The translations under genes were made by a program, and so were the position numbers. A stretch of 64,000 bases of DNA, from NCBI RefSeq assembly GCF_000746025.2, contig NZ_CP045798.1, positions 606,501 to 670,500 on the forward strand, read 5' to 3'. The notes below the pieces were generated by a model that did not search any database, was not told where the DNA came from, and saw only the letters and a list, made by a program, of their open reading frames with translations. Of the stretch, positions 1 through 64,000 are shown in pieces (positions within the stretch are counted from its first letter, which is position 1; each line of letters starts with the position of its first letter). The DNA comes from Thermanaerosceptrum fracticalcis (lineage in GTDB: Bacteria > Bacillota > Peptococcia > DRI-13).

Positions 1-200
1 CCAAAAAAGTCAAAGCCCGTGGCTATGAAAAAGTAAAGGAAGAATATTTCCAAAAAATGGTACTTACTCATGCCTTGGGCTTGAAAAACGGGCTGGATGT
101 CAGCATTGAAGAAGAACTGAACAATAACGACATTGTTCCTTTCGGTGCCTGCGTAGCCCTGGGTTATCTGGCATGGTTTTTTCCAGCCGTTATAAAATAA
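1..200 (+). CDS. prepilin peptidase-like protein, C-terminal end (5' truncated by window edge)
   Basis: An open frame enters from the left edge (frame begins at base 3) and stops at 198-200. About 65 residues are visible. They end in a hydrophobic segment with the pattern IVPFGACVALGYLAWF, which resembles the last membrane helix of type IV prepilin peptidases (usual pattern PFGP followed by a small-residue helix). The Tad pilus genes that follow fit this role, namely processing of the Flp pilins. The catalytic aspartates would lie upstream of the window, so the assignment rests on a short tail and on context. Confidence 0.45.
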   Translation, partial: KKVKARGYEKVKEEYFQKMVLTHALGLKNGLDVSIEEELNNNDIVPFGACVALGYLAWFFPAVIK

Positions 201-452
201 TTGTCCGACAGCCAAATCCCTTGATACACAAGGCTTGGAGAGCAATTTTTTTAAACTTTGTCGGACAAAAAACAACTGGAAATTGAAAACCGCAAAAACC
301 TTGTCGGACAAAAATGAGAAAAATTGCCTTTGAGCCCTTGTCCCGCAAGGCATCCGGCTGTCGGACAAAACAGTATGATGAGTGTCGGACAAAATCCGCA
401 AAAATCAGCCTCTAGCCCTTGCGGGACAAGGCTTCCCGTTGTCGGACAAAAG
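201..452. repeat. iteron cluster 1 (TTGTCCGACA / TGTCGGACAA), inverted copy of the cluster at 16.35-16.80 kb
   Basis: At least six copies of the core TGTC(C/G)GACA occur, starting near 202, 260, 302, 359, 383 and 440. All but the first are in the TGTCGGACAA orientation. They are interspersed with GCGGGACAAGG-like and CCCGCAAGG-like blocks. The stretch at about 376-452 is an almost exact reverse complement of 16456-16530. Cluster 2 lies next to parM/parR, so both are candidate centromere (parC) or replication-protein binding sites. No gene is seen here. Confidence 0.8.
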
Positions 453-487
453 TATTTGAAAAAACACAAAAAACAAGGAGGATGGAA

Positions 488-1159
488 ATGACAAAATTCA
501 AACCATACATGCCGTATATTTTGCTTTTGCTATTGGGCCTTGCGATAAGCGGCTTTTTTTATTTCCAGCTAGAAAGCAAGCTGCACACCCAAAAACCGAC
601 GACCGTTAAAATAGTGGTGCCTGCAAAGGACATTCCTGCACATAAAGAAATAACCACGGCGGATATAAAACTCAAGGAAGTACCGCAAGAAATGGGAACT
701 GAGGACATTGCCAAAACTCCTGAGTCGGTGCTGGGTTTTTATGCGGATACCACCCTGTATGCCGAACTTCCTATCAAGTTAAACAGAATAATTAAAGACA
801 AAAACATCCTTAACCGGGATATAGTCGCTATAAACATAGACTATGTACGCTCCGCAGCGGCCAAGCCCGGAGACATTGTGGATGTGTATTTCATCAAGGC
901 GGAAGCTGCCAACTGGACGGCGGTATCTTCCGAAAAAGTTGCCTCGGATGTAATAGTCATCTCTATTGAAGATGCAGACGGCAACAAATTGGAAAAGGGC
1001 AAGTCTAAAACGGCGGTGGCGGTGTTGGCCGTATCGCCTTCTTTCACCGAAAAAGTCGTGCCCGGTGCCGTCAAGGATAATGCAAGATATGTCTTGGCGG
1101 TTAAAAACCGACCCCAAGAGATACAGCAGTCACAGCCGGCCTTACAGGAGGGGAACTAA
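488..1159 (+). CDS. cpaB: Flp pilus assembly protein CpaB/RcpC (SAF domain)
   Basis: The protein has one N-terminal membrane anchor (about residues 8-25, YILLLLLGLAISGFFYF) and then a periplasm-facing SAF-type domain with VPAKDIPAHKEITTADIKL. The later part with DIVAINIDYV and KPGDIVDVYFI matches the CpaB/RcpC barrel. CpaB helps build the Tad/Flp pilus channel in other bacteria; in a Gram-positive cell it would sit outside the membrane. Start ATG 488 is chosen because AGGAGG (476-481) is 6 bases upstream; ATG 482 touches the ribosome site. It is the first complete gene of the pilus operon. Confidence 0.8.
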   Translation: MTKFKPYMPYILLLLLGLAISGFFYFQLESKLHTQKPTTVKIVVPAKDIPAHKEITTADIKLKEVPQEMGTEDIAKTPESVLGFYADTTLYAELPIKLNRIIKDKNILNRDIVAINIDYVRSAAAKPGDIVDVYFIKAEAANWTAVSSEKVASDVIVISIEDADGNKLEKGKSKTAVAVLAVSPSFTEKVVPGAVKDNARYVLAVKNRPQEIQQSQPALQEGN

Positions 1160-1165
1160 AATAAG

Positions 1166-1312
1166 ATGCCTCTCTTTATTTTTGTTTCAGGTTTGGGGTT
1201 GATCCTGGCTTCCCTTATGGCAAAGGACTTTGCCGGGGTTTTGGTGTCTTTTGCCTTGTATATGCTTTTTCTCAGCCTGCAAAAAACAAAGGGAGAAGGG
1301 AGTGGCAAATAA
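1166..1312 (+). CDS. small membrane protein in Tad operon (48 aa)
   Basis: ATG 1166 to TAA 1312 encodes 48 residues, almost all hydrophobic: two short membrane segments separated by MAKDFAG, with a charged tail (QKTKGEGSGK). An AGGAGGGG ribosome site lies at 1146-1153. The stop is directly followed by the TTG start of the CpaF-like gene, so the three genes look co-translated. I recognise no family. A small Tad membrane subunit is likely only from position. Confidence 0.6.
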   Translation: MPLFIFVSGLGLILASLMAKDFAGVLVSFALYMLFLSLQKTKGEGSGK

Positions 1313-2704
1313 TTGACAAAGTTGCTGGACATGCTTGTAAAACTTTTTAAGTCCGAAACACCGACAGAAGAACAAAACGAACAAGTAAAAAGACCTGAAA
1401 AACTGACTATTGAAGAAGCAAAAGCCCATGTGCAGGAACAAATATTCAAGTCGGAAAAAAACAGGGAAGAAACACAGGGAATCTTCAAGGATGCCATGGC
1501 CGGAGACCGCAACGCATATTTCAAAGCATTGGGGATTATAAAAGATATGCTTGCGGATATAAAACTCGACGATAACATTTCCTGCGAGGAAGCGGCGGAA
1601 ATCATATACAGCCAAACCTGGGGGCTGGATGTGGTGGAGAAGTACTACAGGGACAAGGAGATTGACGAAATCAGAGTGAACAGCCCTGATAACATCTATG
1701 TAGTACGCAGGGGAAAATCGGAAAGGATCAAGGAATCCTTTGAAAACGAAGAAAAAGTGGAAACAGTCATAAAACGAATGATCATTGATGATGTGGGTAT
1801 TTCCCTGGACCGTTCATCGCCCAGGATAGAAAGCGTGAGAAAGGACGGATCCCGCCTGACGGCCACCTGTTATCCAGTGTCAAAGACATGGACCTTTGTT
1901 TTAAGAAAACACAACACATTTGAAATGACCGTTGAAAACCTGATCAAACACAAGACGTTAGACGAAAAGACCTGGGAAATACTCAAACTGCTGGTGAGAG
2001 GCCGGGTCAACATTCTTTTTTCAGGCAACGTAGGCTCAGGCAAGACCAGTCTCATGCGAAAACTCATAGAGCAGACTGATCCGGCCCTGAGAATACTTGT
2101 CATAGGTAAGGACCTGGAACTGAAGCTGTTGGAGCATTATCCGCACAAAGACATCATCGAACTGGAAGAACACGCATATCTGGGTGCTTCGATGAAAGAA
2201 CTTTTCGAGACAGCCTTGCGGGAAAGTCCGGACTGCATAATCATTGAGGAATTCAGAGGGGCCGGGGAAGCCGTGGAAGCGATCAGGGCGTGTACCAGGG
2301 GGCATTACGGTTCGATGGCTTCGGCCCACTTCAACAACGCTGAGGAAGCCGTGGAAGGGACAGCTATGATGATGTTGGAGGAAGGGCTGTCACTTCCTTT
2401 GGAGTTGGCCAAACTCAGGGTGGCGAGGGCCTTTAATGTTGTTGTGCAGATGTACGGGGACGCCATAACCGGTATCAAGAAATTAATAAGCATAACAGAG
2501 ATTTACGTCGATGAAAACAACAACATCAACTATATACCTCTTGTGGAATGGGTTCCTTCTTGCGAAGAATACATGGGTGAAGGCAAGTGGGTATTTCGCA
2601 GCAATCCCAGCCCTAAATTAATAACCCACATATCCAGGACGGCACCCAGGGAAGAAATCGAGAAAGCGGGGTGGGACACCGGATGTATAACTTGTGGGTT
2701 ATAG
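1313..2704 (+). CDS. cpaF: CpaF/TadA-type secretion ATPase of the Tad pilus
   Basis: This 463-residue protein belongs to the VirB11/GspE-like P-loop ATPases that power Flp pilus extension. The Walker A motif GNVGSGKTS is at about residues 238-246. A Walker-B-like strand CIIIEEF is near 307, and an Arg/His-rich RGHYGSMASAHFNNAEEA box follows. The N-terminal 100 residues are charged and helical, as is usual for CpaF. The start is TTG 1313, immediately after the preceding stop. The 3' end overlaps the TadB gene by about 20 bases. Confidence 0.9.
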   Translation: MTKLLDMLVKLFKSETPTEEQNEQVKRPEKLTIEEAKAHVQEQIFKSEKNREETQGIFKDAMAGDRNAYFKALGIIKDMLADIKLDDNISCEEAAEIIYSQTWGLDVVEKYYRDKEIDEIRVNSPDNIYVVRRGKSERIKESFENEEKVETVIKRMIIDDVGISLDRSSPRIESVRKDGSRLTATCYPVSKTWTFVLRKHNTFEMTVENLIKHKTLDEKTWEILKLLVRGRVNILFSGNVGSGKTSLMRKLIEQTDPALRILVIGKDLELKLLEHYPHKDIIELEEHAYLGASMKELFETALRESPDCIIIEEFRGAGEAVEAIRACTRGHYGSMASAHFNNAEEAVEGTAMMMLEEGLSLPLELAKLRVARAFNVVVQMYGDAITGIKKLISITEIYVDENNNINYIPLVEWVPSCEEYMGEGKWVFRSNPSPKLITHISRTAPREEIEKAGWDTGCITCGL

Positions 2705-3588
2705 CCGTATCCGTTGGGGCAGGCATAATTTTTTTCGCCGCCGGTGCTTTGCTGTATAAAATCCTTAAAAAAGCGTTAACGAACATACGGATTACAAGGG
2801 AAGAAAAAAGGGCCTCCGAACTATTGAAAAAAGTCCCTTTTGACGAGTGGGTCCATACCCTGGAGAGAAGCATCAGGCAATCAAACTTAAAAATCAATAT
2901 CAGCTTGTATGTAGCGGTGAGTTTGCTTGCGAGCGTTACCGCCTTTTTCTCCAGCCTGTATTTTTTAAAAAACCTGACAGCCTCGTTTTTCCTGGCATTA
3001 GCATTTTTGGTTATACCCGAACACGTCCTGAACATCCTTATCCAAAGAAAAAGGGAAAAAACAAAAGAACAAATGGTGGCGGCCATCAGAATATTCACGG
3101 CAGAATACCTGCAAACGCCCCAATTGGAGAAGGCTTTTGACGCAGTAGGCAAGAGGGTTGCCGATCCTGTAGGCGGTGCTTTCAGAAGGGCTTACACTGA
3201 ACTCATGCTGGGTAAAAACGCAGACATGGTTCTGGCCGGTCTTGCCAGAAACATAAACAACGAGTACGGCATCATGTTCGTGCAATTGTTGAAGTTGTCC
3301 AAGCATGACGCCTCTATGAGTTCCTTGTTTGCGGAGCTTTTGGAGCGAATGGAAAACAACATCGAGCTCAGCCGTAAAAACCATGCCAACCTGACCGGGG
3401 AGCGAATACTGGCCTTGATGATGACCTGCATCCCAATCCCTGCCTACTTTCTGATGTCCAGGATCATCCCTGAAACCACATATTTTCTGGCGGAAACTTT
3501 TATCGGCAGGACGATCATCACCATCGCTTTCGGTTCCATTTTCATATGGGCCTTGCTTGACCGCATAATGGGGAGGGTGGAAGCATGA
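2683..3588 (+). CDS. tadB: TadB-like inner-membrane platform protein (T2SS F domain)
   Basis: About 300 residues with an N-terminal helix, two central helices (LYVAVSLLASVTAFFSSLYF, then FFLALAFLVIP) and C-terminal helices after the cytoplasmic helical domain. This is the layout of the TadB half of the split GspF-like platform. ATG 2683 is preferred over GTG 2671 because the GGGGTGGG tract is then about 9 bases upstream. It overlaps cpaF at its start and tadC at its end (ATGA), so translation is probably coupled. Confidence 0.82.
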   Translation: MYNLWVIAVSVGAGIIFFAAGALLYKILKKALTNIRITREEKRASELLKKVPFDEWVHTLERSIRQSNLKINISLYVAVSLLASVTAFFSSLYFLKNLTASFFLALAFLVIPEHVLNILIQRKREKTKEQMVAAIRIFTAEYLQTPQLEKAFDAVGKRVADPVGGAFRRAYTELMLGKNADMVLAGLARNINNEYGIMFVQLLKLSKHDASMSSLFAELLERMENNIELSRKNHANLTGERILALMMTCIPIPAYFLMSRIIPETTYFLAETFIGRTIITIAFGSIFIWALLDRIMGRVEA

Positions 3589-4376
3589 TCCCTCTCTTTA
3601 TATCCATCGGGTTTTTTGTTTGTGCAATCAGCCTCTTTTTAATATTCACCAAATGGAAAAGCCTGAACAGATTGAAAAGGCCCGGTCCTTCCAAAACTTA
3701 CTTTTTAATAAAAGAACTACGCTTTAAAATGCAAAAAAAACTTGCAGTCCTGAGCAAAAACAGAAAACAACTGCTCCTTGCTTTTGGAGGAGCGGCAGTT
3801 GCCGCCATCGGGTTATCCCGCAGTCTGGGAGACCTTTTTTATTATCTCCCGACATGCTTTATCATATCGTTTTTGGTCATAAACTTTACCCGAAAAACGA
3901 AAAGAAACGCAGCAAGGAACAAAAAACTTAAAGACCTGGCCATGTTGTTTGAGGCCATAGAAATGTATATGAAGGCGGGATACACAATCTATCAATCTTT
4001 GAGTTTAGCCAGGGTTTTAACTCCTAATATTTCAAGGGAAATAGAAATATGTTTAAGCTACTGGTCAGAAAACCCCAGGAAAGCCCTGGAAAAATTCAAA
4101 GACGAGCTTAATCTTGAAGAAGGTGAGGTGTTGGTATCACTTTTAATTCACATGGAATCTGCGGGCAGGAAAAACCTGTCGGGATTGCTTTTAAAAGAGG
4201 CATTTAATATCGAACGATTAAGGAGGTTGAGAATCGAAACGGATGTATCCCTAAGACCCCTTTATATTATGGTTTACAGGTTCATTCCCCTTGCTTCGGC
4301 ATTGGGGATAATTGCGGGTCCTTTGTTGTATAGGACTTACTTGGTAATGGTCAATGCGGGTTTAATGTTGTTTTAA
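3585..4376 (+). CDS. tadC: TadC-like platform protein (T2SS F domain)
   Basis: 263 residues with an N-terminal helix (LFISIGFFVCAISLFLIF), a middle helical pair and a C-terminal helix pair (FIPLASALGIIAGPLLY). The cytoplasmic segment contains LAMLFEAIEMYMKAGYTIYQSL, the recurring F-domain signature. It pairs with TadB to form the pilus platform. The ATG overlaps the tadB stop, so expression is coupled. The gene ends 20 bases before the first pilin. Confidence 0.8.
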   Translation: MIPLFISIGFFVCAISLFLIFTKWKSLNRLKRPGPSKTYFLIKELRFKMQKKLAVLSKNRKQLLLAFGGAAVAAIGLSRSLGDLFYYLPTCFIISFLVINFTRKTKRNAARNKKLKDLAMLFEAIEMYMKAGYTIYQSLSLARVLTPNISREIEICLSYWSENPRKALEKFKDELNLEEGEVLVSLLIHMESAGRKNLSGLLLKEAFNIERLRRLRIETDVSLRPLYIMVYRFIPLASALGIIAGPLLYRTYLVMVNAGLMLF

Positions 4377-4395
4377 GAAAAGGAGGAGAAAAAGT

Positions 4396-4602
4396 ATGTT
4401 AAAAATCAAAAATTTGCTCAAAAACCAAGAAGGTTACGGGACGGTAGAACTTTTAATACTGGTTGCGGCATTAGGGTTGTTGGCCGTAGGGATAACCGGG
4501 AGCTTAAGGACAAAGCTAACGGACGCAAACGATGCTGGCTCTGCGGTAAATAAAGTTAATTCTACAATTACAAATCTTCTGAATCAGGCTTCTAGCAATT
4601 GA
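4396..4602 (+). CDS. flp: Flp-type pilin 1
   Basis: 68 residues. A short basic leader (LKIKNLLKNQEGYG) is followed by a hydrophobic helix starting TVELLILVAALGLLAVGI, with the Glu at position +5 after the processing Gly, as in class IVb/Flp prepilins. AGGAGG (4381-4386) precedes ATG 4396. It is nearly identical to the next gene and is probably the major Tad pilin or one of two alternatives. Confidence 0.88.
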   Translation: MLKIKNLLKNQEGYGTVELLILVAALGLLAVGITGSLRTKLTDANDAGSAVNKVNSTITNLLNQASSN

Positions 4603-4629
4603 ATTTATTTTTCAAGGAGGAGAAAGAGT

Positions 4630-4833
4630 ATGGAAAGACTCAAAAAATTGCTTAAGAATCAGGAAGGTTACGGGACGGTAGAGTTGTTGATACTTGTTGC
4701 GGCACTGGGACTGCTGGCCGTAGGCATTACCAGCAGCTTGAGGACGAAGTTAACAGACACAAACGATGCCGGATCGGCAGTAAACAAGGTCAATTCGTCT
4801 ATAACGAGCATATTGAACCAAGTTACAAATTAA
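4630..4833 (+). CDS. flp: Flp-type pilin 2 (paralogue of pilin 1)
   Basis: 67 residues with the same leader (NQEGYG) and helix (TVELLILVAALGLLAVGI) as pilin 1 and the same downstream TKLTD(T/A)NDAGSAVNKVNS. The two genes are a recent tandem duplication. AAGGAGGAG precedes the ATG. Two near-identical Flp genes in tandem are common in Tad loci and allow dosage or antigenic variation. Confidence 0.88.
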   Translation: MERLKKLLKNQEGYGTVELLILVAALGLLAVGITSSLRTKLTDTNDAGSAVNKVNSSITSILNQVTN

Positions 4834-4859
4834 TTTATTTTCAAGGAGAGTGTTCTCCT

Positions 4860-5036
4860 GTGCTAAAAAAAATCTTGCTGAACAACAAGGGGTATGGCAC
4901 CATTGAGTATTTGATACTTTTTGCGGCTTCCGCAGTTATGGGGGGCGTTATATTATCCCAGTTAATGCCTAACCTGCGGCAGCTTCACGAGGGTATTGAG
5001 ACGAATATCAGAGATATATCAAATTCCGGATACTAA
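4860..5036 (+). CDS. third, diverged Flp-like pilin (58 aa)
   Basis: GTG 4860 to TAA 5036. The ribosome site AAGGAGAG at 4843-4850 is 9 bases upstream. The leader NNKGYG is followed by TIEYLILFAASAVMGGVIL, again a Flp processing site with Glu after the Gly. It differs from pilins 1 and 2 in the rest of the helix and has a different C-terminus (NIRDISNSGY). It is likely a minor pilin or initiator. Confidence 0.78.
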   Translation: MLKKILLNNKGYGTIEYLILFAASAVMGGVILSQLMPNLRQLHEGIETNIRDISNSGY

Positions 5037-5047
5037 CCAATAAAAAA

Positions 5048-5079
5048 AGGCGGGCAGCATTTTAAAAAACTGTCCGCCT
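5048..5079 (+). terminator. GC hairpin after the pilin genes
   Basis: AGGCGGGCAG pairs with CTGTCCGCCT around a 12-base A/T-rich loop. No U-tract follows on the plus strand, so it is more likely an mRNA stability or partial-termination hairpin that separates the highly expressed pilins from the downstream genes. Confidence 0.5.
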
Positions 5080-5117
5080 CAATCCTAAACTCAATCTTAA
5101 AACAACAAAAAGGGGGA

Positions 5118-5579
5118 ATGGATATTAAAAACATTTGTCGGCTTTTGAAGAATAAAAAAGGAGGCACGAACTCCATTGAATTTATAATCTACTTTACTAT
5201 AATCGTCTTTATCATGTTTGCCGGGGTGGACTACTATGTAACACAAGTCAGATACAACATAGTCGAAAGGATCAAGGACCAGGCCCTGGATCGCATGCGG
5301 ATAGAGGGTTGGCTGTCTGAACCTGTGAAGGATCAGATAATCACAAAACTTCAGGGAATGGGATACAGGGATATACAGATAACCGGAACCGTGGAAGGAG
5401 AAGTAAGCCAGCCTGTTTTGAGAAACGTTCAGGACCCGGGTAATTCAGTAATAAGGTTGGTCATATCATGCAAGCCCAGGGAAACGCCTTTTTTGTTTGG
5501 AAGGTTGTTGGGAGCAAGGGACCAGGGCGAATTTGTCATCAGGGTAGGTGGTGAAGTTTTAAGTGAAAGACCTTTGTAA
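5118..5579 (+). CDS. TadE-like pseudopilin
   Basis: 153 residues. A basic start ending NKKGG is followed by TNSIEFIIYFTIIVFIMFAGVDYY, a class III-type prepilin N-terminus with Glu at +5. A soluble domain rich in beta strands follows. This matches TadE/TadF-type minor pilins. The next gene overlaps its end. ATG 5118 follows AAAGGGGGA. Confidence 0.6.
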   Translation: MDIKNICRLLKNKKGGTNSIEFIIYFTIIVFIMFAGVDYYVTQVRYNIVERIKDQALDRMRIEGWLSEPVKDQIITKLQGMGYRDIQITGTVEGEVSQPVLRNVQDPGNSVIRLVISCKPRETPFLFGRLLGARDQGEFVIRVGGEVLSERPL

Positions 5580-6177
5580 CAACAGGGGAGGGGCAATTGT
5601 TATAGTCATGCTTATATTACTGCCGTTTTTGTTGATCACGTCAATAAATATGAACGAGGAACGGCGTCTTGCGGGCGGCAGTAACATAAACTTAAAAAGC
5701 ACCGTTGAAATGGCCGCAAAAAGTGCGGCTATGGGCGTAACCGAACAAAGCCAGGCCAACGGGACGCCGATGATAGACTATAGTATGGCCCACGAAAATT
5801 TTAAAAGGATTCTTATAAGGAATCTTGCTTTGAACGAAGATATGACTCCAAAAGAAAAATCCATTGTAAAAAATGTAAATTATTATCTTTTAATATGCAA
5901 CGGCACCAATAGTTTCGGACTGAAAGAGGGTTATATAATCAGTTTTAAAGATGGCATGCTTGCAACGCAAGAACTCTCAACCGGCAATCTTCCCAAGAGC
6001 TTTGGTGTAAATGAAAACTTTGACATTAACGGCGAAGGGCCCAAGGTAAACCTGGACAAGCCCGGAGTCATAGCCATCATAGAGGCGGAGATAACTCCTG
6101 CGGTTGTAATGCCTAAAGGAGAAAAGACAAAAAGATGGGCCGCCGCCAAGATAATGTCAACTACCCACCGCCTATAG
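5563..6177 (+). CDS. TadG-like pseudopilin, C-terminus altered by IscB element
   Basis: GTG 5563 overlaps the preceding gene by 17 bases. The N-terminus (NNRGGAIVIVMLILLPFLLITSINMNEE) is a prepilin-like anchor with early Gly-Gly, followed by a soluble domain. The last codons (STTHRL, stop 6175-6177) lie in the left end of the HEARO/IscB element, so the native C-terminus has been replaced. On the far side of the element the bases after 7730 could encode a short native tail ending at TAA 7744-7746, which is only a guess. Confidence 0.6.
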   Translation: MKDLCNNRGGAIVIVMLILLPFLLITSINMNEERRLAGGSNINLKSTVEMAAKSAAMGVTEQSQANGTPMIDYSMAHENFKRILIRNLALNEDMTPKEKSIVKNVNYYLLICNGTNSFGLKEGYIISFKDGMLATQELSTGNLPKSFGVNENFDINGEGPKVNLDKPGVIAIIEAEITPAVVMPKGEKTKRWAAAKIMSTTHRL

Positions 6178-6400
6178 AGGCGGGGGCTTGCGGTTAAAAA
6201 CTACAAGCCTTAGTTGACTACCCTCAGCCAGGGTCGAAAGACTATTGAGCTATGTTAGACAGGTTACGACACCAGGGAATGATGCCCTAGTTCCATGCTC
6301 TGTCGCATATACTTAAACAGTCCTGAGGGGTAGGGACAGTGGTATATGCACACAAGCCTGTCTAACCTTGGGGAAGGGCAAATTAACTCTGAAAGGAGAG
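6160..6400 (+). ncRNA. HEARO / omega RNA 1
   Basis: The region upstream of iscB shares blocks with the second copy at 10.7 kb: TAGTTGACTA, GTTAGA, ACGACACC, TTAAACAGT, GGTAGGNACAGTG, ACAAGCC, TCTAAC and AACTCTGAAAGGAG, with unlike sequence between them. This is what a conserved RNA fold with variable helices looks like. In characterised IscB systems this RNA guides the nuclease; its 5' guide derives from DNA just outside the element, here the end of the TadG-like gene. Confidence 0.85.
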
Positions 6401-6407
6401 ACACTTC

Positions 6408-7715
6408 TTGTTAGTGTTCGTTATTAACAAGCATGGCAAGCCCTTAATGCCATGCAAACCTTCAAAAGCAAGAAAACTCTTGAAACAGGGGAAAGCAAAA
6501 GTAGTTAAGAAAGAACCATTTACTATTCAATTGTTGCATGGAAGCAGTGGTTATAAGCAAAAATGCATAGCAGGAATTGACACTGGCAGTAAGAATATGG
6601 GAGTAGCTGTAGCAACTGAAGATGGTAGAGTGATCTACAAAGCACAGGTTTATTTAAGGCAGGATATAAAAGAGAACATTGAAGCACGCCGGAGGTTAAG
6701 ACGCACCAGAAGGAACAGGAAAACTCGTTATCGCAAAGCAAGATTTCTTAATCGCAAGAGAAAAGAAGGTTGGTTGCCCCCATCTATAAAAGCAAGAATA
6801 GAAGCACATTATAACATAGCAAGAAAACTTGCAAAAATAATACCAATATCAGAAATCAGGGTAGAAGTAGGGCAATTCGACACGCAAGCGTTACAAAATC
6901 CTGAAATAAGGGGTATAGAGTATCAACAAGGAGAGATGCAAGGGTTTGACAGTGTCAAGGAATATGTAAAAATCAGAGATAACTATCAATGCCGTTATGC
7001 AAAGTTAAGACCGGATATACCGTGTTCAGACAAACTAACAGTAGACCACATTATTCCACGCAGTAAAGGAGGTACTGATAATCCATCAAATCTTGTTTGT
7101 TGTTGTGAAGCACATAATATAGCAAAAGGGAGCATGAGTTATAAGGAGTTTACAGGGAAAATATCACCTAAAATTGAAGATTTTCGTTCTACAGTATTCA
7201 TGAATGTATCTAGATACTATCTTGTTCCAATGTTACAAAAGATAGCACCTACTAAATATACATTTGGTTTGTATACTAGACGAAAAAGAAAGGAGTGGGC
7301 AATAGAGAAGTCGCATATAAATGATGCAATAGTAATAGCAGGCATAAAACCAAGGTGGCAAGATGATGCATGGTACTACATAAGACAGGTTCGTAAAAAG
7401 AAACGCAGTTTGCACGAAGAAATTCCCCGGAAAGGTAGGAAACAACCAAATAGAGAGGCAAAAAGAAACAATAAGAATGAAAAGGAAATAATAGTAAGGG
7501 GCAAGAAATGGTGTTTACGGGATAAGGTATATATTCATGAACTTTCAGAGGCAGGTTTTATAAGCGGTTTTACAGGCAAGTGGGTATATGTTCAGGACAT
7601 TCATGGGAACTATCTACAATTGTCAGATAAGTATAAGCAAATCAATCCGGAAAAATTAGAACTGATGTATAGAAATAACAACTATATTTGTGAGCGATTC
7701 ATCTCCACCCTATAG
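6408..7715 (+). CDS. iscB: IscB RNA-guided nuclease 1 (RuvC + HNH)
   Basis: 435 residues. Domains in order: PLMP domain (KHGKPLMPC, about 5-13), RuvC-I (GIDTGSKNMG, Asp near 58), arginine-rich bridge helix (RRRLRRTRRNRKTRYRKARF), RuvC-II (EVGQFD), HNH (VDHIIPRSKGG near 212, with N-SNL and EAHN) and RuvC-III (KSHINDA near 301). All catalytic motifs look intact. IscB proteins are the ancestors of Cas9 and cleave double-stranded DNA guided by the adjacent RNA. TTG 6408 follows GAAAGGAG by 9 bases. It has 421-residue kin at 10.9 kb, clearly diverged. Confidence 0.92.
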   Translation: MLVFVINKHGKPLMPCKPSKARKLLKQGKAKVVKKEPFTIQLLHGSSGYKQKCIAGIDTGSKNMGVAVATEDGRVIYKAQVYLRQDIKENIEARRRLRRTRRNRKTRYRKARFLNRKRKEGWLPPSIKARIEAHYNIARKLAKIIPISEIRVEVGQFDTQALQNPEIRGIEYQQGEMQGFDSVKEYVKIRDNYQCRYAKLRPDIPCSDKLTVDHIIPRSKGGTDNPSNLVCCCEAHNIAKGSMSYKEFTGKISPKIEDFRSTVFMNVSRYYLVPMLQKIAPTKYTFGLYTRRKRKEWAIEKSHINDAIVIAGIKPRWQDDAWYYIRQVRKKKRSLHEEIPRKGRKQPNREAKRNNKNEKEIIVRGKKWCLRDKVYIHELSEAGFISGFTGKWVYVQDIHGNYLQLSDKYKQINPEKLELMYRNNNYICERFISTL

Positions 7716-7764
7716 AAGGTGGAGACTTCTCGCTCAATTTTCGCTAAAAAGGAGGCATGCGTTC

Positions 7765-8496
7765 TTGATAAAAAAAACAGTTGTTTTCGGCATATTGCTT
7801 ATATTGTCAATCTTTACAACCTTTGTCTTATTGGCTTCATCGAACGATGAAAGAAACATAGAGCAGACAGCCAAAAACTTTCTTGCGTATGTCGCAGGAA
7901 AGGAAATCGAAAAGGCAAAAGCACTATCCACAGGCATAGTGCTTTTTAATTTGGCCAACATGGAGCAAAACCTTTCTAAAAAGCACCTGGTCCTTGAAAC
8001 GGAAGCGGACCTGCTTTCTCTAGGCCCGGCCTGGGCTGTGGTGAGAGCGAAAGTGGAAAGCGTAAATCCTGCCAATGAAACGAGCGTTCATTGGTACGAA
8101 ATGCAGTTAATAAAACAGGACGGCTGGAAGGTGTATAAGCTCAAGGAGACGGGACCCGGCATCAAAAAGGGCAGACCCTCTCCAGCCGACAAGGAAAAGT
8201 GCGAGGAAACCTTCCGGTTGTTCAGCGAAGCCTTGTTTGCAGGCAAATATGCGGAAGCAGGCAAGCACCTGATAGGCCAGGCCAAAAACGCCCATGAAAT
8301 GTCAGGGGGTTGGTTTAAAGACGTAATAACAGGCAAGTCCGGCATGAAGGAACTATCTTCATCCGTAATTGCCGGGGACGGGAAAAGCATAATACTGGAG
8401 ATTCGTTATGCCATTGATGACAAGGAGAACAAAGTAGCCGTATCCTGCCACAAGACAAGCAGGGGGTGGAAGATATTTGATATTGCACAAATATAG
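7765..8496 (+). CDS. secreted/anchored protein with two similar helical domains, function unknown
   Basis: TTG 7765 is chosen because AAAAAGGAGG lies 9 bases upstream. The N-terminus KKTVVFGILLILSIFTTFVLL is a signal anchor. Two segments, TAKNFLAYVAGKEIEKAKAL and TFRLFSEALFAGKYAEAGKHL, resemble each other, and each is followed by strands ending in a W-K-V/I pattern. This suggests two NTF2-like (DUF4878-type) domains, a common fold in surface proteins. The gene overlaps the next start, so the two are probably co-translated and act together at the cell surface with the pilus. Confidence 0.6.
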   Translation: MIKKTVVFGILLILSIFTTFVLLASSNDERNIEQTAKNFLAYVAGKEIEKAKALSTGIVLFNLANMEQNLSKKHLVLETEADLLSLGPAWAVVRAKVESVNPANETSVHWYEMQLIKQDGWKVYKLKETGPGIKKGRPSPADKEKCEETFRLFSEALFAGKYAEAGKHLIGQAKNAHEMSGGWFKDVITGKSGMKELSSSVIAGDGKSIILEIRYAIDDKENKVAVSCHKTSRGWKIFDIAQI

Positions 8497-10720
8497 CCGG
8501 ATTCTCATTGCAGCCTTATTTCTAACGACCGTTTTGTTTGTTCCGTTAACGGCAGAGGCGAGGGAATGGAACTATACCATAAACGATGCCGATACTGACA
8601 ATATGATAGACAAAACAAAAACGACTGCCCATATTGATACGGAACAGCGGGAAGTAAGGCTGCCCTTGGTTAATGCCCCTAACGTAGTGGCTTTTGCCAA
8701 GGACGAATCCTTCAACTATGCCGTAATGACGGAAAACGGCCTGAAATACTTCATGTTCGACGGCGAAAAAATGGTGGAGAATGAACTGTTGAGAATAAGC
8801 GTAACCAATCCGGTAGGGTTTACGGTCCTTGACGAGTTTCCCGATGTGGGGATATTGAGCCAGGACAAATATACCGCCTTCACCTTTTCCGGGAGCGGGA
8901 TGAGCGAAGTACCGGGCCTGAGCGTGCAGGGATTGACGGATGCCGTATCCGTCACCATGATGGACAACCTTCATGTAATACTGGAGGGCAGCGAAGCAAA
9001 AACCTATGGGTATAGCGGATCGGAAATGGTGAAAATCGAAGAATTGAGTGTAAGCGGACTGAGCAATCCTGTTGCTGTTGCGGGCCTGAACAATTACGAG
9101 CTTGTTGTGGCAGAGAAGGATGCGGTCAAATGGTACGGATTCAACGGAAGCAATATGGAGCAAATACCTTTTCTCGCCATTAACGGACTGACCAATGTAA
9201 AATCTCTGGCGGTTCAGGAAGACAGGCTGACGGTTATTGATGAAAACCAGGTAAAAACCTTTACTTTTGACGGTTCCGGCATGAGCCAGTCTACAGCCCT
9301 TTCCGTCGTATCGGGATTAAACAAGCCTGCGGGCGTGGCTATAAGGCCCGACAACCACGACATGCTTGTGGTGGATGGAAACAAGGTGGATTATTACGCC
9401 TTCGACGGGACAAGTATGGTGAAAAACGAAAGTTTGAGCGTTATGGTTGAAGGGATATTGCAGGGTGACTCATACAGGCCCAGTGCGGAAATAGTATCCA
9501 AAACCTTTACCAGAAGTGCCGACATGCTGAGGGTGAGGGCCAATCACATCCTACCTGACGGAACTGCGGTTGAGTGGTCCGTCAGCAACGACGGGGGAAG
9601 CACCTGGGTAAAAACCTTCAAAGTGCAAAACGAAAGCGGGATCATATCTGCAAAATACACTACCAATAATGGCGCAAGCTGGACCGAAATATACGGGGAA
9701 TTTATCGAAGGAAACTATTACACGCCATTAGATAAAGTCTCGCCGTTTTTTGACCTGAAAGAAATATGGGGCGAATTACCAAGTGAAAACGACAGCCTTG
9801 CATGGAAGGCGGAGCTATCCACGACGGACATCAAAGTTACACCGAAGATCGTATATCAAAACGACAGGGGCATAGTGCTGCAGGCCAACAAAAAGCCTTT
9901 GAAACCAGTGATAAATGACACCACGCAGGCGGGATGGTTTTATACGACGACACCGACTTTTATCTGGTCTTTTGTTGACCCCGACGGTGACGGCCAGGCG
10001 GCCTTTACTTTCATCATCAGGAACGCCGGCGGGGATATAATCTGGACGGAAGAAATCACCGGCCAGGCCGGAACGTTGCAGGAGTATAAGCTCCCGACCC
10101 TGACGAGGTACGAAGAAAACGAAACGGAAGGAGGCTTGTTGTGGAGCACCGGAGATTATAGTTTTACGGCGGAAGTCAAGGTTGAGGATGACCATGCGGG
10201 AGAATCGGAGGTATCGGAAAGACTCGCCTTTAAAGTCCTGGCCTTTGAAAGACCGAGAATAGAAAGCATCATAAGTCCGCAGCAAGAAAAACTCTATATA
10301 AGCGAAGGAGCAAGCGTGGAACAACTGCCGACAGCGAAGGCGGGGACAAAAGTGACGTTTTTGATTGATACCGTAGGTCCTTTTGGCGATCTGTCGGGCA
10401 TTGACTTAAAGTATCCATATTTGTCAACGCAAGCAGAAACAAATGAAAAAGAGTTAAAGCGTACTAATGGCACGAACAAAACAATTCGGCAGGAATTCTG
10501 GACCAAAGCGGCGATAACCGAAGTGCCCAGCGGAACAATAGTTCATTTTGAAGCTATAGGAACAGGAACGGAAGGAGGGACGACCAGGTTTTACACTTCA
10601 AATGGTACTGGGAACGGCACATTTAACTACAGTGCAGGTCTTTTAAAAACCCAGGGAACGGTGTATGAAGATTGGCATGTAGTGTTACAGGGTTCCCAAA
10701 AGTCAACCACCCCGGACTGA
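8477..10720 (+). CDS. large secreted repeat protein (beta-propeller-like), 3' end altered by IscB element 2
   Basis: Signal peptide at residues 9-29 (ILIAALFLTTVLFVPLTAEA). From about 60 to 330 there are at least five imperfect repeats of about 45 residues with the pattern Y-F-G-M then LSV-GL-P-VA, suggesting a propeller or stalk. The C-terminal half has Ig/fibronectin-like strands (TPTFIWSFVDPDGDG). The last residues KSTTPD lie in the left end of the second HEARO element, so the native end is lost or replaced. TTG 8477 has GGGGGTGG 9 bases upstream. Likely a pilus-associated surface protein. Confidence 0.65.
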   Translation: MILHKYSRILIAALFLTTVLFVPLTAEAREWNYTINDADTDNMIDKTKTTAHIDTEQREVRLPLVNAPNVVAFAKDESFNYAVMTENGLKYFMFDGEKMVENELLRISVTNPVGFTVLDEFPDVGILSQDKYTAFTFSGSGMSEVPGLSVQGLTDAVSVTMMDNLHVILEGSEAKTYGYSGSEMVKIEELSVSGLSNPVAVAGLNNYELVVAEKDAVKWYGFNGSNMEQIPFLAINGLTNVKSLAVQEDRLTVIDENQVKTFTFDGSGMSQSTALSVVSGLNKPAGVAIRPDNHDMLVVDGNKVDYYAFDGTSMVKNESLSVMVEGILQGDSYRPSAEIVSKTFTRSADMLRVRANHILPDGTAVEWSVSNDGGSTWVKTFKVQNESGIISAKYTTNNGASWTEIYGEFIEGNYYTPLDKVSPFFDLKEIWGELPSENDSLAWKAELSTTDIKVTPKIVYQNDRGIVLQANKKPLKPVINDTTQAGWFYTTTPTFIWSFVDPDGDGQAAFTFIIRNAGGDIIWTEEITGQAGTLQEYKLPTLTRYEENETEGGLLWSTGDYSFTAEVKVEDDHAGESEVSERLAFKVLAFERPRIESIISPQQEKLYISEGASVEQLPTAKAGTKVTFLIDTVGPFGDLSGIDLKYPYLSTQAETNEKELKRTNGTNKTIRQEFWTKAAITEVPSGTIVHFEAIGTGTEGGTTRFYTSNGTGNGTFNYSAGLLKTQGTVYEDWHVVLQGSQKSTTPD

Positions 10721-10920
10721 AGTCCGAGGCTTGTAAGCCTCTAGTTGACTAGCCTTAGCTTGGAAAGGGCTACGTTAGAAGGGTCACGACACCCTGGAGT
10801 GCGAGCCCAAGCTCCAGGCACTGTCGCTGGTGGTTAAACAGTTCTGAGAGGGTAGGAACAGTGCCGTCGGCACGACAAGCCTTTCTAACATTGGCGATGG
10901 GTGATCAACTCTGAAAGGAG
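10708..10920 (+). ncRNA. HEARO / omega RNA 2
   Basis: Shares the conserved blocks of HEARO RNA 1 (TAGTTGACTA, ACGACACC, TTAAACAGT, GGTAGGAACAGTG, ACAAGCC, TCTAAC, CAACTCTGAAAGGAG) in the same order and spacing. The intervening helices differ in sequence while keeping complementarity, for example CTGGAGTGCGAG with CCAAGCTCCAG. It lies immediately before iscB 2. Confidence 0.85.
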
Positions 10921-10929
10921 GTAGGCTAT

Positions 10930-12195
10930 TTGTTAGTCTATGTGCAAAACAAACACGGTAAACCTTTGATGCCGTGCAGTCCGAGAAAAGCAAAGGTATT
11001 GCTCAAACAAGGGAAAGCCAGGGTTGTAAAGAGAACACCATTTACCATCCAGCTCATATACGGGTCCAGCGGATATAAACAACCTATTAACTTAGGTGTC
11101 GATGCCGGGAGCAAAACAATAGGTTTATCCGCCACTACTGAAAAGAAAGTATTGTTTGAAGCAAAAGTCGAGCTAAGGAACGACATAACAAAACTGCTGG
11201 CAGACCGAAGGGAGTTAAGAAGAAGCAGGAGGTATCGCAAGACAAGATACCGCAAGCCTAGGTTTGACAATCGCAGGAGGCCCGAAGGTTGGCTGGCTCC
11301 ATCGGTTGGGAACAAGGTTGAGGCACATATAAAAACAATACAGATGGTATGTAAAATACTGCCGGTAACAAAAATAGTCATTGAGGTTGCTAGTTTTGAT
11401 ATACAAAAAATTAAGAATCCCGGAATATCCGGTGTCGAGTACCAGCAGGGCGAGCAGTTGGGATTCTGGAATGTCAGGGAATACGTCCTGTGGAGAGACG
11501 GTCATCAGTGTCAAGGTAGACCGGGATGCAGGAACAAGGTCTTGAACGTACACCACATAGAAAGCCGTAAAACCGGGGGCGATGCTCCCAACAACCTGAT
11601 AACCCTGTGCGAACAATGTCACAAAGACTACCACGCAGGGAAACTGAAACTAAACCTAAAGAGAGGGCAGAGTTTCCGGGATGCAGCTTTCATGGGAATC
11701 ATGCGAAGGGCTGTCTACAACAGACTAAAGTCGATATATCCGAACGCAGAACTCACTTACGGATATATTACGAAACACACCAGGATAGCTCACAATTTAG
11801 AGAAGAACCACCGGACCGACGCTCGTTGTGTCAGCGGCAATCCGCAAGCACAACCTGACAACACCTGGTACTACTTCAAACAGGTACGGAAACAGAACAG
11901 GCAGCTTCATAAGGCAAACCCTATCAAGGGAGGGATTCGGAAAGCGAACAAAGCACCGAAATACCTGCTTGGATACCAACTGTTTGACAAGGTGCTGTAC
12001 GAAGGACAGGAGTGTTTCATCTTTGGTCGCAGGGCCAGCGGGTATTTTGATTTAAGGAAACTGGACGGGACAAGAGTAAGTCCGTCGGTTAGCTGCAAAA
12101 AACTAAAACTGCTTGAAAGAGCAAGTGTATTTCTATGCGAAAGGAGGAACGGCGGCTTCCTCCCCGGAATGAATTCCGGGGTTTCCGCTGCCTGA
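10930..12195 (+). CDS. iscB: IscB RNA-guided nuclease 2 (RuvC + HNH)
   Basis: 421 residues. PLMP domain (KHGKPLMPC), RuvC-I (GVDAGSKTIG near 57), bridge helix (RRELRRSRRYRKTRYRKPRF), RuvC-II (IEVASFD), HNH (VHHIESRKTGG near 207 with CEQCHKDYH) and RuvC-III (KNHRTDAR near 292). The HNH carries a CxxC-type zinc-binding pair that IscB 1 shows less clearly. Motifs look intact. TTG 10930 follows GAAAGGAGG. It is closer to iscB 1 in layout than in sequence. Confidence 0.92.
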   Translation: MLVYVQNKHGKPLMPCSPRKAKVLLKQGKARVVKRTPFTIQLIYGSSGYKQPINLGVDAGSKTIGLSATTEKKVLFEAKVELRNDITKLLADRRELRRSRRYRKTRYRKPRFDNRRRPEGWLAPSVGNKVEAHIKTIQMVCKILPVTKIVIEVASFDIQKIKNPGISGVEYQQGEQLGFWNVREYVLWRDGHQCQGRPGCRNKVLNVHHIESRKTGGDAPNNLITLCEQCHKDYHAGKLKLNLKRGQSFRDAAFMGIMRRAVYNRLKSIYPNAELTYGYITKHTRIAHNLEKNHRTDARCVSGNPQAQPDNTWYYFKQVRKQNRQLHKANPIKGGIRKANKAPKYLLGYQLFDKVLYEGQECFIFGRRASGYFDLRKLDGTRVSPSVSCKKLKLLERASVFLCERRNGGFLPGMNSGVSAA

Positions 12196-12569
12196 TTTTC
12201 TATGAATTCCGAGGTTTTCTCGCACTGGATTTATAAGCAAAAGAAAGAAGGTGTTGCCATTGTTAATCAAAACTGTAGGGCAGCCTATTGTAAACATATT
12301 AACCGGTGAAAAAGTGTTTGAAGAAAGGTTGTGCCAACCGGGGTGTGATATAAGGGAATATTTTAACGCAAAGAATAGAAACACCCTTTTAAGGAGGGAG
12401 CTGCACGCCATTCTGCAATGCATAGAAGAAAGTAACGGATTTCCATTTAACATAACCAGCGAGAAGTCCCCTTCCTCTATAGGGAGGGGATGAATCGCCG
12501 TCCATTCCTAGAAAAAAACTTATTTGTGATACAATAGAATCAGTCGTAATCATATGAAAGGTTGATTCT

Positions 12570-12974
12570 ATGCGACAATTTGACACGAATAATCATTCGG
12601 TATTTTTGCTCACTTATCACCTAGTCCTGGTTACCAAATACCGCCGCCAGGTAATTGATGACACCATTGCCGTCCGCATCCGGGAGATCGGGGAAACCAT
12701 TGGCAAGAACCATCACGTCATATTTTTGGAATACAATCATGACCGGGATCATATCCACATCCTCTTCAAAACTCATCCCAATACAGTCCTGTCCAAATAC
12801 ATCAACGCCTTCAAGAGTGCATCTTCCCGCCTCATCAAAAAGGAGTTTCCTCAGGTCCGGCAGCAACTCTGGAAGGAATGTTTTTGGTCCCAAAGCTATT
12901 GTCTCCTAACCACTGGTGGAGCAACATTGGAAATCTTAAAAAAATATATCGAATCCCAAGGGGAAAAGAGGTGA
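12570..12974 (+). CDS. tnpA: IS200-type Y1 transposase TnpA
   Basis: 134 residues, full length for the family. HUH motif HIHIL at about residue 61-65; catalytic tyrosine in KKYIESQ near 126; conserved core YHLVLVTKYRRQV at the start. It moves single-stranded DNA by recognising subterminal hairpins. ATG 12570 follows GAAAGG. A -10-like TACAAT is at about 12530. Confidence 0.93.
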   Translation: MRQFDTNNHSVFLLTYHLVLVTKYRRQVIDDTIAVRIREIGETIGKNHHVIFLEYNHDRDHIHILFKTHPNTVLSKYINAFKSASSRLIKKEFPQVRQQLWKECFWSQSYCLLTTGGATLEILKKYIESQGEKR

Positions 12975-12978
12975 GAAG

Positions 12979-14073
12979 ATGCAGTTTGTCTACCGATTTG
13001 AGATTCACCCTATCCACGAACAAGAACAGAAATTGTTCTACATCTTAAAACTCTGCCGCAAACTCTACAACCATGCCCTGAACGAAAGGAAAACCGCTTA
13101 CAAAGAATCCGGGCAAGGTCTTACTTACTGCCAGCAGCAAAACGCCCTCCCCATCTTTGTTGAGGCCAATCCTGAGTATAAAAAGGTACATAGCCAGGTA
13201 CTCCAGGATGTTTTGCACCGCTTGGATTTTGCTTTTCAACGGTACTTCGCTAAAGAGGCAGGGTATCCAAGGTTCAAAAATCGGGATCACTACCGTTCTT
13301 TCACCTATCCCCAAGTGGATGCCGTGAAGAAAACTTTCAGCCAACCGGGATTCATCTTTCTTTCAAAAATCGGCTTTGTGAAGATAAAGGCCCACCGGGA
13401 GTTTCCGGCAGGTTCCGTATCTCGGGTCAACGTCAAATATCACGGGGGCAAGTGGTATGTGAATTTGACGGCGGAGATCCCTGAAACAAAACCGGTGCCG
13501 GTTTACAAAAACGTGGTGGGGATTGACATGGGACTTTCCCATTTTGCCGCTCTTTCAGATGGCACCATAGTCGATCCCCCAAAATATTTTCGCCAATCGG
13601 AGAAAAAGCTGGCCAGGGCACAGCGGCGGCTTTCCCGCAAAAAGAAAGGTTCCAACAACCGAGGGAAAGCTAAAGAAAAGGTGGCTAAGATCCATGCCAA
13701 GATCGCTAACCAAAGGAAAGATTTCCTGCACAAAACCAGTGCGGCAATCGTGAAACAATTCGATGTGGTGGTCATGGAAGATCTCCGGGTTAAAAACATG
13801 GTCAGAAATCACCGACTAGCAAAAAGCATCTATGATGCAGGATGGGGCCAGTTTCAGAAATATGTGGGGTATAAATGCCAGCGGTACGGTAAGGTTTTTG
13901 TGCTGGTGGACCCCAAAGGGACTTCCCAAACTTGCCTTTGCGGGGAGAATGTCCCAAAAGACTTGAGCATCCGTATTCACGAGTGTCCAGCTTGCGGCCT
14001 GGTGATGGACCGGGATCTGGTAAGTGCCAAATTGATCCTGGAGCGGGGACTTGAAAAGATTGCCAGAGTATAG
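12979..14073 (+). CDS. tnpB: TnpB RNA-guided nuclease of the IS605 element
   Basis: 364 residues. N-terminal HTH region (FRYEIHPIHEQE type start), RuvC-I GIDMGLSHF near 180, RuvC-II VVMEDL near 260, zinc finger with CLCG and CPACG, and RuvC-III DRDLVSAK near the end. Note the first half of the finger (TCLCGE) and the final motif DRDLVSAK instead of the usual DRDxNAA: the Asn is replaced, which may affect the active site. The C-terminus is shorter than many TnpBs. The start ATG 12979 follows AGAGGTGAG. Confidence 0.9.
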   Translation: MQFVYRFEIHPIHEQEQKLFYILKLCRKLYNHALNERKTAYKESGQGLTYCQQQNALPIFVEANPEYKKVHSQVLQDVLHRLDFAFQRYFAKEAGYPRFKNRDHYRSFTYPQVDAVKKTFSQPGFIFLSKIGFVKIKAHREFPAGSVSRVNVKYHGGKWYVNLTAEIPETKPVPVYKNVVGIDMGLSHFAALSDGTIVDPPKYFRQSEKKLARAQRRLSRKKKGSNNRGKAKEKVAKIHAKIANQRKDFLHKTSAAIVKQFDVVVMEDLRVKNMVRNHRLAKSIYDAGWGQFQKYVGYKCQRYGKVFVLVDPKGTSQTCLCGENVPKDLSIRIHECPACGLVMDRDLVSAKLILERGLEKIARV

Positions 14074-14206
14074 ATATATAGATATTTTGTAGGGCGGGAA
14101 CCGCCCGAAGTCACGCCTGAATGAGATTGCGTAAGACCTTCTGAAAAAAGGCAGCGATCGATGAAACAGGAAGCCCCCGCCTCTACAGGCGGTGGGTAGT
14201 TCACTG
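14040..14206 (+). ncRNA. putative right-end guide RNA of tnpB
   Basis: In characterised TnpB elements the omega RNA overlaps the end of tnpB and runs to the right end. Here the 130 bases after the stop contain a GCGGGAACCGCCCG hairpin (14095-14108) and the terminal palindrome 14174-14194, as expected. Assigned from position and fold only. Confidence 0.5.
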
Positions 14207-14643
14207 TAAACGTTACTCTCTATACCCTGCCTTATTTGTGCAGGTTACCGATTAGCTGGAACGGGGGCTTAGAGCTTGTGGAGTGGGAGTTAAGCCTGGC
14301 TCCTCATTTTAAACAGACAAGGGCTTTGGTGCAAAGTATGCAGGCCAGGGGACTATCTGTTTGGGCGGATGATGTAACCCCCCATACGCTTGAAATGTGG
14401 CTAAAAGTGGGCGTAAACGGACTTAAGGTGGAAATTGAGGCGATAAAGAACGACAATTCCTTTATAGACCAGCTCAAAATAACAAAACTGCCGATAATCA
14501 TTGAAAAAGTGGAAACGGAGTCTCAGCACGAATTTATAAAAAACTTGGGTATAGTATTGGCCCAGGGTTTTTACTACGGAAAACCTAAAGAAAATGATAA
14601 AACAGAAAAAATAAAAATAAAAACGTCCGTTTGAGCTGGGGGG

Positions 14644-15291
14644 GTGTTTTGTCTGTCAATAGTTTTTGCAACAAAAGATAACGCAAGTCATTTTAAAGAA
14701 GAGATGTTGTTGTTAAAGTATAGAACCACCAAAAACCCGGCGTATCTTGAACTTTTATGCGAACACATCAGGGGTTTGCTTTTGTTTTTGGTCAGTCGCT
14801 TTTTTATAAAGGGCTACGATAAAGAAGATATATTGCAAATAGCCTACATCGGTGCAATGCAGGCAATCGAAACCTGGAACAAAGATAAAGGAACGCTTAA
14901 GAATTTTATCTGTCTTTGTGCGAGAAGAGAAATAATATCTGAATTGGCAAAATGGAAAAGACAGGCAAGAATTGCAGACAACACGGCTGTTAGTATGGAG
15001 CACATTCTAAGCAACCGGGAAAAAGCCGAGTATAAAGAAGTAGAAATTAAACTAAGTTGTTCCACAAGTCCTGAGTCTATATATCTTCAAAAAGAGTGCT
15101 CGTTGGAACTAAACCAGGCGATATTCAGGCAATTTTCGGATTTAGAGAAAAACGTGCTTTTGTTAAGAATGGAAGGAAAGACCTATGAAGAGATGTCGCA
15201 GATTTTGTGCGTAGGAACTAAAAGTATCGACAACGCCTTAAGTCGCATCAAGAAAAAACTAACAAAACTTATTCTAAAGAAAGAGAGGTAA
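14644..15291 (+). CDS. sigma-70 family RNA polymerase sigma factor
   Basis: 215 residues. Region 2 is visible as FIKGYDKEDILQIAYIGAMQAIETWN followed by LKNFICLCARREIISELAKWKRQ. Region 4 is FSDLEKNVLLLRMEGKTYEEMSQIL, with the helix-turn-helix at SIDNALSRIKKKL. It is the size of SigH/ECF-like alternative factors. It sits 7 bases upstream of parM, so it may be an element-specific regulator of partition or pilus genes. GTG 14644 follows a G-rich ribosome site. Confidence 0.85.
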   Translation: MFCLSIVFATKDNASHFKEEMLLLKYRTTKNPAYLELLCEHIRGLLLFLVSRFFIKGYDKEDILQIAYIGAMQAIETWNKDKGTLKNFICLCARREIISELAKWKRQARIADNTAVSMEHILSNREKAEYKEVEIKLSCSTSPESIYLQKECSLELNQAIFRQFSDLEKNVLLLRMEGKTYEEMSQILCVGTKSIDNALSRIKKKLTKLILKKER

Positions 15292-15297
15292 TAAATT

Positions 15298-16344
15298 ATG
15301 TTCAAAATTGCTATTGACCTGGGTTATGGTTTTGTAAAAGGTATTAACGAGGCAGGTAAGTCCATACTGATCAGAACGGCAGTCGGTACGGGAGTAAACC
15401 GACAATTATCGACATTTTTTGGAGCGAACGAAAAGAGCAGGGATCATGTGATTATCAGTCAGGGCGGAGTGGAGAAGCAATATTTTATTGGCAACCTGGC
15501 CCGGAAAGAAGCAAGAGACTGCTCCAGCCCTTTTGAAAAAAATAAAATAGACAACCCGTCAACCAAGGTGCTTTTAGCGGCAGCCTTTGCCATTTTGAAC
15601 GAAAATAACAATGAGCCGGTACATATCGTAACCGGTCCGCCATTGTTGTATGCTGCCGAGCAAAAGGAATCCTTTAGGAAGGCCCTGATGGAATTCAACG
15701 CCGTTTTGCAGTTTGTGGGGGAAGAAAAATTTCATATCATAAAATTTGATAAAGTAACAGTTTTCCCGCAGGGTGCGGCTGTGGTTTACCACCTCTTGAA
15801 AAAAAATCCGGAACTGGCCCAGCCGGGAAAATCTTTTGTCATAGTGGAGATAGGCTACAAAACTACGGAAATACTGATGTTTGAAATAACGAGTGATAAA
15901 AGGATACAGCCTATCAGCGGATATTCAACGACTCTGGAGCTGGGCATGAACTTTGTGGAAAAAGCCATAGATGAATTCTTTTTCCAGAAAACGGGGAGTA
16001 AACTGATTCCGGCGGCACTGGACCGGGTAATGAACGGGTTCCCGGTTGTGAGCTACAACGGCAGGGAAATAAACCTTGAGGAAGCCCGTAACAATGCCAA
16101 AGACGAAATGGTAAGGAGTATAATTGATGGGGTCACCCAGACATTGGGCGAACAAATCGGGTTTACAAACAAGCTCATCTTTGCCGGGGGAGTCATGCAG
16201 GACGAATATATCAGCAAAAAGATAAAAGCCGTAATGACAAACGATCCGGTCATAATCGAAAACAGTCAATTCGCCAACGCCTTGGGTATGTTGGAAGTGG
16301 CCAGAGCCGTCGAATTGAAAGAAGCCAGAGAAGGAAAGGCGTAA
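15298..16344 (+). CDS. parM: ParM/StbA-like actin homologue (plasmid segregation)
   Basis: 348 residues with the actin-ATPase phosphate-1 loop IDLGYGFVKGIN at the N-terminus, a middle VIVEIGYKTTEILMF (phosphate-2-like) and FAGGVMQDEYI (adenosine loop). These are the ParM/Alp-type signatures. Such filaments push plasmid copies apart through a ParR adaptor bound to a centromere. An iteron field and a ParR-like gene follow directly, which completes a type II partition module, although the centromere is more often upstream of parM. ATG 15298 has AAAGAGAGG. Confidence 0.85.
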   Translation: MFKIAIDLGYGFVKGINEAGKSILIRTAVGTGVNRQLSTFFGANEKSRDHVIISQGGVEKQYFIGNLARKEARDCSSPFEKNKIDNPSTKVLLAAAFAILNENNNEPVHIVTGPPLLYAAEQKESFRKALMEFNAVLQFVGEEKFHIIKFDKVTVFPQGAAVVYHLLKKNPELAQPGKSFVIVEIGYKTTEILMFEITSDKRIQPISGYSTTLELGMNFVEKAIDEFFFQKTGSKLIPAALDRVMNGFPVVSYNGREINLEEARNNAKDEMVRSIIDGVTQTLGEQIGFTNKLIFAGGVMQDEYISKKIKAVMTNDPVIIENSQFANALGMLEVARAVELKEAREGKA

Positions 16345-16800
16345 CTTTGTCCGACAGCCGGAAGTCTTGCAGGACAAGGGATGGAAGGCAATTTTTCGTG
16401 ATTTTGTCCGACAAAATATTTGACAAGATTATTTAAGACTGTTAATTACCAGTTATCTTGTCCGACAACGGGAAGCCTTGTCCCGCAAGGGCTAGAGGCT
16501 GATTTTTGCGAATTTTGTCCGACACTCATCACGGTACTTTGTCCGACAGCCGGAAGTCTTGCGGGACAAGGGCTAGAAGGCGATTTTTTGTAATTTTGTC
16601 CGACAAGATTTTCAAGGCTTTCAATTTCCAGTTGTTTTTTGTCCGACAAAGTTTAAAAAAAGTATCGTTCAAGCCTTGTGCGACAACGGTTTCGGCTGTC
16701 GGACAAAGAGAGAGACGCTTTGTCCGACAAAATGCAGAAAAAACGGCCTTCGTGCCAGAAAAGACAAGGGCTCCGGCTGTCGGACAAGAGGGGGGTGGAA
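16345..16800. repeat. iteron cluster 2, candidate parC centromere
   Basis: At least ten copies of TGTCCGACA/TGTCGGACA, near 16348, 16394, 16460, 16516, 16540, 16596, 16639, 16697 (inverted), 16721 and 16779 (inverted). Between them are GCCGGAAGTCTTGC(A/G)GGACAAGG blocks. Placed between parM and the ParR-like gene, this is the expected kind of ParR binding site. It is the inverted partner of the cluster at 0.2-0.45 kb. Confidence 0.85.
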
Positions 16801-16807
16801 AAATGAA

Positions 16808-17095
16808 ATGAGAGACGTAAAAATAAGTTTCAGGGTCAATGACCCGGAAGTGGCGGAAATGCTTGAAAGGAAGAAACAAAACGGAGAAATGAGTGCTTTT
16901 ATAAACGAGGCATTGAAATTTTATAAAGACAACCACCTTGAGATTCTCGAAATCAAGCGTGAACTCAAGGCCATCAAGGAGATGCTGGAAAGTGGCGGCG
17001 TTACTTATGTCGGAGGAGACAAAACCGAAACAAAACAAAAGATTATTTCACCTGCGGAAGAAGTGCTTTTGAACGGCCTTGATGTTTTTCTGTAG
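16808..17095 (+). CDS. parR: ParR-like DNA-binding protein (ribbon-helix-helix)
   Basis: 95 residues. The N-terminal strand VKISFRVNDPEVAEML and helix MSAFINEALKFYKDN match a ribbon-helix-helix fold; a coiled-coil-like EILEIKRELKAIKEML and an acidic tail follow. Size, fold and position after parM and iterons indicate the ParR adaptor. ATG 16808 is used; ATG 16803 runs into a stop at once. Confidence 0.7.
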   Translation: MRDVKISFRVNDPEVAEMLERKKQNGEMSAFINEALKFYKDNHLEILEIKRELKAIKEMLESGGVTYVGGDKTETKQKIISPAEEVLLNGLDVFL

Positions 17096-17121
17096 AGTGA
17101 AAATGTAAGGAGGCAAATTTC

Positions 17122-17895
17122 ATGGATTTTTATGAAAACGAAATTATAAAGCATTGCATAGAGGAAGCAGAAAAGTTGGAAAAAAAAGTTCTTAAAGCTC
17201 AGGCCAGGCTTGTGGAAGCATACAAAAGAACCTGGTCGGAAATAAACTATCTTGTTGAGCAAGGGGTTTTCCCCGGAATTGCCGTATCTTATCCCTACGA
17301 TGCCTTCGGATGTTGGCTTGAAGAACAGGAAATGTGCATAATACAAGTGGAGGGACTGCTGCCATTCATACCGAGCTACAGCGGGAAAGTCATAGAGGAT
17401 GGCTACAAGGACTACCTGGACTGCAAAGCCTTCTTTTCCGCCAGGATAAGGGATGTGGCCGAAAAGATGAAGCAACACTCATACAACGAACCGGTCGCCC
17501 TGTTTATAAAATACTATCTTTCCCCGTTTACAAAACAGTTCGACTTTGACAACAGATCAAAGTCTTTTTTAATAAACAGCATCAAGGGCTTTCTCATAAA
17601 GGACGATTCCTGGAACCATGTTGCACTGTGCCAGGAAGAAGCGAAAATTCAAAAAGATGCCGACCGCACCATGATTTACATTGTTCCGTACCGCAAAGCA
17701 TTATCAAGCAAAACTCTTGATACTATATACAGAATTAAGGACCTGACCGCCACTGAATTTCAAATAATCAGAAGCAGTATACCGGGCAAAACGATACGAA
17801 ACCTCTACTATAGTCCACCGGAGGAGGACACAAAAAGCCCAAAAAATACCCCTGAATTCAATACAAAAACTTCAAGTATTACCAATTTTATCTAA
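17122..17895 (+). CDS. plasmid protein with RusA-like motif
   Basis: 257 residues, not clearly recognised. The N-terminal third is helical (EEAEKLEKKVLKAQARLVEAYKR). Near residue 138 it has FDFDNRSKSFLINSIKGFLIKDDSW, which follows the RusA Holliday-junction nuclease pattern D-x-DN-xxK-x8-G-xxxDDS, with all three acidic positions. RusA-like resolvases process recombination and replication intermediates in phages and plasmids. The protein is longer than RusA (about 120), so it may be a fusion or a distinct family. ATG 17122 follows AAGGAGG. Confidence 0.45.
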   Translation: MDFYENEIIKHCIEEAEKLEKKVLKAQARLVEAYKRTWSEINYLVEQGVFPGIAVSYPYDAFGCWLEEQEMCIIQVEGLLPFIPSYSGKVIEDGYKDYLDCKAFFSARIRDVAEKMKQHSYNEPVALFIKYYLSPFTKQFDFDNRSKSFLINSIKGFLIKDDSWNHVALCQEEAKIQKDADRTMIYIVPYRKALSSKTLDTIYRIKDLTATEFQIIRSSIPGKTIRNLYYSPPEEDTKSPKNTPEFNTKTSSITNFI

Positions 17896-18250
17896 AAAAT
17901 GGCGTATAGAAACATATATGCAACTGATGCAATTTTGACATTGTAACATGCACTCACAATGGCATAAAAAAAAAATAAACGAAAAGTCGTTGCTATGTCA
18001 ATCGATACATGTTGCAACTATGTCTTTTCAAAACCAGCAAGCCCTTGAGCCACAAGGGTTTCGTGAATTGTCAGAAAAAAGCACTTCTTTTCGCTCTAAG
18101 AGCGAGAGGTAAGGAGGGGGTTTCGCTCATAGAGCGAAACGCCCTCCTTACAGCCGACATCGAAAACCGACAAGAAGGTAGACAGTCTTTTGTATTTTTA
18201 AATGTTTCTCGTACAAAGACACAGCTAAAAAAAGGGGGATGGAAATTTTA
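17896..18250 (+). other. intergenic region with a 20-bp inverted repeat at 18109-18151
   Basis: No convincing gene. The main feature is a 20-base arm, GTAAGGAGG(G)... at 18109-18128, repeated inverted at 18132-18151 with a 3-base spacer and one mismatch. It is preceded by a smaller palindrome CGCTCT/AGAGCG (18092-18105). TTGACA occurs at 17935 without a well-placed -10. The arms could form an operator, a single-strand initiation hairpin or a cruciform. Confidence 0.6.
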
Positions 18251-19402
18251 ATGATATACGGACTTGATGGAAACAAGATGAACCTGGTGGATAGAGATAT
18301 AAAAATACTGAGTGCCATATACCAGTTGCAGGCTGTCAGGGCTATAGACATAGCCGATGCGTATTACACGGGCAAGAACTACGGGATGGCGAGGATGCAG
18401 CGTTTAGTTGAGCGTGGCTATCTTGAGAGGAGCTACACTGTGACTCCGCAAGGAAGAAGGAACCATGCCGTTTTGCAAATAAGCGAAAAAGGGATCGACG
18501 CACTGGTAAGCATCGGTGTGATAAAGGAGCAGGAAAGACGGAGAGCCAGGGACTTGAAGCTGAGCGGTTGGGATATGGTGCAAAGAGTTGATGTAAGCCG
18601 CATTTGCATACACCTGGCGAAAGCTGGCTGGAGATTTATGAGTGCCCAGGAAGCCAAACAAAAACACAACATCAATCCATCATCCATTATGCACTGCTGC
18701 TTAATATCACCCGACAAAGAAATATATCAGACATACAGGATGGGCGTAACCATAAAGGAAAGCACACTAGCAAAACTTGTGAGCGAACTTGGTGAAAACA
18801 GGTACAGCAGCTTGATACTTTACGATGCCAAAGAACCGTTGGAAAAGACTGAGGCTTACCAGTCTTTATTAAGCGAACTGCAACGCCAGCAAGTATTCGT
18901 AAACGAGCTTTGCCTGATACCACTTGTTGATTATTTTGCAGGTTTGGGTTCATTCAGTTTAGGAGTAACCATGCTGAAAAACAGCACGAACATGCACATA
19001 TGGCACTACATACATCGCAATTTTGGTTTTGTTGGACATATGAGCAACCGTTACGGTTTTGGTTCCATGTATACAAAAATAGGGGAAGAAGATTATTTAA
19101 TTTGCAACTACCTGAGACGCAACCTGACCGCCTTGAAAATGCTGGCCAGGACACTCACAATCAGCGAACATCGGAACAGCGGTTACAACGCCTTTGTTTT
19201 AACCTGGCAGGGTTTCAAGGACGAGGTGCAGGAAGAAATAGACCGGGTGCAGCCGGGACGTGACTTTATACAAATACTTCCTGTGCTGAGCAAAGACCTG
19301 GCCTTGCCTGACGACAAGCCGGACCTAAAACTGATCAAGCCTGAAAAGCCCGAAGGAGAATGGGAAAAAGATGAAGAAGAAAGGGAAGAGGATGAAAAAT
19401 AA
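18251..19402 (+). CDS. replication-relaxation-like winged-helix protein
   Basis: About 383 residues. The N-terminal winged helix (RDIKILSAIYQLQAVRAIDIADAYY, then MQRLVERGYLERS and GIDAL) is the arrangement of the Replic_Relax family found near plasmid replication and transfer genes. The middle is a mixed domain with RYSSLILYDAKEPLEKTEAYQ. The C-terminus is highly acidic (EWEKDEEEREEDEK). ATG 18251 is preferred, as ATG 18239 is only one base from the AAAGGGGG ribosome site. It may regulate relaxation or initiation on this replicon. Confidence 0.6.
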   Translation: MIYGLDGNKMNLVDRDIKILSAIYQLQAVRAIDIADAYYTGKNYGMARMQRLVERGYLERSYTVTPQGRRNHAVLQISEKGIDALVSIGVIKEQERRRARDLKLSGWDMVQRVDVSRICIHLAKAGWRFMSAQEAKQKHNINPSSIMHCCLISPDKEIYQTYRMGVTIKESTLAKLVSELGENRYSSLILYDAKEPLEKTEAYQSLLSELQRQQVFVNELCLIPLVDYFAGLGSFSLGVTMLKNSTNMHIWHYIHRNFGFVGHMSNRYGFGSMYTKIGEEDYLICNYLRRNLTALKMLARTLTISEHRNSGYNAFVLTWQGFKDEVQEEIDRVQPGRDFIQILPVLSKDLALPDDKPDLKLIKPEKPEGEWEKDEEEREEDEK

Positions 19403-19456
19403 AAAAATCTAACGACCGTTCATTTTCAAGAATTCAAGAAAGGAGTATTTGTACTG

Positions 19457-19654
19457 ATGGTCCGTGGAAAAGCATACAGATGTTTAGATTGTGCAAATTT
19501 TTCCTTTAAAGAGAAGCGATGTCTGGAGAAAAAGGCGAACTATATTGGGTACTACATGCCCTCTGATGATTGCCAGTATTTTCTAAAATCAGAGACAATA
19601 AAAGTACTGGAAGCATACATCCAGGAACTGGAAGCAAAAGGGTTGTTAGTTTAA
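19457..19654 (+). CDS. small cysteine-rich protein (65 aa)
   Basis: Contains CLDCANF, RCLEKK and DDCQYF, the same spacing of Cys residues (CxxC-x8-C-x17-C) as the 57-residue protein at 24903. Four cysteines suggest a zinc or iron-sulfur site. The start ATG follows AAAGGAG. Function unknown; the paralogue lies just before the YhaM-like nuclease. Confidence 0.6.
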   Translation: MVRGKAYRCLDCANFSFKEKRCLEKKANYIGYYMPSDDCQYFLKSETIKVLEAYIQELEAKGLLV

Positions 19655-19689
19655 GTGGGTCCAAACAAACGCTCGTTTATAAACAACAA

Positions 19690-19738
19690 ACGGCCGTAGG
19701 GGTAAAATTTGCGGCAAGACCCCTCCAGCCGTATTAAA
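19690..19738 (+). terminator. hairpin before the secreted-protein gene
   Basis: ACGGC at 19690 pairs with GCCGT near 19731, and AGGGGT with ACCCCT inside it. The tail is A/T-rich (ATTAAAAAATAAAA) with few Ts, so it may be a weak terminator or part of a leader. Confidence 0.4.
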
Positions 19739-19791
19739 AAATAAAAACTTGCACTAGAAAAAACTCAAAAGAAAAGAAGGGAGAGTTTTTT

Positions 19792-22700
19792 ATGTTTGTC
19801 GTATTTAGAAGAATCTTAAGAAAATTAACATTGTTTACTGTAGTTGTTTATTTATTAACAATCAGTCCTAATATTAGCATTAACACCGTTCAGGCCAGTA
19901 CTTACGGAAATGGTTCAGCAGGGGACGTAACAATAACAAACACACGCAATATAAGTACTTTCAGTAACAAAAATTTTCGCAACTTGACGATAGACGGGGG
20001 AACGTTAGTAGTGGATCAGGTTGCAACGATTTATGTGCAACAAAACCTTGTAATCAAAAACGGAGGAAAAATAACAAGCAGCAACGGAGCTGATGGTTAT
20101 AATTATTATGACAACTATTACAAGATATTTAGAAGTATGTCTCCTACAAATGGCACGGATATTATTATCTATGCTCAAAATATCAACATAAATTCAAACG
20201 GACATATCACAACAGGTAAAGGGGGCAAAGGTCACCCTTACTATTCAGGTTCATATGGTCGTTGGTCAGGCGGTTCAGGGGCAAACAGTGGGAACTTAAC
20301 CCTTTTTTTTGATAGTTTGGATATAAATAATTCCCAAATCAATACAGGACCTGGCGGTGAACATGGTGACGGAGTTATGACTGACTGCAACTCGGGGAGT
20401 GGAGGTTCGTCAGGGCAAATAAATTTAAACGGGATAAATATTAGAGTTACGAACAATGGTTTGATTCAAACAGGCAATGGATTCAAAGGTAACGATGCTT
20501 ATGTTTATTATAATTCAGTTGCTGCTGGCAATGGCGGCAACTCTGGGACCGTAAATATTTCTAACAGCAACTACGTTTTGATTGATAGTACAAGCAGTAT
20601 AAAAACAGGTGTTCCCGGCAATCCTGGCAGAATAACGGCCCATAATTATTCCGGGAGTAACCGAGCCGGTACTGGCGGCAACGCAGGCATACCGGGAACT
20701 ATTAACTTTACTAATTGTGGCACAATTGATATACACGGATCAATCCAACCATATAACGGTGTTGATGCTACATACGACTCATATTATTACAATTATAGCT
20801 ATCCCGTTGGCAAAAAAGGTGGTACTGGAGGAAGTGTTAATATAACAGGTCCTAATACCATTTTGAATGTTTATGGTTCGGGACGAATATTGAGCGGTAA
20901 TGGAGGTAAAGGTGGATCTGTAAGAAGTCTATCATTAGGGGGAAGCGGTCCTTCATCCGGTTTAAGTGGCGGCGAAGGGGGCGACGGTGGAAATATAACA
21001 CTAAGTATCAAGGACCTAAATCTTTATTCAGGTGCGGTTATAAAAACAGGTGATGGCAATATTGGTGGCGATGGTGGAACTTCTGGTAACAGTTCAACTG
21101 TTTCTTATAGAGGTGGTGCAGGCGGAAAAGGCGGTACACTTACACTGTCAGTTAACAATTCATTATCAAAGCCTGCCAATGAGTATAACTTAGTAACCGG
21201 AAAAGGCGGCGATGGTGGAAAATATGCCCATGGCTCTTATTCCGGTGAGGATAATGTCTTTTACAATTATGGTGGAGGTCACGGCGGCAAAGGCGGTAAT
21301 TTTGTTTTAAATTTACCAAGTACTATAACTGTTTTAAGCATCAAGTTAGCCGAAATTGGTGCTGGAGGCAAAGGAGCTAATATTGATTACGACGGAGGAG
21401 CACCTTCTTCAACAGGCTACTACAGAAGAACGTACAGCCCCGGTACAGGGGGGAGCCCTGGCGATCTTATCATAAATGCGTCATCGGATCTGACTTTAAA
21501 TGGCAGCCAGATATATAGAATTAACAATTCAGGAATGGGCAACGTTTTTGATTTTAACAGCAAATACGGTACTAATATAAAATCCAAAAATGGAAGTTGT
21601 GGGAATGTCACATTGAATATTCAGGGTTCATTGGTTATAGCATCCAATGAAGCGATTTTTATGGGTGACATGATCCACAACGGCTATGCTGCTACAAACA
21701 ATTCAAAGCTGACGATAAATGCTTCGAATGTTAGATTTGACAGCAGCAGACCTATCAAGTGGTCCAACGCCGGTGGAGGTACTTTAGAACTAAATACGGT
21801 TTTAAACAATCTTATATACGGGCACAACCAGTTTAACACTTTCTTTAAGGATAGTGGCCAGTCAATAGGAAAGTACATCTATAAATTCACGCACAACTCT
21901 GTTCAAGGCATATTTAAAGACATACCTCAAGACCACTTCCAAGTATCTCAGGACGTTTCGTTTAACCTGGAAGAAACGCTTTACAACAAAATTCTATTTC
22001 TCTTTGCTAACGTAAAACGGTATAAATCAGAGGATAACGGGACCAACTGGCAGGAAATCATCACTGTCCCCATGACGAAAGACTGGACATGGAACGCACC
22101 AGCGACGGTTAAAGGTAATAGCAGGCTTAAAATAGGGATAATACCCTACGGATACAGTAGTCCGGAAATCCAAGAAATCTGGATCAACGGAAAGCAACTT
22201 AATACCTTCTGGACTCCGACCCAAACCAATCCGCCTGTAATAGTAAGTAACACATTTGCCATCCTGGATACCGACGTTGGTGCTCCCGTAGTGACCCTGG
22301 ATGTAAACAAAGGAGAAACCTTAACGACCAACAAAATACTCAATCTCAACATCTTTGCTGTAGATAACGTAACACCAGCCCATATATTAAAATATTCCGT
22401 CAGTCATAATGATGGTAAGGGAGTAGAAAACATCCCTTATAGCCAAATCAGCAACTACCAATATGACCTGGGTAAATATTACACGAACAACCAACCTCCT
22501 TCCGGCTTCTATAAGATCACGGTAAAGGTTATTGACGAAAACTTCAACACAGGCGTAGCTTCCAAAACCATATATTACCTAAGACCAGAGGATGTACCAG
22601 CCACTCCTCAACCTGCTAATACTGTATCGGGTAATAATCCCAATGGTTTTGCCTTGCGGGAGAAGAGTGGAGCCGAAATAGTGGGGCAGATCAAAGACAA

Positions 22701-23202
22701 CAAACTTATCTATAACGCCAATAAAAACACATTAGAACTGGACCTGACAGCCAACACCAACCCTTACTATCAAGTAAGAATAGGAGAAAGTGATTTTGGG
22801 CGAATCTACAATAAAACGGACGTTAGAAAACTCAACTTACCGCCAGGCGAAGGCTATCACTTGGTAGGAATCAGGAGTCTAACGGCAGATAAAGCCCCGG
22901 GGGAAGAAACCGAATTTTATGTAATAGTGGACAACACCCCGCCAGTAGTAGATATATCTGTAAATAACAAAGCCTCTATAATTACCGGTGATAGCGTCCA
23001 ATTAACCATCAAAGCCAAAGACAATATATACAGCCAGGACGAACTGGTTTATAGCTATGACAAATCTACATGGCAACCCATACCAGCCAATGGCACAATA
23101 ACAAGGAGCCTGGCGGCCACAGGGTTAGTCACTATTACCGTATACGTCAAAGACCCATCTGGCAATATAGGCGAAGCGATAATTAAAATCTGGAAAAAGT
23201 GA
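19792..23202 (+). CDS. large secreted glycine-rich repeat protein with C-terminal Ig-like domains
   Basis: 1136 residues. Signal peptide at about 10-36 (LTLFTVVVYLLTISPNISINTVQA). Residues 40-640 form many strands of GG-rich repeats (GKGGKG, GTGGNAG, GEGGDGG) alternating with N-I-x-N strands, suggesting a right-handed beta-helix adhesin. The C-terminal 350 residues hold Ig-like units (TPPVVDISVNNK, VTITVYVKDPSGNIG). The final residues KDPSGNIGEAIIKIWKK are shared with the next secreted protein. No LPXTG anchor is visible. Likely a cell-surface or biofilm protein. Confidence 0.7.
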   Translation: MFVVFRRILRKLTLFTVVVYLLTISPNISINTVQASTYGNGSAGDVTITNTRNISTFSNKNFRNLTIDGGTLVVDQVATIYVQQNLVIKNGGKITSSNGADGYNYYDNYYKIFRSMSPTNGTDIIIYAQNININSNGHITTGKGGKGHPYYSGSYGRWSGGSGANSGNLTLFFDSLDINNSQINTGPGGEHGDGVMTDCNSGSGGSSGQINLNGINIRVTNNGLIQTGNGFKGNDAYVYYNSVAAGNGGNSGTVNISNSNYVLIDSTSSIKTGVPGNPGRITAHNYSGSNRAGTGGNAGIPGTINFTNCGTIDIHGSIQPYNGVDATYDSYYYNYSYPVGKKGGTGGSVNITGPNTILNVYGSGRILSGNGGKGGSVRSLSLGGSGPSSGLSGGEGGDGGNITLSIKDLNLYSGAVIKTGDGNIGGDGGTSGNSSTVSYRGGAGGKGGTLTLSVNNSLSKPANEYNLVTGKGGDGGKYAHGSYSGEDNVFYNYGGGHGGKGGNFVLNLPSTITVLSIKLAEIGAGGKGANIDYDGGAPSSTGYYRRTYSPGTGGSPGDLIINASSDLTLNGSQIYRINNSGMGNVFDFNSKYGTNIKSKNGSCGNVTLNIQGSLVIASNEAIFMGDMIHNGYAATNNSKLTINASNVRFDSSRPIKWSNAGGGTLELNTVLNNLIYGHNQFNTFFKDSGQSIGKYIYKFTHNSVQGIFKDIPQDHFQVSQDVSFNLEETLYNKILFLFANVKRYKSEDNGTNWQEIITVPMTKDWTWNAPATVKGNSRLKIGIIPYGYSSPEIQEIWINGKQLNTFWTPTQTNPPVIVSNTFAILDTDVGAPVVTLDVNKGETLTTNKILNLNIFAVDNVTPAHILKYSVSHNDGKGVENIPYSQISNYQYDLGKYYTNNQPPSGFYKITVKVIDENFNTGVASKTIYYLRPEDVPATPQPANTVSGNNPNGFALREKSGAEIVGQIKDNKLIYNANKNTLELDLTANTNPYYQVRIGESDFGRIYNKTDVRKLNLPPGEGYHLVGIRSLTADKAPGEETEFYVIVDNTPPVVDISVNNKASIITGDSVQLTIKAKDNIYSQDELVYSYDKSTWQPIPANGTITRSLAATGLVTITVYVKDPSGNIGEAIIKIWKK

Positions 23203-23221
23203 GAAAGAGTGAGAGAGAGGC

Positions 23222-23419
23222 ATGCTTTATAAGATTACTGGCGAGATGTATGTTACTGCTTTGGTGTATTTCCGCAGAGAAATAAACGGCAAACTAATCG
23301 AATACCACAACGACGGCAACATTATAAGGTTTGTAATTTATGAAACCGAGGAACCCATTGATCCTGAAATACTAGAGAGATATGGGCTTAACGCCGAACT
23401 GATCACCAACTTAAAATGA
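23222..23419 (+). CDS. small hypothetical protein (65 aa)
   Basis: Begins MLYKITGEMYVTALVYFRRE and reads like a small alpha/beta domain. It starts 19 bases after the previous gene with GAGAGAGAGG as ribosome site. A terminator-like hairpin follows, so it ends this operon. No family recognised. Confidence 0.5.
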   Translation: MLYKITGEMYVTALVYFRREINGKLIEYHNDGNIIRFVIYETEEPIDPEILERYGLNAELITNLK

Positions 23420-23440
23420 GCGCTCGTTAAAAAAGAAAAA

Positions 23441-23486
23441 CGGCTGTAAGTAGGATATATTTACTCCTTTTCAGCCGTTTTTAAAA
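23441..23486 (+). terminator. intrinsic terminator
   Basis: AAAACGGCTG pairs with CAGCCGTTTT around a 20-base loop and ends in TTTTTAAAA. It separates the 65-residue gene from the next secreted protein. Confidence 0.75.
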
Positions 23487-23498
23487 TATCTGCATGAA

Positions 23499-23544
23499 GG
23501 GAGGAAAGAGACGCAGGATAATAAGCCTGCGTATCGCTATTATG
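23499..23544 (+). promoter_or_regulatory. ribosome site with hairpin before ATG (possible variant of the SD-hairpin module)
   Basis: GGGAGG (23499-23504) is followed by ACGCAGG/CCTGCGT (23511-23532) and then ATG 23542. Folding brings the ribosome site to about 15 bases from the start. It differs in sequence from the modules at 33-56 kb and could be coincidence. Confidence 0.4.
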
Positions 23545-24885
23545 TTGAAAAATAAACTTATCAAAGGTTTATTCATTCTTTTGTTTATGTTATCAAGTTT
23601 AATGTCGCCGCTTTTTACTTTGGAAGCGAAAGCAGCTACGGTTAATATCCCGGTTACTAGAGATAAATATGAGCATTATAGACTAAATGGAACCCATTTG
23701 GGCACTTATAACTCGAACTGGCAAATATCGGCCTATGCAGAATGGACAATGTATGGAGGTTATAATACATATAGTACAACTTATACTAGAAATTATGCTT
23801 CTTTTAATTTGTCGCTGCCGGATAATATAAAAATAACTAGTGCTTATCTTAAATTATATATGTATCGTGACGATGGTTATGAAAACGCATATAATGGTTC
23901 AGATTACAAAAAATGGTTATCTATTTACAATGATAATTTTTACGATCTACCTACATCGTATACGTGGTATTCTATAAATGTTCTTGATTGGTTCGGCGAT
24001 TATTTCGGAGGAAATCGTTCATATAGCAAATTTTTTGATGTTAGAGCTAACGTTTCGTCAAATAAATTTACTGCCCTTACTTTTGGATCTTATCTTTACA
24101 CAGCCAATCAATACCTTGAGATCACATATCAATATGTTCCTTCTACTCCTCAAATATCCTCTCCGGTAGCAGGTAGTAATAATAAAACCAATGTTACACT
24201 AACTGCAAATAGTTCTGTAACCGGCGGTGGCACTATTTCTTACCGTTGGCAGTACTCATTAGACGGTGCAACAAATTGGCAGGACATAGTGACTACTACA
24301 TCTACTAGTTATAATTGGAATATTCCGACATCCATACCTGATAATTCAAGTATTTATGTTCGGTGTATGGCTACGGCTAATGGTGTAAGCAGCAACTGGT
24401 CCAGCATAATCAGGTTCAACAAAGCGGACGACCCGGCCATAGCAGCAAAACTGGCTGCAGAAAATGCCGAACAGAAAGCGATAACTGCTTCAAAAGCTGT
24501 CGAAGCATCATCCAAAGCCACAGAAGCCCGCAATCTTGCCGAGCAAGCCGTCCAGCAAACAATATACAACGGCAAAACCGCAGCCCAGTGGGCGGCAGAA
24601 GCTAGTAACCAGCCGCCAACAGTAACGGCATGGTGGGGAAACAACAAAAGCATAACATCTTCCTCAGCCGAAACATTGTTTTTGGACATTGACGACGAAT
24701 TGTCCGTAGAGCAACTAGTTTATTCGGTAAGCAGGAATAGTTCCGTGATAATTTCCAACAAACCTGTGCCATTGAGCCAACAAGTTAATATATCTTTGGC
24801 TAACGGACTAAACAATGTGAAAATCACAGTAAAGGACCCGTTAGGCAAAATTGGAACAGCGGTGTTAAAAATATGGAAGAAATAA
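23542..24885 (+). CDS. secreted protein with shared C-terminal domain
   Basis: About 447 residues. Signal peptide LIKGLFILLFMLSSLMSPLF then EAKA. The first 170 residues are Tyr/Asn-rich and resemble a DNRLRE-type stalk domain (IPVTRDKYEHYRLNGT, ITSAYLKLYMYRDDG). A fibronectin/Ig-like domain and an alanine-rich coiled coil (KLAAENAEQKAITASKAVEAS) follow. The last 50 residues match the preceding giant protein (VKITVKDPLGKIGTAVLKIWKK in both forms). Start 23542 gives a clean signal peptide; ATG 23494 lacks a ribosome site. Confidence 0.65.
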   Translation: MLKNKLIKGLFILLFMLSSLMSPLFTLEAKAATVNIPVTRDKYEHYRLNGTHLGTYNSNWQISAYAEWTMYGGYNTYSTTYTRNYASFNLSLPDNIKITSAYLKLYMYRDDGYENAYNGSDYKKWLSIYNDNFYDLPTSYTWYSINVLDWFGDYFGGNRSYSKFFDVRANVSSNKFTALTFGSYLYTANQYLEITYQYVPSTPQISSPVAGSNNKTNVTLTANSSVTGGGTISYRWQYSLDGATNWQDIVTTTSTSYNWNIPTSIPDNSSIYVRCMATANGVSSNWSSIIRFNKADDPAIAAKLAAENAEQKAITASKAVEASSKATEARNLAEQAVQQTIYNGKTAAQWAAEASNQPPTVTAWWGNNKSITSSSAETLFLDIDDELSVEQLVYSVSRNSSVIISNKPVPLSQQVNISLANGLNNVKITVKDPLGKIGTAVLKIWKK

Positions 24886-24902
24886 ACAAGGAGGTTTTTT
24901 GT

Positions 24903-25073
24903 GTGGAAAAGGCCCTCGACAAGCGTTGTATTGACTGCAAACACTACGAATTTCCAAACTGCAATCTCAAAAAAGCAAAAGTACCATACAATACCTATGC
25001 CGAGGGGTGCTATTTTTTTGTTCTTAACGCAGGCGAGCAAAAACAGCAGAAAAAGAAGGGGGTGGATAGATGA
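24903..25073 (+). CDS. small cysteine-rich protein (57 aa), paralogue of 19457
   Basis: GTG 24903 follows AAGGAGG by 6 bases. Cysteines in RCIDCKHYEFPNC and EGCYFF match the pattern of the protein at 19457. Its end overlaps the start of the YhaM-like nuclease by 4 bases, so the two are translated together and may act together. Confidence 0.6.
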   Translation: MEKALDKRCIDCKHYEFPNCNLKKAKVPYNTYAEGCYFFVLNAGEQKQQKKKGVDR

Positions 25074-25993
25074 TTAAAGACCTGGAGAAAGGCCAGAGCA
25101 TCATCGGTTACTTTGCCGTAAAAGACATAGCTGAAAAAGAAACCAAGGAACAGAAAAAGTACCTGGACCTGACCCTGGTAGATTCAAGCGGCGAAATTAA
25201 CGCCAAAGTCTGGGACATATCCCAATCCTTGCTGGGCGAAATGCCACAAAAAAGCGAAATAGTCAAAACCGACGCAAATGTAGAAGAATACAAAGGCGTG
25301 CTCCAGTTAAAAATCAACAGAATCCGCAGGGCCAAAGCAGACGACGACTACGACCTGGACGCCATCATCCCGAAAGCTCCGGTGCCGGTAGAAAAGATGT
25401 ATGCGGTACTGTGCCGGTTCATCGAAGCCATTTCCAACGACAGTTTAAAACAAGCGGTGGCAAAAATCATCGAAGAACACAAAGAAAAAATCATGTACTA
25501 TCCAGCCGCCAAAACCAACCATCACTCATACATGGGGGGGTGGTTGCACCATACAACGACCATGCTGTTGGCGGCGGAGCGGTTATCCACGTTGTACCAG
25601 GTCAACACGGACCTTTTGTATGCGGGAATAATCCTGCATGATATTGGCAAACTATACGAATACCAAGCCGACAATACGGGGTTGGGAACCGAATACAGCC
25701 TTGAGGGGGAACTGTTGGGCCACATAGCCATAGGGATACGCATTATAGAAAGGGCTGAAGGGTTGGACGATGAGCAAAAACTTCTGTTGCAGCACATAAT
25801 CCTTTCGCATCATCAAAACCCGGAGTGGGGGAGTCCCAAGCGGCCCATGCTGAAAGAGGCGGAACTGCTGCATCACCTGGACATGATCGACTCCCGCATG
25901 AACGATTTTTTAAAAGCAGAAAACCAAACCCAGCAAGGCTGTTTGACGCCAAAAATATTTCAATTGGACCGAAAAATATACTGCACCGGTTAA
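25070..25993 (+). CDS. YhaM-like 3'-5' exonuclease (OB fold + HD domain)
   Basis: 307 residues. N-terminal OB-fold (IIGYFAVKDIAEK, YLDLTLVDSSGEINAKVWD, GVLQLKINRIRRA). The HD domain starts at HHSYMGGWLHHTTTML and has ILHDIGKLYEY (HD pair), HIILSHH and LHHLDMIDSRM. This order is that of YhaM/CBF1 nucleases, which degrade RNA and single-stranded DNA. The family is often chromosomal in Firmicutes; here it is in element context with a small Cys protein. Confidence 0.88.
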   Translation: MIKDLEKGQSIIGYFAVKDIAEKETKEQKKYLDLTLVDSSGEINAKVWDISQSLLGEMPQKSEIVKTDANVEEYKGVLQLKINRIRRAKADDDYDLDAIIPKAPVPVEKMYAVLCRFIEAISNDSLKQAVAKIIEEHKEKIMYYPAAKTNHHSYMGGWLHHTTTMLLAAERLSTLYQVNTDLLYAGIILHDIGKLYEYQADNTGLGTEYSLEGELLGHIAIGIRIIERAEGLDDEQKLLLQHIILSHHQNPEWGSPKRPMLKEAELLHHLDMIDSRMNDFLKAENQTQQGCLTPKIFQLDRKIYCTG

Positions 25994-26060
25994 ACTCATT
26001 TTAAACGAGCGTTCATTTGACAAAATCTACAAAAAAAAGCAAAAAAACACAAAAATAATC

Positions 26061-26250
26061 TTCACAACCATGCTAATGTTTGCTAAAATAAAATCAGCAG
26101 CGGCAGAGAGTTGCGGCTCACCTCCTTGCTCTTTGCCGAAGCCGCCGGACCTGGTCGGAGCGTATGGTGCCGGTGAAAAAATGCCGGGGCTCACCCCCTT
26201 TGGCATATATCTAAAAAGCCTCCCCAAAGGGGCTTATTTTTTTTATTCCC
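26061..26250 (+). promoter_or_regulatory. promoter and structured leader before the coupling-protein operon
   Basis: TTCACA (26061-26066) and TAAAAT (26084-26089) are 17 bases apart. The leader contains GC stems, for example ATGCCGGGG with CCCCC..GGCAT (26183-26212). It ends in the terminator-like AAGCCTCC cca AAGGGGCTTATTTTTTTT (26219-26243). The order promoter, structured leader, terminator, operon matches the leaders at 33.6, 45.4 and 49.6 kb, but the AYA/ARA stem motif is not visible. Confidence 0.6.
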
Positions 26251-26286
26251 AAATAGAGAAAGGGGTGATGAATCATAATCGACATA

Positions 26287-26754
26287 TTGGGAATGGTGCT
26301 GGCAATCGCAAGCGGGATAGGGGCGGTCAAATACCGGCACTTGCCGTATATAATCCCGTTGTTTTTGTTCGCCATATCCTGCTACATGCTTATATACCGG
26401 ACATTAATCGCAAAATCCAGGCTTAGCTTTCTCTATTCTCCAGCCCTTTTACTTTCGCTGGGGTGGATGGCCTTGAAACATGCGGAAAGCCAATGGGGAA
26501 AGGACAGCGTATTGTTGGCCTTTTTTCAATTTCTGCTTATACTTATGTCCTTAGTTGCCGCCTTTTTGCACCAGCGAATATACCGGCGGTTCAATCCGGT
26601 CACAACCAGGGGTCTGGAAATCTACACCAAAGCCAGTCCTATCCAGAAAAGTCCTTTTCAAAAACTAAAAAACCTGTTCAAAAAAAGAGATGCAAAGAAA
26701 ATCGACCTGATTGTGTTCGACCTTGGAGAAGAAATCGAATTCAAAAATAAATGA
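26287..26754 (+). CDS. membrane protein upstream of coupling ATPase
   Basis: 155 residues with three hydrophobic segments (YIIPLFLFAISCYMLIY, LYSPALLLSLGWMAL, VLLAFFQFLLILMSLVAAFL) and a basic C-terminus. It likely anchors the adjacent VirD4-like ATPase, which lacks membrane helices. TTG 26287 is the nearest standard start but is about 19 bases from AAAGGGGTG (26260-26267). The frame is open from 26272, where ATC/ATA codons lie at ideal spacing, so the true start is unclear. Confidence 0.55.
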   Translation: MGMVLAIASGIGAVKYRHLPYIIPLFLFAISCYMLIYRTLIAKSRLSFLYSPALLLSLGWMALKHAESQWGKDSVLLAFFQFLLILMSLVAAFLHQRIYRRFNPVTTRGLEIYTKASPIQKSPFQKLKNLFKKRDAKKIDLIVFDLGEEIEFKNK

Positions 26755-26775
26755 AAAAAAAAGAGGTGATGCTGA

Positions 26776-28455
26776 TTGCCGAGACTAATGTGGGGCGGTG
26801 AGGACGTATTCACCCACACCATCATAGTCGGTCCTACCCGGTGCGGTAAGACATCGACCTTAATAAAGCCCTTGATCTACCAAATACTGATGGCCAAAGC
26901 CCGGGGCTACAAATGCGGGCTGAGCGTTGTCGAGCCCAAAGGCGATGTGGCCAAATTCACAGTAGACCTGGCCCGTGAGTTGGGAATGAAAGCCTACCAT
27001 TTGGACCCTGCCCTGGAAGCCCCGGAAGAAAGCGACCGGGTAAACCTGATGAAAGGGCCTGCGGACGATGTGGCGGAAGCGACAGTGGCAGTACTGAAGA
27101 GCATGTTCGGGAAACAGGAAGCCTTTTTCCAAACCGTACAGGAGCTTACGGCCAGGAACTTCATAAAACTGTTGAAAACCAACCACGGTGACAACCTGGA
27201 CATGATAAGCGTATTAAGAGCCTTGCGGGACGAAGAAATCCTCAAAAAAGAAACTTTGCTCCTTGAACGAAGCGGTGCAGACCCGGACCTGCACAGTTTT
27301 TTCGTACACGAGATGAAGGGGCGGACGGGAGACAAATGGCGTGAATTCTCGTTGGGCTTGCGGGCCCAGCTTGAGAATCTTTTTTCCAACAGCCACCTGA
27401 GTCCCATCATCAACGGGGACACGGGATTGAACCTGGACCAGCACATGGCGGAAGGGGGCATACTGGGAGTAAACACGGCTTTGGGTAAACTGAGACGGTC
27501 CGGGGACGCCTTTGGCCAATTCATCACCATGCACTTGCAGTCGGCGGCTTTCAGGCGGCCGGGGACCGAGCGGACCAGGATACCCCATTACCTGATCATA
27601 GACGAGATGTCCCGGTACATAAACCCGGACACAGAGCGGTTTTTGTCAATAGCGGCCGAATACCGGGTGGCAGGAATCTTTGCCCTGCAATCTTTTTCTC
27701 AGTTAGAGATTTCCACAGGTGACTTGTCGGGCAAATCCATCAGGACGGCCATACTGACCAACTGCCGGAATAAAATATCCTTTGGCGGATTATCCAACGA
27801 AGATGCCGAATATTTTGCCAAAGAGCTGGGCAAGGACTGGGAGATGAGGCGGGAGAACACCTACGCCGGGGACGTGTTGGCCGACTTTTTCCCCAAGACA
27901 TACAGGGACACCGAAACCGAAAACTACCGGATCAGGCCGACGGACATCCAGGACGGGCTGCCCAGGTTCCATTTCATCCACAAGCTGACCAGGGAAGGGC
28001 ATCCCTGCAAGCCGGGCATCGCTGTAGGGGCTTTTGTTCCGGACGATTGGCGGGAGCGGGCCCGGGAACTGACCAAAAAACAGGAAGCCTCAAAAAGCCG
28101 GGGCTTTTTTTCATTCTGGAAAAAAAACAAAGAGACCCCGCCGGAAATGGGGCTGGTGCGGGCAGACACCGTTCCCGAGCGGGACGTTCCGGAACAAGCC
28201 CAAACTATCCGGCCAGCACCCGAACCGCCGCAAACAAACGACCATTCAAACAGTTTAACCAACGACCATTCAAAACAACAAACAGAAAAGCCGGAACAGA
28301 TCCGGCAGCAGGCAAAAACCGGGTCCAAATCCCAAACTCCTTCCAGCCCTTCCGCCCAGGGCACCAAAAAGAAAATCATCGTCAATCAGAAGATAAAAAC
28401 TGACAATGACAAAAAAGCCGAAGAACTAAAGAGGCTGAATGACAACTTTATTTAA
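26776..28455 (+). CDS. VirD4/TraG-like coupling ATPase
   Basis: 559 residues. Walker A GPTRCGKTST near residue 20, Walker B YLIIDEMSRYI near 273, and the conserved IFALQSFSQLE box. This is the TraG/VirD4 type that brings DNA or protein substrates to a type IV secretion channel. There are no N-terminal membrane helices; the preceding membrane protein may supply them. The C-terminal 110 residues are low complexity with NDHSNS/NDHSKQ repeats, whose DNA carries near-copies of the AACGNNCGTT palindrome. TTG 26776 follows AGAGGTGATG. No relaxase was found in the window. Confidence 0.85.
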   Translation: MPRLMWGGEDVFTHTIIVGPTRCGKTSTLIKPLIYQILMAKARGYKCGLSVVEPKGDVAKFTVDLARELGMKAYHLDPALEAPEESDRVNLMKGPADDVAEATVAVLKSMFGKQEAFFQTVQELTARNFIKLLKTNHGDNLDMISVLRALRDEEILKKETLLLERSGADPDLHSFFVHEMKGRTGDKWREFSLGLRAQLENLFSNSHLSPIINGDTGLNLDQHMAEGGILGVNTALGKLRRSGDAFGQFITMHLQSAAFRRPGTERTRIPHYLIIDEMSRYINPDTERFLSIAAEYRVAGIFALQSFSQLEISTGDLSGKSIRTAILTNCRNKISFGGLSNEDAEYFAKELGKDWEMRRENTYAGDVLADFFPKTYRDTETENYRIRPTDIQDGLPRFHFIHKLTREGHPCKPGIAVGAFVPDDWRERARELTKKQEASKSRGFFSFWKKNKETPPEMGLVRADTVPERDVPEQAQTIRPAPEPPQTNDHSNSLTNDHSKQQTEKPEQIRQQAKTGSKSQTPSSPSAQGTKKKIIVNQKIKTDNDKKAEELKRLNDNFI

Positions 28456-28625
28456 ACCATCCTTCCCTTCAAAAACATCGCCAGGCTGCAAATTTTTGCT
28501 TAGAAAACGAGAAAAAGGCTCATGAATAAAAATATCCAAAAAGCCAATTAAAGCAAAACAAAAAAAGAATTTCAAAATATTTCAACAAAAATAAAAATTA
28601 TTAATCAAAAAGGAGATGTGAGAGT

Positions 28626-29510
28626 ATGGATTTCTTGAAAAAATTCATTGAAGGTTACGATGAGCAAAAAGCCTTGGAGTTAATGGCGGAACGGGATTAT
28701 TGGCAGGATGTTATTCGTGCCGAACAAAACAAGCTGATAGTGCAGGAACCCCTGGCCGGGATTGAGACTCATTACGACGTTCCCTGTGCCATAACCTACA
28801 TCGGCAACATCAAGGGCATAATCCCCATCTACGAATTCGGCATCAACAAAGAAAACCATGTAAACACCAGAGATGATTTAAAAGACAAAGAAAAGATAGC
28901 CAACAGCTACCGGTTTTTGCGGTCCTTGTCCGGCCAGAAGATAGCCTTTATCGTCAAGGGATACGACAAGGCGTCGGGACTGTTCACCGCCAGCCGGAAG
29001 GAGGCTTTGGATTGGATGAAGAAACGCACCGAAGAAGAACTGATGCCTGGAGCAAAGACCCTGGCCGTGGTAAGGAACGTAAACCCCTACCGGGCCATAG
29101 CGGACATAGGAGGTATTCCGGCCATTCTGACCTCAGCCGAATACCAGCACGGGTGGACTGACGACTTGAGCGAGCATCTCCAGGTGGGAGACCACATCAT
29201 GGTTAAAGTTTTGAACTTCGACAAGGAAAAAGGCCGGGCCGTCATCAGCCGCAAAGCCTTGATACCCGATCCGTGGGAGAACCTGGAACTGCGGGAGAAA
29301 AGCGAATACATGGCCGAAATAACCGGTGTGAGGGAAAAAGGTTGTTATTTCAGAATAAAAACCAAGAACGGCTATGTGGACGGATTCCTGCGTCATCCGA
29401 GGCACGAACTTTTAAACAGGGGTGACAAGGCCCTGGTGAGGATACTGGACATCAATCCTGAGAAACGCACCATATTTGGTTTATATTTACGGCCGTTGAA
29501 GGTTAACTAA
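28626..29510 (+). CDS. S1-domain RNA-binding protein
   Basis: 294 residues. Repeats with strand patterns GAKTLAVVRNVNPYRAIADIGG then VGDHIMVKVLNFDKEKGRAVISRKAL are S1 OB-fold units like those in ribosomal protein S1; about three can be counted, the last ending TIFGLYLRP. An RNA-binding S1 protein on a replicon with so many structured mRNA leaders deserves note. ATG 28626 follows AAAAGGAGATG. A terminator follows. Confidence 0.7.
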   Translation: MDFLKKFIEGYDEQKALELMAERDYWQDVIRAEQNKLIVQEPLAGIETHYDVPCAITYIGNIKGIIPIYEFGINKENHVNTRDDLKDKEKIANSYRFLRSLSGQKIAFIVKGYDKASGLFTASRKEALDWMKKRTEEELMPGAKTLAVVRNVNPYRAIADIGGIPAILTSAEYQHGWTDDLSEHLQVGDHIMVKVLNFDKEKGRAVISRKALIPDPWENLELREKSEYMAEITGVREKGCYFRIKTKNGYVDGFLRHPRHELLNRGDKALVRILDINPEKRTIFGLYLRPLKVN

Positions 29511-29512
29511 AA

Positions 29513-29543
29513 ATACGGGGCTTTCGTCCTGAAAGCCCCGTAT
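29513..29543 (+). terminator. hairpin terminator
   Basis: ATACGGGGCTTTC pairs perfectly with GAAAGCCCCGTAT around six bases. The tail is AT-rich (AACTAAAAACTATAA) but not a U-run. Confidence 0.65.
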
Positions 29544-29591
29544 AACTAAAAACTATAACTGAAAACCAAAAAAAGAAAAGGGGGAACATCC

Positions 29592-30281
29592 TTGTTTCCG
29601 ACAGAAGCGAAAATAGAATGGAAGCGGGTGCCGTCCAACCACCTGTCAGAACACTCGCACCATACCTTGCGGGAAGAAGAAAAGCACCTGCTTAAGCTGC
29701 TTGCAAAAACCGGGATCGTATCCGGCGGACAGGTCCAGGCCCACGGCATCCTGGGCCAATCCGAAAGAAAATCAAGAAGCCTTTTAAATCGCATGTTTTA
29801 TCAGAAAAAAATCATCGAACATAAATTGAGTACAAGCAAGAAGGAATACAAAATATATACCCTGGGGCCTGTGGGAGCCAAACTCGTGAATGTGCCTTAT
29901 GCACCCGACTACTGGTACTTTTACAAAGAAAGTGAAGCAGTGCAAAGAATCATGGCCTTTGATCTATATTTACAGATGTGCAGGTATTTCGGGACCGATG
30001 TGGAAATAAAACCGGGAGAACCCCCTTATGTTTACACATTTTCAATTGGTGTCAAAACATATAAAATAGGGGCGATATGGGACAACTTGACAACTTTCGT
30101 TGAAACATACAGGTGGAATCCTCCCGAGGACCGGGTGATTTTAGTATGCAGTGATCTTTCATCAATAAGCAGCCTTATTCAGTATTTCGAAGAACATACA
30201 CCCATCAGGGCTGCAACATGTCAAGACTTGAGGCAAGGACTCGTTATTTACAAGCCGGGCAAAAACGGCTGGGAAAAATAA
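29592..30281 (+). CDS. winged-helix protein upstream of the Cas12m-like gene
   Basis: 229 residues. The N-terminal half is a winged helix (EEKHLLKLLAKTGIVSGGQVQ, KSRSLLNRMFYQKKIIEHKL). The rest has AVQRIMAFDLYLQMCRYFG and DRVILVCSDLSSISSLIQYF, recalling the nuclease-like half of Replic_Relax proteins such as that at 18.2 kb. It ends 17 bases before the effector gene and probably shares its transcript, so it may be its regulator. TTG 29592 follows AAAGGGGGAA. Confidence 0.55.
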   Translation: MFPTEAKIEWKRVPSNHLSEHSHHTLREEEKHLLKLLAKTGIVSGGQVQAHGILGQSERKSRSLLNRMFYQKKIIEHKLSTSKKEYKIYTLGPVGAKLVNVPYAPDYWYFYKESEAVQRIMAFDLYLQMCRYFGTDVEIKPGEPPYVYTFSIGVKTYKIGAIWDNLTTFVETYRWNPPEDRVILVCSDLSSISSLIQYFEEHTPIRAATCQDLRQGLVIYKPGKNGWEK

Positions 30282-30298
30282 GAAAAAGGGGGTTTTTC

Positions 30299-32002
30299 AT
30301 GGAAACTGCCGCAACCAAGAACTACCTGGCATTATCCTTTGGCTGCCTTTCCCCGACAAGGGGGGAGGAATACCTGCTGGACCAGATCAAAAAGAAACAC
30401 GACTTGTGGAACAAGCTGGTTGAAAAAGACCGGGAACACAGGGAAAAAGTGCGTCAAGTCATGGTTTTTGAATCAGAAACGACAAAAAAAATCAAAGAAC
30501 TGGAGGAAGAACTGAACTCATTAAGGGAAGAAATTAAAAACCAAAGAAAAACCAAGCGGACGGGAAAGGTTGACTTGACAGACCAGAAGGCCAGGATTGA
30601 GGAAATTAAGCCTCAACTTAAACAACTCAAAGAGAAATTCAAAGAAGAACGCTCGTTTATTTTTGAGGCCCGCAAGCAGGAGCTTGCCCAACTGGAGAAG
30701 GAAAGGTGGGCGGTCGTCAAAGAATTGGGAAAGGGAAGCGGGTTGTATTGGTGTAACCTGGAGGATGTGGTGAACAGTTACGATATAGGCCGCAAAAAAG
30801 CCAAAGCTGCGGGCGGGGAAATGCGATTCCATCGTTGGGACGGCACTGGTAAAGTCACGGTCAGGTTCCAGAAGGGCCTGCCTGTCAATGAAATGTTTTC
30901 CTGCACCAATAACCTGCTGCAAATAGACCCCGTGGATAAAGACGCCTGGTACAATCCGGTCCGGGCCATCCGCAGGAAAAAGAGCCGGACCAGGGTCCGC
31001 CTGCGGGCCTGTTCCGAAAACAAAAAGCCGTTGTTTATTGAACTGCCTGTGGTTTTGCACCGGGAGATACCGGAAGATGCCCTGATCAGGACCGCCTCCG
31101 TCATTAGGGAAAAAGTTGGCATGAGATACCGGTACAAACTCAACCTGGTTCTGGAAATTTTGGGAGAAAACACAAACAGAATCCTTCCAGCCCTGGAAGG
31201 CACAGCGGCCATTGACCTGGGTTGGCGAACGGTCAAGGACGGGCTTAGGGTGGCTTGTCTTGTGGACGACAAAGGCCACAGCGAGGAACTCATCCTTGAC
31301 AACGATGTTCTCCATGAGTTTAATAAAATAAAGGACCTGCAATCAATAAGGGACAACCTGTTCAACGAAACAAAGGCGAAACTGATGGAATTGTTAAAAA
31401 CCCTGGAACTTCCCGATGAAGCGAAAGAAAGAACAAGCCATATGGCAAACTGGCGTTCACAACAAAAAATGCTGAGACTTCACCAATACTGGCGGGAAAA
31501 CCGGTTGCCCGGCGATGATGAGGTATGGGAAGTTTTGGAATATTGGCGTAAACGGGAAATTCACTTGTACGAATGGCAGGAAAATTTGCGGGATCAGGTT
31601 CTTCGCAGAAGGAAAGAAATATACAGGATATTTGCGGCCAAAATAACCAGGAAGTACAAAACCATAGTCCTGGAAGAATTCACGCTGAACAAAACGGTTC
31701 AGAAACCCAACCCCGAAGAAGGCCCGGCAGGAACATTGCCTGCAAACAGGAACAGGTTTATAGCGGCAATATCCGAATTCAGGAACGAATTGGCCAATGC
31801 TTGTCGGAAAAATCATGTGGAATTCACATATGTGCCTGCTGAAAATACAACAATAACCTGTCATAAATGCGGGCACAAGGAAAAATTCGATGCGGCGGCT
31901 CAGATAATACATACATGCAGCACATGCGGGGAACTATGGGACCAGGATTACAACGCAGCGAAAAACCTGTTGGCTTTTTCGCAAAAGGGCGGGGTAAAAT
32001 AA
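30299..32002 (+). CDS. cas12m: Cas12m-like (type V-U1/V-M) CRISPR effector
   Basis: 567 residues from ATG 30299 (AAAAAGGGGG 7 bases upstream). A long N-terminal coiled coil (about 35-140) is followed by RuvC-I IDLGWRTV (Asp 306), RuvC-II TIVLEEF (Glu 459/460), a zinc ribbon CHKCG (521-525) and CSTCG (540-544), and RuvC-III WDQDYNAAKNL (Asp 550). Size, single RuvC, absence of cas1/cas2/cas4 and a directly adjacent array fit type V-U1 (C2c4, now Cas12m). Characterised Cas12m proteins bind DNA by crRNA and block transcription or replication without cutting it. RuvC acids look intact here. A TnpB is excluded by length and by the array. Confidence 0.8.
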   Translation: METAATKNYLALSFGCLSPTRGEEYLLDQIKKKHDLWNKLVEKDREHREKVRQVMVFESETTKKIKELEEELNSLREEIKNQRKTKRTGKVDLTDQKARIEEIKPQLKQLKEKFKEERSFIFEARKQELAQLEKERWAVVKELGKGSGLYWCNLEDVVNSYDIGRKKAKAAGGEMRFHRWDGTGKVTVRFQKGLPVNEMFSCTNNLLQIDPVDKDAWYNPVRAIRRKKSRTRVRLRACSENKKPLFIELPVVLHREIPEDALIRTASVIREKVGMRYRYKLNLVLEILGENTNRILPALEGTAAIDLGWRTVKDGLRVACLVDDKGHSEELILDNDVLHEFNKIKDLQSIRDNLFNETKAKLMELLKTLELPDEAKERTSHMANWRSQQKMLRLHQYWRENRLPGDDEVWEVLEYWRKREIHLYEWQENLRDQVLRRRKEIYRIFAAKITRKYKTIVLEEFTLNKTVQKPNPEEGPAGTLPANRNRFIAAISEFRNELANACRKNHVEFTYVPAENTTITCHKCGHKEKFDAAAQIIHTCSTCGELWDQDYNAAKNLLAFSQKGGVK

Positions 32003-32040
32003 GCGGTATTTGTATTTGCGAGAAAAAACAAAACAAAAAA

Positions 32041-32078
32041 ACCGGAAACACAGGCAAAACAAGGTTTGTGTTTCCGGT
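32041..32078 (+). promoter_or_regulatory. 12-bp hairpin abutting the first CRISPR repeat
   Basis: ACCGGAAACACA (32041-32052) pairs perfectly with TGTGTTTCCGGT (32067-32078) around 14 bases. The last two bases are the first two of repeat 1. No U-tract follows, so it is not a normal terminator. It could mark the leader end or protect the array transcript. Confidence 0.7.
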
Positions 32079-33516
32079 TGCAATGCCTAGCTCAGAGGTT
32101 TAAAGACTGAGACGAAAATGTATTTGCAGAAGAAGAAAACTTAAAATCTGTGTTGCAATGCCTAGCTCAGAGGTTTAAAGACTGAGACGTCAAGAACGTA
32201 CCAGGAGAAATACTCACAGACCACCTGTTGCAATGCCTAGCTCAGAGGTTTAAAGACTGAGACGCTCATAAAATCTCTGAATTTATCTTCTTTATCTTGA
32301 GTTGCAATGCCTAGCTCAGAGGTTTAAAGACTGAGACCTGGTCGCTCTTGTGGGGTACAATATGGTCAACCACGTTGCAATGCCTAGCTCAGAGGTTTAA
32401 AGACTGAGACTTTCCGACTACCTTCGCGCTGTGCTGCTGCCAGTCTATGTTGCAATGCCTAGCTCAGAGGTTTAAAGACTGAGACATATGATGGCATATA
32501 AACTAAACCGGTCCGGATTTTTGGTTGCAATGCCTAGCTCAGAGGTTTAAAGACTGAGACGTTGGTTTATCCAGTCAAACCATTGCCGGTTACGTTTAGT
32601 TGCAATGCCTAGCTCAGAGGTTTAAAGACTGAGACAAAGCGATATTGGAGTTGGAGATGCCGGAGAGTTGCGTTGCAATGCCTAGCTCAGAGGTTTAAAG
32701 ACTGAGACATTTGTTTCGTTTTGCAGTTCTACAGCCTCATGGATAAGTTGCAATGCCTAGCTCAGAGGTTTAAAGACTGAGACAATCAAACGGACAGGAG
32801 GTAAGCTGGGATGAAGAATGTTGCAATGCCTAGCTCAGAGGTTTAAAGACTGAGACGATATAAGAACCCGTAATCGAGGAATGTGAACGTTCGCGTTGCA
32901 ATGCCTAGCTCAGAGGTTTAAAGACTGAGACGACTAGAGGGTAGTGACAGGGGTAAATTAAGATATGCGTTGCAATGCCTAGCTCAGAGATTTAAAGACT
33001 GAGACTGATATGGTGTAAGTCTGTAATCCCATACCCACACTTTAGTTGCAATGCCTAGCTCAGAGGTTTAAAGACTGAGACGGCCGATGATAACTGCCAA
33101 TGAACGTTCATTCCAGAATTGTTGCAATACCTAGCTCAGAGGTTTAAAGACTGAGACAAAATAATAACTCTAAGCATCAAATCTCAGTTTCTAGAGCAGT
33201 TGTAGTGCTTAGCTCAGGAGTTGATAAACTGAGACGAAGCAAGATCGACATCACCAGTATGTACCAGCTTTAGGTTGCAATACTCAGCTCAGGAGTTAAA
33301 ATACTGAGACATTAGTTCTGTGGTCTCCTTTTTTTTCGGTTGTAAGCTACAATACTCAGCTCAGGAGTTAATACACTGAGACTTATAACCACATAGTCCA
33401 GGCTGCCCTATACAATTCCCGTTACAATACTGAGCTCAGAAGTTGGTGAACTGAGACCCACTCCCTTGCCAGGAGCCGATCGGCTAATGCCTAGCTCAGA
33501 GGCTTCAAACTGAGAC
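32077..33516 (+). CRISPR. CRISPR array, 20 repeats of 37 bp, 19 spacers
   Basis: The repeat begins GTTGCAATGCCTAGCTCAGA and ends TTAAAGACTGAGAC. Copies start at 32077, 32152, 32227, 32301, 32374, 32449, 32524, 32599, 32672, 32747, 32820, 32895, 32969, 33045, 33121, then degenerate copies at 33199, 33274, 33346, 33421 and 33480. Spacers are mostly 36-39 bases; the last is about 22. Decay at the far end puts the leader on the effector side. CTCAG/CTGAG pair inside the repeat and are kept in all degenerate copies, which marks the crRNA stem next to the spacer. Confidence 0.98.
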
Positions 33517-33590
33517 TTGAACTCGCAGCCTATAGTTGAGGATCATGCCGCCGCATCCTCTCCATTTTAACGGCCGATAAAGTCAAGCCC

Positions 33591-33820
33591 TTGCAACAGG
33601 TTTATAAAAGTGTTATAATAAACACGTAATATGTTTTTTATCGCATACCGCCTGCTTGCGGAGAGCGAGTGTATTGTTTAGAGTAATTTTTTTATTTTAA
33701 GATTTCGAAAAAAGAAGAATTTTAAAAGCCTATTTTAGCCAAAAAAGGGTAAAATAGGCTTTTTTATTTTCCCTTGCAGCAAACGCCCAAAACCAACGGG
33801 CGTTCAAATAAAAAATCTAA
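33591..33820 (+). promoter_or_regulatory. promoter and structured attenuator-like leader 1 (recombination operon)
   Basis: TTGCAA (33591-33596), 17 bases, TATAAT (33614-33619). Then a stem CGC-ATA-CCGC (33642-33651) with GCGG-AGA-GCG (33658-33667), a terminator AAGCCTATTTTA/TAAAATAGGCTTTTTT (33726-33765) and a second hairpin AAACGCCC/GGGCGTT (33781-33804). The terminator sits before, not after, the operon, so readthrough must be controlled. Confidence 0.75.
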
Positions 33821-33823
33821 AAC

Positions 33824-33862
33824 GAGGAGGTGAAACCCGGCTTAAGGCCGGGGCAATTCATG
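33824..33862 (+). promoter_or_regulatory. SD-hairpin-start module (bet)
   Basis: GAGGAGGTGAAA, then CCCGGC/GCCGGG stem with 5-base loop (33836-33852), then ATG 33860. A GTG at 33830 overlaps the ribosome site in frame but is unlikely to be used. Confidence 0.75.
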
Positions 33863-34957
33863 TCAATCAATGTTCCCCAAGAACAAAACGTGGCGGCAAC
33901 CCTTCACCCTCAGCAACTGCCAATGGAAGTATCGCCGTCAAAACTGGTGGCAATGCTGTCACCAGAGGACAAAAAAACAATCATGAGTCTGTGTATGCCC
34001 AAAAACGCCACGGACTCTGAGCTTGCACTATTTTTATACAAGTGCAAGCAGATGGGACTGGATCCGTTAAGTAAAGATCTAGTCCTTCAAAAATGGACCA
34101 ACAAAGACGGAACCGTAACTCTTAATTTCATCACTACCCGAGACGCTTTGCTTAAAAAAGCAGAGCAGAATCCCAACTACAATGGGATCAATTCCGGTGT
34201 GGTGAGGGAAGGAGACGAGTTCCTCGTGGACACCGAAAAAAGTGTTGTCAGACACACTTTCGGTGCCAAACGGGGAAAAATTTTGGCGGGCTGGGCCGTA
34301 GCCTACCATAAAAGCAGGAATCCGGTCATAGCCATCGCCGATTTTGAGGAATATTTTAGGGCCAACGCTTCGTCACCGGTATGGCAAAGCGTGCCGTCCG
34401 CCATGATTCAAAAAGTGGCGGAGGTAATGGCCCTGAGAAAACAATTCCCCATAGTACAGGGAGTCTACACCAGAGAAGAACTGCCTGTCGGGGAAGAAGC
34501 GGAAGCCGCAAGAGTTGTTGATGTTGTTGCAGATGCGGTCGCAGCAATCGAAGTAACTCCTGAGATGGTGGAAACAACAATGGTGGAGACAACAGAGGAA
34601 ACAACAACCCAAACAAAAAGAGAAAAGGACCCGTTGATCCACATGACACCGCCACAGCAACAGTCTCAACAACGGCAACAACCTCAAAAAGAACAGCAAC
34701 CGCTGCAACAGCAACAACCAGAAACCAGCCCCCAAGATGCCTACAAACTGTTGGCAGTCAACACGGGGCGGTCCAGTACCGGCACTCCTTACGCCAAAGT
34801 GGGCTGTGTTTCGCCGGACGGTGAAACAAAGGTCCTGCTGGCAAAAGGGGAAGAAGGGCTGGCAATGGTGGCCAACCTGAAAGAGGGATGTTATTTCAAG
34901 GCCCAGACCGTAAACGAAAAGGGCTTTGAAATAATAACCTCACTGGAAGTAATATAA
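33860..34957 (+). CDS. bet: Bet/RecT-family single-strand annealing protein
   Basis: 365 residues. The core LALFLYKCKQMGLDPLSKDLVLQKW followed by FITTRDALLKKAEQNPNYNG and the later MIQKVAEVMALRKQFP are hallmarks of the phage recombination protein Bet (Red-beta superfamily). It anneals complementary single strands. After residue 250 comes a Gln/Glu/Thr-rich linker (QQQSQQRQQPQ) and a C-terminal domain of about 70 residues (YKLLAVNTGRSSTGTPYAKVG) not typical of Bet. SSB and a RecB-like nuclease lie in the same operon. Confidence 0.9.
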   Translation: MSINVPQEQNVAATLHPQQLPMEVSPSKLVAMLSPEDKKTIMSLCMPKNATDSELALFLYKCKQMGLDPLSKDLVLQKWTNKDGTVTLNFITTRDALLKKAEQNPNYNGINSGVVREGDEFLVDTEKSVVRHTFGAKRGKILAGWAVAYHKSRNPVIAIADFEEYFRANASSPVWQSVPSAMIQKVAEVMALRKQFPIVQGVYTREELPVGEEAEAARVVDVVADAVAAIEVTPEMVETTMVETTEETTTQTKREKDPLIHMTPPQQQSQQRQQPQKEQQPLQQQQPETSPQDAYKLLAVNTGRSSTGTPYAKVGCVSPDGETKVLLAKGEEGLAMVANLKEGCYFKAQTVNEKGFEIITSLEVI

Positions 34958-34970
34958 GGGGGCGGATGCT

Positions 34971-35615
34971 ATGCTGCCCCCTATCAAAGAAGTGGCCTTG
35001 CATCACGGACTCAAAATGAACGACCGTTTATCCAAAAGCGAAAAAGACGTTCGTTTCAAGTGCCCGTTTTGCAGCCACAAATACCAAAAAAAGAAATACC
35101 ACCTCTCGTTAAACACCAGGGACAACGTGTTCAAGTGCTGGAGCTGCGGGGAATCGGGAGGAGTACTGAAGTTCATAGCCTTACTGGAAAACACTTCGAT
35201 AGAAGAAGTAAAAGCAAGGTTATTCGGAAGCACTCCCAATATTCAACTTCATCCAGCCGAAAAACTCACTCCGGGCCAGCTCAAGGAAATAGGCTTTGAG
35301 CCAATTAACTGGAGCGGGCTAAGGCAGAGCAACCCTGCATTATACAGGAACACTCTGTCCTGGGTGTGGAGGGAATGGCAGCTACATGCGAGGTTTTTGA
35401 AACGTTTCGGATACATGTCTTTTCTGGCGGTAAACAGTCCGCAGGAAAGACAGGCCGTGTGCCGGGAGTATGCCCAACGACTGGGTATTGATCCCCAGTC
35501 CTTGATGATGGAATACGTCCAGGCCCGTTTTAAAAAGCCTCAACCTGAATATCTAAGAGGGGCGGAACAATTATTGGACGCCCTAAAAAAGAAAGGAGCT
35601 AAAGTGTATGCTTAA
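34971..35615 (+). CDS. DnaG-like CHC2 zinc-finger protein
   Basis: 214 residues. The N-terminal FKCPFCSHKYQKKKYHLSLN and VFKCWSCGESGGVLKF form a CHC2-type primase zinc finger (CPFC...CWSCG). No TOPRIM or polymerase domain follows, so it is a stand-alone finger protein, perhaps a primase accessory or a template-binding factor. ATG 34971 overlaps a hairpin GGGGGC/GCCCCC (34958-34981) that would sequester its own ribosome site. It overlaps ssb at the 3' end. Confidence 0.75.
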   Translation: MLPPIKEVALHHGLKMNDRLSKSEKDVRFKCPFCSHKYQKKKYHLSLNTRDNVFKCWSCGESGGVLKFIALLENTSIEEVKARLFGSTPNIQLHPAEKLTPGQLKEIGFEPINWSGLRQSNPALYRNTLSWVWREWQLHARFLKRFGYMSFLAVNSPQERQAVCREYAQRLGIDPQSLMMEYVQARFKKPQPEYLRGAEQLLDALKKKGAKVYA

Positions 35616-36003
35616 TCACATTATACTAATCGGGCGTCTTGTGAAAGACCCCGACTTGAGATACACCCCGACCGGGGTAGCCGTAGGGAAGTTCACCCTG
35701 GCAGTGGACAGGCCCGTCAACAAAGAAAAAGGCGAAAAAAAGGCCGACTTTATAGACGTTATCTGTTTCTATAAGTTGGCCGAAACGGTTGCAAATAACC
35801 TTGAAAAAGGCCGCCTGGTGGCCGTGGAGGGACGGCTGCAAATACGGAGTTACGATGACAGCCAGGGGATCAGGCGGAAAGCCTCCGAGGTTATCGCCGG
35901 TAATATTCGCTTTCTCGACTTCCGGAAAGAGAACGGAAAAGGGGCTGGAGTAGAGGAAGCCTTTGAGGAAGTTCCTTTTAACGAAGAAGATATTCCGTTC
36001 TGA
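35608..36003 (+). CDS. ssb: single-stranded DNA-binding protein SSB
   Basis: 131 residues. MLNHIILIGRLVKDPDLRYTPTG start, KADFIDVICFYKLAET and GRLVAVEGRLQIRSY, and the acidic tip EEDIPF: a standard bacterial SSB OB-fold with intact C-terminal docking peptide. It overlaps the zinc-finger gene by 8 bases. It supports annealing by Bet on this element. Confidence 0.95.
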   Translation: MLNHIILIGRLVKDPDLRYTPTGVAVGKFTLAVDRPVNKEKGEKKADFIDVICFYKLAETVANNLEKGRLVAVEGRLQIRSYDDSQGIRRKASEVIAGNIRFLDFRKENGKGAGVEEAFEEVPFNEEDIPF

Positions 36004-36138
36004 AAAAAGGAACAAGGGGGAAGAGAGTTATGGATACGCATAACATTCATAAGTGTATTTATAAAGTAAGCGCGGGAAAACCCCGGAATTGATTCCGGGG
36101 ATGAAAGCGCATCCTCAGTATGTGAATGGGGTGAAGCA

Positions 36139-37221
36139 ATGGAACAAGTCATCACAATCAAGCTCAAGCTGTTTGAGCCAACCCAAGCCAAACAAGAGAT
36201 GTACCGAGCGATGGCGGATCGCACCACGGACTTTGCAAACCAGTACTTGGCGCTGGATAAACAGACCCGTCCCAAAACATCCAAGGAAGCCAAACAATAC
36301 TCCGAACCATTGCTGTCAGCCGTACTGTGCCAGGCCATCCGGGACATCGAGGGCAAGAAGAAGGCAAAAGAATTCAAGCGGCTATGGCCTGGCTTCAACA
36401 ACCAGAACTTCCGGGTGGAAAAAGAGGTATCCAAAGACGGCGGAGCCGTCTGGAAGGTATCTTTTCCCACGCTGGAGAAACGGGTCGGCGTACCGGTCAT
36501 AGTGACGGAATATCAAGCCAAGCGCCTTGAGCAGCTGATGGCCGGGAAAGCCAAACAAGGCACGGCCTATCTCGTCAAGCGGGGCAAAGCCTGGTATATC
36601 CACCTGTCGCTGACTGTCACCGTTGAGGAAGAGAAAAAGCCTGAAAAGTATATGGGTATCGACTTAGGGCTAATCGACCTGGCCGTAGCAAGCGTCAATG
36701 GTCAGACCCTTTTCTTCAGCGGCGGAGAACTGGCCTACATCCGGCGGCGCTATGCGAACCTGCGGAGAAAACTCCAGAAAAAGCGCGCACACCGGGCCAT
36801 AAAAAAGTTGGCGGATAAAGAACACCGGTGGGTCACAGCCGTAAACCATCTCATCAGCCGGAAGCTAATCGACATGGCGATCCTCCACGGCGCAACCGTC
36901 ATCCGCATGGAAGACCTGAGAAGCGCACGGTGGACCAAAAGCCAGCGCAAAGAGCAGCGGCAGGACTCAGGGCGGAGCCTGCACAATTGGCCTTTCTACC
37001 AGCTTCAGGAATTCATCGGATACAAAGCAACACTGGCAGGCGTCAAAATAGAACGGGTTAATCCTGACCTTACCAGCCAGACCTGCAGCCGGTGTGGAGA
37101 GCGGGTAAAGAGCAGGCCAAAGAGCCGGTGGTTCACGTGCCCAAGGTGTAAAAAAAGCAAGCACATCGACGCAAACGCCGCCGACAACATAGCCCAAGCC
37201 ATCAGCGGACTGGCGGCGTAA
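36139..37221 (+). CDS. tnpB: TnpB RNA-guided nuclease
   Basis: 360 residues. RuvC-I MGIDLGLIDLAVAS near 172, RuvC-II VIRMEDLR near 255, zinc finger CSRCG...CPRCK, RuvC-III HIDANAADNIAQ. All catalytic acids look intact. It is only distantly similar to the TnpB at 13.0 kb. ATG 36139 follows GGGGTGAAGCA. Confidence 0.92.
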   Translation: MEQVITIKLKLFEPTQAKQEMYRAMADRTTDFANQYLALDKQTRPKTSKEAKQYSEPLLSAVLCQAIRDIEGKKKAKEFKRLWPGFNNQNFRVEKEVSKDGGAVWKVSFPTLEKRVGVPVIVTEYQAKRLEQLMAGKAKQGTAYLVKRGKAWYIHLSLTVTVEEEKKPEKYMGIDLGLIDLAVASVNGQTLFFSGGELAYIRRRYANLRRKLQKKRAHRAIKKLADKEHRWVTAVNHLISRKLIDMAILHGATVIRMEDLRSARWTKSQRKEQRQDSGRSLHNWPFYQLQEFIGYKATLAGVKIERVNPDLTSQTCSRCGERVKSRPKSRWFTCPRCKKSKHIDANAADNIAQAISGLAA

Positions 37222-37440
37222 CTTAGCAGCCTGGTAACAGGGCTGCCGCCCGGCGGGGTAGGGAGCAAGGGATCTCCTGAACCAGCCGGGGCGGGCCGGT
37301 TGGCACGGCCCAGCGGGTGAGCGGATGAAGGGCGGCAGAAATGTACGCACGGACGCGAAACCCAACCGAAACCTGGCGCGAACCGGAAACGGAGCGTAAA
37401 TCCAGGGAATCCCCGTGTTTTAACGCGGGGAGGATGTCAA
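37222..37440 (+). ncRNA. putative omega RNA of tnpB (3' of gene)
   Basis: This 200-base stretch is very GC-rich with GGCTGCCGCCCGGCGGGG, GGGCCGG..CACGGCCC and terminal CCCCGTG/CGCGGGG. It holds no good frame with a ribosome site. The place and density of structure fit the right-end RNA of TnpB elements. Confidence 0.6.
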
Positions 37441-37565
37441 GGGCACCGGCTTTTGCGGGGCCTTTGCACTTGTTCGAGGAAGAAACCAAAAAAGATATTC
37501 AAAAAGTCCCTTTTGCGTTTGTGGAAATAAAGGACTTTTTGAAGAAGATTTCTTAATTAAGAAAA

Positions 37566-37604
37566 AAGGAGGTGAAGCCCCGGTTAAACCGGGGCACAAT
37601 TATG
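37566..37604 (+). promoter_or_regulatory. SD-hairpin-start module
   Basis: AAAGGAGGTGAA, stem GCCCCGG/CCGGGGC with 5-base loop, 6 bases, ATG 37602. Confidence 0.8.
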
Positions 37605-38012
37605 GGTAAAGGCAATTACATTCCTGTAGGATACGATGTGGCCGACTACGGCGGCTATTATGTAGAAATCGACTGGGACGATCCCCTTTTTTACGAGGAC
37701 CTTGTGTCCACTGTAAAAGAAGGGCTAATGGCCCGGTTTGCCAGCTTCTATGAGGTTAACGATTGGGCCTACGGGGGTAAGGTAATACTCCAGAACGCCA
37801 TCGCCAGGGTTGTTGTGGCCGACAACGAATATTCTTTGGCGTTGTATGTGGTGGTTCCGGATACAGAGCGTTATCGCTATCCGGAACTTGGCAAAAAGAA
37901 CCTTCCAAAATACCTGGAAGGTTTAAAAGAAGTGCTGTTGGCCAACTATCCCGGGAAAGTGCGTTATCGTACCGGGCCTTGGACCAGTGGAGTTTTAAGG
38001 GCAGCCGTTTAG
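37602..38012 (+). CDS. hypothetical protein (136 aa)
   Basis: Starts MGKGNYIPVGYDVADYGGYY and has a mixed alpha/beta pattern with many Tyr (LYVVVPDTERYRYPELGKK). Not recognised. The gene ends in a terminator that overlaps its stop. ATG 37602 lies directly after an SD-hairpin module. Confidence 0.6.
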   Translation: MGKGNYIPVGYDVADYGGYYVEIDWDDPLFYEDLVSTVKEGLMARFASFYEVNDWAYGGKVILQNAIARVVVADNEYSLALYVVVPDTERYRYPELGKKNLPKYLEGLKEVLLANYPGKVRYRTGPWTSGVLRAAV

Positions 38013-38027
38013 GTTGCCCTTTTTTAT
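37997..38027 (+). terminator. intrinsic terminator overlapping the stop
   Basis: GGGCAGCC pairs with GGTTGCCC (one G-U pair) around 5 bases, followed by TTTTTTATT. Confidence 0.75.
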
Positions 38028-38048
38028 TAAAGAAAAGGAGGAATAAAA

Positions 38049-38249
38049 ATGCCCGATTACTACCTTTTGACAATAAAAATTAGCAGAAGTGATGTGGTAG
38101 AAGCCTTAATGGCGGCAGGAGTTGAGCCAACTGATAGCAACATAGAGCAATTTCTAAGCGAGGAAATGGATACAATCAGGGAAGAAATATCCCAACAAAT
38201 ATGCGATATAGTTGCTGATGTTGCTATTGGACGTTATAAAGAGTTTTAA
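38049..38249 (+). CDS. small acidic hypothetical protein (66 aa)
   Basis: Strongly helical: SDVVEALMAAGVEPTDSNIEQFLSEEMDTIREEI. AAAGGAGGA precedes ATG 38049. It starts the nuclease operon, 2 bases before the next gene. Confidence 0.55.
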   Translation: MPDYYLLTIKISRSDVVEALMAAGVEPTDSNIEQFLSEEMDTIREEISQQICDIVADVAIGRYKEF

Positions 38250-38251
38250 AC

Positions 38252-39010
38252 ATGAATACATTTTCCTTCTCAAGACTCAATTTATATCAAACCTGCCCCC
38301 GAAGGTTTTACTACAAATATGTTTTAGAGTTGGACGATCCGCCCGGCGAAGCGGCCATACTGGGCAAAACGGTCCATAAAGCCATCGAACTTGTTTTAAA
38401 CGGTCGTTCATTCGATGACGCTGTACTGACCGCCTGTATGGAAGAAGCCGAGCTTATGCTGGACAAACAGGAAATCGAGAGGATGGTACAGACAGCCATG
38501 AACACACTCCCAATGTTTCCGGGAAAACCGACGGGGGTAGAACAATACTTTCTTGAGAAACTGACAGAACAAAGCGAACTTTTCCCCGGAATGGTCATAC
38601 CGGAAACAAAAATCCAGGGTTACATAGACCTGGCATACAAAAACCGTACCTTGCCTGCAATTTTGGATTGGAAAACCAACCGCCAGCCCTATCCCGTAAA
38701 CCACACCTGGCAGATACCTTTATACGCCTCAATCATTATGGAGCAAGAAAAGGCGGAAGCGGTGGAAGGCGTGCTGGTATTCCTGCGGACCGGCCAGATA
38801 TTTAAACAAATAATTAGCAAGGAAATGGCAAAAATGGCAATGGGATGGGCAGCAAGATTGGCAGGAGAAATTAATATAAAGCTGTACCACCTGAACACAG
38901 ACAGGGCTGATCCTTTGGCATCATTTAATTCCCAGCCTTCCACAGCCTGCGGTCATTGTCCTTGGAGTTATCTTTGCCTGAAAACGGACGAAGATAAGAA
39001 AGTCTGTTAG
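38252..39010 (+). CDS. RecB/Cas4-like PD-(D/E)XK nuclease with Fe-S cysteines
   Basis: 252 residues. Motifs in order: FSFSRLNLYQTCPRRFYYKY (first Cys), GKTVHKAIE (His), KIQGYIDLAY (Asp), ILDWKTNR (D-x-K), HTWQIPLYASI (QxxxY), and CGHCPWSYLC (last Cys cluster). This is the AddB/Cas4-type Fe-S exonuclease layout. With Bet and SSB close by it is probably the strand-resecting partner of the annealase rather than a CRISPR adaptation protein. No cas1 is near. Confidence 0.85.
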   Translation: MNTFSFSRLNLYQTCPRRFYYKYVLELDDPPGEAAILGKTVHKAIELVLNGRSFDDAVLTACMEEAELMLDKQEIERMVQTAMNTLPMFPGKPTGVEQYFLEKLTEQSELFPGMVIPETKIQGYIDLAYKNRTLPAILDWKTNRQPYPVNHTWQIPLYASIIMEQEKAEAVEGVLVFLRTGQIFKQIISKEMAKMAMGWAARLAGEINIKLYHLNTDRADPLASFNSQPSTACGHCPWSYLCLKTDEDKKVC

Positions 39011-39206
39011 AAAGGGGGATTAATGCGACATTCCTCTCCGGGATGAATTCCGGGGCCACCCTGTCGCAAGTTTTTTTGTGGCAATTAAAACTTTTTATGG
39101 TTCTTTTGAGATCGCCTGGGACCTTCCGGGATATGAGCGGGGAACCGTAGTCGGGTGAAGCCTCTGGGCGGATTTTGATAGATTTTGATTAGGAGGGACG
39201 ATTGCC
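39011..39206 (+). repeat. intergenic IS200/IS605-end-like palindrome
   Basis: TGCGACA (39024) and TGTCGCA (39062) enclose CCGGGATGAATTCCGGGG, which resembles the right end of IscB element 2. A ribosome site and ATG at 39013-39025 run straight into it (MRHSSPG then stop), so a gene start may have been cut. The T-run 39071-39077 makes it a possible terminator. Confidence 0.5.
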
Positions 39207-39476
39207 ATGCAAAACCTGGAAAATATAAAAATCGTAACAACAACGGAAACCCTGGAAAATTTCTTATTGCCTGTTGGTGAAAAGGTAAAAATAATAGCAA
39301 ACAGACAGAACAAGAAACCTAAGTCCGCAGGTGAGGAAGTGTGCACAATAACGGGCCGCATAATCGCCTGTGACAAAAGGCATTTCACAATCCGGATGGA
39401 AAACACCAACTTGCGGGAATCTTTTCTCAAGATTGATGTAATCCTCGGACAAGTGAAAGTAAAAACTGCATCATAA
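39207..39476 (+). CDS. small beta-rich protein (89 aa)
   Basis: Contains two runs that look like a small barrel: GEKVKIIANRQNKK and VCTITGRIIACDKRHFTIRM. Possibly a Sm/Veg-like nucleic-acid binder; I do not recognise a family. AGGAGGGAC precedes ATG 39207 and a terminator (AAGCCCCTTAG/TAGGGGCTTTATTTTTTC, 39475-39503) follows. Confidence 0.55.
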   Translation: MQNLENIKIVTTTETLENFLLPVGEKVKIIANRQNKKPKSAGEEVCTITGRIIACDKRHFTIRMENTNLRESFLKIDVILGQVKVKTAS

Positions 39477-39503
39477 GCCCCTTAGTAGGGGCTTTATTTT
39501 TTC
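39475..39503 (+). terminator. intrinsic terminator
   Basis: AAGCCCCT tag taGGGGCTT followed by TATTTTTTC. Confidence 0.8.
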
Positions 39504-39734
39504 TTGCACTTGCGTTATAATATTTTCAAGTATTTATTGTTATTACCAAGCCGCCTGGAACAATACCCTTGCGGCAAGGATGTTTCTAAGTTTATGTTTT
39601 TTCAAAAATAAAGCAACTTGTAAGCTAAACTTACAAGTTTGCGGCAAAAAAGCGTTATTAAAAGCCTATTTTACTTGTATTTTCAGGTAAAATAGGCTTT
39701 TTGTTTTAAAAAATAAAAAAAGGAGGAAGAAAAA
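39504..39734 (+). promoter_or_regulatory. promoter and attenuator-like leader 2
   Basis: TATAAT at 39516-39521 without a clear -35. The leader has GCCGC/GCGGC (39552-39576), AACTTGTAAG/CTTACAAGTT (39613-39641) and the terminator AAGCCTATTTTAC/GTAAAATAGGCTTTTT (39663-39703). Arrangement matches leaders 1, 3 and 4; the AYA/ARA stem is not obvious. Confidence 0.6.
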
Positions 39735-39842
39735 ATGTTAAAAAAAGCCATCAGATGGGCCACAAAGAAACAGCCCGAAACAAAAAAACCAAACAAAAAA
39801 CCCGTTCGAGACGGGTTCAAGAAAGGAGGTGATGCCCGGTGA
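39735..39842 (+). CDS. leader peptide-sized ORF (35 aa), basic
   Basis: ATG 39735 follows AAAGGAGGA by 9 bases; the peptide MLKKAIRWATKKQ... is Lys-rich. A hairpin AACCCGT/ACGGGTT (39799-39818) lies inside. It ends within the SD-hairpin module of the next gene, so its translation could unwind or couple to that hairpin. Confidence 0.5.
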   Translation: MLKKAIRWATKKQPETKKPNKKPVRDGFKKGGDAR

Positions 39843-39859
39843 AAACCGGGGCATCTATG
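39822..39859 (+). promoter_or_regulatory. SD-hairpin-start module
   Basis: AAAGGAGGTGAT, stem GCCCGGT/ACCGGGGC (one bulge), 5 bases, ATG 39857. Confidence 0.75.
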
Positions 39860-40261
39860 TCAATTAATATTATACCAAAAACTCTCGATGAGGCAATACA
39901 TATTGCCAATGAAATCGAGAGATACGAGGGTGTCTTAAAACAGCTCAAAGACGCTCTCAAAAAGTTCGTTGAGACCAACGGTGCCGTCAACACCGGAGAA
40001 AAAATCTGGGATATGTTCCCTGTAGTTAGCTGGGACGTATCTGACTCCCGACTGTTGGCCGAAAAAATTTTCGATAAAGGGGCCAATCCCTGGGAATTCC
40101 TTAAGGTTGACATCAAGACCGTACTGAAGAAAGGTATCCTGTCTGAGCAAGAGCTTTCGCAGCACGGGGTTAACCAAAAGGTGTATAAAAGATTCGATGG
40201 TAAAAAATCAGATTCTATGATTACCACTACCAACAGTGGCAGCGAAAGCAGTGTTGCATAA
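39857..40261 (+). CDS. hypothetical protein (134 aa)
   Basis: Begins MSINIIPKTLDEAIHIANEIERYEGVLKQLKDAL, a helical start recalling small phage proteins of the DUF/siphovirus Gp157 kind, but not close enough to name. Its first 60 bases fold as nested perfect stems (CTCTCGAT/ATCGAGAG around GGCAATA/TATTGCC, 39878-39919). Confidence 0.5.
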   Translation: MSINIIPKTLDEAIHIANEIERYEGVLKQLKDALKKFVETNGAVNTGEKIWDMFPVVSWDVSDSRLLAEKIFDKGANPWEFLKVDIKTVLKKGILSEQELSQHGVNQKVYKRFDGKKSDSMITTTNSGSESSVA

Positions 40262-40307
40262 CTACATAACCATGTTCAGAATGCGGAGGAAAGGAAAGTG
40301 AGGTAAA

Positions 40308-40757
40308 ATGTCTGAGTTTAATTGGAGTGTAAGTGTGCTAACGAAAACCAGCAAGAAAACCCGAAGCAACGGGAGAGGGGGGCGGATTAGAGAAATTGAG
40401 TTTAGGGGCAAAAGAAAGGATAACGGAGAGTGGGTTTATGGATATTACTACAAAGATGTTGAAGGAACATCAATTCTCTATCTTCGCCCTGATGGAAGTC
40501 TTGACCGTAAAAAAGTTATCCCAAAAACAGTAGGACAATATATCGGATTAAAAGATAGACACAAAAAGAAGATATATAAGGGGGATATTATTAAGGTTTA
40601 TGATTTTCTAGCCATTGTTGAAGATGACCACATAACACAAATGGGAAATATAAAAGACTTTTGTTTTTCTTTTGATACAATGGCTGAAATTGAAAAGGAA
40701 ATTGAAATTATTGGAAATATCTACGAAAATCCAGAACTATTAAATACTGCCCTTTGA
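40308..40757 (+). CDS. YopX-like phage protein 1
   Basis: 149 residues. IREIEFRGKRKDNGEWVYGYYY, then DRKKVIPKTVGQYIGLKDRHKKKIYKGDIIKVYD is the YopX family signature (a small phage/plasmid domain of unknown role). A second copy with about the same core lies at 56.9 kb. It has an N-terminal extension of 25 residues. ATG 40308 follows GTGAGGT. Confidence 0.85.
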   Translation: MSEFNWSVSVLTKTSKKTRSNGRGGRIREIEFRGKRKDNGEWVYGYYYKDVEGTSILYLRPDGSLDRKKVIPKTVGQYIGLKDRHKKKIYKGDIIKVYDFLAIVEDDHITQMGNIKDFCFSFDTMAEIEKEIEIIGNIYENPELLNTAL

Positions 40758-40824
40758 GAAAATCTTTGATGCCAGGGCTAAGGTGATAACATGTTAAAAA
40801 TGCGCAGCAAAGGAGTTGTTATGT

Positions 40825-41109
40825 ATGGATTTAGAAAGAACTTTATCGAGTGGTATACACGCAAGGGCCGCCGCCGAGAATTTTATTAAGACAACTACAA
40901 AAGTAAGGTTTATCACTGAGTTGGAAGCAGATATAACCAATAACGAAGAGCTACCTGATGATGAAAGACAGATATCGCTTTCGCTCTACAATGCGGATGC
41001 CTCATGTGGAATGGGCGTTGTGAGAACAAAGAATGTGAGTACCATTGGCATCAGATGGAAGATGATGAGGAGGATGAGTAAAGATGGGTTGGAAAGTTGC
41101 ATCATTTGA
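40825..41109 (+). CDS. hypothetical protein, doubtful frame
   Basis: ATG 40825 after AAAGGAG gives about 94 residues (DLERTLSSGIHARAAAENF). A second ATG (40821) in another frame is closer to the ribosome site but yields only 22 residues. The C-terminus overlaps the next gene by 26 bases. The reading is weak and may hide a frameshift. Confidence 0.35.
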   Translation: MDLERTLSSGIHARAAAENFIKTTTKVRFITELEADITNNEELPDDERQISLSLYNADASCGMGVVRTKNVSTIGIRWKMMRRMSKDGLESCII

Positions 41110-41476
41110 TGACTTCGCTTATGCTTGCCACTATTTTACTTCGAAATACAGTGTGAACAATGGGTACTGCTGCACACACCCAATGCAAGAGGAAGTTGAA
41201 AATGATGAAAACGGTATCCAACGTGGAATGTGCTTTTGCTGGAGCTGTCCTCTTGGCATTGAACCGGACGAAGAAGACTTTTGCAATCCGGATGTTGATT
41301 GGAACGGAATCACCCGGGAAGATTGCACAAGTTCAATTAGTGGAGAGTTTTCAGTCGATGGAGATTACATCATGGTCAATACCGGAAAAGATGCGTCAGA
41401 AGACGAAAAGATTGCTTGGAGAAATTATGAAAGACGAATTAACCGATATAATCCGGACTGGAGGGAGAGTGAGTAG
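41084..41476 (+). CDS. hypothetical cysteine-containing protein (130 aa)
   Basis: GGAGGATGAG precedes ATG 41084. Contains CACHYF, GYCCTHPMQEEV, CFCWSCPLG and DFCNPD: eight or more cysteines that suggest a metal site. Followed closely by another Cys-rich gene. Confidence 0.55.
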   Translation: MGWKVASFDDFAYACHYFTSKYSVNNGYCCTHPMQEEVENDENGIQRGMCFCWSCPLGIEPDEEDFCNPDVDWNGITREDCTSSISGEFSVDGDYIMVNTGKDASEDEKIAWRNYERRINRYNPDWRESE

Positions 41477-41478
41477 AT

Positions 41479-41658
41479 ATGGCTCATAAAGACTGGTGCG
41501 GAAAACCTTGCTGTGATTGTAAATTGCCATGCTCGCTTGACGAGAGTATGGCTTGCTCCCCAGATTGTGAGCTACTGATACCGGACGGGAGCAGAATGAA
41601 GGATAAATGCGAAGAATGCGGATGTGATGCATATGCATCAAATGAAGGAGGGATTTAG
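41479..41658 (+). CDS. cysteine-rich small protein (59 aa)
   Basis: ATG 41479 to TAG 41658. WCGKPCCDCKLPCSL, ACSPDCE and KCEECGCD give eleven cysteines in 59 residues, in CxxC-type pairs, so probably a zinc-binding phage-type protein. The ribosome site GGGAGAGTGAG lies in the end of the preceding gene. Confidence 0.55.
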   Translation: MAHKDWCGKPCCDCKLPCSLDESMACSPDCELLIPDGSRMKDKCEECGCDAYASNEGGI

Positions 41659-41698
41659 ATGTTTTTCAAAGATTTTGTCTAAAACATCAAAAGAAAGG

Positions 41699-41986
41699 AT
41701 GATTAGGTTGATTCAAATAGGAACAAGGGTCGGAGCAATATGCGATGCTGACGAAGAAGTTAATCTTTTCGGTTACGGTATTTATGTAGGCGAGGAGATT
41801 CCCCCAAAAGGTGTCACTTTTCTCGGTATAGACTTAAACTCAATTGGTCGAAAAAACCCAAAAATTGTACTCGATAATGGTGACATCGTATGGGGCTGCC
41901 AATGTTGGTGGGGACCAGAGGAAGAAATAAAGCAAGCTATAGGAGGTCGAAAAGTAAATATCGTTCCAGTCCCCTCTATTAAATAA
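41699..41986 (+). CDS. small hypothetical protein (95 aa)
   Basis: MIRLIQIGTRVGAICDADEE, GYGIYVGEEIPP and IVLDNGDIVWGCQCWWGPEEEI form a short beta-barrel-like protein of a kind common in phages. Start ATG 41699 or TTG 41708. Unrecognised. Confidence 0.5.
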   Translation: MIRLIQIGTRVGAICDADEEVNLFGYGIYVGEEIPPKGVTFLGIDLNSIGRKNPKIVLDNGDIVWGCQCWWGPEEEIKQAIGGRKVNIVPVPSIK

Positions 41987-41996
41987 AATTAAAGCG

Positions 41997-42066
41997 AAAG
42001 GAGGTGCCCTGACGGGTGGGATGCTTGCCCGTCAGGGCGGCATCCTTTACTCGCCAGGCAAACATG
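41997..42066 (+). promoter_or_regulatory. SD-hairpin-start module, sequence-divergent stem (radC)
   Basis: AAAGGAGGTG, then CCCTGACGGG pairing with CCCGTCAGGG (42008-42043), then about 20 bases and ATG 42064. The stem has no sequence in common with the GCCCCGG type, which shows that structure is what is kept. Confidence 0.65.
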
Positions 42067-42537
42067 TCACAATTATCACAATTACCAAAAATTGTAAAAT
42101 ACAAAATACAATTAGTTAGAGAATCAGAGTTTCCGTACACTCTTTCCGAAGTACAATACAAAAATTTGTCGCCTCGGGATGCATACGAGTTGATAGAAAA
42201 AACGCTTAGGCTGTCCCTAGAGCCAAAAGAGAATTTTGGCATACTAACCCTGGACATCAAGGTAAGAGCGATTGGATTACACATCATAAGCATTGGCAGT
42301 ATAGGTTCAAGCGTCGTCAGTCCCAGAGATGTCTTTGCTGCAGCTATTCTGAACAACGCCGCAGCAATAATACTATTCCACAATCATCCTTCGGGAGACC
42401 CCACTCCCAGTTCGGAGGACATAAAAGTAACAAGGAGTCTCTGTGACGCCGGAAAAATAATGGGCATCCAAGTATTGGATCACATTATAATCGGCGAAAA
42501 CAGATACGAAAGCCTAAAGCAAAGCGGATACTTTTAA
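42064..42537 (+). CDS. radC: RadC-like JAB-domain protein
   Basis: 157 residues. FGILTLDIKVRAIGLHIISIGSIG, then VFAAAILNNAAAIILFHNHPSGDPTPS (the HxH-x-S-G-D metal motif) and VLDHIIIGENRYES. This is the catalytic-type C-terminal half of RadC without the N-terminal HhH domain, a form common on mobile elements. ATG 42064 is taken as start because it follows the hairpin; an ATG inside the loop (42020) is in frame. Confidence 0.92.
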   Translation: MSQLSQLPKIVKYKIQLVRESEFPYTLSEVQYKNLSPRDAYELIEKTLRLSLEPKENFGILTLDIKVRAIGLHIISIGSIGSSVVSPRDVFAAAILNNAAAIILFHNHPSGDPTPSSEDIKVTRSLCDAGKIMGIQVLDHIIIGENRYESLKQSGYF

Positions 42538-42542
42538 CTTAA

Positions 42543-42583
42543 AAGGAGGTGAACGCCCCGGTTAAGGCCGGGGCAGATTCATG
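42543..42583 (+). promoter_or_regulatory. SD-hairpin-start module
   Basis: AAGGAGGTGAAC, GCCCCGG/CCGGGGC with a TTAAGG loop, 6 bases, ATG 42581. The GTG of the ribosome site is out of frame with the gene here. Confidence 0.8.
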
Positions 42584-42751
42584 GCACAAAAACCAAAAAT
42601 TGGGGCAAACCTTCCCCACATGAGATTTTGCCAGGATTTCCGGCGGTCTAACATGTCCGGGTTCCACGGCAAGTACAAAAGGCAAAAAAACAGGGCAAAC
42701 AGGTGGGAAAGCAAAAGAAAACTGAAAGAAGAATGTTGCCTGTACGCTTAA
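42581..42751 (+). CDS. basic small protein (56 aa)
   Basis: ATG 42581 to TAA 42751. Highly basic and aromatic (CQDFRRSNMSG, YKRQKNRANRWESKRKLKEE), so probably nucleic-acid binding. Too short to assign. Confidence 0.5.
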   Translation: MAQKPKIGANLPHMRFCQDFRRSNMSGFHGKYKRQKNRANRWESKRKLKEECCLYA

Positions 42752-42767
42752 GAAAGAGGGGACAAGC

Positions 42768-43271
42768 ATGCAAAAACTGTTTTTCGTAGACGTTTGCAAC
42801 ACCCTGGCAAACATCATAGAACAGCTTAACATCAGGGGCTACCGGACAGACATCTATCCCTGTCCGGCCCCTCCCGAAACATATACGGAAGAGCTTTTTA
42901 GATCCGCCAGACCTATCTGGCCGGTGATAGACTGGGTGAAAGAGTTGCCGGAGCAGGGGTATTCTCTTGTATATCTCACCGCCCGTCCTTCAAGATTTCG
43001 GGCAGTAACTCAAGAATGGCTGGATGAATACGGGCTGCCCAAAGCTCCACTTTTGCACACTAACGGTCGTTCAAAAGGAGAAGTTGCAAAAATCTTTTCT
43101 CTGAACCCGAAGGTTCAAATAGCCGGAGCATTGGAAGATAGCCCGCAGGAGATCAGGGGTTACATACAGGCTGTGCCGGGAATCAGGTTGTATGTTCCGG
43201 AATGGGAATACAACGCCCATTTATCCGGCGATGGCATAAACTTCCTGGCGTTAAGGCAACGGACGGCCTGA
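42768..43271 (+). CDS. HAD-superfamily phosphatase-like protein
   Basis: 167 residues. FFVDVCNTLANI replaces the usual DxDxT/V nucleophile loop (first Asp kept, second position Cys), YLTARPSRFR is motif II, and GALEDSPQEI is the acidic motif. It resembles the 5'(3')-nucleotidase or polynucleotide-phosphatase branch. The missing second Asp makes activity uncertain. GAGGGGACAAGC precedes ATG. Confidence 0.75.
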   Translation: MQKLFFVDVCNTLANIIEQLNIRGYRTDIYPCPAPPETYTEELFRSARPIWPVIDWVKELPEQGYSLVYLTARPSRFRAVTQEWLDEYGLPKAPLLHTNGRSKGEVAKIFSLNPKVQIAGALEDSPQEIRGYIQAVPGIRLYVPEWEYNAHLSGDGINFLALRQRTA

Positions 43272-43302
43272 GTCTTATAACCGATAAAAAGGAGGGATTA
43301 AT

Positions 43303-43590
43303 TTGAGTAAACAGCTCATCAAGGAAATTAACCAATACTGCAAGTTATTCAGATGTGAGGAATCGGGGATTGCGTGGGTAGAAAACGAAAGCACCGGTAA
43401 CGGCCATTCCTGCCATCCGAATATACACGTTACAGGTAGCGTGGCTGGAATGAAAAAGCTGGGTTACTGGGGCAAAACGGATCGCACGGTTAAAGCACAC
43501 GGATATATCTACAACATCGATAAACTGGTTGTAGACGACGAACTCGACAAAATTGCCCAGCAGTATTGCCGGTGTGGAGGAAAACATTAA
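43303..43590 (+). CDS. hypothetical protein (95 aa)
   Basis: TTG 43303 follows AAAAGGAGGG. Contains CEESGIAWVENESTGNGHSCHPNIHVTG and ends YCRCGGKH; Cys/His pairs could bind metal. A terminator follows. Confidence 0.5.
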   Translation: MSKQLIKEINQYCKLFRCEESGIAWVENESTGNGHSCHPNIHVTGSVAGMKKLGYWGKTDRTVKAHGYIYNIDKLVVDDELDKIAQQYCRCGGKH

Positions 43591-43596
43591 ACCAAA

Positions 43597-43621
43597 AAAG
43601 GGCCTAACGGGCCTTTTTTTA
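43597..43621 (+). terminator. intrinsic terminator
   Basis: AAAAGGGCCTaacGGGCCTTTTTTT. Confidence 0.85.
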
Positions 43622-43713
43622 GGCAAAGAACAGTTTAAACTGTATACTTGCAAAACAACAAAGGAGGTAATAATATAAAAGAAAGTATAAATAAGCAAAT
43701 AAGGAAAAAGAAA

Positions 43714-44142
43714 ATGTCTAAAGAAGAAAAAGTTAATGAATGGCTTATGATAACAGAAGAAGATTTAGATGTAGCGGTGCTATGTTTTAAAGGCTCAAAA
43801 TATTTGCATTGTGCCTATATGTGCCAGCAGGCAGTAGAAAAAGCATTAAAAGCATTAATAACTGCTAACGGCCAAGTTCCAAGCCCGATACATGATCTTT
43901 ATGCTTTAGCCGAAGATGCCGAGATTGATGATGCTTTAACCACTGAACAGAAATTTTTTCTTAGAGCATTAACAACCTATGCAATTGCAGCCAGATACCC
44001 AGAAAGGAAAAAGAAGTTATACTCTTTGTGTAAACAAGAAGAAGCAGAAAAATTACTGAGGTTAGCCGAGGTGTTTGTGTCATGGATAAAAGAAAAAATA
44101 AACGAAAAATTGCTTCAAGAGAAACGATCATTAGAAAACTGA
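43714..44142 (+). CDS. HEPN-domain protein (HepT-like toxin)
   Basis: 142 residues. WLMITEEDLDVAVLCFKGSKYLHCAYMCQQAVEKALKALI is a textbook HEPN helix pair, followed by HDLYALAEDAEI and TYAIAARYPERKK. The Rx4-6H RNase motif is not clear, so it may be the AMP-accepting or non-catalytic type. ATG 43714 follows AAGGAAAAAG. Its end overlaps the nucleotidyltransferase gene by 61 bases. Confidence 0.85.
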   Translation: MSKEEKVNEWLMITEEDLDVAVLCFKGSKYLHCAYMCQQAVEKALKALITANGQVPSPIHDLYALAEDAEIDDALTTEQKFFLRALTTYAIAARYPERKKKLYSLCKQEEAEKLLRLAEVFVSWIKEKINEKLLQEKRSLEN

Positions 44143-44426
44143 AAGAAGCGACTGCGTCCTTAGAAAAAGAAATAAAAATAGATAAAGTGTATCTCTTTGG
44201 TTCCTACGCAAATGGGAACCCTAGAGATTACAGCGATGTAGACGTTGCAGTAATATCACCGGATTTTGGCAAAAACTTCATCAACGAAACTGTGTTCTTG
44301 ATGGAATTTTTCCATAAGACAGGGTTAATAGTGGAACCCCACGTCTATACAAGAGATGAGTACAAAGAGGCTATCGAAGGCACTTTTTTGTACGATGAGG
44401 TGATACAAAAAGGAATAACTATATAA
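44082..44426 (+). CDS. MNT-type nucleotidyltransferase (antitoxin partner)
   Basis: 114 residues with the minimal nucleotidyltransferase motif YLFGSYANGNPRDYSDVDVAV. In HEPN/MNT modules this enzyme modifies and silences the HEPN protein. The long overlap with the HEPN gene argues for coupled synthesis. Confidence 0.88.
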   Translation: MDKRKNKRKIASRETIIRKLKEATASLEKEIKIDKVYLFGSYANGNPRDYSDVDVAVISPDFGKNFINETVFLMEFFHKTGLIVEPHVYTRDEYKEAIEGTFLYDEVIQKGITI

Positions 44427-44458
44427 CAACACACCGGAATTGTTGGTATATAGGAAAG

Positions 44459-44496
44459 TGACGACTCCTCGGACTTCAGTCCGGGGAGTCGTCACA
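44459..44496. repeat. solo palindrome matching the left end of IscB element 2
   Basis: TGACGACTCC and GGGAGTCGTCA arms enclose the 20-base core at 44467-44486, which is the exact reverse complement of 10710-10729 in IscB element 2. It is probably a remnant or short non-autonomous copy of such an element. Confidence 0.65.
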
Positions 44497-44698
44497 ATCT
44501 AATTACAGATGAATAAGCTATAAATGAGAGATTATTTGAGGGCGGAACAGCCAGCCGCCGCACCCTTGTGGTCTGTAAAGAGATGCAGATTGGCACCTGC
44601 CAAATAATCTCCGCAAAAAAAGTTCCACTTTATGTCGAACTTTTTCGTTTTATAAGCCTTGGAGGTTTTATTTTTTTTATCTCAATCTTCCCAAAAAC

Positions 44699-44845
44699 AT
44701 CTGTTTTTGGCACTTGCCCCTGCAGTATGCCGTTTTATGCCGAAAAGCCTTGTATTTATGGTGCCAAAAATATTACCAAAAACAAAGCATCAATATTGTG
44801 TTCGTATAATGTTTTTGGTACAGTATAATCAAGGAGGCGAAAAAA
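44699..44845 (+). promoter_or_regulatory. candidate res site / promoter of the serine recombinase
   Basis: Four related blocks occur: TTTTTGGCAC (44704), GTGCCAAAAA (44761), TACCAAAAAC (44774) and GTTTTTGGTA (44811), two in each orientation. TATAAT occurs at 44805 and again at 44824. The arrangement of inverted subsites just upstream of the gene is typical of resolvase binding sites that double as operators. Confidence 0.6.
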
Positions 44846-45397
44846 ATGCTTTTTGGATATGCAAGAGTATCCACAAAAGACCAAAACCTGGACTTGCAGA
44901 TTGATGCTTTGAAGGCGGCCGGTGTTGACGAACGCAATATTTTCACAGATAAAGTGAGCGGGACCACAAAAGAACGCCCTCAGTTCCAAAAACTCCTTGA
45001 AATTCTGAGGGCGGGGGATACCCTTGTCGTTTATGGTTTGGATCGGGCCGGGCGATCTTTGCGGCATTTGGTGGAACTTATGGAGGAACTGCGGGTGAGA
45101 GGCATCGAATTCGTAAGCCTGAGAGAAAACATAGACACTACTTCAGCCACAGGCAAACTCATATTCGGGATATTTGCAGCCCTTGCCGAATTCGAGAGGG
45201 ATCTAATTGTCGAACGGATAAGAGCCGGGCTGACTGCAGCAAGGGCCAGGGGCAGGAAAGGCGGAAGGCCGAAAAAGGATAAAAAGAAAATTGAACTGGC
45301 GTTAAAAATGTATAGCCAAAAAACGTACACCATCAAAGAAATAGCTACTGCAACAGGTGTCAGCAAAACGACACTATACAGGTATCTGAAAAACTGA
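44846..45397 (+). CDS. serine recombinase (resolvase/invertase)
   Basis: 183 residues. YARVSTKDQNLDLQ contains the catalytic serine (about residue 9), then VYGLDRAGRSLRHL and ATGKLIFGIFAALAEFERDLIVERI (helix E), and the C-terminal HTH YTIKEIATATGVSKTTLYRYL. It is a full-length small resolvase, likely for multimer resolution of the replicon. ATG 44846 follows AAGGAGGCG. Confidence 0.95.
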   Translation: MLFGYARVSTKDQNLDLQIDALKAAGVDERNIFTDKVSGTTKERPQFQKLLEILRAGDTLVVYGLDRAGRSLRHLVELMEELRVRGIEFVSLRENIDTTSATGKLIFGIFAALAEFERDLIVERIRAGLTAARARGRKGGRPKKDKKKIELALKMYSQKTYTIKEIATATGVSKTTLYRYLKN

Positions 45398-45413
45398 ATT
45401 CTCAAAAAAAACA

Positions 45414-45680
45414 TTTACACATCTTGAAAAGACTAGTAAAATATAAGTAGATTAATAGTTTGTACCGCACACCACCTCCTTTTTGGTTGTGGAGAGCGGG
45501 TTAGAGAAAATCCCGTAGCCCATTTTGCTGCGGGACATTGAGCCGCACACCGTGTTCGTATTTGCGATTTACGGAAAGCGGCAAAAAAAATTGCAGGCAT
45601 AAGCCTGCAAAAAGAAAGGTATTTTAAAAGGCCATTTTATGCCTAGTTTTTTAGGTATGGGGTGGCCTTTTGTATTTTTT
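45414..45680 (+). promoter_or_regulatory. promoter and attenuator-like leader 3, two AYA/ARA stems
   Basis: TTTACA (45414-45419), 17 bases, TAAAAT (45437-45442). Stem a: CCGC-ACA-CCAC (45465-45475) with GTGG-AGA-GCGG (45489-45499). Stem b: CCGC-ACA-CCGT (45543-45553) with ACGG-AAA-GCGG (45571-45581). Further hairpins TTGCAGGC/GCCTGCAA (45590-45610) and a terminator AAAAGGCCA/TGGCCTTTT (45627-45672). Confidence 0.75.
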
Positions 45681-45686
45681 AAAAAA

Positions 45687-45728
45687 AGGAGGTGAAGCCC
45701 CGGCAGTTTTATGCCGGGGCGTAATATG
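45687..45728 (+). promoter_or_regulatory. SD-hairpin-start module (YddF-like gene)
   Basis: AAGGAGGTGAA, GCCCCGGC/GCCGGGGC with loop AGTTTTAT, 5 bases, ATG 45726. An ATG lies in the loop itself. Confidence 0.8.
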
Positions 45729-46052
45729 AAAAATTTAAAAGCAATTTTAAGTACCACCGTCCTTCCTCTGGACGGGGTGTACTGTGTGGAAACCCTTCCG
45801 CACGGTGAAATTCCAAATTTGTCCGGGGTGCCGCATTACATAGGCCATCCCGACACAAAGGAAATAGTGGAGGGGCTGGGAGCAGTCCCGGCTCCGACGA
45901 AGCTGTTCACCGGCTTAGATGTTGGGGAGCAGGCCATCTGCTTCCCCATCCAGCAGGGGAAAAGCAACCGGGCGGTGGACGGATTCACGTCTCCGCACCA
46001 AAACGTCAGTCTGGGCGATCTCCAGATCCGGGTCATCACCCGGCTGGAGTAA
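45726..46052 (+). CDS. YddF/DUF1874-family protein (related to AcrIII-1 ring nucleases)
   Basis: 108 residues. The centre HYIGHPDTKEIVEGLG carries the IGH-x-x-T motif of DUF1874, and GEQAICFPI...LGDLQIRVITRLE matches the end of YddF of ICEBs1 as I recall it (QKAICFSL, YLLTRLD). The family includes the virus protein B116 and the AcrIII-1 ring nucleases, which cleave cyclic tetra-adenylate using this His. Activity of the YddF branch is not established. The reading frame is full of stem-loops (see findings). Confidence 0.7.
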   Translation: MKNLKAILSTTVLPLDGVYCVETLPHGEIPNLSGVPHYIGHPDTKEIVEGLGAVPAPTKLFTGLDVGEQAICFPIQQGKSNRAVDGFTSPHQNVSLGDLQIRVITRLE

Positions 46053-46060
46053 AAGAAAAA

Positions 46061-46100
46061 AAGGAGGTGAAGCCCCGGTTTATGCCGGGGCAAAAGAATG
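46061..46100 (+). promoter_or_regulatory. SD-hairpin-start module
   Basis: AAGGAGGTGAA, GCCCCGG/CCGGGGC with loop TTTATG, 7 bases, ATG 46098. Confidence 0.8.
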
Positions 46101-46436
46101 ATAAACAATATTTTAAAAAAAGCGGCGTATCTCGTCGCCGCTATTCCGGTTACTGACCGCAATGCCGCAGTATTGCGGTCAGTAAAAAAGGAACTTGACA
46201 CTACCCTTCCCAAGGGATGGGAAGGTAGTGTTAACTCAAATAGTGTTGCCGCATTTACCCGGCAAATGCCGGCAACCGAACCCGTATGGGTTCGGAGAAA
46301 GGTAATTTTCCTTGATAGCGACTTCGCTATCAAGGAAACCGGGTACTGGAAATACCCGGATGGGTGCTGCATCTGGTGCGGCACCGATCTGGGCACAGCC
46401 ACAGGCGAGGATTGTCCCACCTGTGGCGGAAACTAA
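46098..46436 (+). CDS. zinc-ribbon protein encoded by a hairpin-tiled mRNA
   Basis: 112 residues ending CCIWCGTDLG...CPTCGGN, a C-terminal zinc ribbon. The N-terminal part is not recognised. Remarkably, the 339 bases of the gene are nearly all in perfect stems: 46121-46142, 46151-46184 (13 bp), 46198-46231, 46245-46276, 46276-46295, 46307-46338 (14 bp), 46339-46359 and 46399-46426. Whether the frame is translated or mainly an RNA scaffold is open. Confidence 0.5.
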   Translation: MINNILKKAAYLVAAIPVTDRNAAVLRSVKKELDTTLPKGWEGSVNSNSVAAFTRQMPATEPVWVRRKVIFLDSDFAIKETGYWKYPDGCCIWCGTDLGTATGEDCPTCGGN

Positions 46437-46440
46437 AATA

Positions 46441-46670
46441 ATCCCGGTCTTGGCCAATTCATAACTTGGTTGAGACCGGGGGAAACAAAAAAGGGGCACG
46501 GGGGTCCGCAAGGTGCAGTCCCGTGCAGGCCGGGGCCAAGGCAAGAGAGGTTTATGCCATCTCTTGCCTTGCCACGCTAAAGGGCAGGTGCCCCAAAAAA
46601 TACACTGCCGCCAGTCAGGCGATACTGGCCGGCAGCGAGTGCTGCCGGGGCGGGTGGAAACCGCCCAGAA
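46441..46670 (+). ncRNA. structured RNA segment between hairpin-tiled genes
   Basis: No frame with a ribosome site. Stems: CCCGGTCT/AGACCGGG (46443-46480), GCACGGG/CCCGTGC (46496-46526), AAGGCAAGAGA/TCTCTTGCCTT (46538-46570), CTGCCG-CCAGT/ACTGGCCGGCAG (46605-46635) and GGGCGG/CCGCCC (46648-46666). It continues the hairpin series of the flanking genes. Confidence 0.55.
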
Positions 46671-46681
46671 AGGAGAAAAAT

Positions 46682-47530
46682 ATGAAAATGGCAAAAGTTT
46701 TCTACCTTCTCGACGAAGGGGGTAGAAAAAGGTCTCTCCTTGCCGGAGGCGACGGCAAGGAATTACAAACTCTGGAGTGCGAGTGCACTCCGGAACTGCT
46801 GGAGTTGGCCCGTGTCAACTCCGATGGTGAAGTCGTTTTAGATCTCGCCGGAGAACTGGCCCTGGACCTGGAAATAAAGCCAGGCAAACCAGGGGAAATA
46901 ACCCCGTTTGGGGTGTATTCCCCAGAACCTCCCAAAATTAAGGAGGTTCACCAAAAATGGAGCGGGAAATACCATTTTTCCGCTCCGCAAACCCCAGGTG
47001 AATTGATCGCCTGGGAAAAGGCCAGACGGGAAAAAGTTGCCGCCCGACTGGCGGAGCTACAGCCGGAATATGACCGGCTGAGAGCTGAGTACGAGGCCGA
47101 CATGGCCTTGTATTTGGCTGAAAAAGAAAGACGTGCCGCAGAGGAAGCTGCACGTCGCAAAGAGACAGAGGAAAAGGCTGCCGCTGAGAAAAAAGCGGCA
47201 GCAGAGGAAAAAGCAGCGTGGGTACAAGCCCACGGCAGCGACTTCCTTAAGCGGGTGCATGCCCTCGGTTACGACTGCCAGCGGCAGTACGTAACTGAGA
47301 GGGCGGAGAAGGAGTTGCCTGACTTCCATGTCGATTTTGACATCGATTTTTCTTGGAAGTCTCGCTCCTGCCCGAGTGAGGAAGCCTTGGAGATGGTTGA
47401 GGAACTCATCTCCAAGGGATATAATGCCGAGGTAGTCTGGCTCACAGAGGCCCCTGGTCTCGATGAGCCTTGCGAGGCAGTTGTTGTCCACAACTACCTT
47501 GGCAAATATGATTTAATAAGGCTGGTTTAA
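46682..47530 (+). CDS. coiled-coil protein encoded by a hairpin-tiled mRNA (282 aa)
   Basis: ATG 46682 follows AGAAAGGAG by 7 bases. The middle is a long Ala/Glu/Lys coiled coil (EKERRAAEEAARRKETEEKA). Both flanks are globular (LDEGGRKRSLLAGGDGKE; DFHVDFDIDFSWKSRSC). Not recognised. The DNA forms stems along its length, for example 46889-46924, 46959-46986, 47130-47156, 47177-47202, 47217-47234, 47386-47418 (11 bp). The gene ends in TAAGGCTGG/CCAGCCTTATTTTT (47517-47545), a terminator. Confidence 0.65.
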   Translation: MKMAKVFYLLDEGGRKRSLLAGGDGKELQTLECECTPELLELARVNSDGEVVLDLAGELALDLEIKPGKPGEITPFGVYSPEPPKIKEVHQKWSGKYHFSAPQTPGELIAWEKARREKVAARLAELQPEYDRLRAEYEADMALYLAEKERRAAEEAARRKETEEKAAAEKKAAAEEKAAWVQAHGSDFLKRVHALGYDCQRQYVTERAEKELPDFHVDFDIDFSWKSRSCPSEEALEMVEELISKGYNAEVVWLTEAPGLDEPCEAVVVHNYLGKYDLIRLV

Positions 47531-47546
47531 TACCAGCCTTATTTTT
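47517..47546 (+). terminator. intrinsic terminator overlapping the stop
   Basis: TAAGGCTGG pairs perfectly with CCAGCCTTA around 7 bases, then TTTTTAAAT. Confidence 0.8.
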
Positions 47547-47551
47547 AAATA

Positions 47552-47597
47552 AAAAGGAGGTGAAGCCCCGGTATAGAGTTCCCGGGGCAAAAAAATG
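47552..47597 (+). promoter_or_regulatory. SD-hairpin-start module
   Basis: AAAAGGAGGTGAA, GCCCCGG/CCGGGGC with loop TATAGAGTTC, 7 bases, ATG 47595. Confidence 0.8.
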
Positions 47598-47936
47598 AAA
47601 ATTACGTTTATATACAAATCAGGTGAACAAAAAATCGTGAAAAGCGTTCCTTTATGGCACGCTTTTGAAAAATACGGATTTAATGATGGGGAACTCCCGG
47701 GGGCGGACGACGCTATAGAAGAAATTATTAATATTTTAGAGAAACACCTTCCCGAACAAAATTATATCGTTGAGCAGGTATCCACATGTTGTCACAACGA
47801 TTACATTAACATAATCTACATCGATAAAAATGGCAACGAAATATATTTGGATACTTTGGTTTCCATTGAACACATTAATAAGTACCCAGCTCTTGTAAAA
47901 GAGTTGGAAAACTTAGTTATAGAAATAGAGATCTAA
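47595..47936 (+). CDS. hypothetical protein (113 aa)
   Basis: Begins MKITFIYKSGEQKIVKSVPLW, with acidic helix DAIEEIINILEKHLPEQN and strands INIIYIDKNGNEIYLDT. Not recognised. Some stems are present in the frame (AAAAGCGT/ACGCTTTT, 47638-47664). Confidence 0.55.
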   Translation: MKITFIYKSGEQKIVKSVPLWHAFEKYGFNDGELPGADDAIEEIINILEKHLPEQNYIVEQVSTCCHNDYINIIYIDKNGNEIYLDTLVSIEHINKYPALVKELENLVIEIEI

Positions 47937-47937
47937 A

Positions 47938-48051
47938 AAAAGAGGTGAAGCCCCGGTTGTTCACAACAGGGGCAAAAAACTGAAAGACAGGTTCACAACC
48001 AGCCTTATTATTTTGGAGTTGTCTAGCGGGCCATGCCCGCATTTTTTTTGC
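47938..48051 (+). promoter_or_regulatory. orphan SD-hairpin module without ATG, then terminator
   Basis: AAAGAGGTGAAG, GCCCC-GGTTGT/ACAAC-A-GGGGC stem, 6 bases, then CTG 47980 where other modules have ATG. A terminator GCGGGC cat GCCCGCATTTTTTTT (48029-48051) follows within the frame. It looks like a decayed or CUG-starting copy. Confidence 0.6.
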
Positions 48052-48116
48052 CAATTTTTTATTTTTGTGGTAAAAAGGAAAAGGAGAATAAAAAGAAGGT
48101 CAGGTGAGCGAAAAAA

Positions 48117-49529
48117 ATGGTACAAAACAAGAAAATCCATATGGCCGTTCATTTAGAATACTACTGCAGAAAGTGCAAAAAAGTCGTATCCGCCAGGGTC
48201 CATGAATATGAGCCTGTCAGTTGCTTCGAGGAACTGGACAAACAGTTGGATAGCACTAATCAACCTATCATACCTTTTGCCTGTCCCCAATGTGGCACCG
48301 AACAATACCCCGAAGATATTGTCATGTACGACATTACCGACGGCAAGATGACCAGGGTGTTGGTTGACAAAATCGGGAGTTCCAAAATACCGGTTGTAAA
48401 CGGGGAAGAAACGCCCTACGGAAATGTTATGTCGAAAGAGGAACAGGCCGAGTACGAACGGGGCCTGGCAAAGATAAAAGATCACTTCAAAGAGCACGAG
48501 AAAGAGTTTTGGCAAAACTATTGTACCTTTGCTGTTGAAAAATGGCAGGTAGTCCTCAAGGAAATAAATGAAAAGGAGTACCTTGAAGCATATCGTACCC
48601 TGGGAGTGCCGTTGCAGCCTTCGACAGCCAACCTCCATGCTTGGCGTAGGGATGCTGAAAAGAGATTTCAGAGCAAAACGGAAAAAGAGATATTTTGGCG
48701 TGCAGCCAACCAGTACATTATTCATCATGAATTCTTGTGGACCCCGACCGATTCCTGGCCGATGGATGACTTTATCAGGCTTTATGGCCGGGAAAGGGTA
48801 ACATATTTAACCTTGCACATACCCCTTCCGGAAGAACTGGAAAAGTACAGAACAATCAAACTGAGCCAGATAATAAAAAAACGCACTGGTGAAACGGGCG
48901 TTCTTTTTGAGCGTATAGGCCAATTGGGAAGGGAACTGGAGAAACACAAAAAAAGGGCCGGACAATTAGGCCAAACAGTTTTGGAACTTAGAAAAGAAAT
49001 AAACAAGCTCCAGGAAGAGTTAGCTCAAACAAAAAGGGAATTGGCAAGAAAACCGGTGGTGGTAGACCGGCAAGCGGAAGATGCGAGGAAAATCAAGGAA
49101 TTCAAGGGGCTTATCAGAGAGCTCCGGGAAGAAATCGAAAGACTAAGGAACAAACTGCCTCAAGAAGAAAAAGAACACTCATTTGAAGAAGATCAGATGG
49201 AAAACAAACAACAGGAAACAGCCCAGCCCGAAACCGATCTTTCGGTTCTTGCGGGGAAAACCGTTCTGATTGTCGGTTGGCCAAACGAGGAAACGAAAGG
49301 TGAAAACTGCAAAATTTTCTGGCACGATGGGGACAAAGTGGACATAAAACTGCAAGCCCTGTTAAAAGAGGCAGACATACTTGTCTTTCTCACCAGGTTC
49401 GGCTCCCATGCCGCCATGTGGTGGTTGAAGGAGCAAGCAATCGAAGAAAACAAACCTATATATTTCGTAAAGTCAAGGAACGTGCAGAGGATACTCCAGG
49501 ATATAGCAGAGAAGCAAAAAACGCAATAA
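48117..49529 (+). CDS. zinc-ribbon, coiled-coil, DUF2325-like protein
   Basis: 470 residues. N-terminal YYCRKCKKVVSARV with ACPQCGTEQ (zinc ribbon, about 12-60). A helical middle is followed by a coiled coil (about 270-355, REIEKLR-like heptads). The C-terminal 95 residues have TVLIVGWPNE, ADILVFLTRFGSHAAMWWLKEQAIEENKPIYFV, the DUF2325 pattern (strand, sH-xx-x-K helix, kP strand), a Rossmann-like domain often found in defence and mobile islands. Its own operon. ATG 48117; ribosome site CAGGTGAG. Confidence 0.7.
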   Translation: MVQNKKIHMAVHLEYYCRKCKKVVSARVHEYEPVSCFEELDKQLDSTNQPIIPFACPQCGTEQYPEDIVMYDITDGKMTRVLVDKIGSSKIPVVNGEETPYGNVMSKEEQAEYERGLAKIKDHFKEHEKEFWQNYCTFAVEKWQVVLKEINEKEYLEAYRTLGVPLQPSTANLHAWRRDAEKRFQSKTEKEIFWRAANQYIIHHEFLWTPTDSWPMDDFIRLYGRERVTYLTLHIPLPEELEKYRTIKLSQIIKKRTGETGVLFERIGQLGRELEKHKKRAGQLGQTVLELRKEINKLQEELAQTKRELARKPVVVDRQAEDARKIKEFKGLIRELREEIERLRNKLPQEEKEHSFEEDQMENKQQETAQPETDLSVLAGKTVLIVGWPNEETKGENCKIFWHDGDKVDIKLQALLKEADILVFLTRFGSHAAMWWLKEQAIEENKPIYFVKSRNVQRILQDIAEKQKTQ

Positions 49530-49604
49530 TTCTGTATAATTTGCAGATTTTTTAAGTACATACATAGAAATTTCAGTCCCTCTTTTTTTGTCCCTCTTTT
49601 TTTG

Positions 49605-49810
49605 TTTGCATAAAAAACCGAATATGGTATAATACAACCATAGAGAATGTAAAAACCGTACACCGTCCTGGCCGACGGCCATTACGGAAAACGGCAATTT
49701 CAGTAATAAATTTATATTTTTTTAATTTTATAAAACCGTAACCATGCGGAAAAAAGTATTTAAAAAGCCTATTTTACTTGTATTTTCAGGTAGAATAGGC
49801 TTTTTTTGTT
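49605..49810 (+). promoter_or_regulatory. promoter and attenuator-like leader 4
   Basis: TTTGCA (49605-49610), 17 bases, TATAAT (49628-49633). Stem CCGT-ACA-CCGT (49656-49666) with ACGG-AAA-ACGG (49684-49694). Terminator AAAGCCTATTTTAC/GTAGAATAGGCTTTTTTT (49765-49807). Followed by a plain GGAAAGGAG ribosome site rather than a hairpin module. Confidence 0.75.
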
Positions 49811-49839
49811 GAAAAAAGAAGGGAAAGGAGTAATAAAAA

Positions 49840-50046
49840 ATGACCAAAAGCGAGGCAAAAAGAGCTATTGCCGGTCTTTCCAGCGGGACGCTTGGAAATA
49901 TAACCGACATAACAAACTACGAAGCCCTGGACCGAGTGTTAGCCGGGATGCTCGACGCCATTGACATCGTTGATGTATCCGAGTGCGAGACATGGGTACA
50001 CGTGGTAGAAGTATTAAAAAAAGAGGGGTGTTTTTGTGAATCGTGA
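49840..50046 (+). CDS. small hypothetical protein (68 aa)
   Basis: MTKSEAKRAIAGLSSGTLGNITD, then DRVLAGMLDAIDIVDVSECE, and C-terminal GCFCES. Helical, unrecognised. It overlaps the next gene by 11 bases and is thus probably part of the toxin-antitoxin-like operon. Confidence 0.5.
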   Translation: MTKSEAKRAIAGLSSGTLGNITDITNYEALDRVLAGMLDAIDIVDVSECETWVHVVEVLKKEGCFCES

Positions 50047-50386
50047 GCAGTTCTCACTTAAACAACTTAAGTCCGCAATTGCCGCAAACGGCAACATGCG
50101 GGAATTTATCAGAAAGGCAGTTGAGGCATACAAACCTCAATTGCCGGAAGAAGGAGGCTCCTGTTTCGAGTGCGGCGGTACTTTAAAAAGGAGCACCTAC
50201 GATGCGGAGCTTGAGGATATTGGCACCGTCATAAAAAGTATTCCCGCTTATAGATGCAAAGATTGCGGAAGTTTTGAGATGGACCTGGCCGTTGAAGCGG
50301 CTATCGGGGAATATTTGGAAACCTTTGTAAGAAAGGGAATCCCAACTCCTCAAGAGATCAACATCGAAGAATTAATTAAGAATTAA
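50036..50386 (+). CDS. YgiT-type zinc-finger protein (antitoxin-like) 1
   Basis: 116 residues. CFECGG and CKDCGS with the AYRCKDCGSFEMDL sequence are the MqsA/YgiT-type zinc finger. An N-terminal RHH-like FIRKAVEAYKPQL precedes it. Such proteins are usually antitoxins; the DUF4258-like gene next door would be the toxin. Start GTG 50036. Confidence 0.7.
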   Translation: MNREQFSLKQLKSAIAANGNMREFIRKAVEAYKPQLPEEGGSCFECGGTLKRSTYDAELEDIGTVIKSIPAYRCKDCGSFEMDLAVEAAIGEYLETFVRKGIPTPQEINIEELIKN

Positions 50387-50400
50387 AAGGGGGAAGGTTT

Positions 50401-50847
50401 ATGGTCTGTAAAGACCCGGAAGGATGCAAGAAAAAAAGCAAAGAATATTCTCTTGCTTATGCCTGCGAAATAGAAATCGGTGGGCAAGAGGAATTTAATA
50501 AGTTAAAAGAAGTCTATGCAACTAAAGGATTAAGTTGCTTAGGCTTCTCAAAACACGCTCAGCAAAGAATGTTAGAGCGTGCTATATCAGAAACAGAGCT
50601 CCGAACAATCATATTCGACGGTGATATTATCGAATATCACCAAAACGAATTCGGAACCACAAAAATGGTAGTATGGGGCCACATCCGCATATCAAGTAAG
50701 AAATACCGCCCCTTACACATTATTTTAAAAAAACGTGCCAACGACAGCAAATACTCCGTCGTCACCCTTTACGATCCCAGAACTGAGGCGTGGCGATGGG
50801 ATAAAACCTACACAAAAAGAATATGTTTTTGTGTAGCGACAAAATAA
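50401..50847 (+). CDS. DUF4258-like protein (putative toxin)
   Basis: 148 residues. The core GFSKHAQQRMLERAISETELRTIIFDGDIIEYH and LHIILKKRANDSKYSVVTLYDP is the DUF4258 (RelE-fold-like) pattern, with the conserved SxHAxxRMxERxI start. It pairs with the zinc-finger gene upstream. The C-terminus (KRICFCVATK) follows the usual W-x-D ending. ATG 50401 follows AAAGGGGGAAG. Confidence 0.75.
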   Translation: MVCKDPEGCKKKSKEYSLAYACEIEIGGQEEFNKLKEVYATKGLSCLGFSKHAQQRMLERAISETELRTIIFDGDIIEYHQNEFGTTKMVVWGHIRISSKKYRPLHIILKKRANDSKYSVVTLYDPRTEAWRWDKTYTKRICFCVATK

Positions 50848-50927
50848 ATATACAATATGTTGCTACACAAAACGCAAATAATATGTTATACTCTTACCAG
50901 GAGAAAAACTAAAAGGGGGATAAAAAC

Positions 50928-51350
50928 ATGGTAAGAGATAACATGCTGAGGGTGAGAATGACCGACGGTGAGATGCTCCTTTTGCACGCCAAGGCTGCCA
51001 GGGAAAGGAGCAGCCTGTCCGAAGTGATACGGCGTGCTGTGGTAGAGTACGAACCGATGCTGCCGCCCAAGCCTGGCCTGTGCCCGGAGGAAGATGAGGA
51101 TGTGCCGATGGAATCCATACTGTACGATGATGTACGGGAACTGGAGGTGGGGGATGAAAAACACACCATAACAATAACAGGAATCCCCGCAGAAAAATGT
51201 CCAAAATGCGGCACAATAATCTTTGACCTGGACCTCATGGCCGAACTGGAGAAGGCGGAGCTCCGCATGGTCAATTACTTCACCCGGAAAGGTAAAGAGT
51301 GGCCGGAAAAGATCAGCATAGAAGAACTTGCCCGGCTGCTCGACCATTAA
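50928..51350 (+). CDS. YgiT-type zinc-finger protein 2 with RHH N-terminus
   Basis: 140 residues. An N-terminal strand-helix MLRVRMTDGEMLLLHAKAARERSSLSEVIRRAVVEYEP is a ribbon-helix-helix. Next come acidic residues and KCPKCGTIIFDLDLMAELEK, similar in layout to protein 1 (50.0 kb) but with only one CxxC pair. A solitary copy with no toxin gene next to it. AAAAGGGGG precedes ATG 50928. Confidence 0.6.
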   Translation: MVRDNMLRVRMTDGEMLLLHAKAARERSSLSEVIRRAVVEYEPMLPPKPGLCPEEDEDVPMESILYDDVRELEVGDEKHTITITGIPAEKCPKCGTIIFDLDLMAELEKAELRMVNYFTRKGKEWPEKISIEELARLLDH

Positions 51351-51398
51351 AAAACAAAAAAGATACCCGGTCACGCCTGTTGCCGGGTAACAAGCAAC

Positions 51399-51437
51399 AA
51401 AAAGGACGAATGGCGAAAGCCGTCGTCCTTTTATTTT
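51399..51437 (+). terminator. intrinsic terminator
   Basis: AAAAGGACGA with TCGTCCTTTT around a 17-base loop and TATTTTTAC tail; a smaller CCCGG/CCGGG hairpin (51365-51386) precedes it. Confidence 0.75.
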
Positions 51438-51451
51438 TACAAAAAAACAAA

Positions 51452-51491
51452 AAAGGAGGTGATGACCATGTTGCAAAACATGGTCGCAGTG
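51452..51491 (+). promoter_or_regulatory. SD-hairpin-start module with unrelated stem and GTG start
   Basis: AAAGGAGGTGAT, stem GACCATGTT/AACATGGTC with GCAA loop (51464-51485), 3 bases, GTG 51489. Different stem, same architecture. ATGs inside the stem are in frame and cannot be excluded. Confidence 0.65.
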
Positions 51492-52382
51492 CAAAATCAA
51501 GAAACAAAAGCCCACATCGGGCACCTGTTTTGGTACTCCATCGGAGACGACTTATACAGCCGGTCCCTGCTGGAACAAACGCTCGTTAGAGCGGGCTTAT
51601 CGTTGAGCTACATGCCCAACGAGATCAGGCCCGTGGATGCTTTCAGGCGGTCCACCAAAGAAGTGGAGACCAGCCGAAACCTGGGCAACGGACTGCAAGA
51701 AAACTATATCACCCGGGACGTATACTACGACCCGGCTGTGGCGGTCCGGCACATTGTTAAGGAAACCGTGGACTCCAAGGGCAAGAGGCTGTCATACAAC
51801 GAAAATGAAGCCATCTTGACCCTGGACAAAAAGGCTGATGCAATCCATTTTTCAGCCGATCCCAACTCCTACGCCTGGAAGCTGTGCGAAGAAGCCGTCC
51901 GTCTCTTTGAAGTTTTCAAAGAGCACCACAACGGCCAGGCAGTAAGAGGCATGGTGCAGGCAGTGCTGAAAACCCTGTCGCCGACTCCGGTGCGGCCCTC
52001 GGGTGGAGTATACTTCATTCCAGCCGTTCACGACCGGGCTTTATGCCAATTGGTACAGTTTTGCTCCAGTTTTGCCAAGGGCGAGGGCTTCAAAATTCCG
52101 GTCGTCAACTCCGAGGAATCCGTCCGGATGGTTGAAACCAAGGTGAAGGATCATCTGGACAGCCTGCTCGGACAATGCAGGCAGGCTTTGCAAGATGGGT
52201 CCATCCCCAAGGCAAAGCTGGCGGAGCTGATCAACGAAACCAAAAACGTAGTCGCCGGTTACCGGGACTACGAAGAAATCATCCAAAAATCCAAGCAGGA
52301 AATAGACGGACGGATAGAAATTATCCGGGACGCCTTAAGTCTGCTTATGGATAAAGTTAAGGCTGGTGAAAACATGGGGTAA
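51489..52382 (+). CDS. hypothetical protein (about 297 aa)
   Basis: Starts MQNQETKAHIGHLFWYSIGDDLYSR if GTG 51489 is used. LTLDKKADAIHFSADPN, FKEHHNGQAVRGMVQAVLKTLSPTPVRPSGGVYFIPAVHD and a C-terminal helical part follow. I believe similar proteins accompany MoxR/VWA genes on phages and plasmids, but I do not recognise a function. It is upstream of the MoxR/VWA pair. Confidence 0.6.
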   Translation: MQNQETKAHIGHLFWYSIGDDLYSRSLLEQTLVRAGLSLSYMPNEIRPVDAFRRSTKEVETSRNLGNGLQENYITRDVYYDPAVAVRHIVKETVDSKGKRLSYNENEAILTLDKKADAIHFSADPNSYAWKLCEEAVRLFEVFKEHHNGQAVRGMVQAVLKTLSPTPVRPSGGVYFIPAVHDRALCQLVQFCSSFAKGEGFKIPVVNSEESVRMVETKVKDHLDSLLGQCRQALQDGSIPKAKLAELINETKNVVAGYRDYEEIIQKSKQEIDGRIEIIRDALSLLMDKVKAGENMG

Positions 52383-52387
52383 ATCTA

Positions 52388-52579
52388 AAAACTTGCCCAT
52401 ATTCGCCAGAACATAAGGTATACGGAGGCTATCCCGAATATGTTTGTCCTTCCTGCGGAACGGACTGGGTTGTAGTGGGCAATCATGTCCTATACAACCA
52501 CTTCAACTCTGACGGGATAGTCGTAAAAAAATGGAAAATTCCCCTGGAAGGTAAGGGGAAAATCAGGAAACGGCACTGA
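52388..52579 (+). CDS. zinc-ribbon ORF without a clear start codon
   Basis: From 52388 an open frame reads KTCPYSPEH, YVCPSCGTDW, NHFNSDGIVVKKW and stops at 52577-52579. It looks protein-coding (two CxxC-like pairs) but has no ATG, GTG or TTG before the first Cys. It is in the -1 frame relative to the end of the preceding gene, so programmed frameshifting at GGGG before its stop, or a sequence error, is possible. Confidence 0.45.
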   Translation, partial: KTCPYSPEHKVYGGYPEYVCPSCGTDWVVVGNHVLYNHFNSDGIVVKKWKIPLEGKGKIRKRH

Positions 52580-52582
52580 TTG

Positions 52583-52618
52583 CCAATTAAAAGTTTATAC
52601 CCAATTAAAAGTTTATAC
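52583..52618. repeat. two tandem copies of an 18-bp unit
   Basis: CCAATTAAAAGTTTATAC occurs at 52583-52600 and 52601-52618, directly before the ribosome site of the MoxR gene. It may be a binding site or a slippage product. Confidence 0.85.
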
Positions 52619-52658
52619 AAGGAGGTGATGCCCCGGTAAAAACCGGGGCGAGAAAATG
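52619..52658 (+). promoter_or_regulatory. SD-hairpin-start module (MoxR gene)
   Basis: AAGGAGGTGAT, GCCCCGGT/ACCGGGGC with loop AAAA, 6 bases, ATG 52656. Confidence 0.8.
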
Positions 52659-53795
52659 ATCAATAAAATCAACGAAATCAAAAAATTCCTGGGTTCCATA
52701 TACCTGGAAAGAGAGCATATCATCCACGGCCTTTTGACCGCCTTTGTCGCCCGCCAGCACGTTTTGCTCGTAGGGCCTCCCGGCACGGCAAAATCCGCAC
52801 TGGTGGCGGACCTGGCAAAGTGCATAACGGGAACAAACTACTTCCAGTGGCTTTTGACCAGGTTCAGCACGCCGGAGGAACTGTTCGGGCCGGTGTCCTT
52901 AAAGGGGCTTGAACAGGACACCTACAAGCGGAACACTCACGGCAAGCTCCCGGAAGCCCATATAGGGTTCGTGGATGAAATTTTCAAGGCCAATTCCGCC
53001 ATTCTGAACGCCTTATTGACGCTTGCCAACGAGCGTTTGTTTTACAACAACGGCGGCATTGTCCAGTCTCCGTTGTTCTCGCTCGTTGGTGCTTCCAATG
53101 AGTGGCCGGAAGAAGGGGAAGGGCTGGAGGCGTTGTTCGACCGGTTCCTGTTCAGGTATGAGGTGGGCAACATCGCCGACGGCAACAACTTCATCCTCAT
53201 GCTGCAAAGCAACGTTCCTCCTCAGCGTCCTACCATCAGCCTGGAGGAACTGGAGCAGTTGCAGATGCAGGCGGAGATGATGACCACGGTGCATCTGGAC
53301 GTTCTGGAGGCCCTGCTGGTAATAAGAGATGATTTAAAGGTTGAAGGGGTTCGTCCATCCGACCGCCGGTTCCGGCAGTGTTTGTCCCTTCTGAAAGCGG
53401 CGGCAGTCCTGGATGGCAGGGATTTCGTCAAAAGAAAAGACCTCGCTATTCTCTCTGATGTTCTCTGGGTGACTCCGGAAAAGAACGAACGAGAAATAGT
53501 GAGAAGGGTAGTAACCGACCTGGCCCTGGACCCCGTGGAAAAAGAACTGGCCCAAATTATGGATGTCACCAACGAATTGATGGTGGAATTGGGGGCTGCT
53601 CTTCCCGAAATCAAGAACAGCCAGGGTGCCGACGCTGCCCAAAAAGCCCTTGAGTACAACACGAAACTCAAGGGATTAAAAGAACAGGTTGCTCTCCTGC
53701 CGGACAGGGACGACATCAAGGAGTCGAAGCAAAACATATTGCAAAAAATAGATGACTCCATGAAGTTGGTCAAGACGGCCATGTTGGCCGTTTAG
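52656..53795 (+). CDS. MoxR/RavA-type AAA+ ATPase
   Basis: 379 residues. Walker A VGPPGTAKSALV (about 39-50), Walker B VDEIFKANSAILNALLTLANE (about 105), sensor VGASNEWPEEGEGLEALFDRFLFR (about 147-170). This is the RavA subfamily. Its gene pair with a VWA protein forms a chaperone-like complex (RavA-ViaA kind). On mobile elements such pairs also occur in defence contexts. Spacing to the VWA gene is 16 bases. Confidence 0.92.
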   Translation: MINKINEIKKFLGSIYLEREHIIHGLLTAFVARQHVLLVGPPGTAKSALVADLAKCITGTNYFQWLLTRFSTPEELFGPVSLKGLEQDTYKRNTHGKLPEAHIGFVDEIFKANSAILNALLTLANERLFYNNGGIVQSPLFSLVGASNEWPEEGEGLEALFDRFLFRYEVGNIADGNNFILMLQSNVPPQRPTISLEELEQLQMQAEMMTTVHLDVLEALLVIRDDLKVEGVRPSDRRFRQCLSLLKAAAVLDGRDFVKRKDLAILSDVLWVTPEKNEREIVRRVVTDLALDPVEKELAQIMDVTNELMVELGAALPEIKNSQGADAAQKALEYNTKLKGLKEQVALLPDRDDIKESKQNILQKIDDSMKLVKTAMLAV

Positions 53796-53811
53796 TCGGG
53801 AGGGGTAGGAG

Positions 53812-55287
53812 ATGGCAAAAAGGAAATACTTTCATAGCTGCCTGAATACCGACAGCTACGACAGGCAGTCTTTCCAACGGCTGATGAACATATCGCCAAA
53901 GCTGGATGCCCTTGAAAAAAGGGGCGACATAATTTTTCCCGGTTTTGTGAATCTCATGGGGGACCAGTGGTCTTGTTTATACAAGGCCACTCCCCGACTT
54001 CTGCCGGAGACGGAAATAAGCGAAACTGCCCTTTACCACAAACCTCTGATCAAAAAACTCATGGAATCGGAGGAATATGGGAAATTAAGGGAAACGACGG
54101 TACTCGATGATTTTTCCTCGGTGCTTGGCACGATGATAACGAGCGAAAAAATCATTGAGTATATAGAAAACAGAAAAAAAATAGATGAGGAGCTGAAAGA
54201 AAAACTGAAACAGCAGAAAGAACTCCAGCAACGACTGGAAAAGCTCCAAAACTCCATGCAAAACAACAAAAAAGGGCCAACCCAAAAACAAAAAGAGAAA
54301 GAAAAGGCCCTGCAAAACGAGCTTAATAATCTCTCTCAGCAGGTGACGCAATCTCTTGCGGATGGGCTGCCTGTCAATCAAATATTGTCCCAGGCGGCAC
54401 AGGAGACTAAGGAAACAAAAGACAGCATGGAAGAACTGCTGTCCGGTTCGCAGCCGGGTTCAGGCCATATGGAAATGCAGAAAATACCACTCCGCAATCA
54501 ACTTGAACTTGCGATGCAGTTGAAACAATATCCCAAGATCAAGAAAGTTGCGGAATGGGCGGGACGGTTCAAGCGTATAGCCCGGAAAAAACAAAAATCC
54601 AAGAATGTTTTTTCCGTGGAGCGGCAAGGCATATCGTTGGGCAGTGATCCCGAACTGCTCTTGCCGACAGAACTGGCCCAGTTGAAAAATCCGGCCACCA
54701 GGCTTGATTTTTACCGGCGGTTTGCGGAAAAACAGACCTTGCAGTACACGCCGTTAGGAAAAGAGCAGGCCGGGAAGGGCCCGATTGTTTTGTGCCTGGA
54801 CCAGTCGGGCAGCATGAATCGTTTAAAGGAACAGGCGGCGGGCTTTGCATTAGCCATAGCTATGATAGCTAGGGCCCAAAGGAGGGATTTTGCCTATATA
54901 ACCTTTGACAGCAGCATTGGTGAGGTTTTTACCTTCCCCAAAGGCAAAATCTCGACAGAAGCCATCGTAGAGATGGCTACAAGTTTTCTGGGAGGCGGAA
55001 CAAATTTTGAAAAACCCCTCTCAGAAGCAATAAAAATCATACAGAAAACCGCCCGGTTCAAAAATGCTGATATAATCTTTGTCACGGACGGAGAGGCGGA
55101 AATCGGCGAAGACTTTTTGCGGAACTACAAACTTCAAAAAGAGCGGCTGAAATTCCAGTGCATGGGTTGTATCCTGGGCAATGGGTCCTCGTACATAAAC
55201 AATCATCTTGCTAAAGTAACAGACGAACTGTTTTACGCCCAGGACCTCATAGAAGCAGCCGAAAACAGCAGTATTTTTAAGATATAG
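53812..55287 (+). CDS. VWA-domain protein (ViaA-like) partner of MoxR
   Basis: 491 residues. N-terminal helical half with a coiled coil (EELKEKLKQQKELQQRLEKLQ). The C-terminal VWA domain has the MIDAS motif CLDQSGSMNRLKEQ (about 328-340), a GGGTNFE loop and IIFVTDGEAEI. It would be activated by the upstream ATPase. AGGGGTAGGAG precedes ATG 53812. A terminator follows at once. Confidence 0.9.
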   Translation: MAKRKYFHSCLNTDSYDRQSFQRLMNISPKLDALEKRGDIIFPGFVNLMGDQWSCLYKATPRLLPETEISETALYHKPLIKKLMESEEYGKLRETTVLDDFSSVLGTMITSEKIIEYIENRKKIDEELKEKLKQQKELQQRLEKLQNSMQNNKKGPTQKQKEKEKALQNELNNLSQQVTQSLADGLPVNQILSQAAQETKETKDSMEELLSGSQPGSGHMEMQKIPLRNQLELAMQLKQYPKIKKVAEWAGRFKRIARKKQKSKNVFSVERQGISLGSDPELLLPTELAQLKNPATRLDFYRRFAEKQTLQYTPLGKEQAGKGPIVLCLDQSGSMNRLKEQAAGFALAIAMIARAQRRDFAYITFDSSIGEVFTFPKGKISTEAIVEMATSFLGGGTNFEKPLSEAIKIIQKTARFKNADIIFVTDGEAEIGEDFLRNYKLQKERLKFQCMGCILGNGSSYINNHLAKVTDELFYAQDLIEAAENSSIFKI

Positions 55288-55313
55288 CCCCCAAAAGGGG
55301 CTTTTTTCTTTTT
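55288..55313 (+). terminator. intrinsic terminator
   Basis: CCCC aaaa GGGG followed by CTTTTTTCTTTTT. Confidence 0.75.
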
Positions 55314-55319
55314 GTAAAG

Positions 55320-55537
55320 TGTGCTATATTTAAGCCATGGATAAGTTTTAATGCTTAACCGCCCGGTGCAACCGTTGCGGAAGAAGCCGTTTTATGAGTT
55401 TATTTTTGTTTATAAAAATCCATGTGTGGGAAAGGAAGAATTTTAAAAGCCTATTTTATCCAAAAAAGGGTAAAATAGGCTTTTTTGTTTGCTTTAAACG
55501 CCCAAGCCAACGGGCGTTTAAAATAAAAATTTTAAAA
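55320..55537 (+). promoter_or_regulatory. attenuator-like leader 5
   Basis: A -10-like TATATT at 55325. ACCGC/GCGGA stem near 55358-55383. Terminator AAAGCCTATTTTAT/GTAAAATAGGCTTTTTT (55446-55486), then AAACGCCC/GGGCGTTT (55497-55519). Bases from about 55440 on are almost identical to leader 6. Confidence 0.6.
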
Positions 55538-55620
55538 AGGAGGTGAAGCCCGGCATAAACCGGGGCGGCAAAATGATGAAAACAACACTAATACAAATAT
55601 ACGCTTTTCATAATGGCGTA
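55538..55620 (+). pseudogene. SD-hairpin-start module and truncated gene start (16 codons), copy of 56276 onward
   Basis: AAGGAGGTGAA, CCCGG/CCGGG stem, ATG 55573, then MMKTTLIQIYAFHNGV and stop. The paralogue at 56314 begins MMKTTLELKGR. The module and leader are duplicated; this copy was cut after its sixth codon, with hicAB following. Confidence 0.7.
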
Positions 55621-55645
55621 TGATAAAATAAGAGGAGATAAAAAA

Positions 55646-55825
55646 GTGAAACGGCGGGAATTAATAAAAATACTTGTCCAAAATGGTTGGTATCTTGCCC
55701 GGCATGGTTCTAGCCATGATATATATACAAACGGAGCAAAATCTCAACCTGTTCCAAGACATAATGAGATAAACGAAGTCACGGCTAAAAATATATTAAA
55801 AAGAGCAGGAATAAAAATAATCTGA
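55646..55825 (+). CDS. hicA: HicA family mRNA interferase toxin
   Basis: 59 residues. KRRELIKILVQNGWYLARHGSSHDIYTNG and VPRHNEINEVTAKNILKRAGI are the full HicA fold with catalytic His in GSSHDIY. GTG 55646 follows AGAGGAG; the longer frame from ATG 55613 belongs to the junction. It directly precedes hicB. Confidence 0.92.
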   Translation: MKRRELIKILVQNGWYLARHGSSHDIYTNGAKSQPVPRHNEINEVTAKNILKRAGIKII

Positions 55826-55848
55826 AAGAGAGAGAGGCGGCGAAATAA

Positions 55849-56130
55849 ATGAAAATTGCTTATCCTGTAATTTTAACGCCCGTAGAAGGAATGTACGCCG
55901 TAACGGTTCCTGATCTAAACATATATACTCAAGGCAAAGATATTACCGAAGCTATATTAATGGCTCAAGACGCCATTAATATGTGGATTTGTTTTGAACA
56001 GGACGAGGGAAGATTTATTCCCAAACCGGGTAAATTAGCAGATTTAGAAATTAAACCGGGCGAGATCAAAACTCTTGTAAATATCGAGGTTGGTGATTTT
56101 ATACCCGCATTTCCCGTAATTAATAATTAA
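55849..56130 (+). CDS. hicB: HicB family antitoxin
   Basis: 93 residues. MKIAYPVILTPVEGMYAVTVPDLNIYTQGKDITEAILMAQDAINMWI is the HicB partial RNase-H-like domain. The C-terminus is short with no HTH/RHH visible, so DNA binding would be weak. ATG 55849 follows AGAGGCGG. Confidence 0.9.
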   Translation: MKIAYPVILTPVEGMYAVTVPDLNIYTQGKDITEAILMAQDAINMWICFEQDEGRFIPKPGKLADLEIKPGEIKTLVNIEVGDFIPAFPVINN

Positions 56131-56277
56131 ACGAGACGGCATAGATTACGAGAACCCTAACATGGAAAAAAAAGTATTTTAAAAAGCCCATTTTATTCGA
56201 GAAAGAAGGATATAGTGGGCTTTTTTGTTTGCTTTAAACGCCCAAGCCAACGGGCGTTTAAAATAAAAATTTTAAAA
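56131..56277 (+). promoter_or_regulatory. attenuator-like leader 6 (duplicate of leader 5's 3' half)
   Basis: Terminator AAAGCCCATTTTAT/ATAGTGGGCTTTTTT (56183-56227), then AAACGCCC/GGGCGTTT (56237-56259) and a stretch to the ribosome site identical to 55490-55550. The stem change CCTA/TAGG to CCCA/TGGG is compensatory. Confidence 0.6.
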
Positions 56278-56316
56278 AGGAGGTGAAGCCCCGGGTATTT
56301 CCCGGGGCAAAAAATG
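56276..56316 (+). promoter_or_regulatory. SD-hairpin-start module
   Basis: AAAAGGAGGTGAA, GCCCCGGG/CCCGGGGC with loop TATTT, 6 bases, ATG 56314. Confidence 0.8.
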
Positions 56317-56838
56317 ATGAAAACCACATTGGAATTAAAGGGAAGGATTGCAGGAAAAGAGCATGTTTGTATAACTGAGTTTTCCTGCGATCCGGAAATG
56401 GTGTTCAAAGAGAACACTCTGGAAGGCATTTTCCAACAAAGTACAGGTTTTATGCCCGAAATTCTGGAGGTGAAAAACATCCGGGTGGAAAGGCACGTCA
56501 ACCTGTCCAAAAAAAGGGCTGTGGGCACCGGCTTCGATACCAACGATAGAAAAGTTGCTATCGAAGAAGGCAAAAAACTTAAAGCAAAAACGGCCCAAGA
56601 AATCGTGGAAGAATTTCTGGAAACCCTTCCAAATCCGGACGATATTTTTAAAATGGTTGTTTTTTCTTTAGCAAAAGGGGATACGGAAAAAGCAATGGCC
56701 TTGACTAAAACATTTGAGGTTGCTGCGTCGCTGCTTTTTTCGGAAAATGACGCTGAGACAGCGGCAAAAAACATGCTCAGAGCTGCCTCTGAGCTTGCAC
56801 AGAAAATAGCAAAAAAAAATAACACGCCGCTGAATTAA
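56314..56838 (+). CDS. hypothetical protein (174 aa), hairpin-rich mRNA
   Basis: MMKTTLELKGRIAGKEHVCITEFSCDPEMVFKENTL start and an Ala/Glu-rich helical end. Not recognised. Stems in the frame include GGATTGCAGGAAAA/TTTTCCTGCGATCC (56344-56393, one G-U), GTGTTC/GAACAC, CGATAG/CTATCG and GCTCAGAG/CTCTGAGC (56774-56793). Confidence 0.55.
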   Translation: MMKTTLELKGRIAGKEHVCITEFSCDPEMVFKENTLEGIFQQSTGFMPEILEVKNIRVERHVNLSKKRAVGTGFDTNDRKVAIEEGKKLKAKTAQEIVEEFLETLPNPDDIFKMVVFSLAKGDTEKAMALTKTFEVAASLLFSENDAETAAKNMLRAASELAQKIAKKNNTPLN

Positions 56839-56921
56839 GGGGCGGGAAACCGCCTCTTAAATTTCAAGCAATGACGTATAACAAAGAAAATGTGAAAGAG
56901 AAGAAAGTGAGGCGAAAAACG

Positions 56922-57314
56922 ATGTTTGAATCGAAAACCCCAAACGTTGAGTTTAGGGGCAAAAGAAAAGATGATGGCAAGTGGATTTATGGATATTACG
57001 TTGAAGATAGAGAAGGGCCATCAATTCTCTATCGTCACCCCGATGGAAGTCTTGACCGTAAGAAAGTTATCCCCAAAACAGCAGGGCAATATGTCGGAAT
57101 TAAAGACCGGCATAAAAAGAAGGTATATACGGGGGATATTCTTAAGGTCTACGACAGTTTTCTAGCCATTGTTGAAAATCATTACGCTCTACAACTAGGA
57201 GGGAGCGTAAAAGATTTTCGCATTTCCTTTGATACAATGGCTGAAATTGAAGAATTTGAAATTGTCGGCAACGTCCACGAAAATCCAGAACTATTGAGTA
57301 CTGGACGTTGGTAG
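56922..57314 (+). CDS. YopX-like phage protein 2
   Basis: About 130 residues. NVEFRGKRKDDGKWIYGYYV, DRKKVIPKTAGQYVGIKDRHKKKVYTGDILKVYD: a close paralogue of the gene at 40.3 kb (most of the core identical). ATG 56922 follows GTGAGGCG; ATG 56871 has no ribosome site. Downstream comes a duplicated terminator hairpin. Confidence 0.85.
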   Translation: MFESKTPNVEFRGKRKDDGKWIYGYYVEDREGPSILYRHPDGSLDRKKVIPKTAGQYVGIKDRHKKKVYTGDILKVYDSFLAIVENHYALQLGGSVKDFRISFDTMAEIEEFEIVGNVHENPELLSTGRW

Positions 57315-57352
57315 ACAAATTTCTTTTCTTTTCTTCTTAAAGAAAGAAAATG

Positions 57353-57402
57353 CAAACAGGTCGCTTTAACAAGGCGGCCTGTTCTTATTACAAACGAGCG
57401 TT
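57353..57402. repeat. 50-bp repeat, copy 1 (copy 2 at 59850-59899), contains hairpin and AACGAGCGTT
   Basis: AACAGGTCGC/GGCGGCCTGTT hairpin (one G-U pair) followed by CTTATTACAAACGAGCGTTT. The same block occurs at 59850-59899 without mismatch as far as I can see. It works as a terminator for the gene before it and ends in the dispersed palindrome. Confidence 0.9.
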
Positions 57403-57431
57403 TATTTTTGCAAAAAAAGGGAGGTATTTTT

Positions 57432-57524
57432 ATGCTGCAAAGCATCATTTCATATCCAGACAGGGGAAAATGGGGCAATTCCCGATACAGAGGGAACTGC
57501 TCAGGATACGTCAGAAAAAAATAA
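57432..57524 (+). pseudogene. N-terminal fragment of a DNA methylase-like gene
   Basis: 30 codons: SIISYPDRGKWGNSRYRGNCSGYVRKK. The DRG-x-WG-x3-YRGNCSG pattern is how a family of phage/plasmid DNA methylases begins, as I recall. The frame then stops; the sequence after it (AATAACAC...GGGGCGGGGAAACCGCCCC) copies the tail of the 56314 gene, so recombination between repeats deleted the rest of the methylase. Confidence 0.5.
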
Positions 57525-57576
57525 CACACTGAATAGGGGCGGGGAAACCGCCCCTTAATAAAAAAGGAGTGTTAAT

Positions 57577-58080
57577 ATGCTTATTCGTCTTGCCGCACCT
57601 TGTACCCATGAAAGCGTTGTCGACGGTACGGGGCTGAGGATGGTGGTCTGGACCCAGGGCTGTCCTCACGATTGCAAAGGATGCCATAATCCTCAAACGC
57701 ACGATATTAACGGCGGTTTTTGGGTCCCGGTAAAAAGGATCATCCGGGAGTTTTGTTCTAACGAGCGTTTGTTCAGGATGTACCACGGTATTACTATATC
57801 TGGCGGGGAACCGTTTCTCCAGCCCGAAGCCTGTGCGGAAATAGCCAAGAAAATCAAGAACTTCGGAAAGTCCGTATGGGTATATACAGGGTATACCATA
57901 GAACAACTCCTGGCTGCCAAAAGAGAGGATTGGCTTGAGCTTTTGCAGTATACTGACGTTCTGGTTGACGGGCCTTTTATTCAAGAAAAACGCAGTTTGG
58001 ACCTGGCTTTCCGGGGCTCAAGCAACCAGAGGATCATACCAAAACAAGAATTTGCAAAATATGCAAGAAAAACTGCCTGA
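57577..58080 (+). CDS. nrdG: anaerobic ribonucleotide reductase activase-like radical SAM protein
   Basis: 167 residues. MVVWTQGCPHDCKGCHNPQTHD carries the CxxxCxxC iron-sulfur motif (about 28-35), followed by GITISGGEPFLQP. This matches NrdG, which makes the glycyl radical in NrdD. No nrdD is in the window, so the substrate enzyme is elsewhere. AAAGGAGTG precedes ATG 57577. Confidence 0.85.
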   Translation: MLIRLAAPCTHESVVDGTGLRMVVWTQGCPHDCKGCHNPQTHDINGGFWVPVKRIIREFCSNERLFRMYHGITISGGEPFLQPEACAEIAKKIKNFGKSVWVYTGYTIEQLLAAKREDWLELLQYTDVLVDGPFIQEKRSLDLAFRGSSNQRIIPKQEFAKYARKTA

Positions 58081-58099
58081 AAAAAGGGGGATAGGTATA

Positions 58100-58504
58100 A
58101 TGCTAGGGAAAATAAAAAGTATTGAAGAAGTTTTCGATCTTAGAGTCAATCCTGAATGTTCTATGGACGGCTATAAAGTTGAAACCGAAAAACATATTTT
58201 TTACATACTAATAGATAATAAGCAATCTTGCAGTGAAAGTTGGGGTTATCTATCCAGCGAAGATAATTTGAATAATTTTATTGGGGCCAACCTGATCGAA
58301 ATTAAATTAACAGATAAAGCATTAAATCAGTCTGTTGTAGACAACTCTGGTTACTACGAAGATAATGGAGGAATACAGTTTGTTGATTTTATTACTGATC
58401 AGGGTATTTTTCAGTTAGCAGTATACAATGCCCACAATGGATATTATGGGCATGGAATTTTAGTTACAAAAGATAATGAAGTTTTAATGAAAGTTAATTT
58501 GTAA
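58100..58504 (+). CDS. hypothetical protein (134 aa)
   Basis: MLGKIKSIEEVFDLRVNPECSMDG, ILIDNKQSCSESWGYL, FIGANLIEIKLTDKAL, and AVYNAHNGYYGHGILV. The C-SES-W...A-N-HNGYYGH layout resembles small phage domain families (DUF7448-like), but I am not certain. AAAGGGGGATAGG precedes ATG 58100. Confidence 0.5.
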   Translation: MLGKIKSIEEVFDLRVNPECSMDGYKVETEKHIFYILIDNKQSCSESWGYLSSEDNLNNFIGANLIEIKLTDKALNQSVVDNSGYYEDNGGIQFVDFITDQGIFQLAVYNAHNGYYGHGILVTKDNEVLMKVNL

Positions 58505-58538
58505 AAATAGTGAAGGGGTATTTTAAAAGGAGTGATGG

Positions 58539-58778
58539 ATGATGGTAATGAAAGAAAAGGAAGCAATTGCCAGCTTAAAAAATATCATAGAGTACTGGAC
58601 ATATAGACCAACAGAGGTTGAAGCCGCAAAAGCGGCTATCAAGGCACTAGAGAAGCAAATACCGCAAAAAGTCCTTGAGTTGCATGGTGATGGGGGTTTT
58701 TGCCCCGTTTGCCATATGCACAACCTAGACGTTTTTAAATATTGCACTAGATGCGGTCAAAAATTAGAGTGGGAATAA
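58539..58778 (+). CDS. phage-type zinc-ribbon protein (79 aa)
   Basis: An N-terminal helix KEAIASLKNIIEYWTYRPTEVEAAKAAIKALEKQ and C-terminal CPVCHMHNLDVFKYCTRCGQKLEW zinc ribbon. This is a common small phage protein. Ribosome site AAAAGGAG. Role unknown. Confidence 0.65.
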   Translation: MMVMKEKEAIASLKNIIEYWTYRPTEVEAAKAAIKALEKQIPQKVLELHGDGGFCPVCHMHNLDVFKYCTRCGQKLEWE

Positions 58779-58959
58779 ATAAGGGATAAAAAAACATTGG
58801 ATACTGCCAAGATACTTTTGTGCTGCTTCATGGTTTTACAAAAAAAAAACCGAAAAGACGCCCAAAGAGAGCCTGAGCGGACACTGCGTTATGGTAAAAT
58901 ATAACCAAGTAACCAAGATGGTAAAGAAATTGCATATTTGATTAGGAGGCGAATATAAT

Positions 58960-59340
58960 ATGTCTATACAATTATCAAAAGATGGATTGATAGATATGGA
59001 ATCTCGGATAATCAAGGTATCATCTAAAAAACAAATAACAATACCCCAGGTATTTTATGAAAAATTAGGTTTAGGACGGGAAGTAGAATGTATCTTAAAG
59101 GGCGACGAGTTAATTATTAGGAGACATGATAAAGCAAACGACGATTACTCCGACCTAATTCTGCAAGACCTAGTCAATCAGGGCTACGCAGGTGATGAGT
59201 TAGTGAAAGAATTTCGTAAGATGAAAGCCAGGATAAGAATAGCTGCTCAAGAATTAATAGACGATGCCGTTTCTTTGGCCAAGAAAGATACTCGAGATCG
59301 TGATGCCGTGCATAAAGAAATTTTTTCTGATGTGGATTAA
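58960..59340 (+). CDS. AbrB/MazE-family antitoxin
   Basis: 126 residues. RIIKVSSKKQITIPQVFYEKLGLGREVECILKGDELIIRR is the swapped-hairpin AbrB domain. The acidic C-terminal extension would bind the toxin. TAGGAGGCG precedes ATG 58960, with -10-like TAAAAT at 58895. The next gene starts 5 bases later. Confidence 0.88.
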   Translation: MSIQLSKDGLIDMESRIIKVSSKKQITIPQVFYEKLGLGREVECILKGDELIIRRHDKANDDYSDLILQDLVNQGYAGDELVKEFRKMKARIRIAAQELIDDAVSLAKKDTRDRDAVHKEIFSDVD

Positions 59341-59345
59341 CTAAT

Positions 59346-59645
59346 ATGTTGCCAGTACAATATTTGCCTCAAGCAGAGAAATATCTTAAAAAGATTCGTG
59401 ACCCACAACTTAAACGCCGGTTTAAAGAAGCTATTGACAATATCAGAAAAAATCCACAAGTTGGAAAGGCGAAAAAATATGATCTAGCTGGCATTATGGG
59501 CTATGACATATATTATAAAAACACCAATTATGAAATTGCATACAAAGTAGTAGAGATCGAGGGGAAAACAGTATTAATCATCCTGGCTGGAACTAGGGAA
59601 AACTTTTATGATGAATTAAAAAAATATTTAAAAAAACAAAGATAG
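59346..59645 (+). CDS. RelE/ParE-family toxin
   Basis: 99 residues. YLPQAEKYLKKIRDPQLKRRFKEAIDNIRKNPQVGKAKKYDLAGIMGYDI and NYEIAYKVV, ILAGTRENFYDELKKYL follow the RelE fold. It pairs with the AbrB-type antitoxin. No ribosome site of its own, so translation is coupled. Confidence 0.87.
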   Translation: MLPVQYLPQAEKYLKKIRDPQLKRRFKEAIDNIRKNPQVGKAKKYDLAGIMGYDIYYKNTNYEIAYKVVEIEGKTVLIILAGTRENFYDELKKYLKKQR

Positions 59646-60129
59646 AAGCAATAATTGAATCGAAAGACTTAATAAGGCTATTCCTAAAGATAAATATAAA
59701 TTTCCTAATTCCCTGTAATAATTAAACGAGACAACACAGGTTACTTTGTAATTTCTTGTCCAATCCTTGAGGGATGCTACACTAAGGGAAAACGATAAGC
59801 GAAGCAATAGAAAATATCAAAGAGGCAATTTTTCTTTGCCTGAAAGATAAGAACAGGTCGCTTTAACAAGGCGGCCTGTTCTTATTACAAACGAGCGTTT
59901 GTTGGCAAAACCAAAAAGGCAGCAAACAACCCTCATTGGAAAGAAAAAGTGCGGCAGGTTTTGCAATTGTAATTGCATAAGGATTTTGAGCCAGTGGGGC
60001 GGGGAATCTGGAAAGCTGCCTAAAAAGAAAAGAAAAAGATGAGCAAAACAGAGTAGACCGTCAGGAAACCTCAGCCTGCTGCAAAATTAAACAAAATAAA
60101 ATAATGAAAAGAAAGGAGAATATGAAAAA
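59646..60129 (+). other. intergenic region with duplicated segments
   Basis: No gene seen. 59716-59752 resembles 56116-56152 (AATTAAACGAGAC shared), the sequence after hicB. 59850-59899 repeats 57353-57402. A small hairpin AGGCA/TGCCT is at 59822-59842. The blocks suggest successive duplications around the toxin-antitoxin modules. Confidence 0.6.
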
Positions 60130-60486
60130 ATGACTGGAAAAGAACTAGTTAAAATGATCATTGCCACAGACACATTCGGGCGATTCGTGATACTTCAGGC
60201 TCCAGAATATGTAAAATACTTTCTGGACGGGGAGGCTTATTGCGAAAACAACTACTTCGATAGGTCAACTCTGCCAACGGAAAGTGGTGTCTACGAGGCG
60301 GAGTGTGAGATTTACTGGGACGATGGAACGAGTTATTATGGCGAACCCAATGATCCTGATTGGCAGATCTCAGTCGTTAGCTACAGGCTGTTGCCCCTGG
60401 AAACGGTTAATGGGAAGGAAAGCCCCATCTGCCCGCAGTGCGGAATCACGAACCTGCCGCAAATCACCGGGCTTCAGCCCGAGTGA
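60130..60486 (+). CDS. hypothetical protein (118 aa), C-terminus probably replaced
   Basis: KELVKMIIATDTFGRFVIL, YFLDGEAYCENNYFDRSTLPTESG and CEIYWDDGTSYYG form a compact unrecognised domain. The end (CPQCGITNLPQITGLQPE) runs into hairpins CCGGGCTTCAGCCCG and GGGCTTAAGCCC (60466-60530) that look like an IS200/IS605 end. AAAGGAG precedes ATG. Confidence 0.5.
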   Translation: MTGKELVKMIIATDTFGRFVILQAPEYVKYFLDGEAYCENNYFDRSTLPTESGVYEAECEIYWDDGTSYYGEPNDPDWQISVVSYRLLPLETVNGKESPICPQCGITNLPQITGLQPE

Positions 60487-60568
60487 AAGCGACTACGCAC
60501 GTGTGTCCGAAGAAGCTGTTGGGCTTAAGCCCACGGCGGAGCGTCACTTTTGGAAGTAGTCAACCTTA
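60466..60568. repeat. IS200/IS605-end-like structured remnant
   Basis: Contains CGGGCttcaGCCCG, GTTGGGCttaaGCCCAC, and ends GTAGTCAACC, the reverse of the GTTGACTA block of the HEARO elements. No transposase gene. It follows an apparently truncated gene. Confidence 0.4.
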
Positions 60569-60605
60569 TAGAACTGTGTGCCAGCACAGTTCTAATTTTT
60601 TTGAT
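60569..60605 (+). terminator. intrinsic terminator
   Basis: AGAACTGTG tgccag CACAGTTCT followed by AATTTTTTT. Confidence 0.85.
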
Positions 60606-60636
60606 AATGTAATTGATTGATTTGCACAGAATTATT

Positions 60637-60664
60637 ACATAGAATTACAATTCTATGTTATAAT
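60637..60664 (+). promoter_or_regulatory. perfect 22-bp palindrome joined to a -10 box (integrase operator)
   Basis: ACATAGAATT ac AATTCTATGT (60637-60658) is a perfect inverted repeat, immediately followed by TATAAT (60659-60664). A dimeric repressor bound here would block the promoter of the tyrosine recombinase. Confidence 0.7.
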
Positions 60665-60793
60665 TATTGCTAAAAGGACCAAAAATTACCCTTAAACCAC
60701 CCCATTATCCGATGAAATTTATTGCACAGAATTATTTTTGCTGAAATTTCTCCTGCTCCTATACCCATATACCAAAGAAAAGGAAGGATAGCT

Positions 60794-61624
60794 TTGGGCA
60801 AAAACATTGACAATTTCGTGCAGGAACACCTTTTCAACAAAGCTGAGACAACAAAAGAAACCTACCGGCAAGCCCTTGTTCAATTTGAAAAGTGGCTTAT
60901 TGACACAGGCACAGACTTGTCGGACTTCGTTAGAACGGACGTTCAAATGTATATAGACTATCTTGCCGCCAGGAAAAAATCTGCGGCAACAATCAACAAG
61001 GTATTTAACGCCATTAAATCATACTGCCGTTATGTCGGTAAAATGAAGGCCGTGGAAAACATAAGAGTAGTAAAGCAGCCCGATATTCTAAACCAGGCTC
61101 CCAAGGCCCTGGATAAAAAAGAAATGCACCGGGTTTTGCGTGAAGCGGAGAAAAAAGAAAACCCCCGGGATTTTTGTATTGTTACTCTCCTTTTAAATAC
61201 CGGACTGCGGGTAGGCGAACTGGTAAAACTGGATCGCAGTGACGTAGAATTGTCGGAAAGGAAAGGGGAAATAACGGTAAGGTGGGGCAAGGGCGGAAAA
61301 GCAGCGAAACTTCCGTTGAATAACGAAGCACGGAGGGCCTTGAAAGAGTATCTGGATACAAGGAAAGACAACCATCCAGCCCTATTTCTTTCAAATAGAA
61401 GCGAAAGAATAAGTAAAAGGACCGTTCAGTATATCATGGAGCAGTTGGGGATTAATGCTCATGCCTTGCGTCATACCTTTATAACCAGGCTCGTCCGTAA
61501 TAATGTCGATTTTTCTGTTATCCAATCCCTCAGTCGGCACGCTTCGGCAAAAATGATTATAAGGTACAGTAAACCATCTCTGGATGAAATAGAGGAAGCA
61601 ATTAACAAAATCAGTTTATCTTAG
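60794..61624 (+). CDS. tyrosine recombinase (XerC/D-like integrase)
   Basis: 276 residues from TTG 60794 (AAAAGGAAGG upstream). SAM-like N-terminal domain, then LLLNTGLRVGELVKLDRSDV (Arg I), HALRHTFITRLV (HxLR), SRHASAKMIIRYSK (His and the catalytic Tyr near the end). Complete catalytic set. Could serve element integration or multimer resolution. No att site is recognisable. Confidence 0.92.
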   Translation: MGKNIDNFVQEHLFNKAETTKETYRQALVQFEKWLIDTGTDLSDFVRTDVQMYIDYLAARKKSAATINKVFNAIKSYCRYVGKMKAVENIRVVKQPDILNQAPKALDKKEMHRVLREAEKKENPRDFCIVTLLLNTGLRVGELVKLDRSDVELSERKGEITVRWGKGGKAAKLPLNNEARRALKEYLDTRKDNHPALFLSNRSERISKRTVQYIMEQLGINAHALRHTFITRLVRNNVDFSVIQSLSRHASAKMIIRYSKPSLDEIEEAINKISLS

Positions 61625-61749
61625 CAAAAGGAGGTTTGAAACAGCTCATATGACACAAATAGACATAAAATTTCTTATTTCCCGAAGGGTAATTTAAAAA
61701 TGTAGTAGAATAACAAGTTAAATAATTAAGCCAGGAGGAGAGCCCTATT

Positions 61750-62499
61750 ATGCTTTGGATAATGGTAATAATTATTATTGTCGGTTATCTAATTTGGATG
61801 CTAGTACTAAATAATAAAGCCGATAAAAAAGAAGAGGAAAGAATAAAATCACTCGTTTCTGAGTTTGAGAATTTAATAATGACATTTATTAAAAAACTAC
61901 ATATTGTAGGAGAAATATATCCTATAACATATATATCTGGCAATCCGCTTATGGAAGGTTATAAGTATTCCAAAATGTACCTTGGAAAAACAGATAATAA
62001 TGAATTGGTATTTTCAAAGGAATTATATGAAATAAATGAATACTTAAATGAATTAAAAAAGTATAGTAAAGAAGGACCCAACAAGTATCAACTAGAACAA
62101 TATAGAGAATATATTAATCAATTTACTCACCCAAATTATAAAATTGATCTTCATACGTTACCTATTAAGGATATTAACACTTTTACTATCAAAGGAGACT
62201 TATTGCAAGAAACTATTATATCAGGTGGTGGTGGAGGGGGATCTTCATTAGGAGGGGCAGTTGTAGGAGCATTAATTGCTGGACCAACCGGAGCAATTAT
62301 AGGCAGTAGAAAGTCAATAAACCCCATTCATAGTAAAACAGTTACACATGATGAAAGAGAAACATTAATTGAATTCTTTTACGAAGGGAAAAAGCAATAT
62401 ATGTTTCTAGATTCCCAAAGTTATGCAGCATTAATTAAACTCATACCAGAGAAAGAGTACAGTATCGTTTTGAAAAATAGCTTACTCAAATCACTATAA
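61750..62499 (+). CDS. membrane-anchored hypothetical protein with glycine zipper
   Basis: 249 residues. N-terminal helix MLWIMVIIIIVGYLIWMLVL, a charged helical middle, then SGGGGGGSSLGGAVVGALIAGPTGAIIGS (glycine-rich membrane-inserting segment) and a C-terminal beta domain (FFYEGKKQYMFLDSQSY). Glycine-zipper proteins are often membrane-active. It is AT-richer than its neighbours, so perhaps a separate acquisition. AGGAGGAG precedes ATG 61750. Confidence 0.55.
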   Translation: MLWIMVIIIIVGYLIWMLVLNNKADKKEEERIKSLVSEFENLIMTFIKKLHIVGEIYPITYISGNPLMEGYKYSKMYLGKTDNNELVFSKELYEINEYLNELKKYSKEGPNKYQLEQYREYINQFTHPNYKIDLHTLPIKDINTFTIKGDLLQETIISGGGGGGSSLGGAVVGALIAGPTGAIIGSRKSINPIHSKTVTHDERETLIEFFYEGKKQYMFLDSQSYAALIKLIPEKEYSIVLKNSLLKSL

Positions 62500-62893
62500 A
62501 ACTAACTAAATGAGGAGAGACATATCATACCCACCAGAACTTCAAGAAAAAGGTGAAATATGGTGGCTAAAGATGTCAAGGCATTTTTTTGACCTTGTTT
62601 AAGGTGGTTTTTCTACCTCCTTAGTGTATTTTGTAAGTAAAATATTGTTAATAATAACATTTGTTAACTGGTAATTATGTCACGTTTTACCAGACAAAAT
62701 ACTACCTGACTCCTGTTCGTCAAGTTCGTAATCGACGTACTGACTCTTAGCGACCACCAGGGAGCTTAGAGTCAGTAGGAGGCTTCGAACTTGACGGAGT
62801 AGCCAGGATTATACTGGTCAGAGGGGGTTTGGACACCAGAGTGGCCAATACCCCCTAAATGCTCTATAATCCTCGGCTTAATAGACTCGAAAT
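62500..62893. other. intergenic region with an 80-bp imperfect palindrome at 62718-62797
   Basis: No gene. TCAAGTTCG/CGAACTTGA form outer arms and TACTGACTCTTAGC/GCTTAGAGTCAGTA inner arms (62718-62797). Then GGGGGT/ACCCCC (62823-62857) and the IS3 end. It may be an attachment-site-like or terminator structure at the border of the IS. Confidence 0.55.
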
Positions 62894-62894
62894 G

Positions 62895-63700
62895 TTATTG
62901 GAAGTGTTCCAAGGTATAATTGCCGAAGTAGACTTCGGCCGGAGTCAAATTTTTCAGTGCCTGATGCGGCCTGTAGTTGTTGTATTTTTCAAAGAACCTG
63001 GCAAGACCGAGACGGGCTTCACGGGGGCTTGTATAGTCGTTTATGTAGACCTCCTGGTACTTAACTGTACGCCAGAGTCTCTCGGTAAAAATGTTGTCCA
63101 TAGCACGACCTCGCCCGTCCATGCTGATTTTGATCCCTTTACTCAGTAATGCTGTGGTATACCGCTCGCTAGTAAACTGGCTTCCCTGGTCACTGTTGGC
63201 AATCTCAGGCTTGCCAGTCCGCAATGCCCTATGGAGAGCTTCCAGCACAAAATCGACTTCAAGAGTACAGTCCAGTTCCCAGGCTACTACGAACCTCGAG
63301 AACCAGTCTAGAAAAGCCACCAGGTACAACCAGCCCTTTCTGAGGCGGATAAAGGTGATATCAGTACCCCAAATGTGGTTGGGGAAGGATGCCTTAACGC
63401 CGCGAAGCAAATAGGGATAGACTTTATGCTCGTGGTTCCGGCGGCTGAGGTTCGGCCCTGGCCTGATTGCAGATATCCCCATTTCCCGCATATACTTCTG
63501 TACCGTGGGTCGACTGATGCAAAAGCCTTCCCGGTTCAGAATCGCGGTAATCGGGCGAGAACCCAAGTAGGGGTCCTCCGTATAAATGCGGTCGATTCTA
63601 TGCTTGATAGCAATTTCCAAAGGCGATGGTGGTACTGGCCGGTAATAAAGACTCGAACGGTTGAGCGAAAGTAGTTCTGCCTGAGCTGTTAATGGTAGCT
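62895..63700 (-). CDS. IS3-family transposase OrfB (DDE)
   Basis: The frame runs on the minus strand from about 63700 (ELPLTAQAELLSLNRSSLYYRP, no ATG, so probably made by -1 frameshift from orfA) to the stop at 62895. Catalytic residues: Asp in WGTDITF, Asp in NSDQGSQFTS, Glu in FTERLWRTVKYQEVY. The HTH-like IYTEDPYLGSRPI and final YNNYRPHQAL are typical. It seems intact. Confidence 0.93.
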
Positions 63701-63737
63701 CGGGTTCTCAAAATCCACCAGTTCAATTCTTTCAGCT

Positions 63738-64000
63738 CTAGTCCAATTTGAGGCCAGATTTTTTTTTAAGCCAGTTGAGCTTAGTTGTCAACTCGCCAAT
63801 CTCTGCATAAAGTTCTTGAATCTTGTTCTTTAAGGTCTCTTTCTCCTTGTCACCCTTTCTGCGACCATCTTCAAGAACTTCCACCAGAGCACCTATTGCC
63901 TCTTTCTTCCATTTAAGCAATTGATTTGGATGTATCTCATACTCCGAAGCAATCTGGGATATGGTTTTTTCTTCCTTGAGAATTTCCAGTACAACCTTGG
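63738..64000 (-). CDS. IS3-family OrfA (5' end beyond window)
   Basis: Minus-strand frame from the window edge to the stop at 63738-63740. Visible: VVLEILKEEKTISQIASEYEIHPNQLLKWKKEA (helix-turn-helix Tnp_1 type) and a leucine-zipper-like LKNKIQELYAEIGELTTKLNWLKKK. It binds the IS ends and supplies the start of the OrfAB fusion. Confidence 0.9.
   Translation of the reverse strand, partial: KVVLEILKEEKTISQIASEYEIHPNQLLKWKKEAIGALVEVLEDGRRKGDKEKETLKNKIQELYAEIGELTTKLNWLKKKSGLKLD

Follow-up and report, generated by a model that had tools for sequence, protein, structure and literature searches.

RNA viruses are known for ordered structure that extends through their coding sequences, a trait bound to the RNA nature of their genomes. 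The locus described here raises the question of whether messages transcribed from a bacterial chromosome can be folded in a comparable way, and what such folding would serve. It lies in a 64,000-nt window of Thermanaerosceptrum fracticalcis (C1:606501-670500 of the 3.8-Mb single-contig genome; positions without prefix refer to the window), for which an initial annotation, made from the sequence, had described a message tiled with stem-loops between about 45.7 and 47.6 kb.

Three ORFs on the plus strand occupy this stretch. The first (45726-46052) encodes 108 residues and has a structured transcript lacking long perfect stems. The second (46098-46436, 112 residues) carries two CxxC pairs at its end and has no convincing homologue among 398 genomes; that it codes for a protein is therefore judged from its start signal, the open frame and these CxxC pairs. 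A 16-bp stem-loop (46442-46481) lies directly 3′ of it, followed on the same strand by a candidate for a twister-sister-like ribozyme (46501-46590) and by three leader hairpins (46604-46667), which precede the third ORF and are conserved in its paralogue. The third ORF (46682-47530, 282 residues) is tiled with hairpins, and a 12-bp stem-loop spans its end (47515-47543, plus strand, arms 47515-47526/47532-47543). AlphaFold2 predicts that its protein has two small domains connected through a long helix (pLDDT 84, pTM 0.50), and no match to it was found in viral contigs or phage records. The paralogue, at C1:4465-5310, shares 79% protein identity, and 77 of the 135 codons that differ between the two genes differ synonymously, which supports real coding of the third ORF.

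Perfect stems of at least 8 bp hold 24.1% of the bases in 46001-47000 and 9.6% in 47001-48000, against a mean of 3.6% for the whole window. The individual stems that had been named could be located, at 46150-46163/46172-46185 and 46307-46320/46325-46338 (both 14 bp), 46537-46548/46560-46571 (12 bp), 47177-47185/47194-47202 (9 bp) and 47385-47395/47407-47417 (11 bp). Coverage by 7-bp arms reaches 25-28% in the two automatic ORFs of the stretch. In a background of 437 ORFs of the same genome, drawn from the window, two other regions and a sample of twenty 20-kb stretches, it averages 3.3%, and the 99th percentile is 12.5%. A single short, AT-rich ORF of the background (243 nt) lies above the 25-28%, and is taken for a chance ORF over two hairpins.

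The folding energies were compared with those of shuffles preserving protein, codon usage and dinucleotides, a check that the initial annotation had proposed. All three ORFs fold far below these shuffles, with z = -4.3, -6.8 and -8.4 in order of position and none of the 60 shuffles as low, and the stems do run through the reading frames; against dinucleotide shuffles, 46098-46440 gives z = -13.5. The fold excess amounts to 20, 43 and 33% for the first, second and third ORF, and perfect stems of at least 7 bp hold 47% of the bases of the second and 23% of those of the third. The next gene (47595-47936) has z = -0.5. In the second ORF, the energy per nucleotide is -0.499 kcal/mol for the real sequence, -0.341 for codon-synonymous shuffles and -0.252 for shuffled codon order, and the corresponding values for the third ORF are -0.443, -0.337 and -0.265. 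Since codon-synonymous shuffles still fold better than sequences with shuffled codon order, the amino-acid order itself favours pairing; two control genes show little or no gap between the two kinds of shuffle.

These results confirm that the hairpin tiling is real, with two corrections. Stems are dense, but about 63% of the bases are paired in a local MFE fold of 45400-47570, rather than nearly every base as had been stated. The first ORF, described as resembling the other two, does so in its folding energy, but contains no perfect stem of at least 7 bp, its stems being bulged or wobbled. The coding stems share no sequence, in agreement with the statement that they are not a repeat family, and no known RNA family matches the coding part. 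A family of interspersed palindromic repeats inserted in the ORFs was considered and rejected, since the leader hairpins alone are recurrent among the repeats detected.

The extent of 1.8 kb given at first, with no mention of the split ribosome-binding sites or the ribozyme-like RNA described below, proved too small: the property is present there, but it extends over many of the genes in a plasmid-like element of roughly 23 kb, whose approximate core (33814-56838, plus strand) is delimited by the per-gene fold z, by a gene module of large plasmids and by split ribosome-binding sites confined to it, and which combines hairpin-rich genes with interspersed ones lacking the property. Besides the three ORFs, the structured genes include, all on the plus strand, those for RecT (33872-34957, z about -7 (-7.7); Pfam RecT, 4.5e-30), DUF6744 (51459-52382, z = -4.8) and a VWA protein (53812-55287, z = -5.6), together with those for SSB (z = -3.4) and DUF4258 (z = -3.5) and a gene at 37572 (z = -3.8). 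The VWA protein has no match in viral contigs. No excess is seen in the element's YopX, HEPN, TnpB-like (at 36139), PD-(D/E)XK and DUF2325-like (at 48117) genes. The excess is shared by many core genes of the element and mostly absent from its cargo and from the chromosomal neighbours; genes at 1-33 kb are mostly near zero, with exceptions at 18009-18251 (z = -4.4, a short ORF outside the element), 7690-8496 (-3.4) and 10930-12195 (-3.0). An adaptation to a hot habitat was rejected as a cause, given a 16S G+C content of 54% and the mostly unstructured chromosomal neighbours.

Several other features were observed in the window. At the left edge of the element (30218-33530), a 594-residue protein with a Cas12f1-like TNB domain is encoded directly 5′ of about 20 CRISPR-like repeats arrayed at a spacing of 72-78 bp; this may be a type V system. 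A skipping-rope RNA (44531-44608, 59 bits) lies just 5′ of a resolvase gene, and two HEARO RNAs were detected at 6156-6386 (152 bits) and 10702-10909 (150 bits). Clusters of inverted and direct repeats at 198-450 and 16344-16788, with ends reading TTGTCCGACA or TTGTCGGACA about 81 bp apart, flank a 16-kb stretch on both sides and are possible ends of another element.

The paralogue of the third ORF, which is also hairpin-rich (z = -7.0), allowed us to ask whether the pairing has been maintained. Substitutions between the two genes break 44 pairs, against 65.6 ± 4.7 expected when they are re-placed randomly among sites of equal codon position, base and synonymy, and in the other direction 39 against 63.3 ± 4.6. 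The negative control, a pair of YopX paralogues of the same element, gives 32 broken pairs against 34.8 and 33.9 expected. Compensatory double changes between the third-ORF paralogues are not in excess (6 against 5.3 expected), and three are found in the stem at 47083-47119. This single sequence pair therefore indicates that folding is kept mainly by avoiding breaks. Homologues with 41-54% identity to the third ORF (from Thermoanaerobacter wiegelii, a Peptococcaceae MAG and genome G167) show no stem excess. The comparison of homologues that the initial annotation had called for thus has two outcomes: the 79% paralogue keeps the stems beyond chance, but the more distant homologues keep the protein without them. 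The stems accordingly belong to the lineage of the element, and a property of the protein family was rejected as their source.

Inverted repeats made or kept at the level of DNA would be expected to show G-T and A-C mismatches in roughly equal numbers. Among one-sided changes opposite stems that are perfect in one copy, we counted 33 G-U against 16 A-C (P = 0.0008), and in the reciprocal comparison 22 against 14 (P = 0.33), which combine to 55 against 30 (P = 0.0025); these P values are approximate, as overlapping alternative stems may be counted twice. Single mismatches inside stems of the whole element, leaders and terminators included, are G-U in 19 cases and A-C in 5. The reported preponderance of G-U over A-C therefore holds, with modest counts, and points to selection on the transcript, as had been proposed. 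The coding strand also has the lower z in 16 of 16 genes with z below -2, which is supporting evidence only, as ordinary genes lean likewise (10 of 15).

A common leader, composed of AAGGAGGTGA, a GCCCCGG...CCGGGGC hairpin and the ATG, recurs at about ten of the element's genes and places a hairpin between the Shine-Dalgarno sequence and the start (leaders at 33826, 37568, 39825, 42545, 45688, 46063, 47556, 47942, 52621, 55539 and 56279). The inner pairs of these hairpins vary with the pairing kept, for example at 47942. The leader of the first ORF (45688-45728, plus strand) comprises GGAGG, the hairpin 45697-45705/45712-45720 and the ATG, and that of the second covers 46063-46100 on the same strand. 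With the hairpin looped out, the spacing falls from 33 to 9 nt in the first ORF and from 30 to 10 nt in the second, with stems of 7-9 bp, and in the predicted fold the Shine-Dalgarno sequences of the leaders are strong and open. Long spacing and a shortening hairpin are the marks of a split ribosome-binding site of the T4 gene 25 type. In T4 genes 25 and 38, the hairpin shortens the distance between Shine-Dalgarno sequence and AUG from 27 to 11 and from 22 to 5, respectively (PMC3014915). The working distance is cut in the same manner here, but those are single genes, whereas one element here carries about ten copies of one leader.

The leader core, with at most one mismatch, does not occur elsewhere in the genome, and its full form is found in no other of 398 genomes of the phylum. 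The split ribosome-binding site was also tried, and rejected, as a marker of related elements, given this negative result and eight viral contigs that have the core motif without a hairpin or a start after it. The gene at 47595-47936 has the split site and no stems, which indicates that the two properties are separable. Two of the leaders (55462-55551 and 56202-56291) are duplicates with 94% identity, the former of which precedes only a 16-codon frame; one gene copy behind them seems to have decayed.

Between the second and third ORFs, 46501-46590 matches the twister-sister family (RF02681) with 33.5 bits. A second match, of 32.8 bits, was found at the paralogue locus (L003 2441-2531, minus strand), where the 5′ side is fused to another gene and GCCC/GGGC pairing restores the outer stem. 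The third, of 31.1 bits and with a C|A cut site, lies in a Peptococcaceae MAG (L022 2348-2420) and begins at the homologue's stop codon. None of the three reaches the curated cut-off of 34 bits. Of the three third-ORF family members that the RNA adjoins, two have it upstream and one has it directly downstream. Each of the three copies has the core residues G5, C6, A8, G9, C58-G59-C60-U61 and A63, present as GCAAGG or GCUAGG plus CGCU-N-A. Residues of this core have been marked as important in the twister-sister ribozyme, of which the C62A and A7U variants stay active (PMC5660989). The candidates resemble this ribozyme in core loop residues and overall arrangement, and differ from it in their scores of 31-33.5 bits and, in the window and the paralogue, in an A for C before the cut site. 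A search of 348 phylum genomes, with stricter filters that lose weak matches, gave no other match. The putative ribozyme, if active, would probably cleave between positions 46579 and 46580.

The computations show the fold excess, its distribution across the element, its retention in both paralogues and the bias to G-U over A-C. The explanation that we consider best, with a probability of roughly 0.4, is selection at the mRNA level for near-continuous local folding, combined with protection of the message, open split ribosome-binding sites and ribozyme processing. Synonymous codons, and in part the amino-acid sequence, would be adapted to form short hairpins, no longer than about 16 pairs. Where few ribosomes cover the message, folding may then protect it from endonucleases and perhaps also from attack by guide RNA or antisense RNA. 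Ribosomes could still start, because the Shine-Dalgarno sequence would stay open and the hairpin would loop out the spacer to the AUG. Cleavage of the message by the twister-sister-like ribozyme would separate the second ORF from the third and leave a 2′,3′-cyclic phosphate and a 5′-hydroxyl beside stable stems. We favour protection and processing of the message because folding, open looped ribosome-binding sites and the ribozyme fit together. A wider version, which we regard as unlikely, is that the element keeps much of its transcriptome in local hairpins as a general protection from host factors that target RNA, whether endonucleases, crRNA-guided or antisense, and that the split ribosome-binding sites and the self-cleaving ribozyme belong to one and the same RNA-handling strategy.

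In E. coli operons, a strong negative correlation links ORF-wide mRNA structure to translation efficiency (PMC5318159). By analogy, such poor translation of structured ORFs would fit damping as well as protection, and the structure might keep the genes weakly translated while they are chromosomal, the split ribosome-binding sites setting the residual rate. The standardised leaders across the element agree with this possible, if rather tentative, alternative, but their strong and open Shine-Dalgarno sequences would be odd if low output were the aim, and replication and recombination genes would be damped too. It is less probable that the folding serves to escape Rho-dependent termination or R-loops, in that a folded nascent RNA would offer Rho no landing site and pair less with its template, so that a foreign, poorly translated operon is transcribed to its end. 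Rho and NusG do silence horizontally acquired genes, and the stems tile coding and non-coding stretches alike, but the cargo genes in the same element do without folding.

Equally improbable is an origin at the DNA level, either by template switching that perfects palindromes or by selection on single-stranded DNA in transfer or recombination. The unusual perfection of the stems, the minus-strand folds, which likewise lie well under their shuffles (second ORF, z = -5.7; third ORF, z = -7.4), and the RecT and SSB genes on the element would all be accounted for. Against it stand the excess of G-U over A-C among the changes, the lower coding-strand z in all structured genes and the same coding-strand lean in the oppositely oriented gene at C1:4465-5310. 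A composition artefact or chance is hardly credible: the G+C content is indeed 53% at 46-47 kb compared with about 44% around it, but shuffles preserving composition, dinucleotides, codons and protein do not reproduce the excess, and the conservation of pairs between paralogues, null in the control pair, argues against chance. Structure as strong as in phage MS2, carried by a plasmid-like DNA element in a chromosome, would mean that such selection can act on ordinary mRNA too. Whether folding guards the transcripts of mobile elements against nucleases, Rho or RNA-guided defence would become testable, with the paralogues and the untiled relatives as natural controls.

The literature that we searched, limited in range, contained no description of hairpin-tiled coding RNA in a DNA mobile element. 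In gene content, the element resembles large DUF6744/MoxR/VWA plasmids (Brevibacillus marinus NZ_CP034542 and others), with which it shares genes for DUF4258, DUF6744, an AAA ATPase and VWA in the same or nearly the same order, with SSB and a PD-(D/E)XK nuclease nearby. It differs from them in being chromosomal and in its folding, as the hairpin excess of the plasmids is weak or absent: the B. marinus module has a mean z of -1.9 (DUF6744 -4.4 and SSB -4.2 in a first test, -3.3 and -3.0 with more shuffles), Alicyclobacillus shows little excess, and the B. laterosporus and Lysinibacillus plasmids show none. As in the E. coli operons (PMC5318159), structure characterises whole ORFs and varies from one gene to its neighbour, but here it is extreme relative to shuffles and is gathered in one mobile element.

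The closest comparison is with the ordered coding RNA of RNA viruses, of the GORS or ssRNA-phage type, in which structure likewise extends through coding sequence well beyond codon-preserving shuffles. The three ORFs fold over long stretches in this manner, but they are DNA within a chromosome and not a viral genome, and Pfam scans of most element genes revealed neither an RNA polymerase nor a capsid gene. The element therefore works like ordered coding RNA without being a member of this class. In the same test, z is -11.3, -5.2 and -9.7 for the genes of phage MS2, whose fold excesses are 31, 26 and 33%. The assertion of the initial annotation that no coding RNA of this design has been described is thus not supported. 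The fold excess of 20-43% found here is comparable with the 26-33% of MS2, and the second and third ORFs match or exceed the MS2 genes; the difference lies in the perfect stems, which hold 0-5% of the MS2 genes, in contrast to 23-47% of the second and third ORFs.
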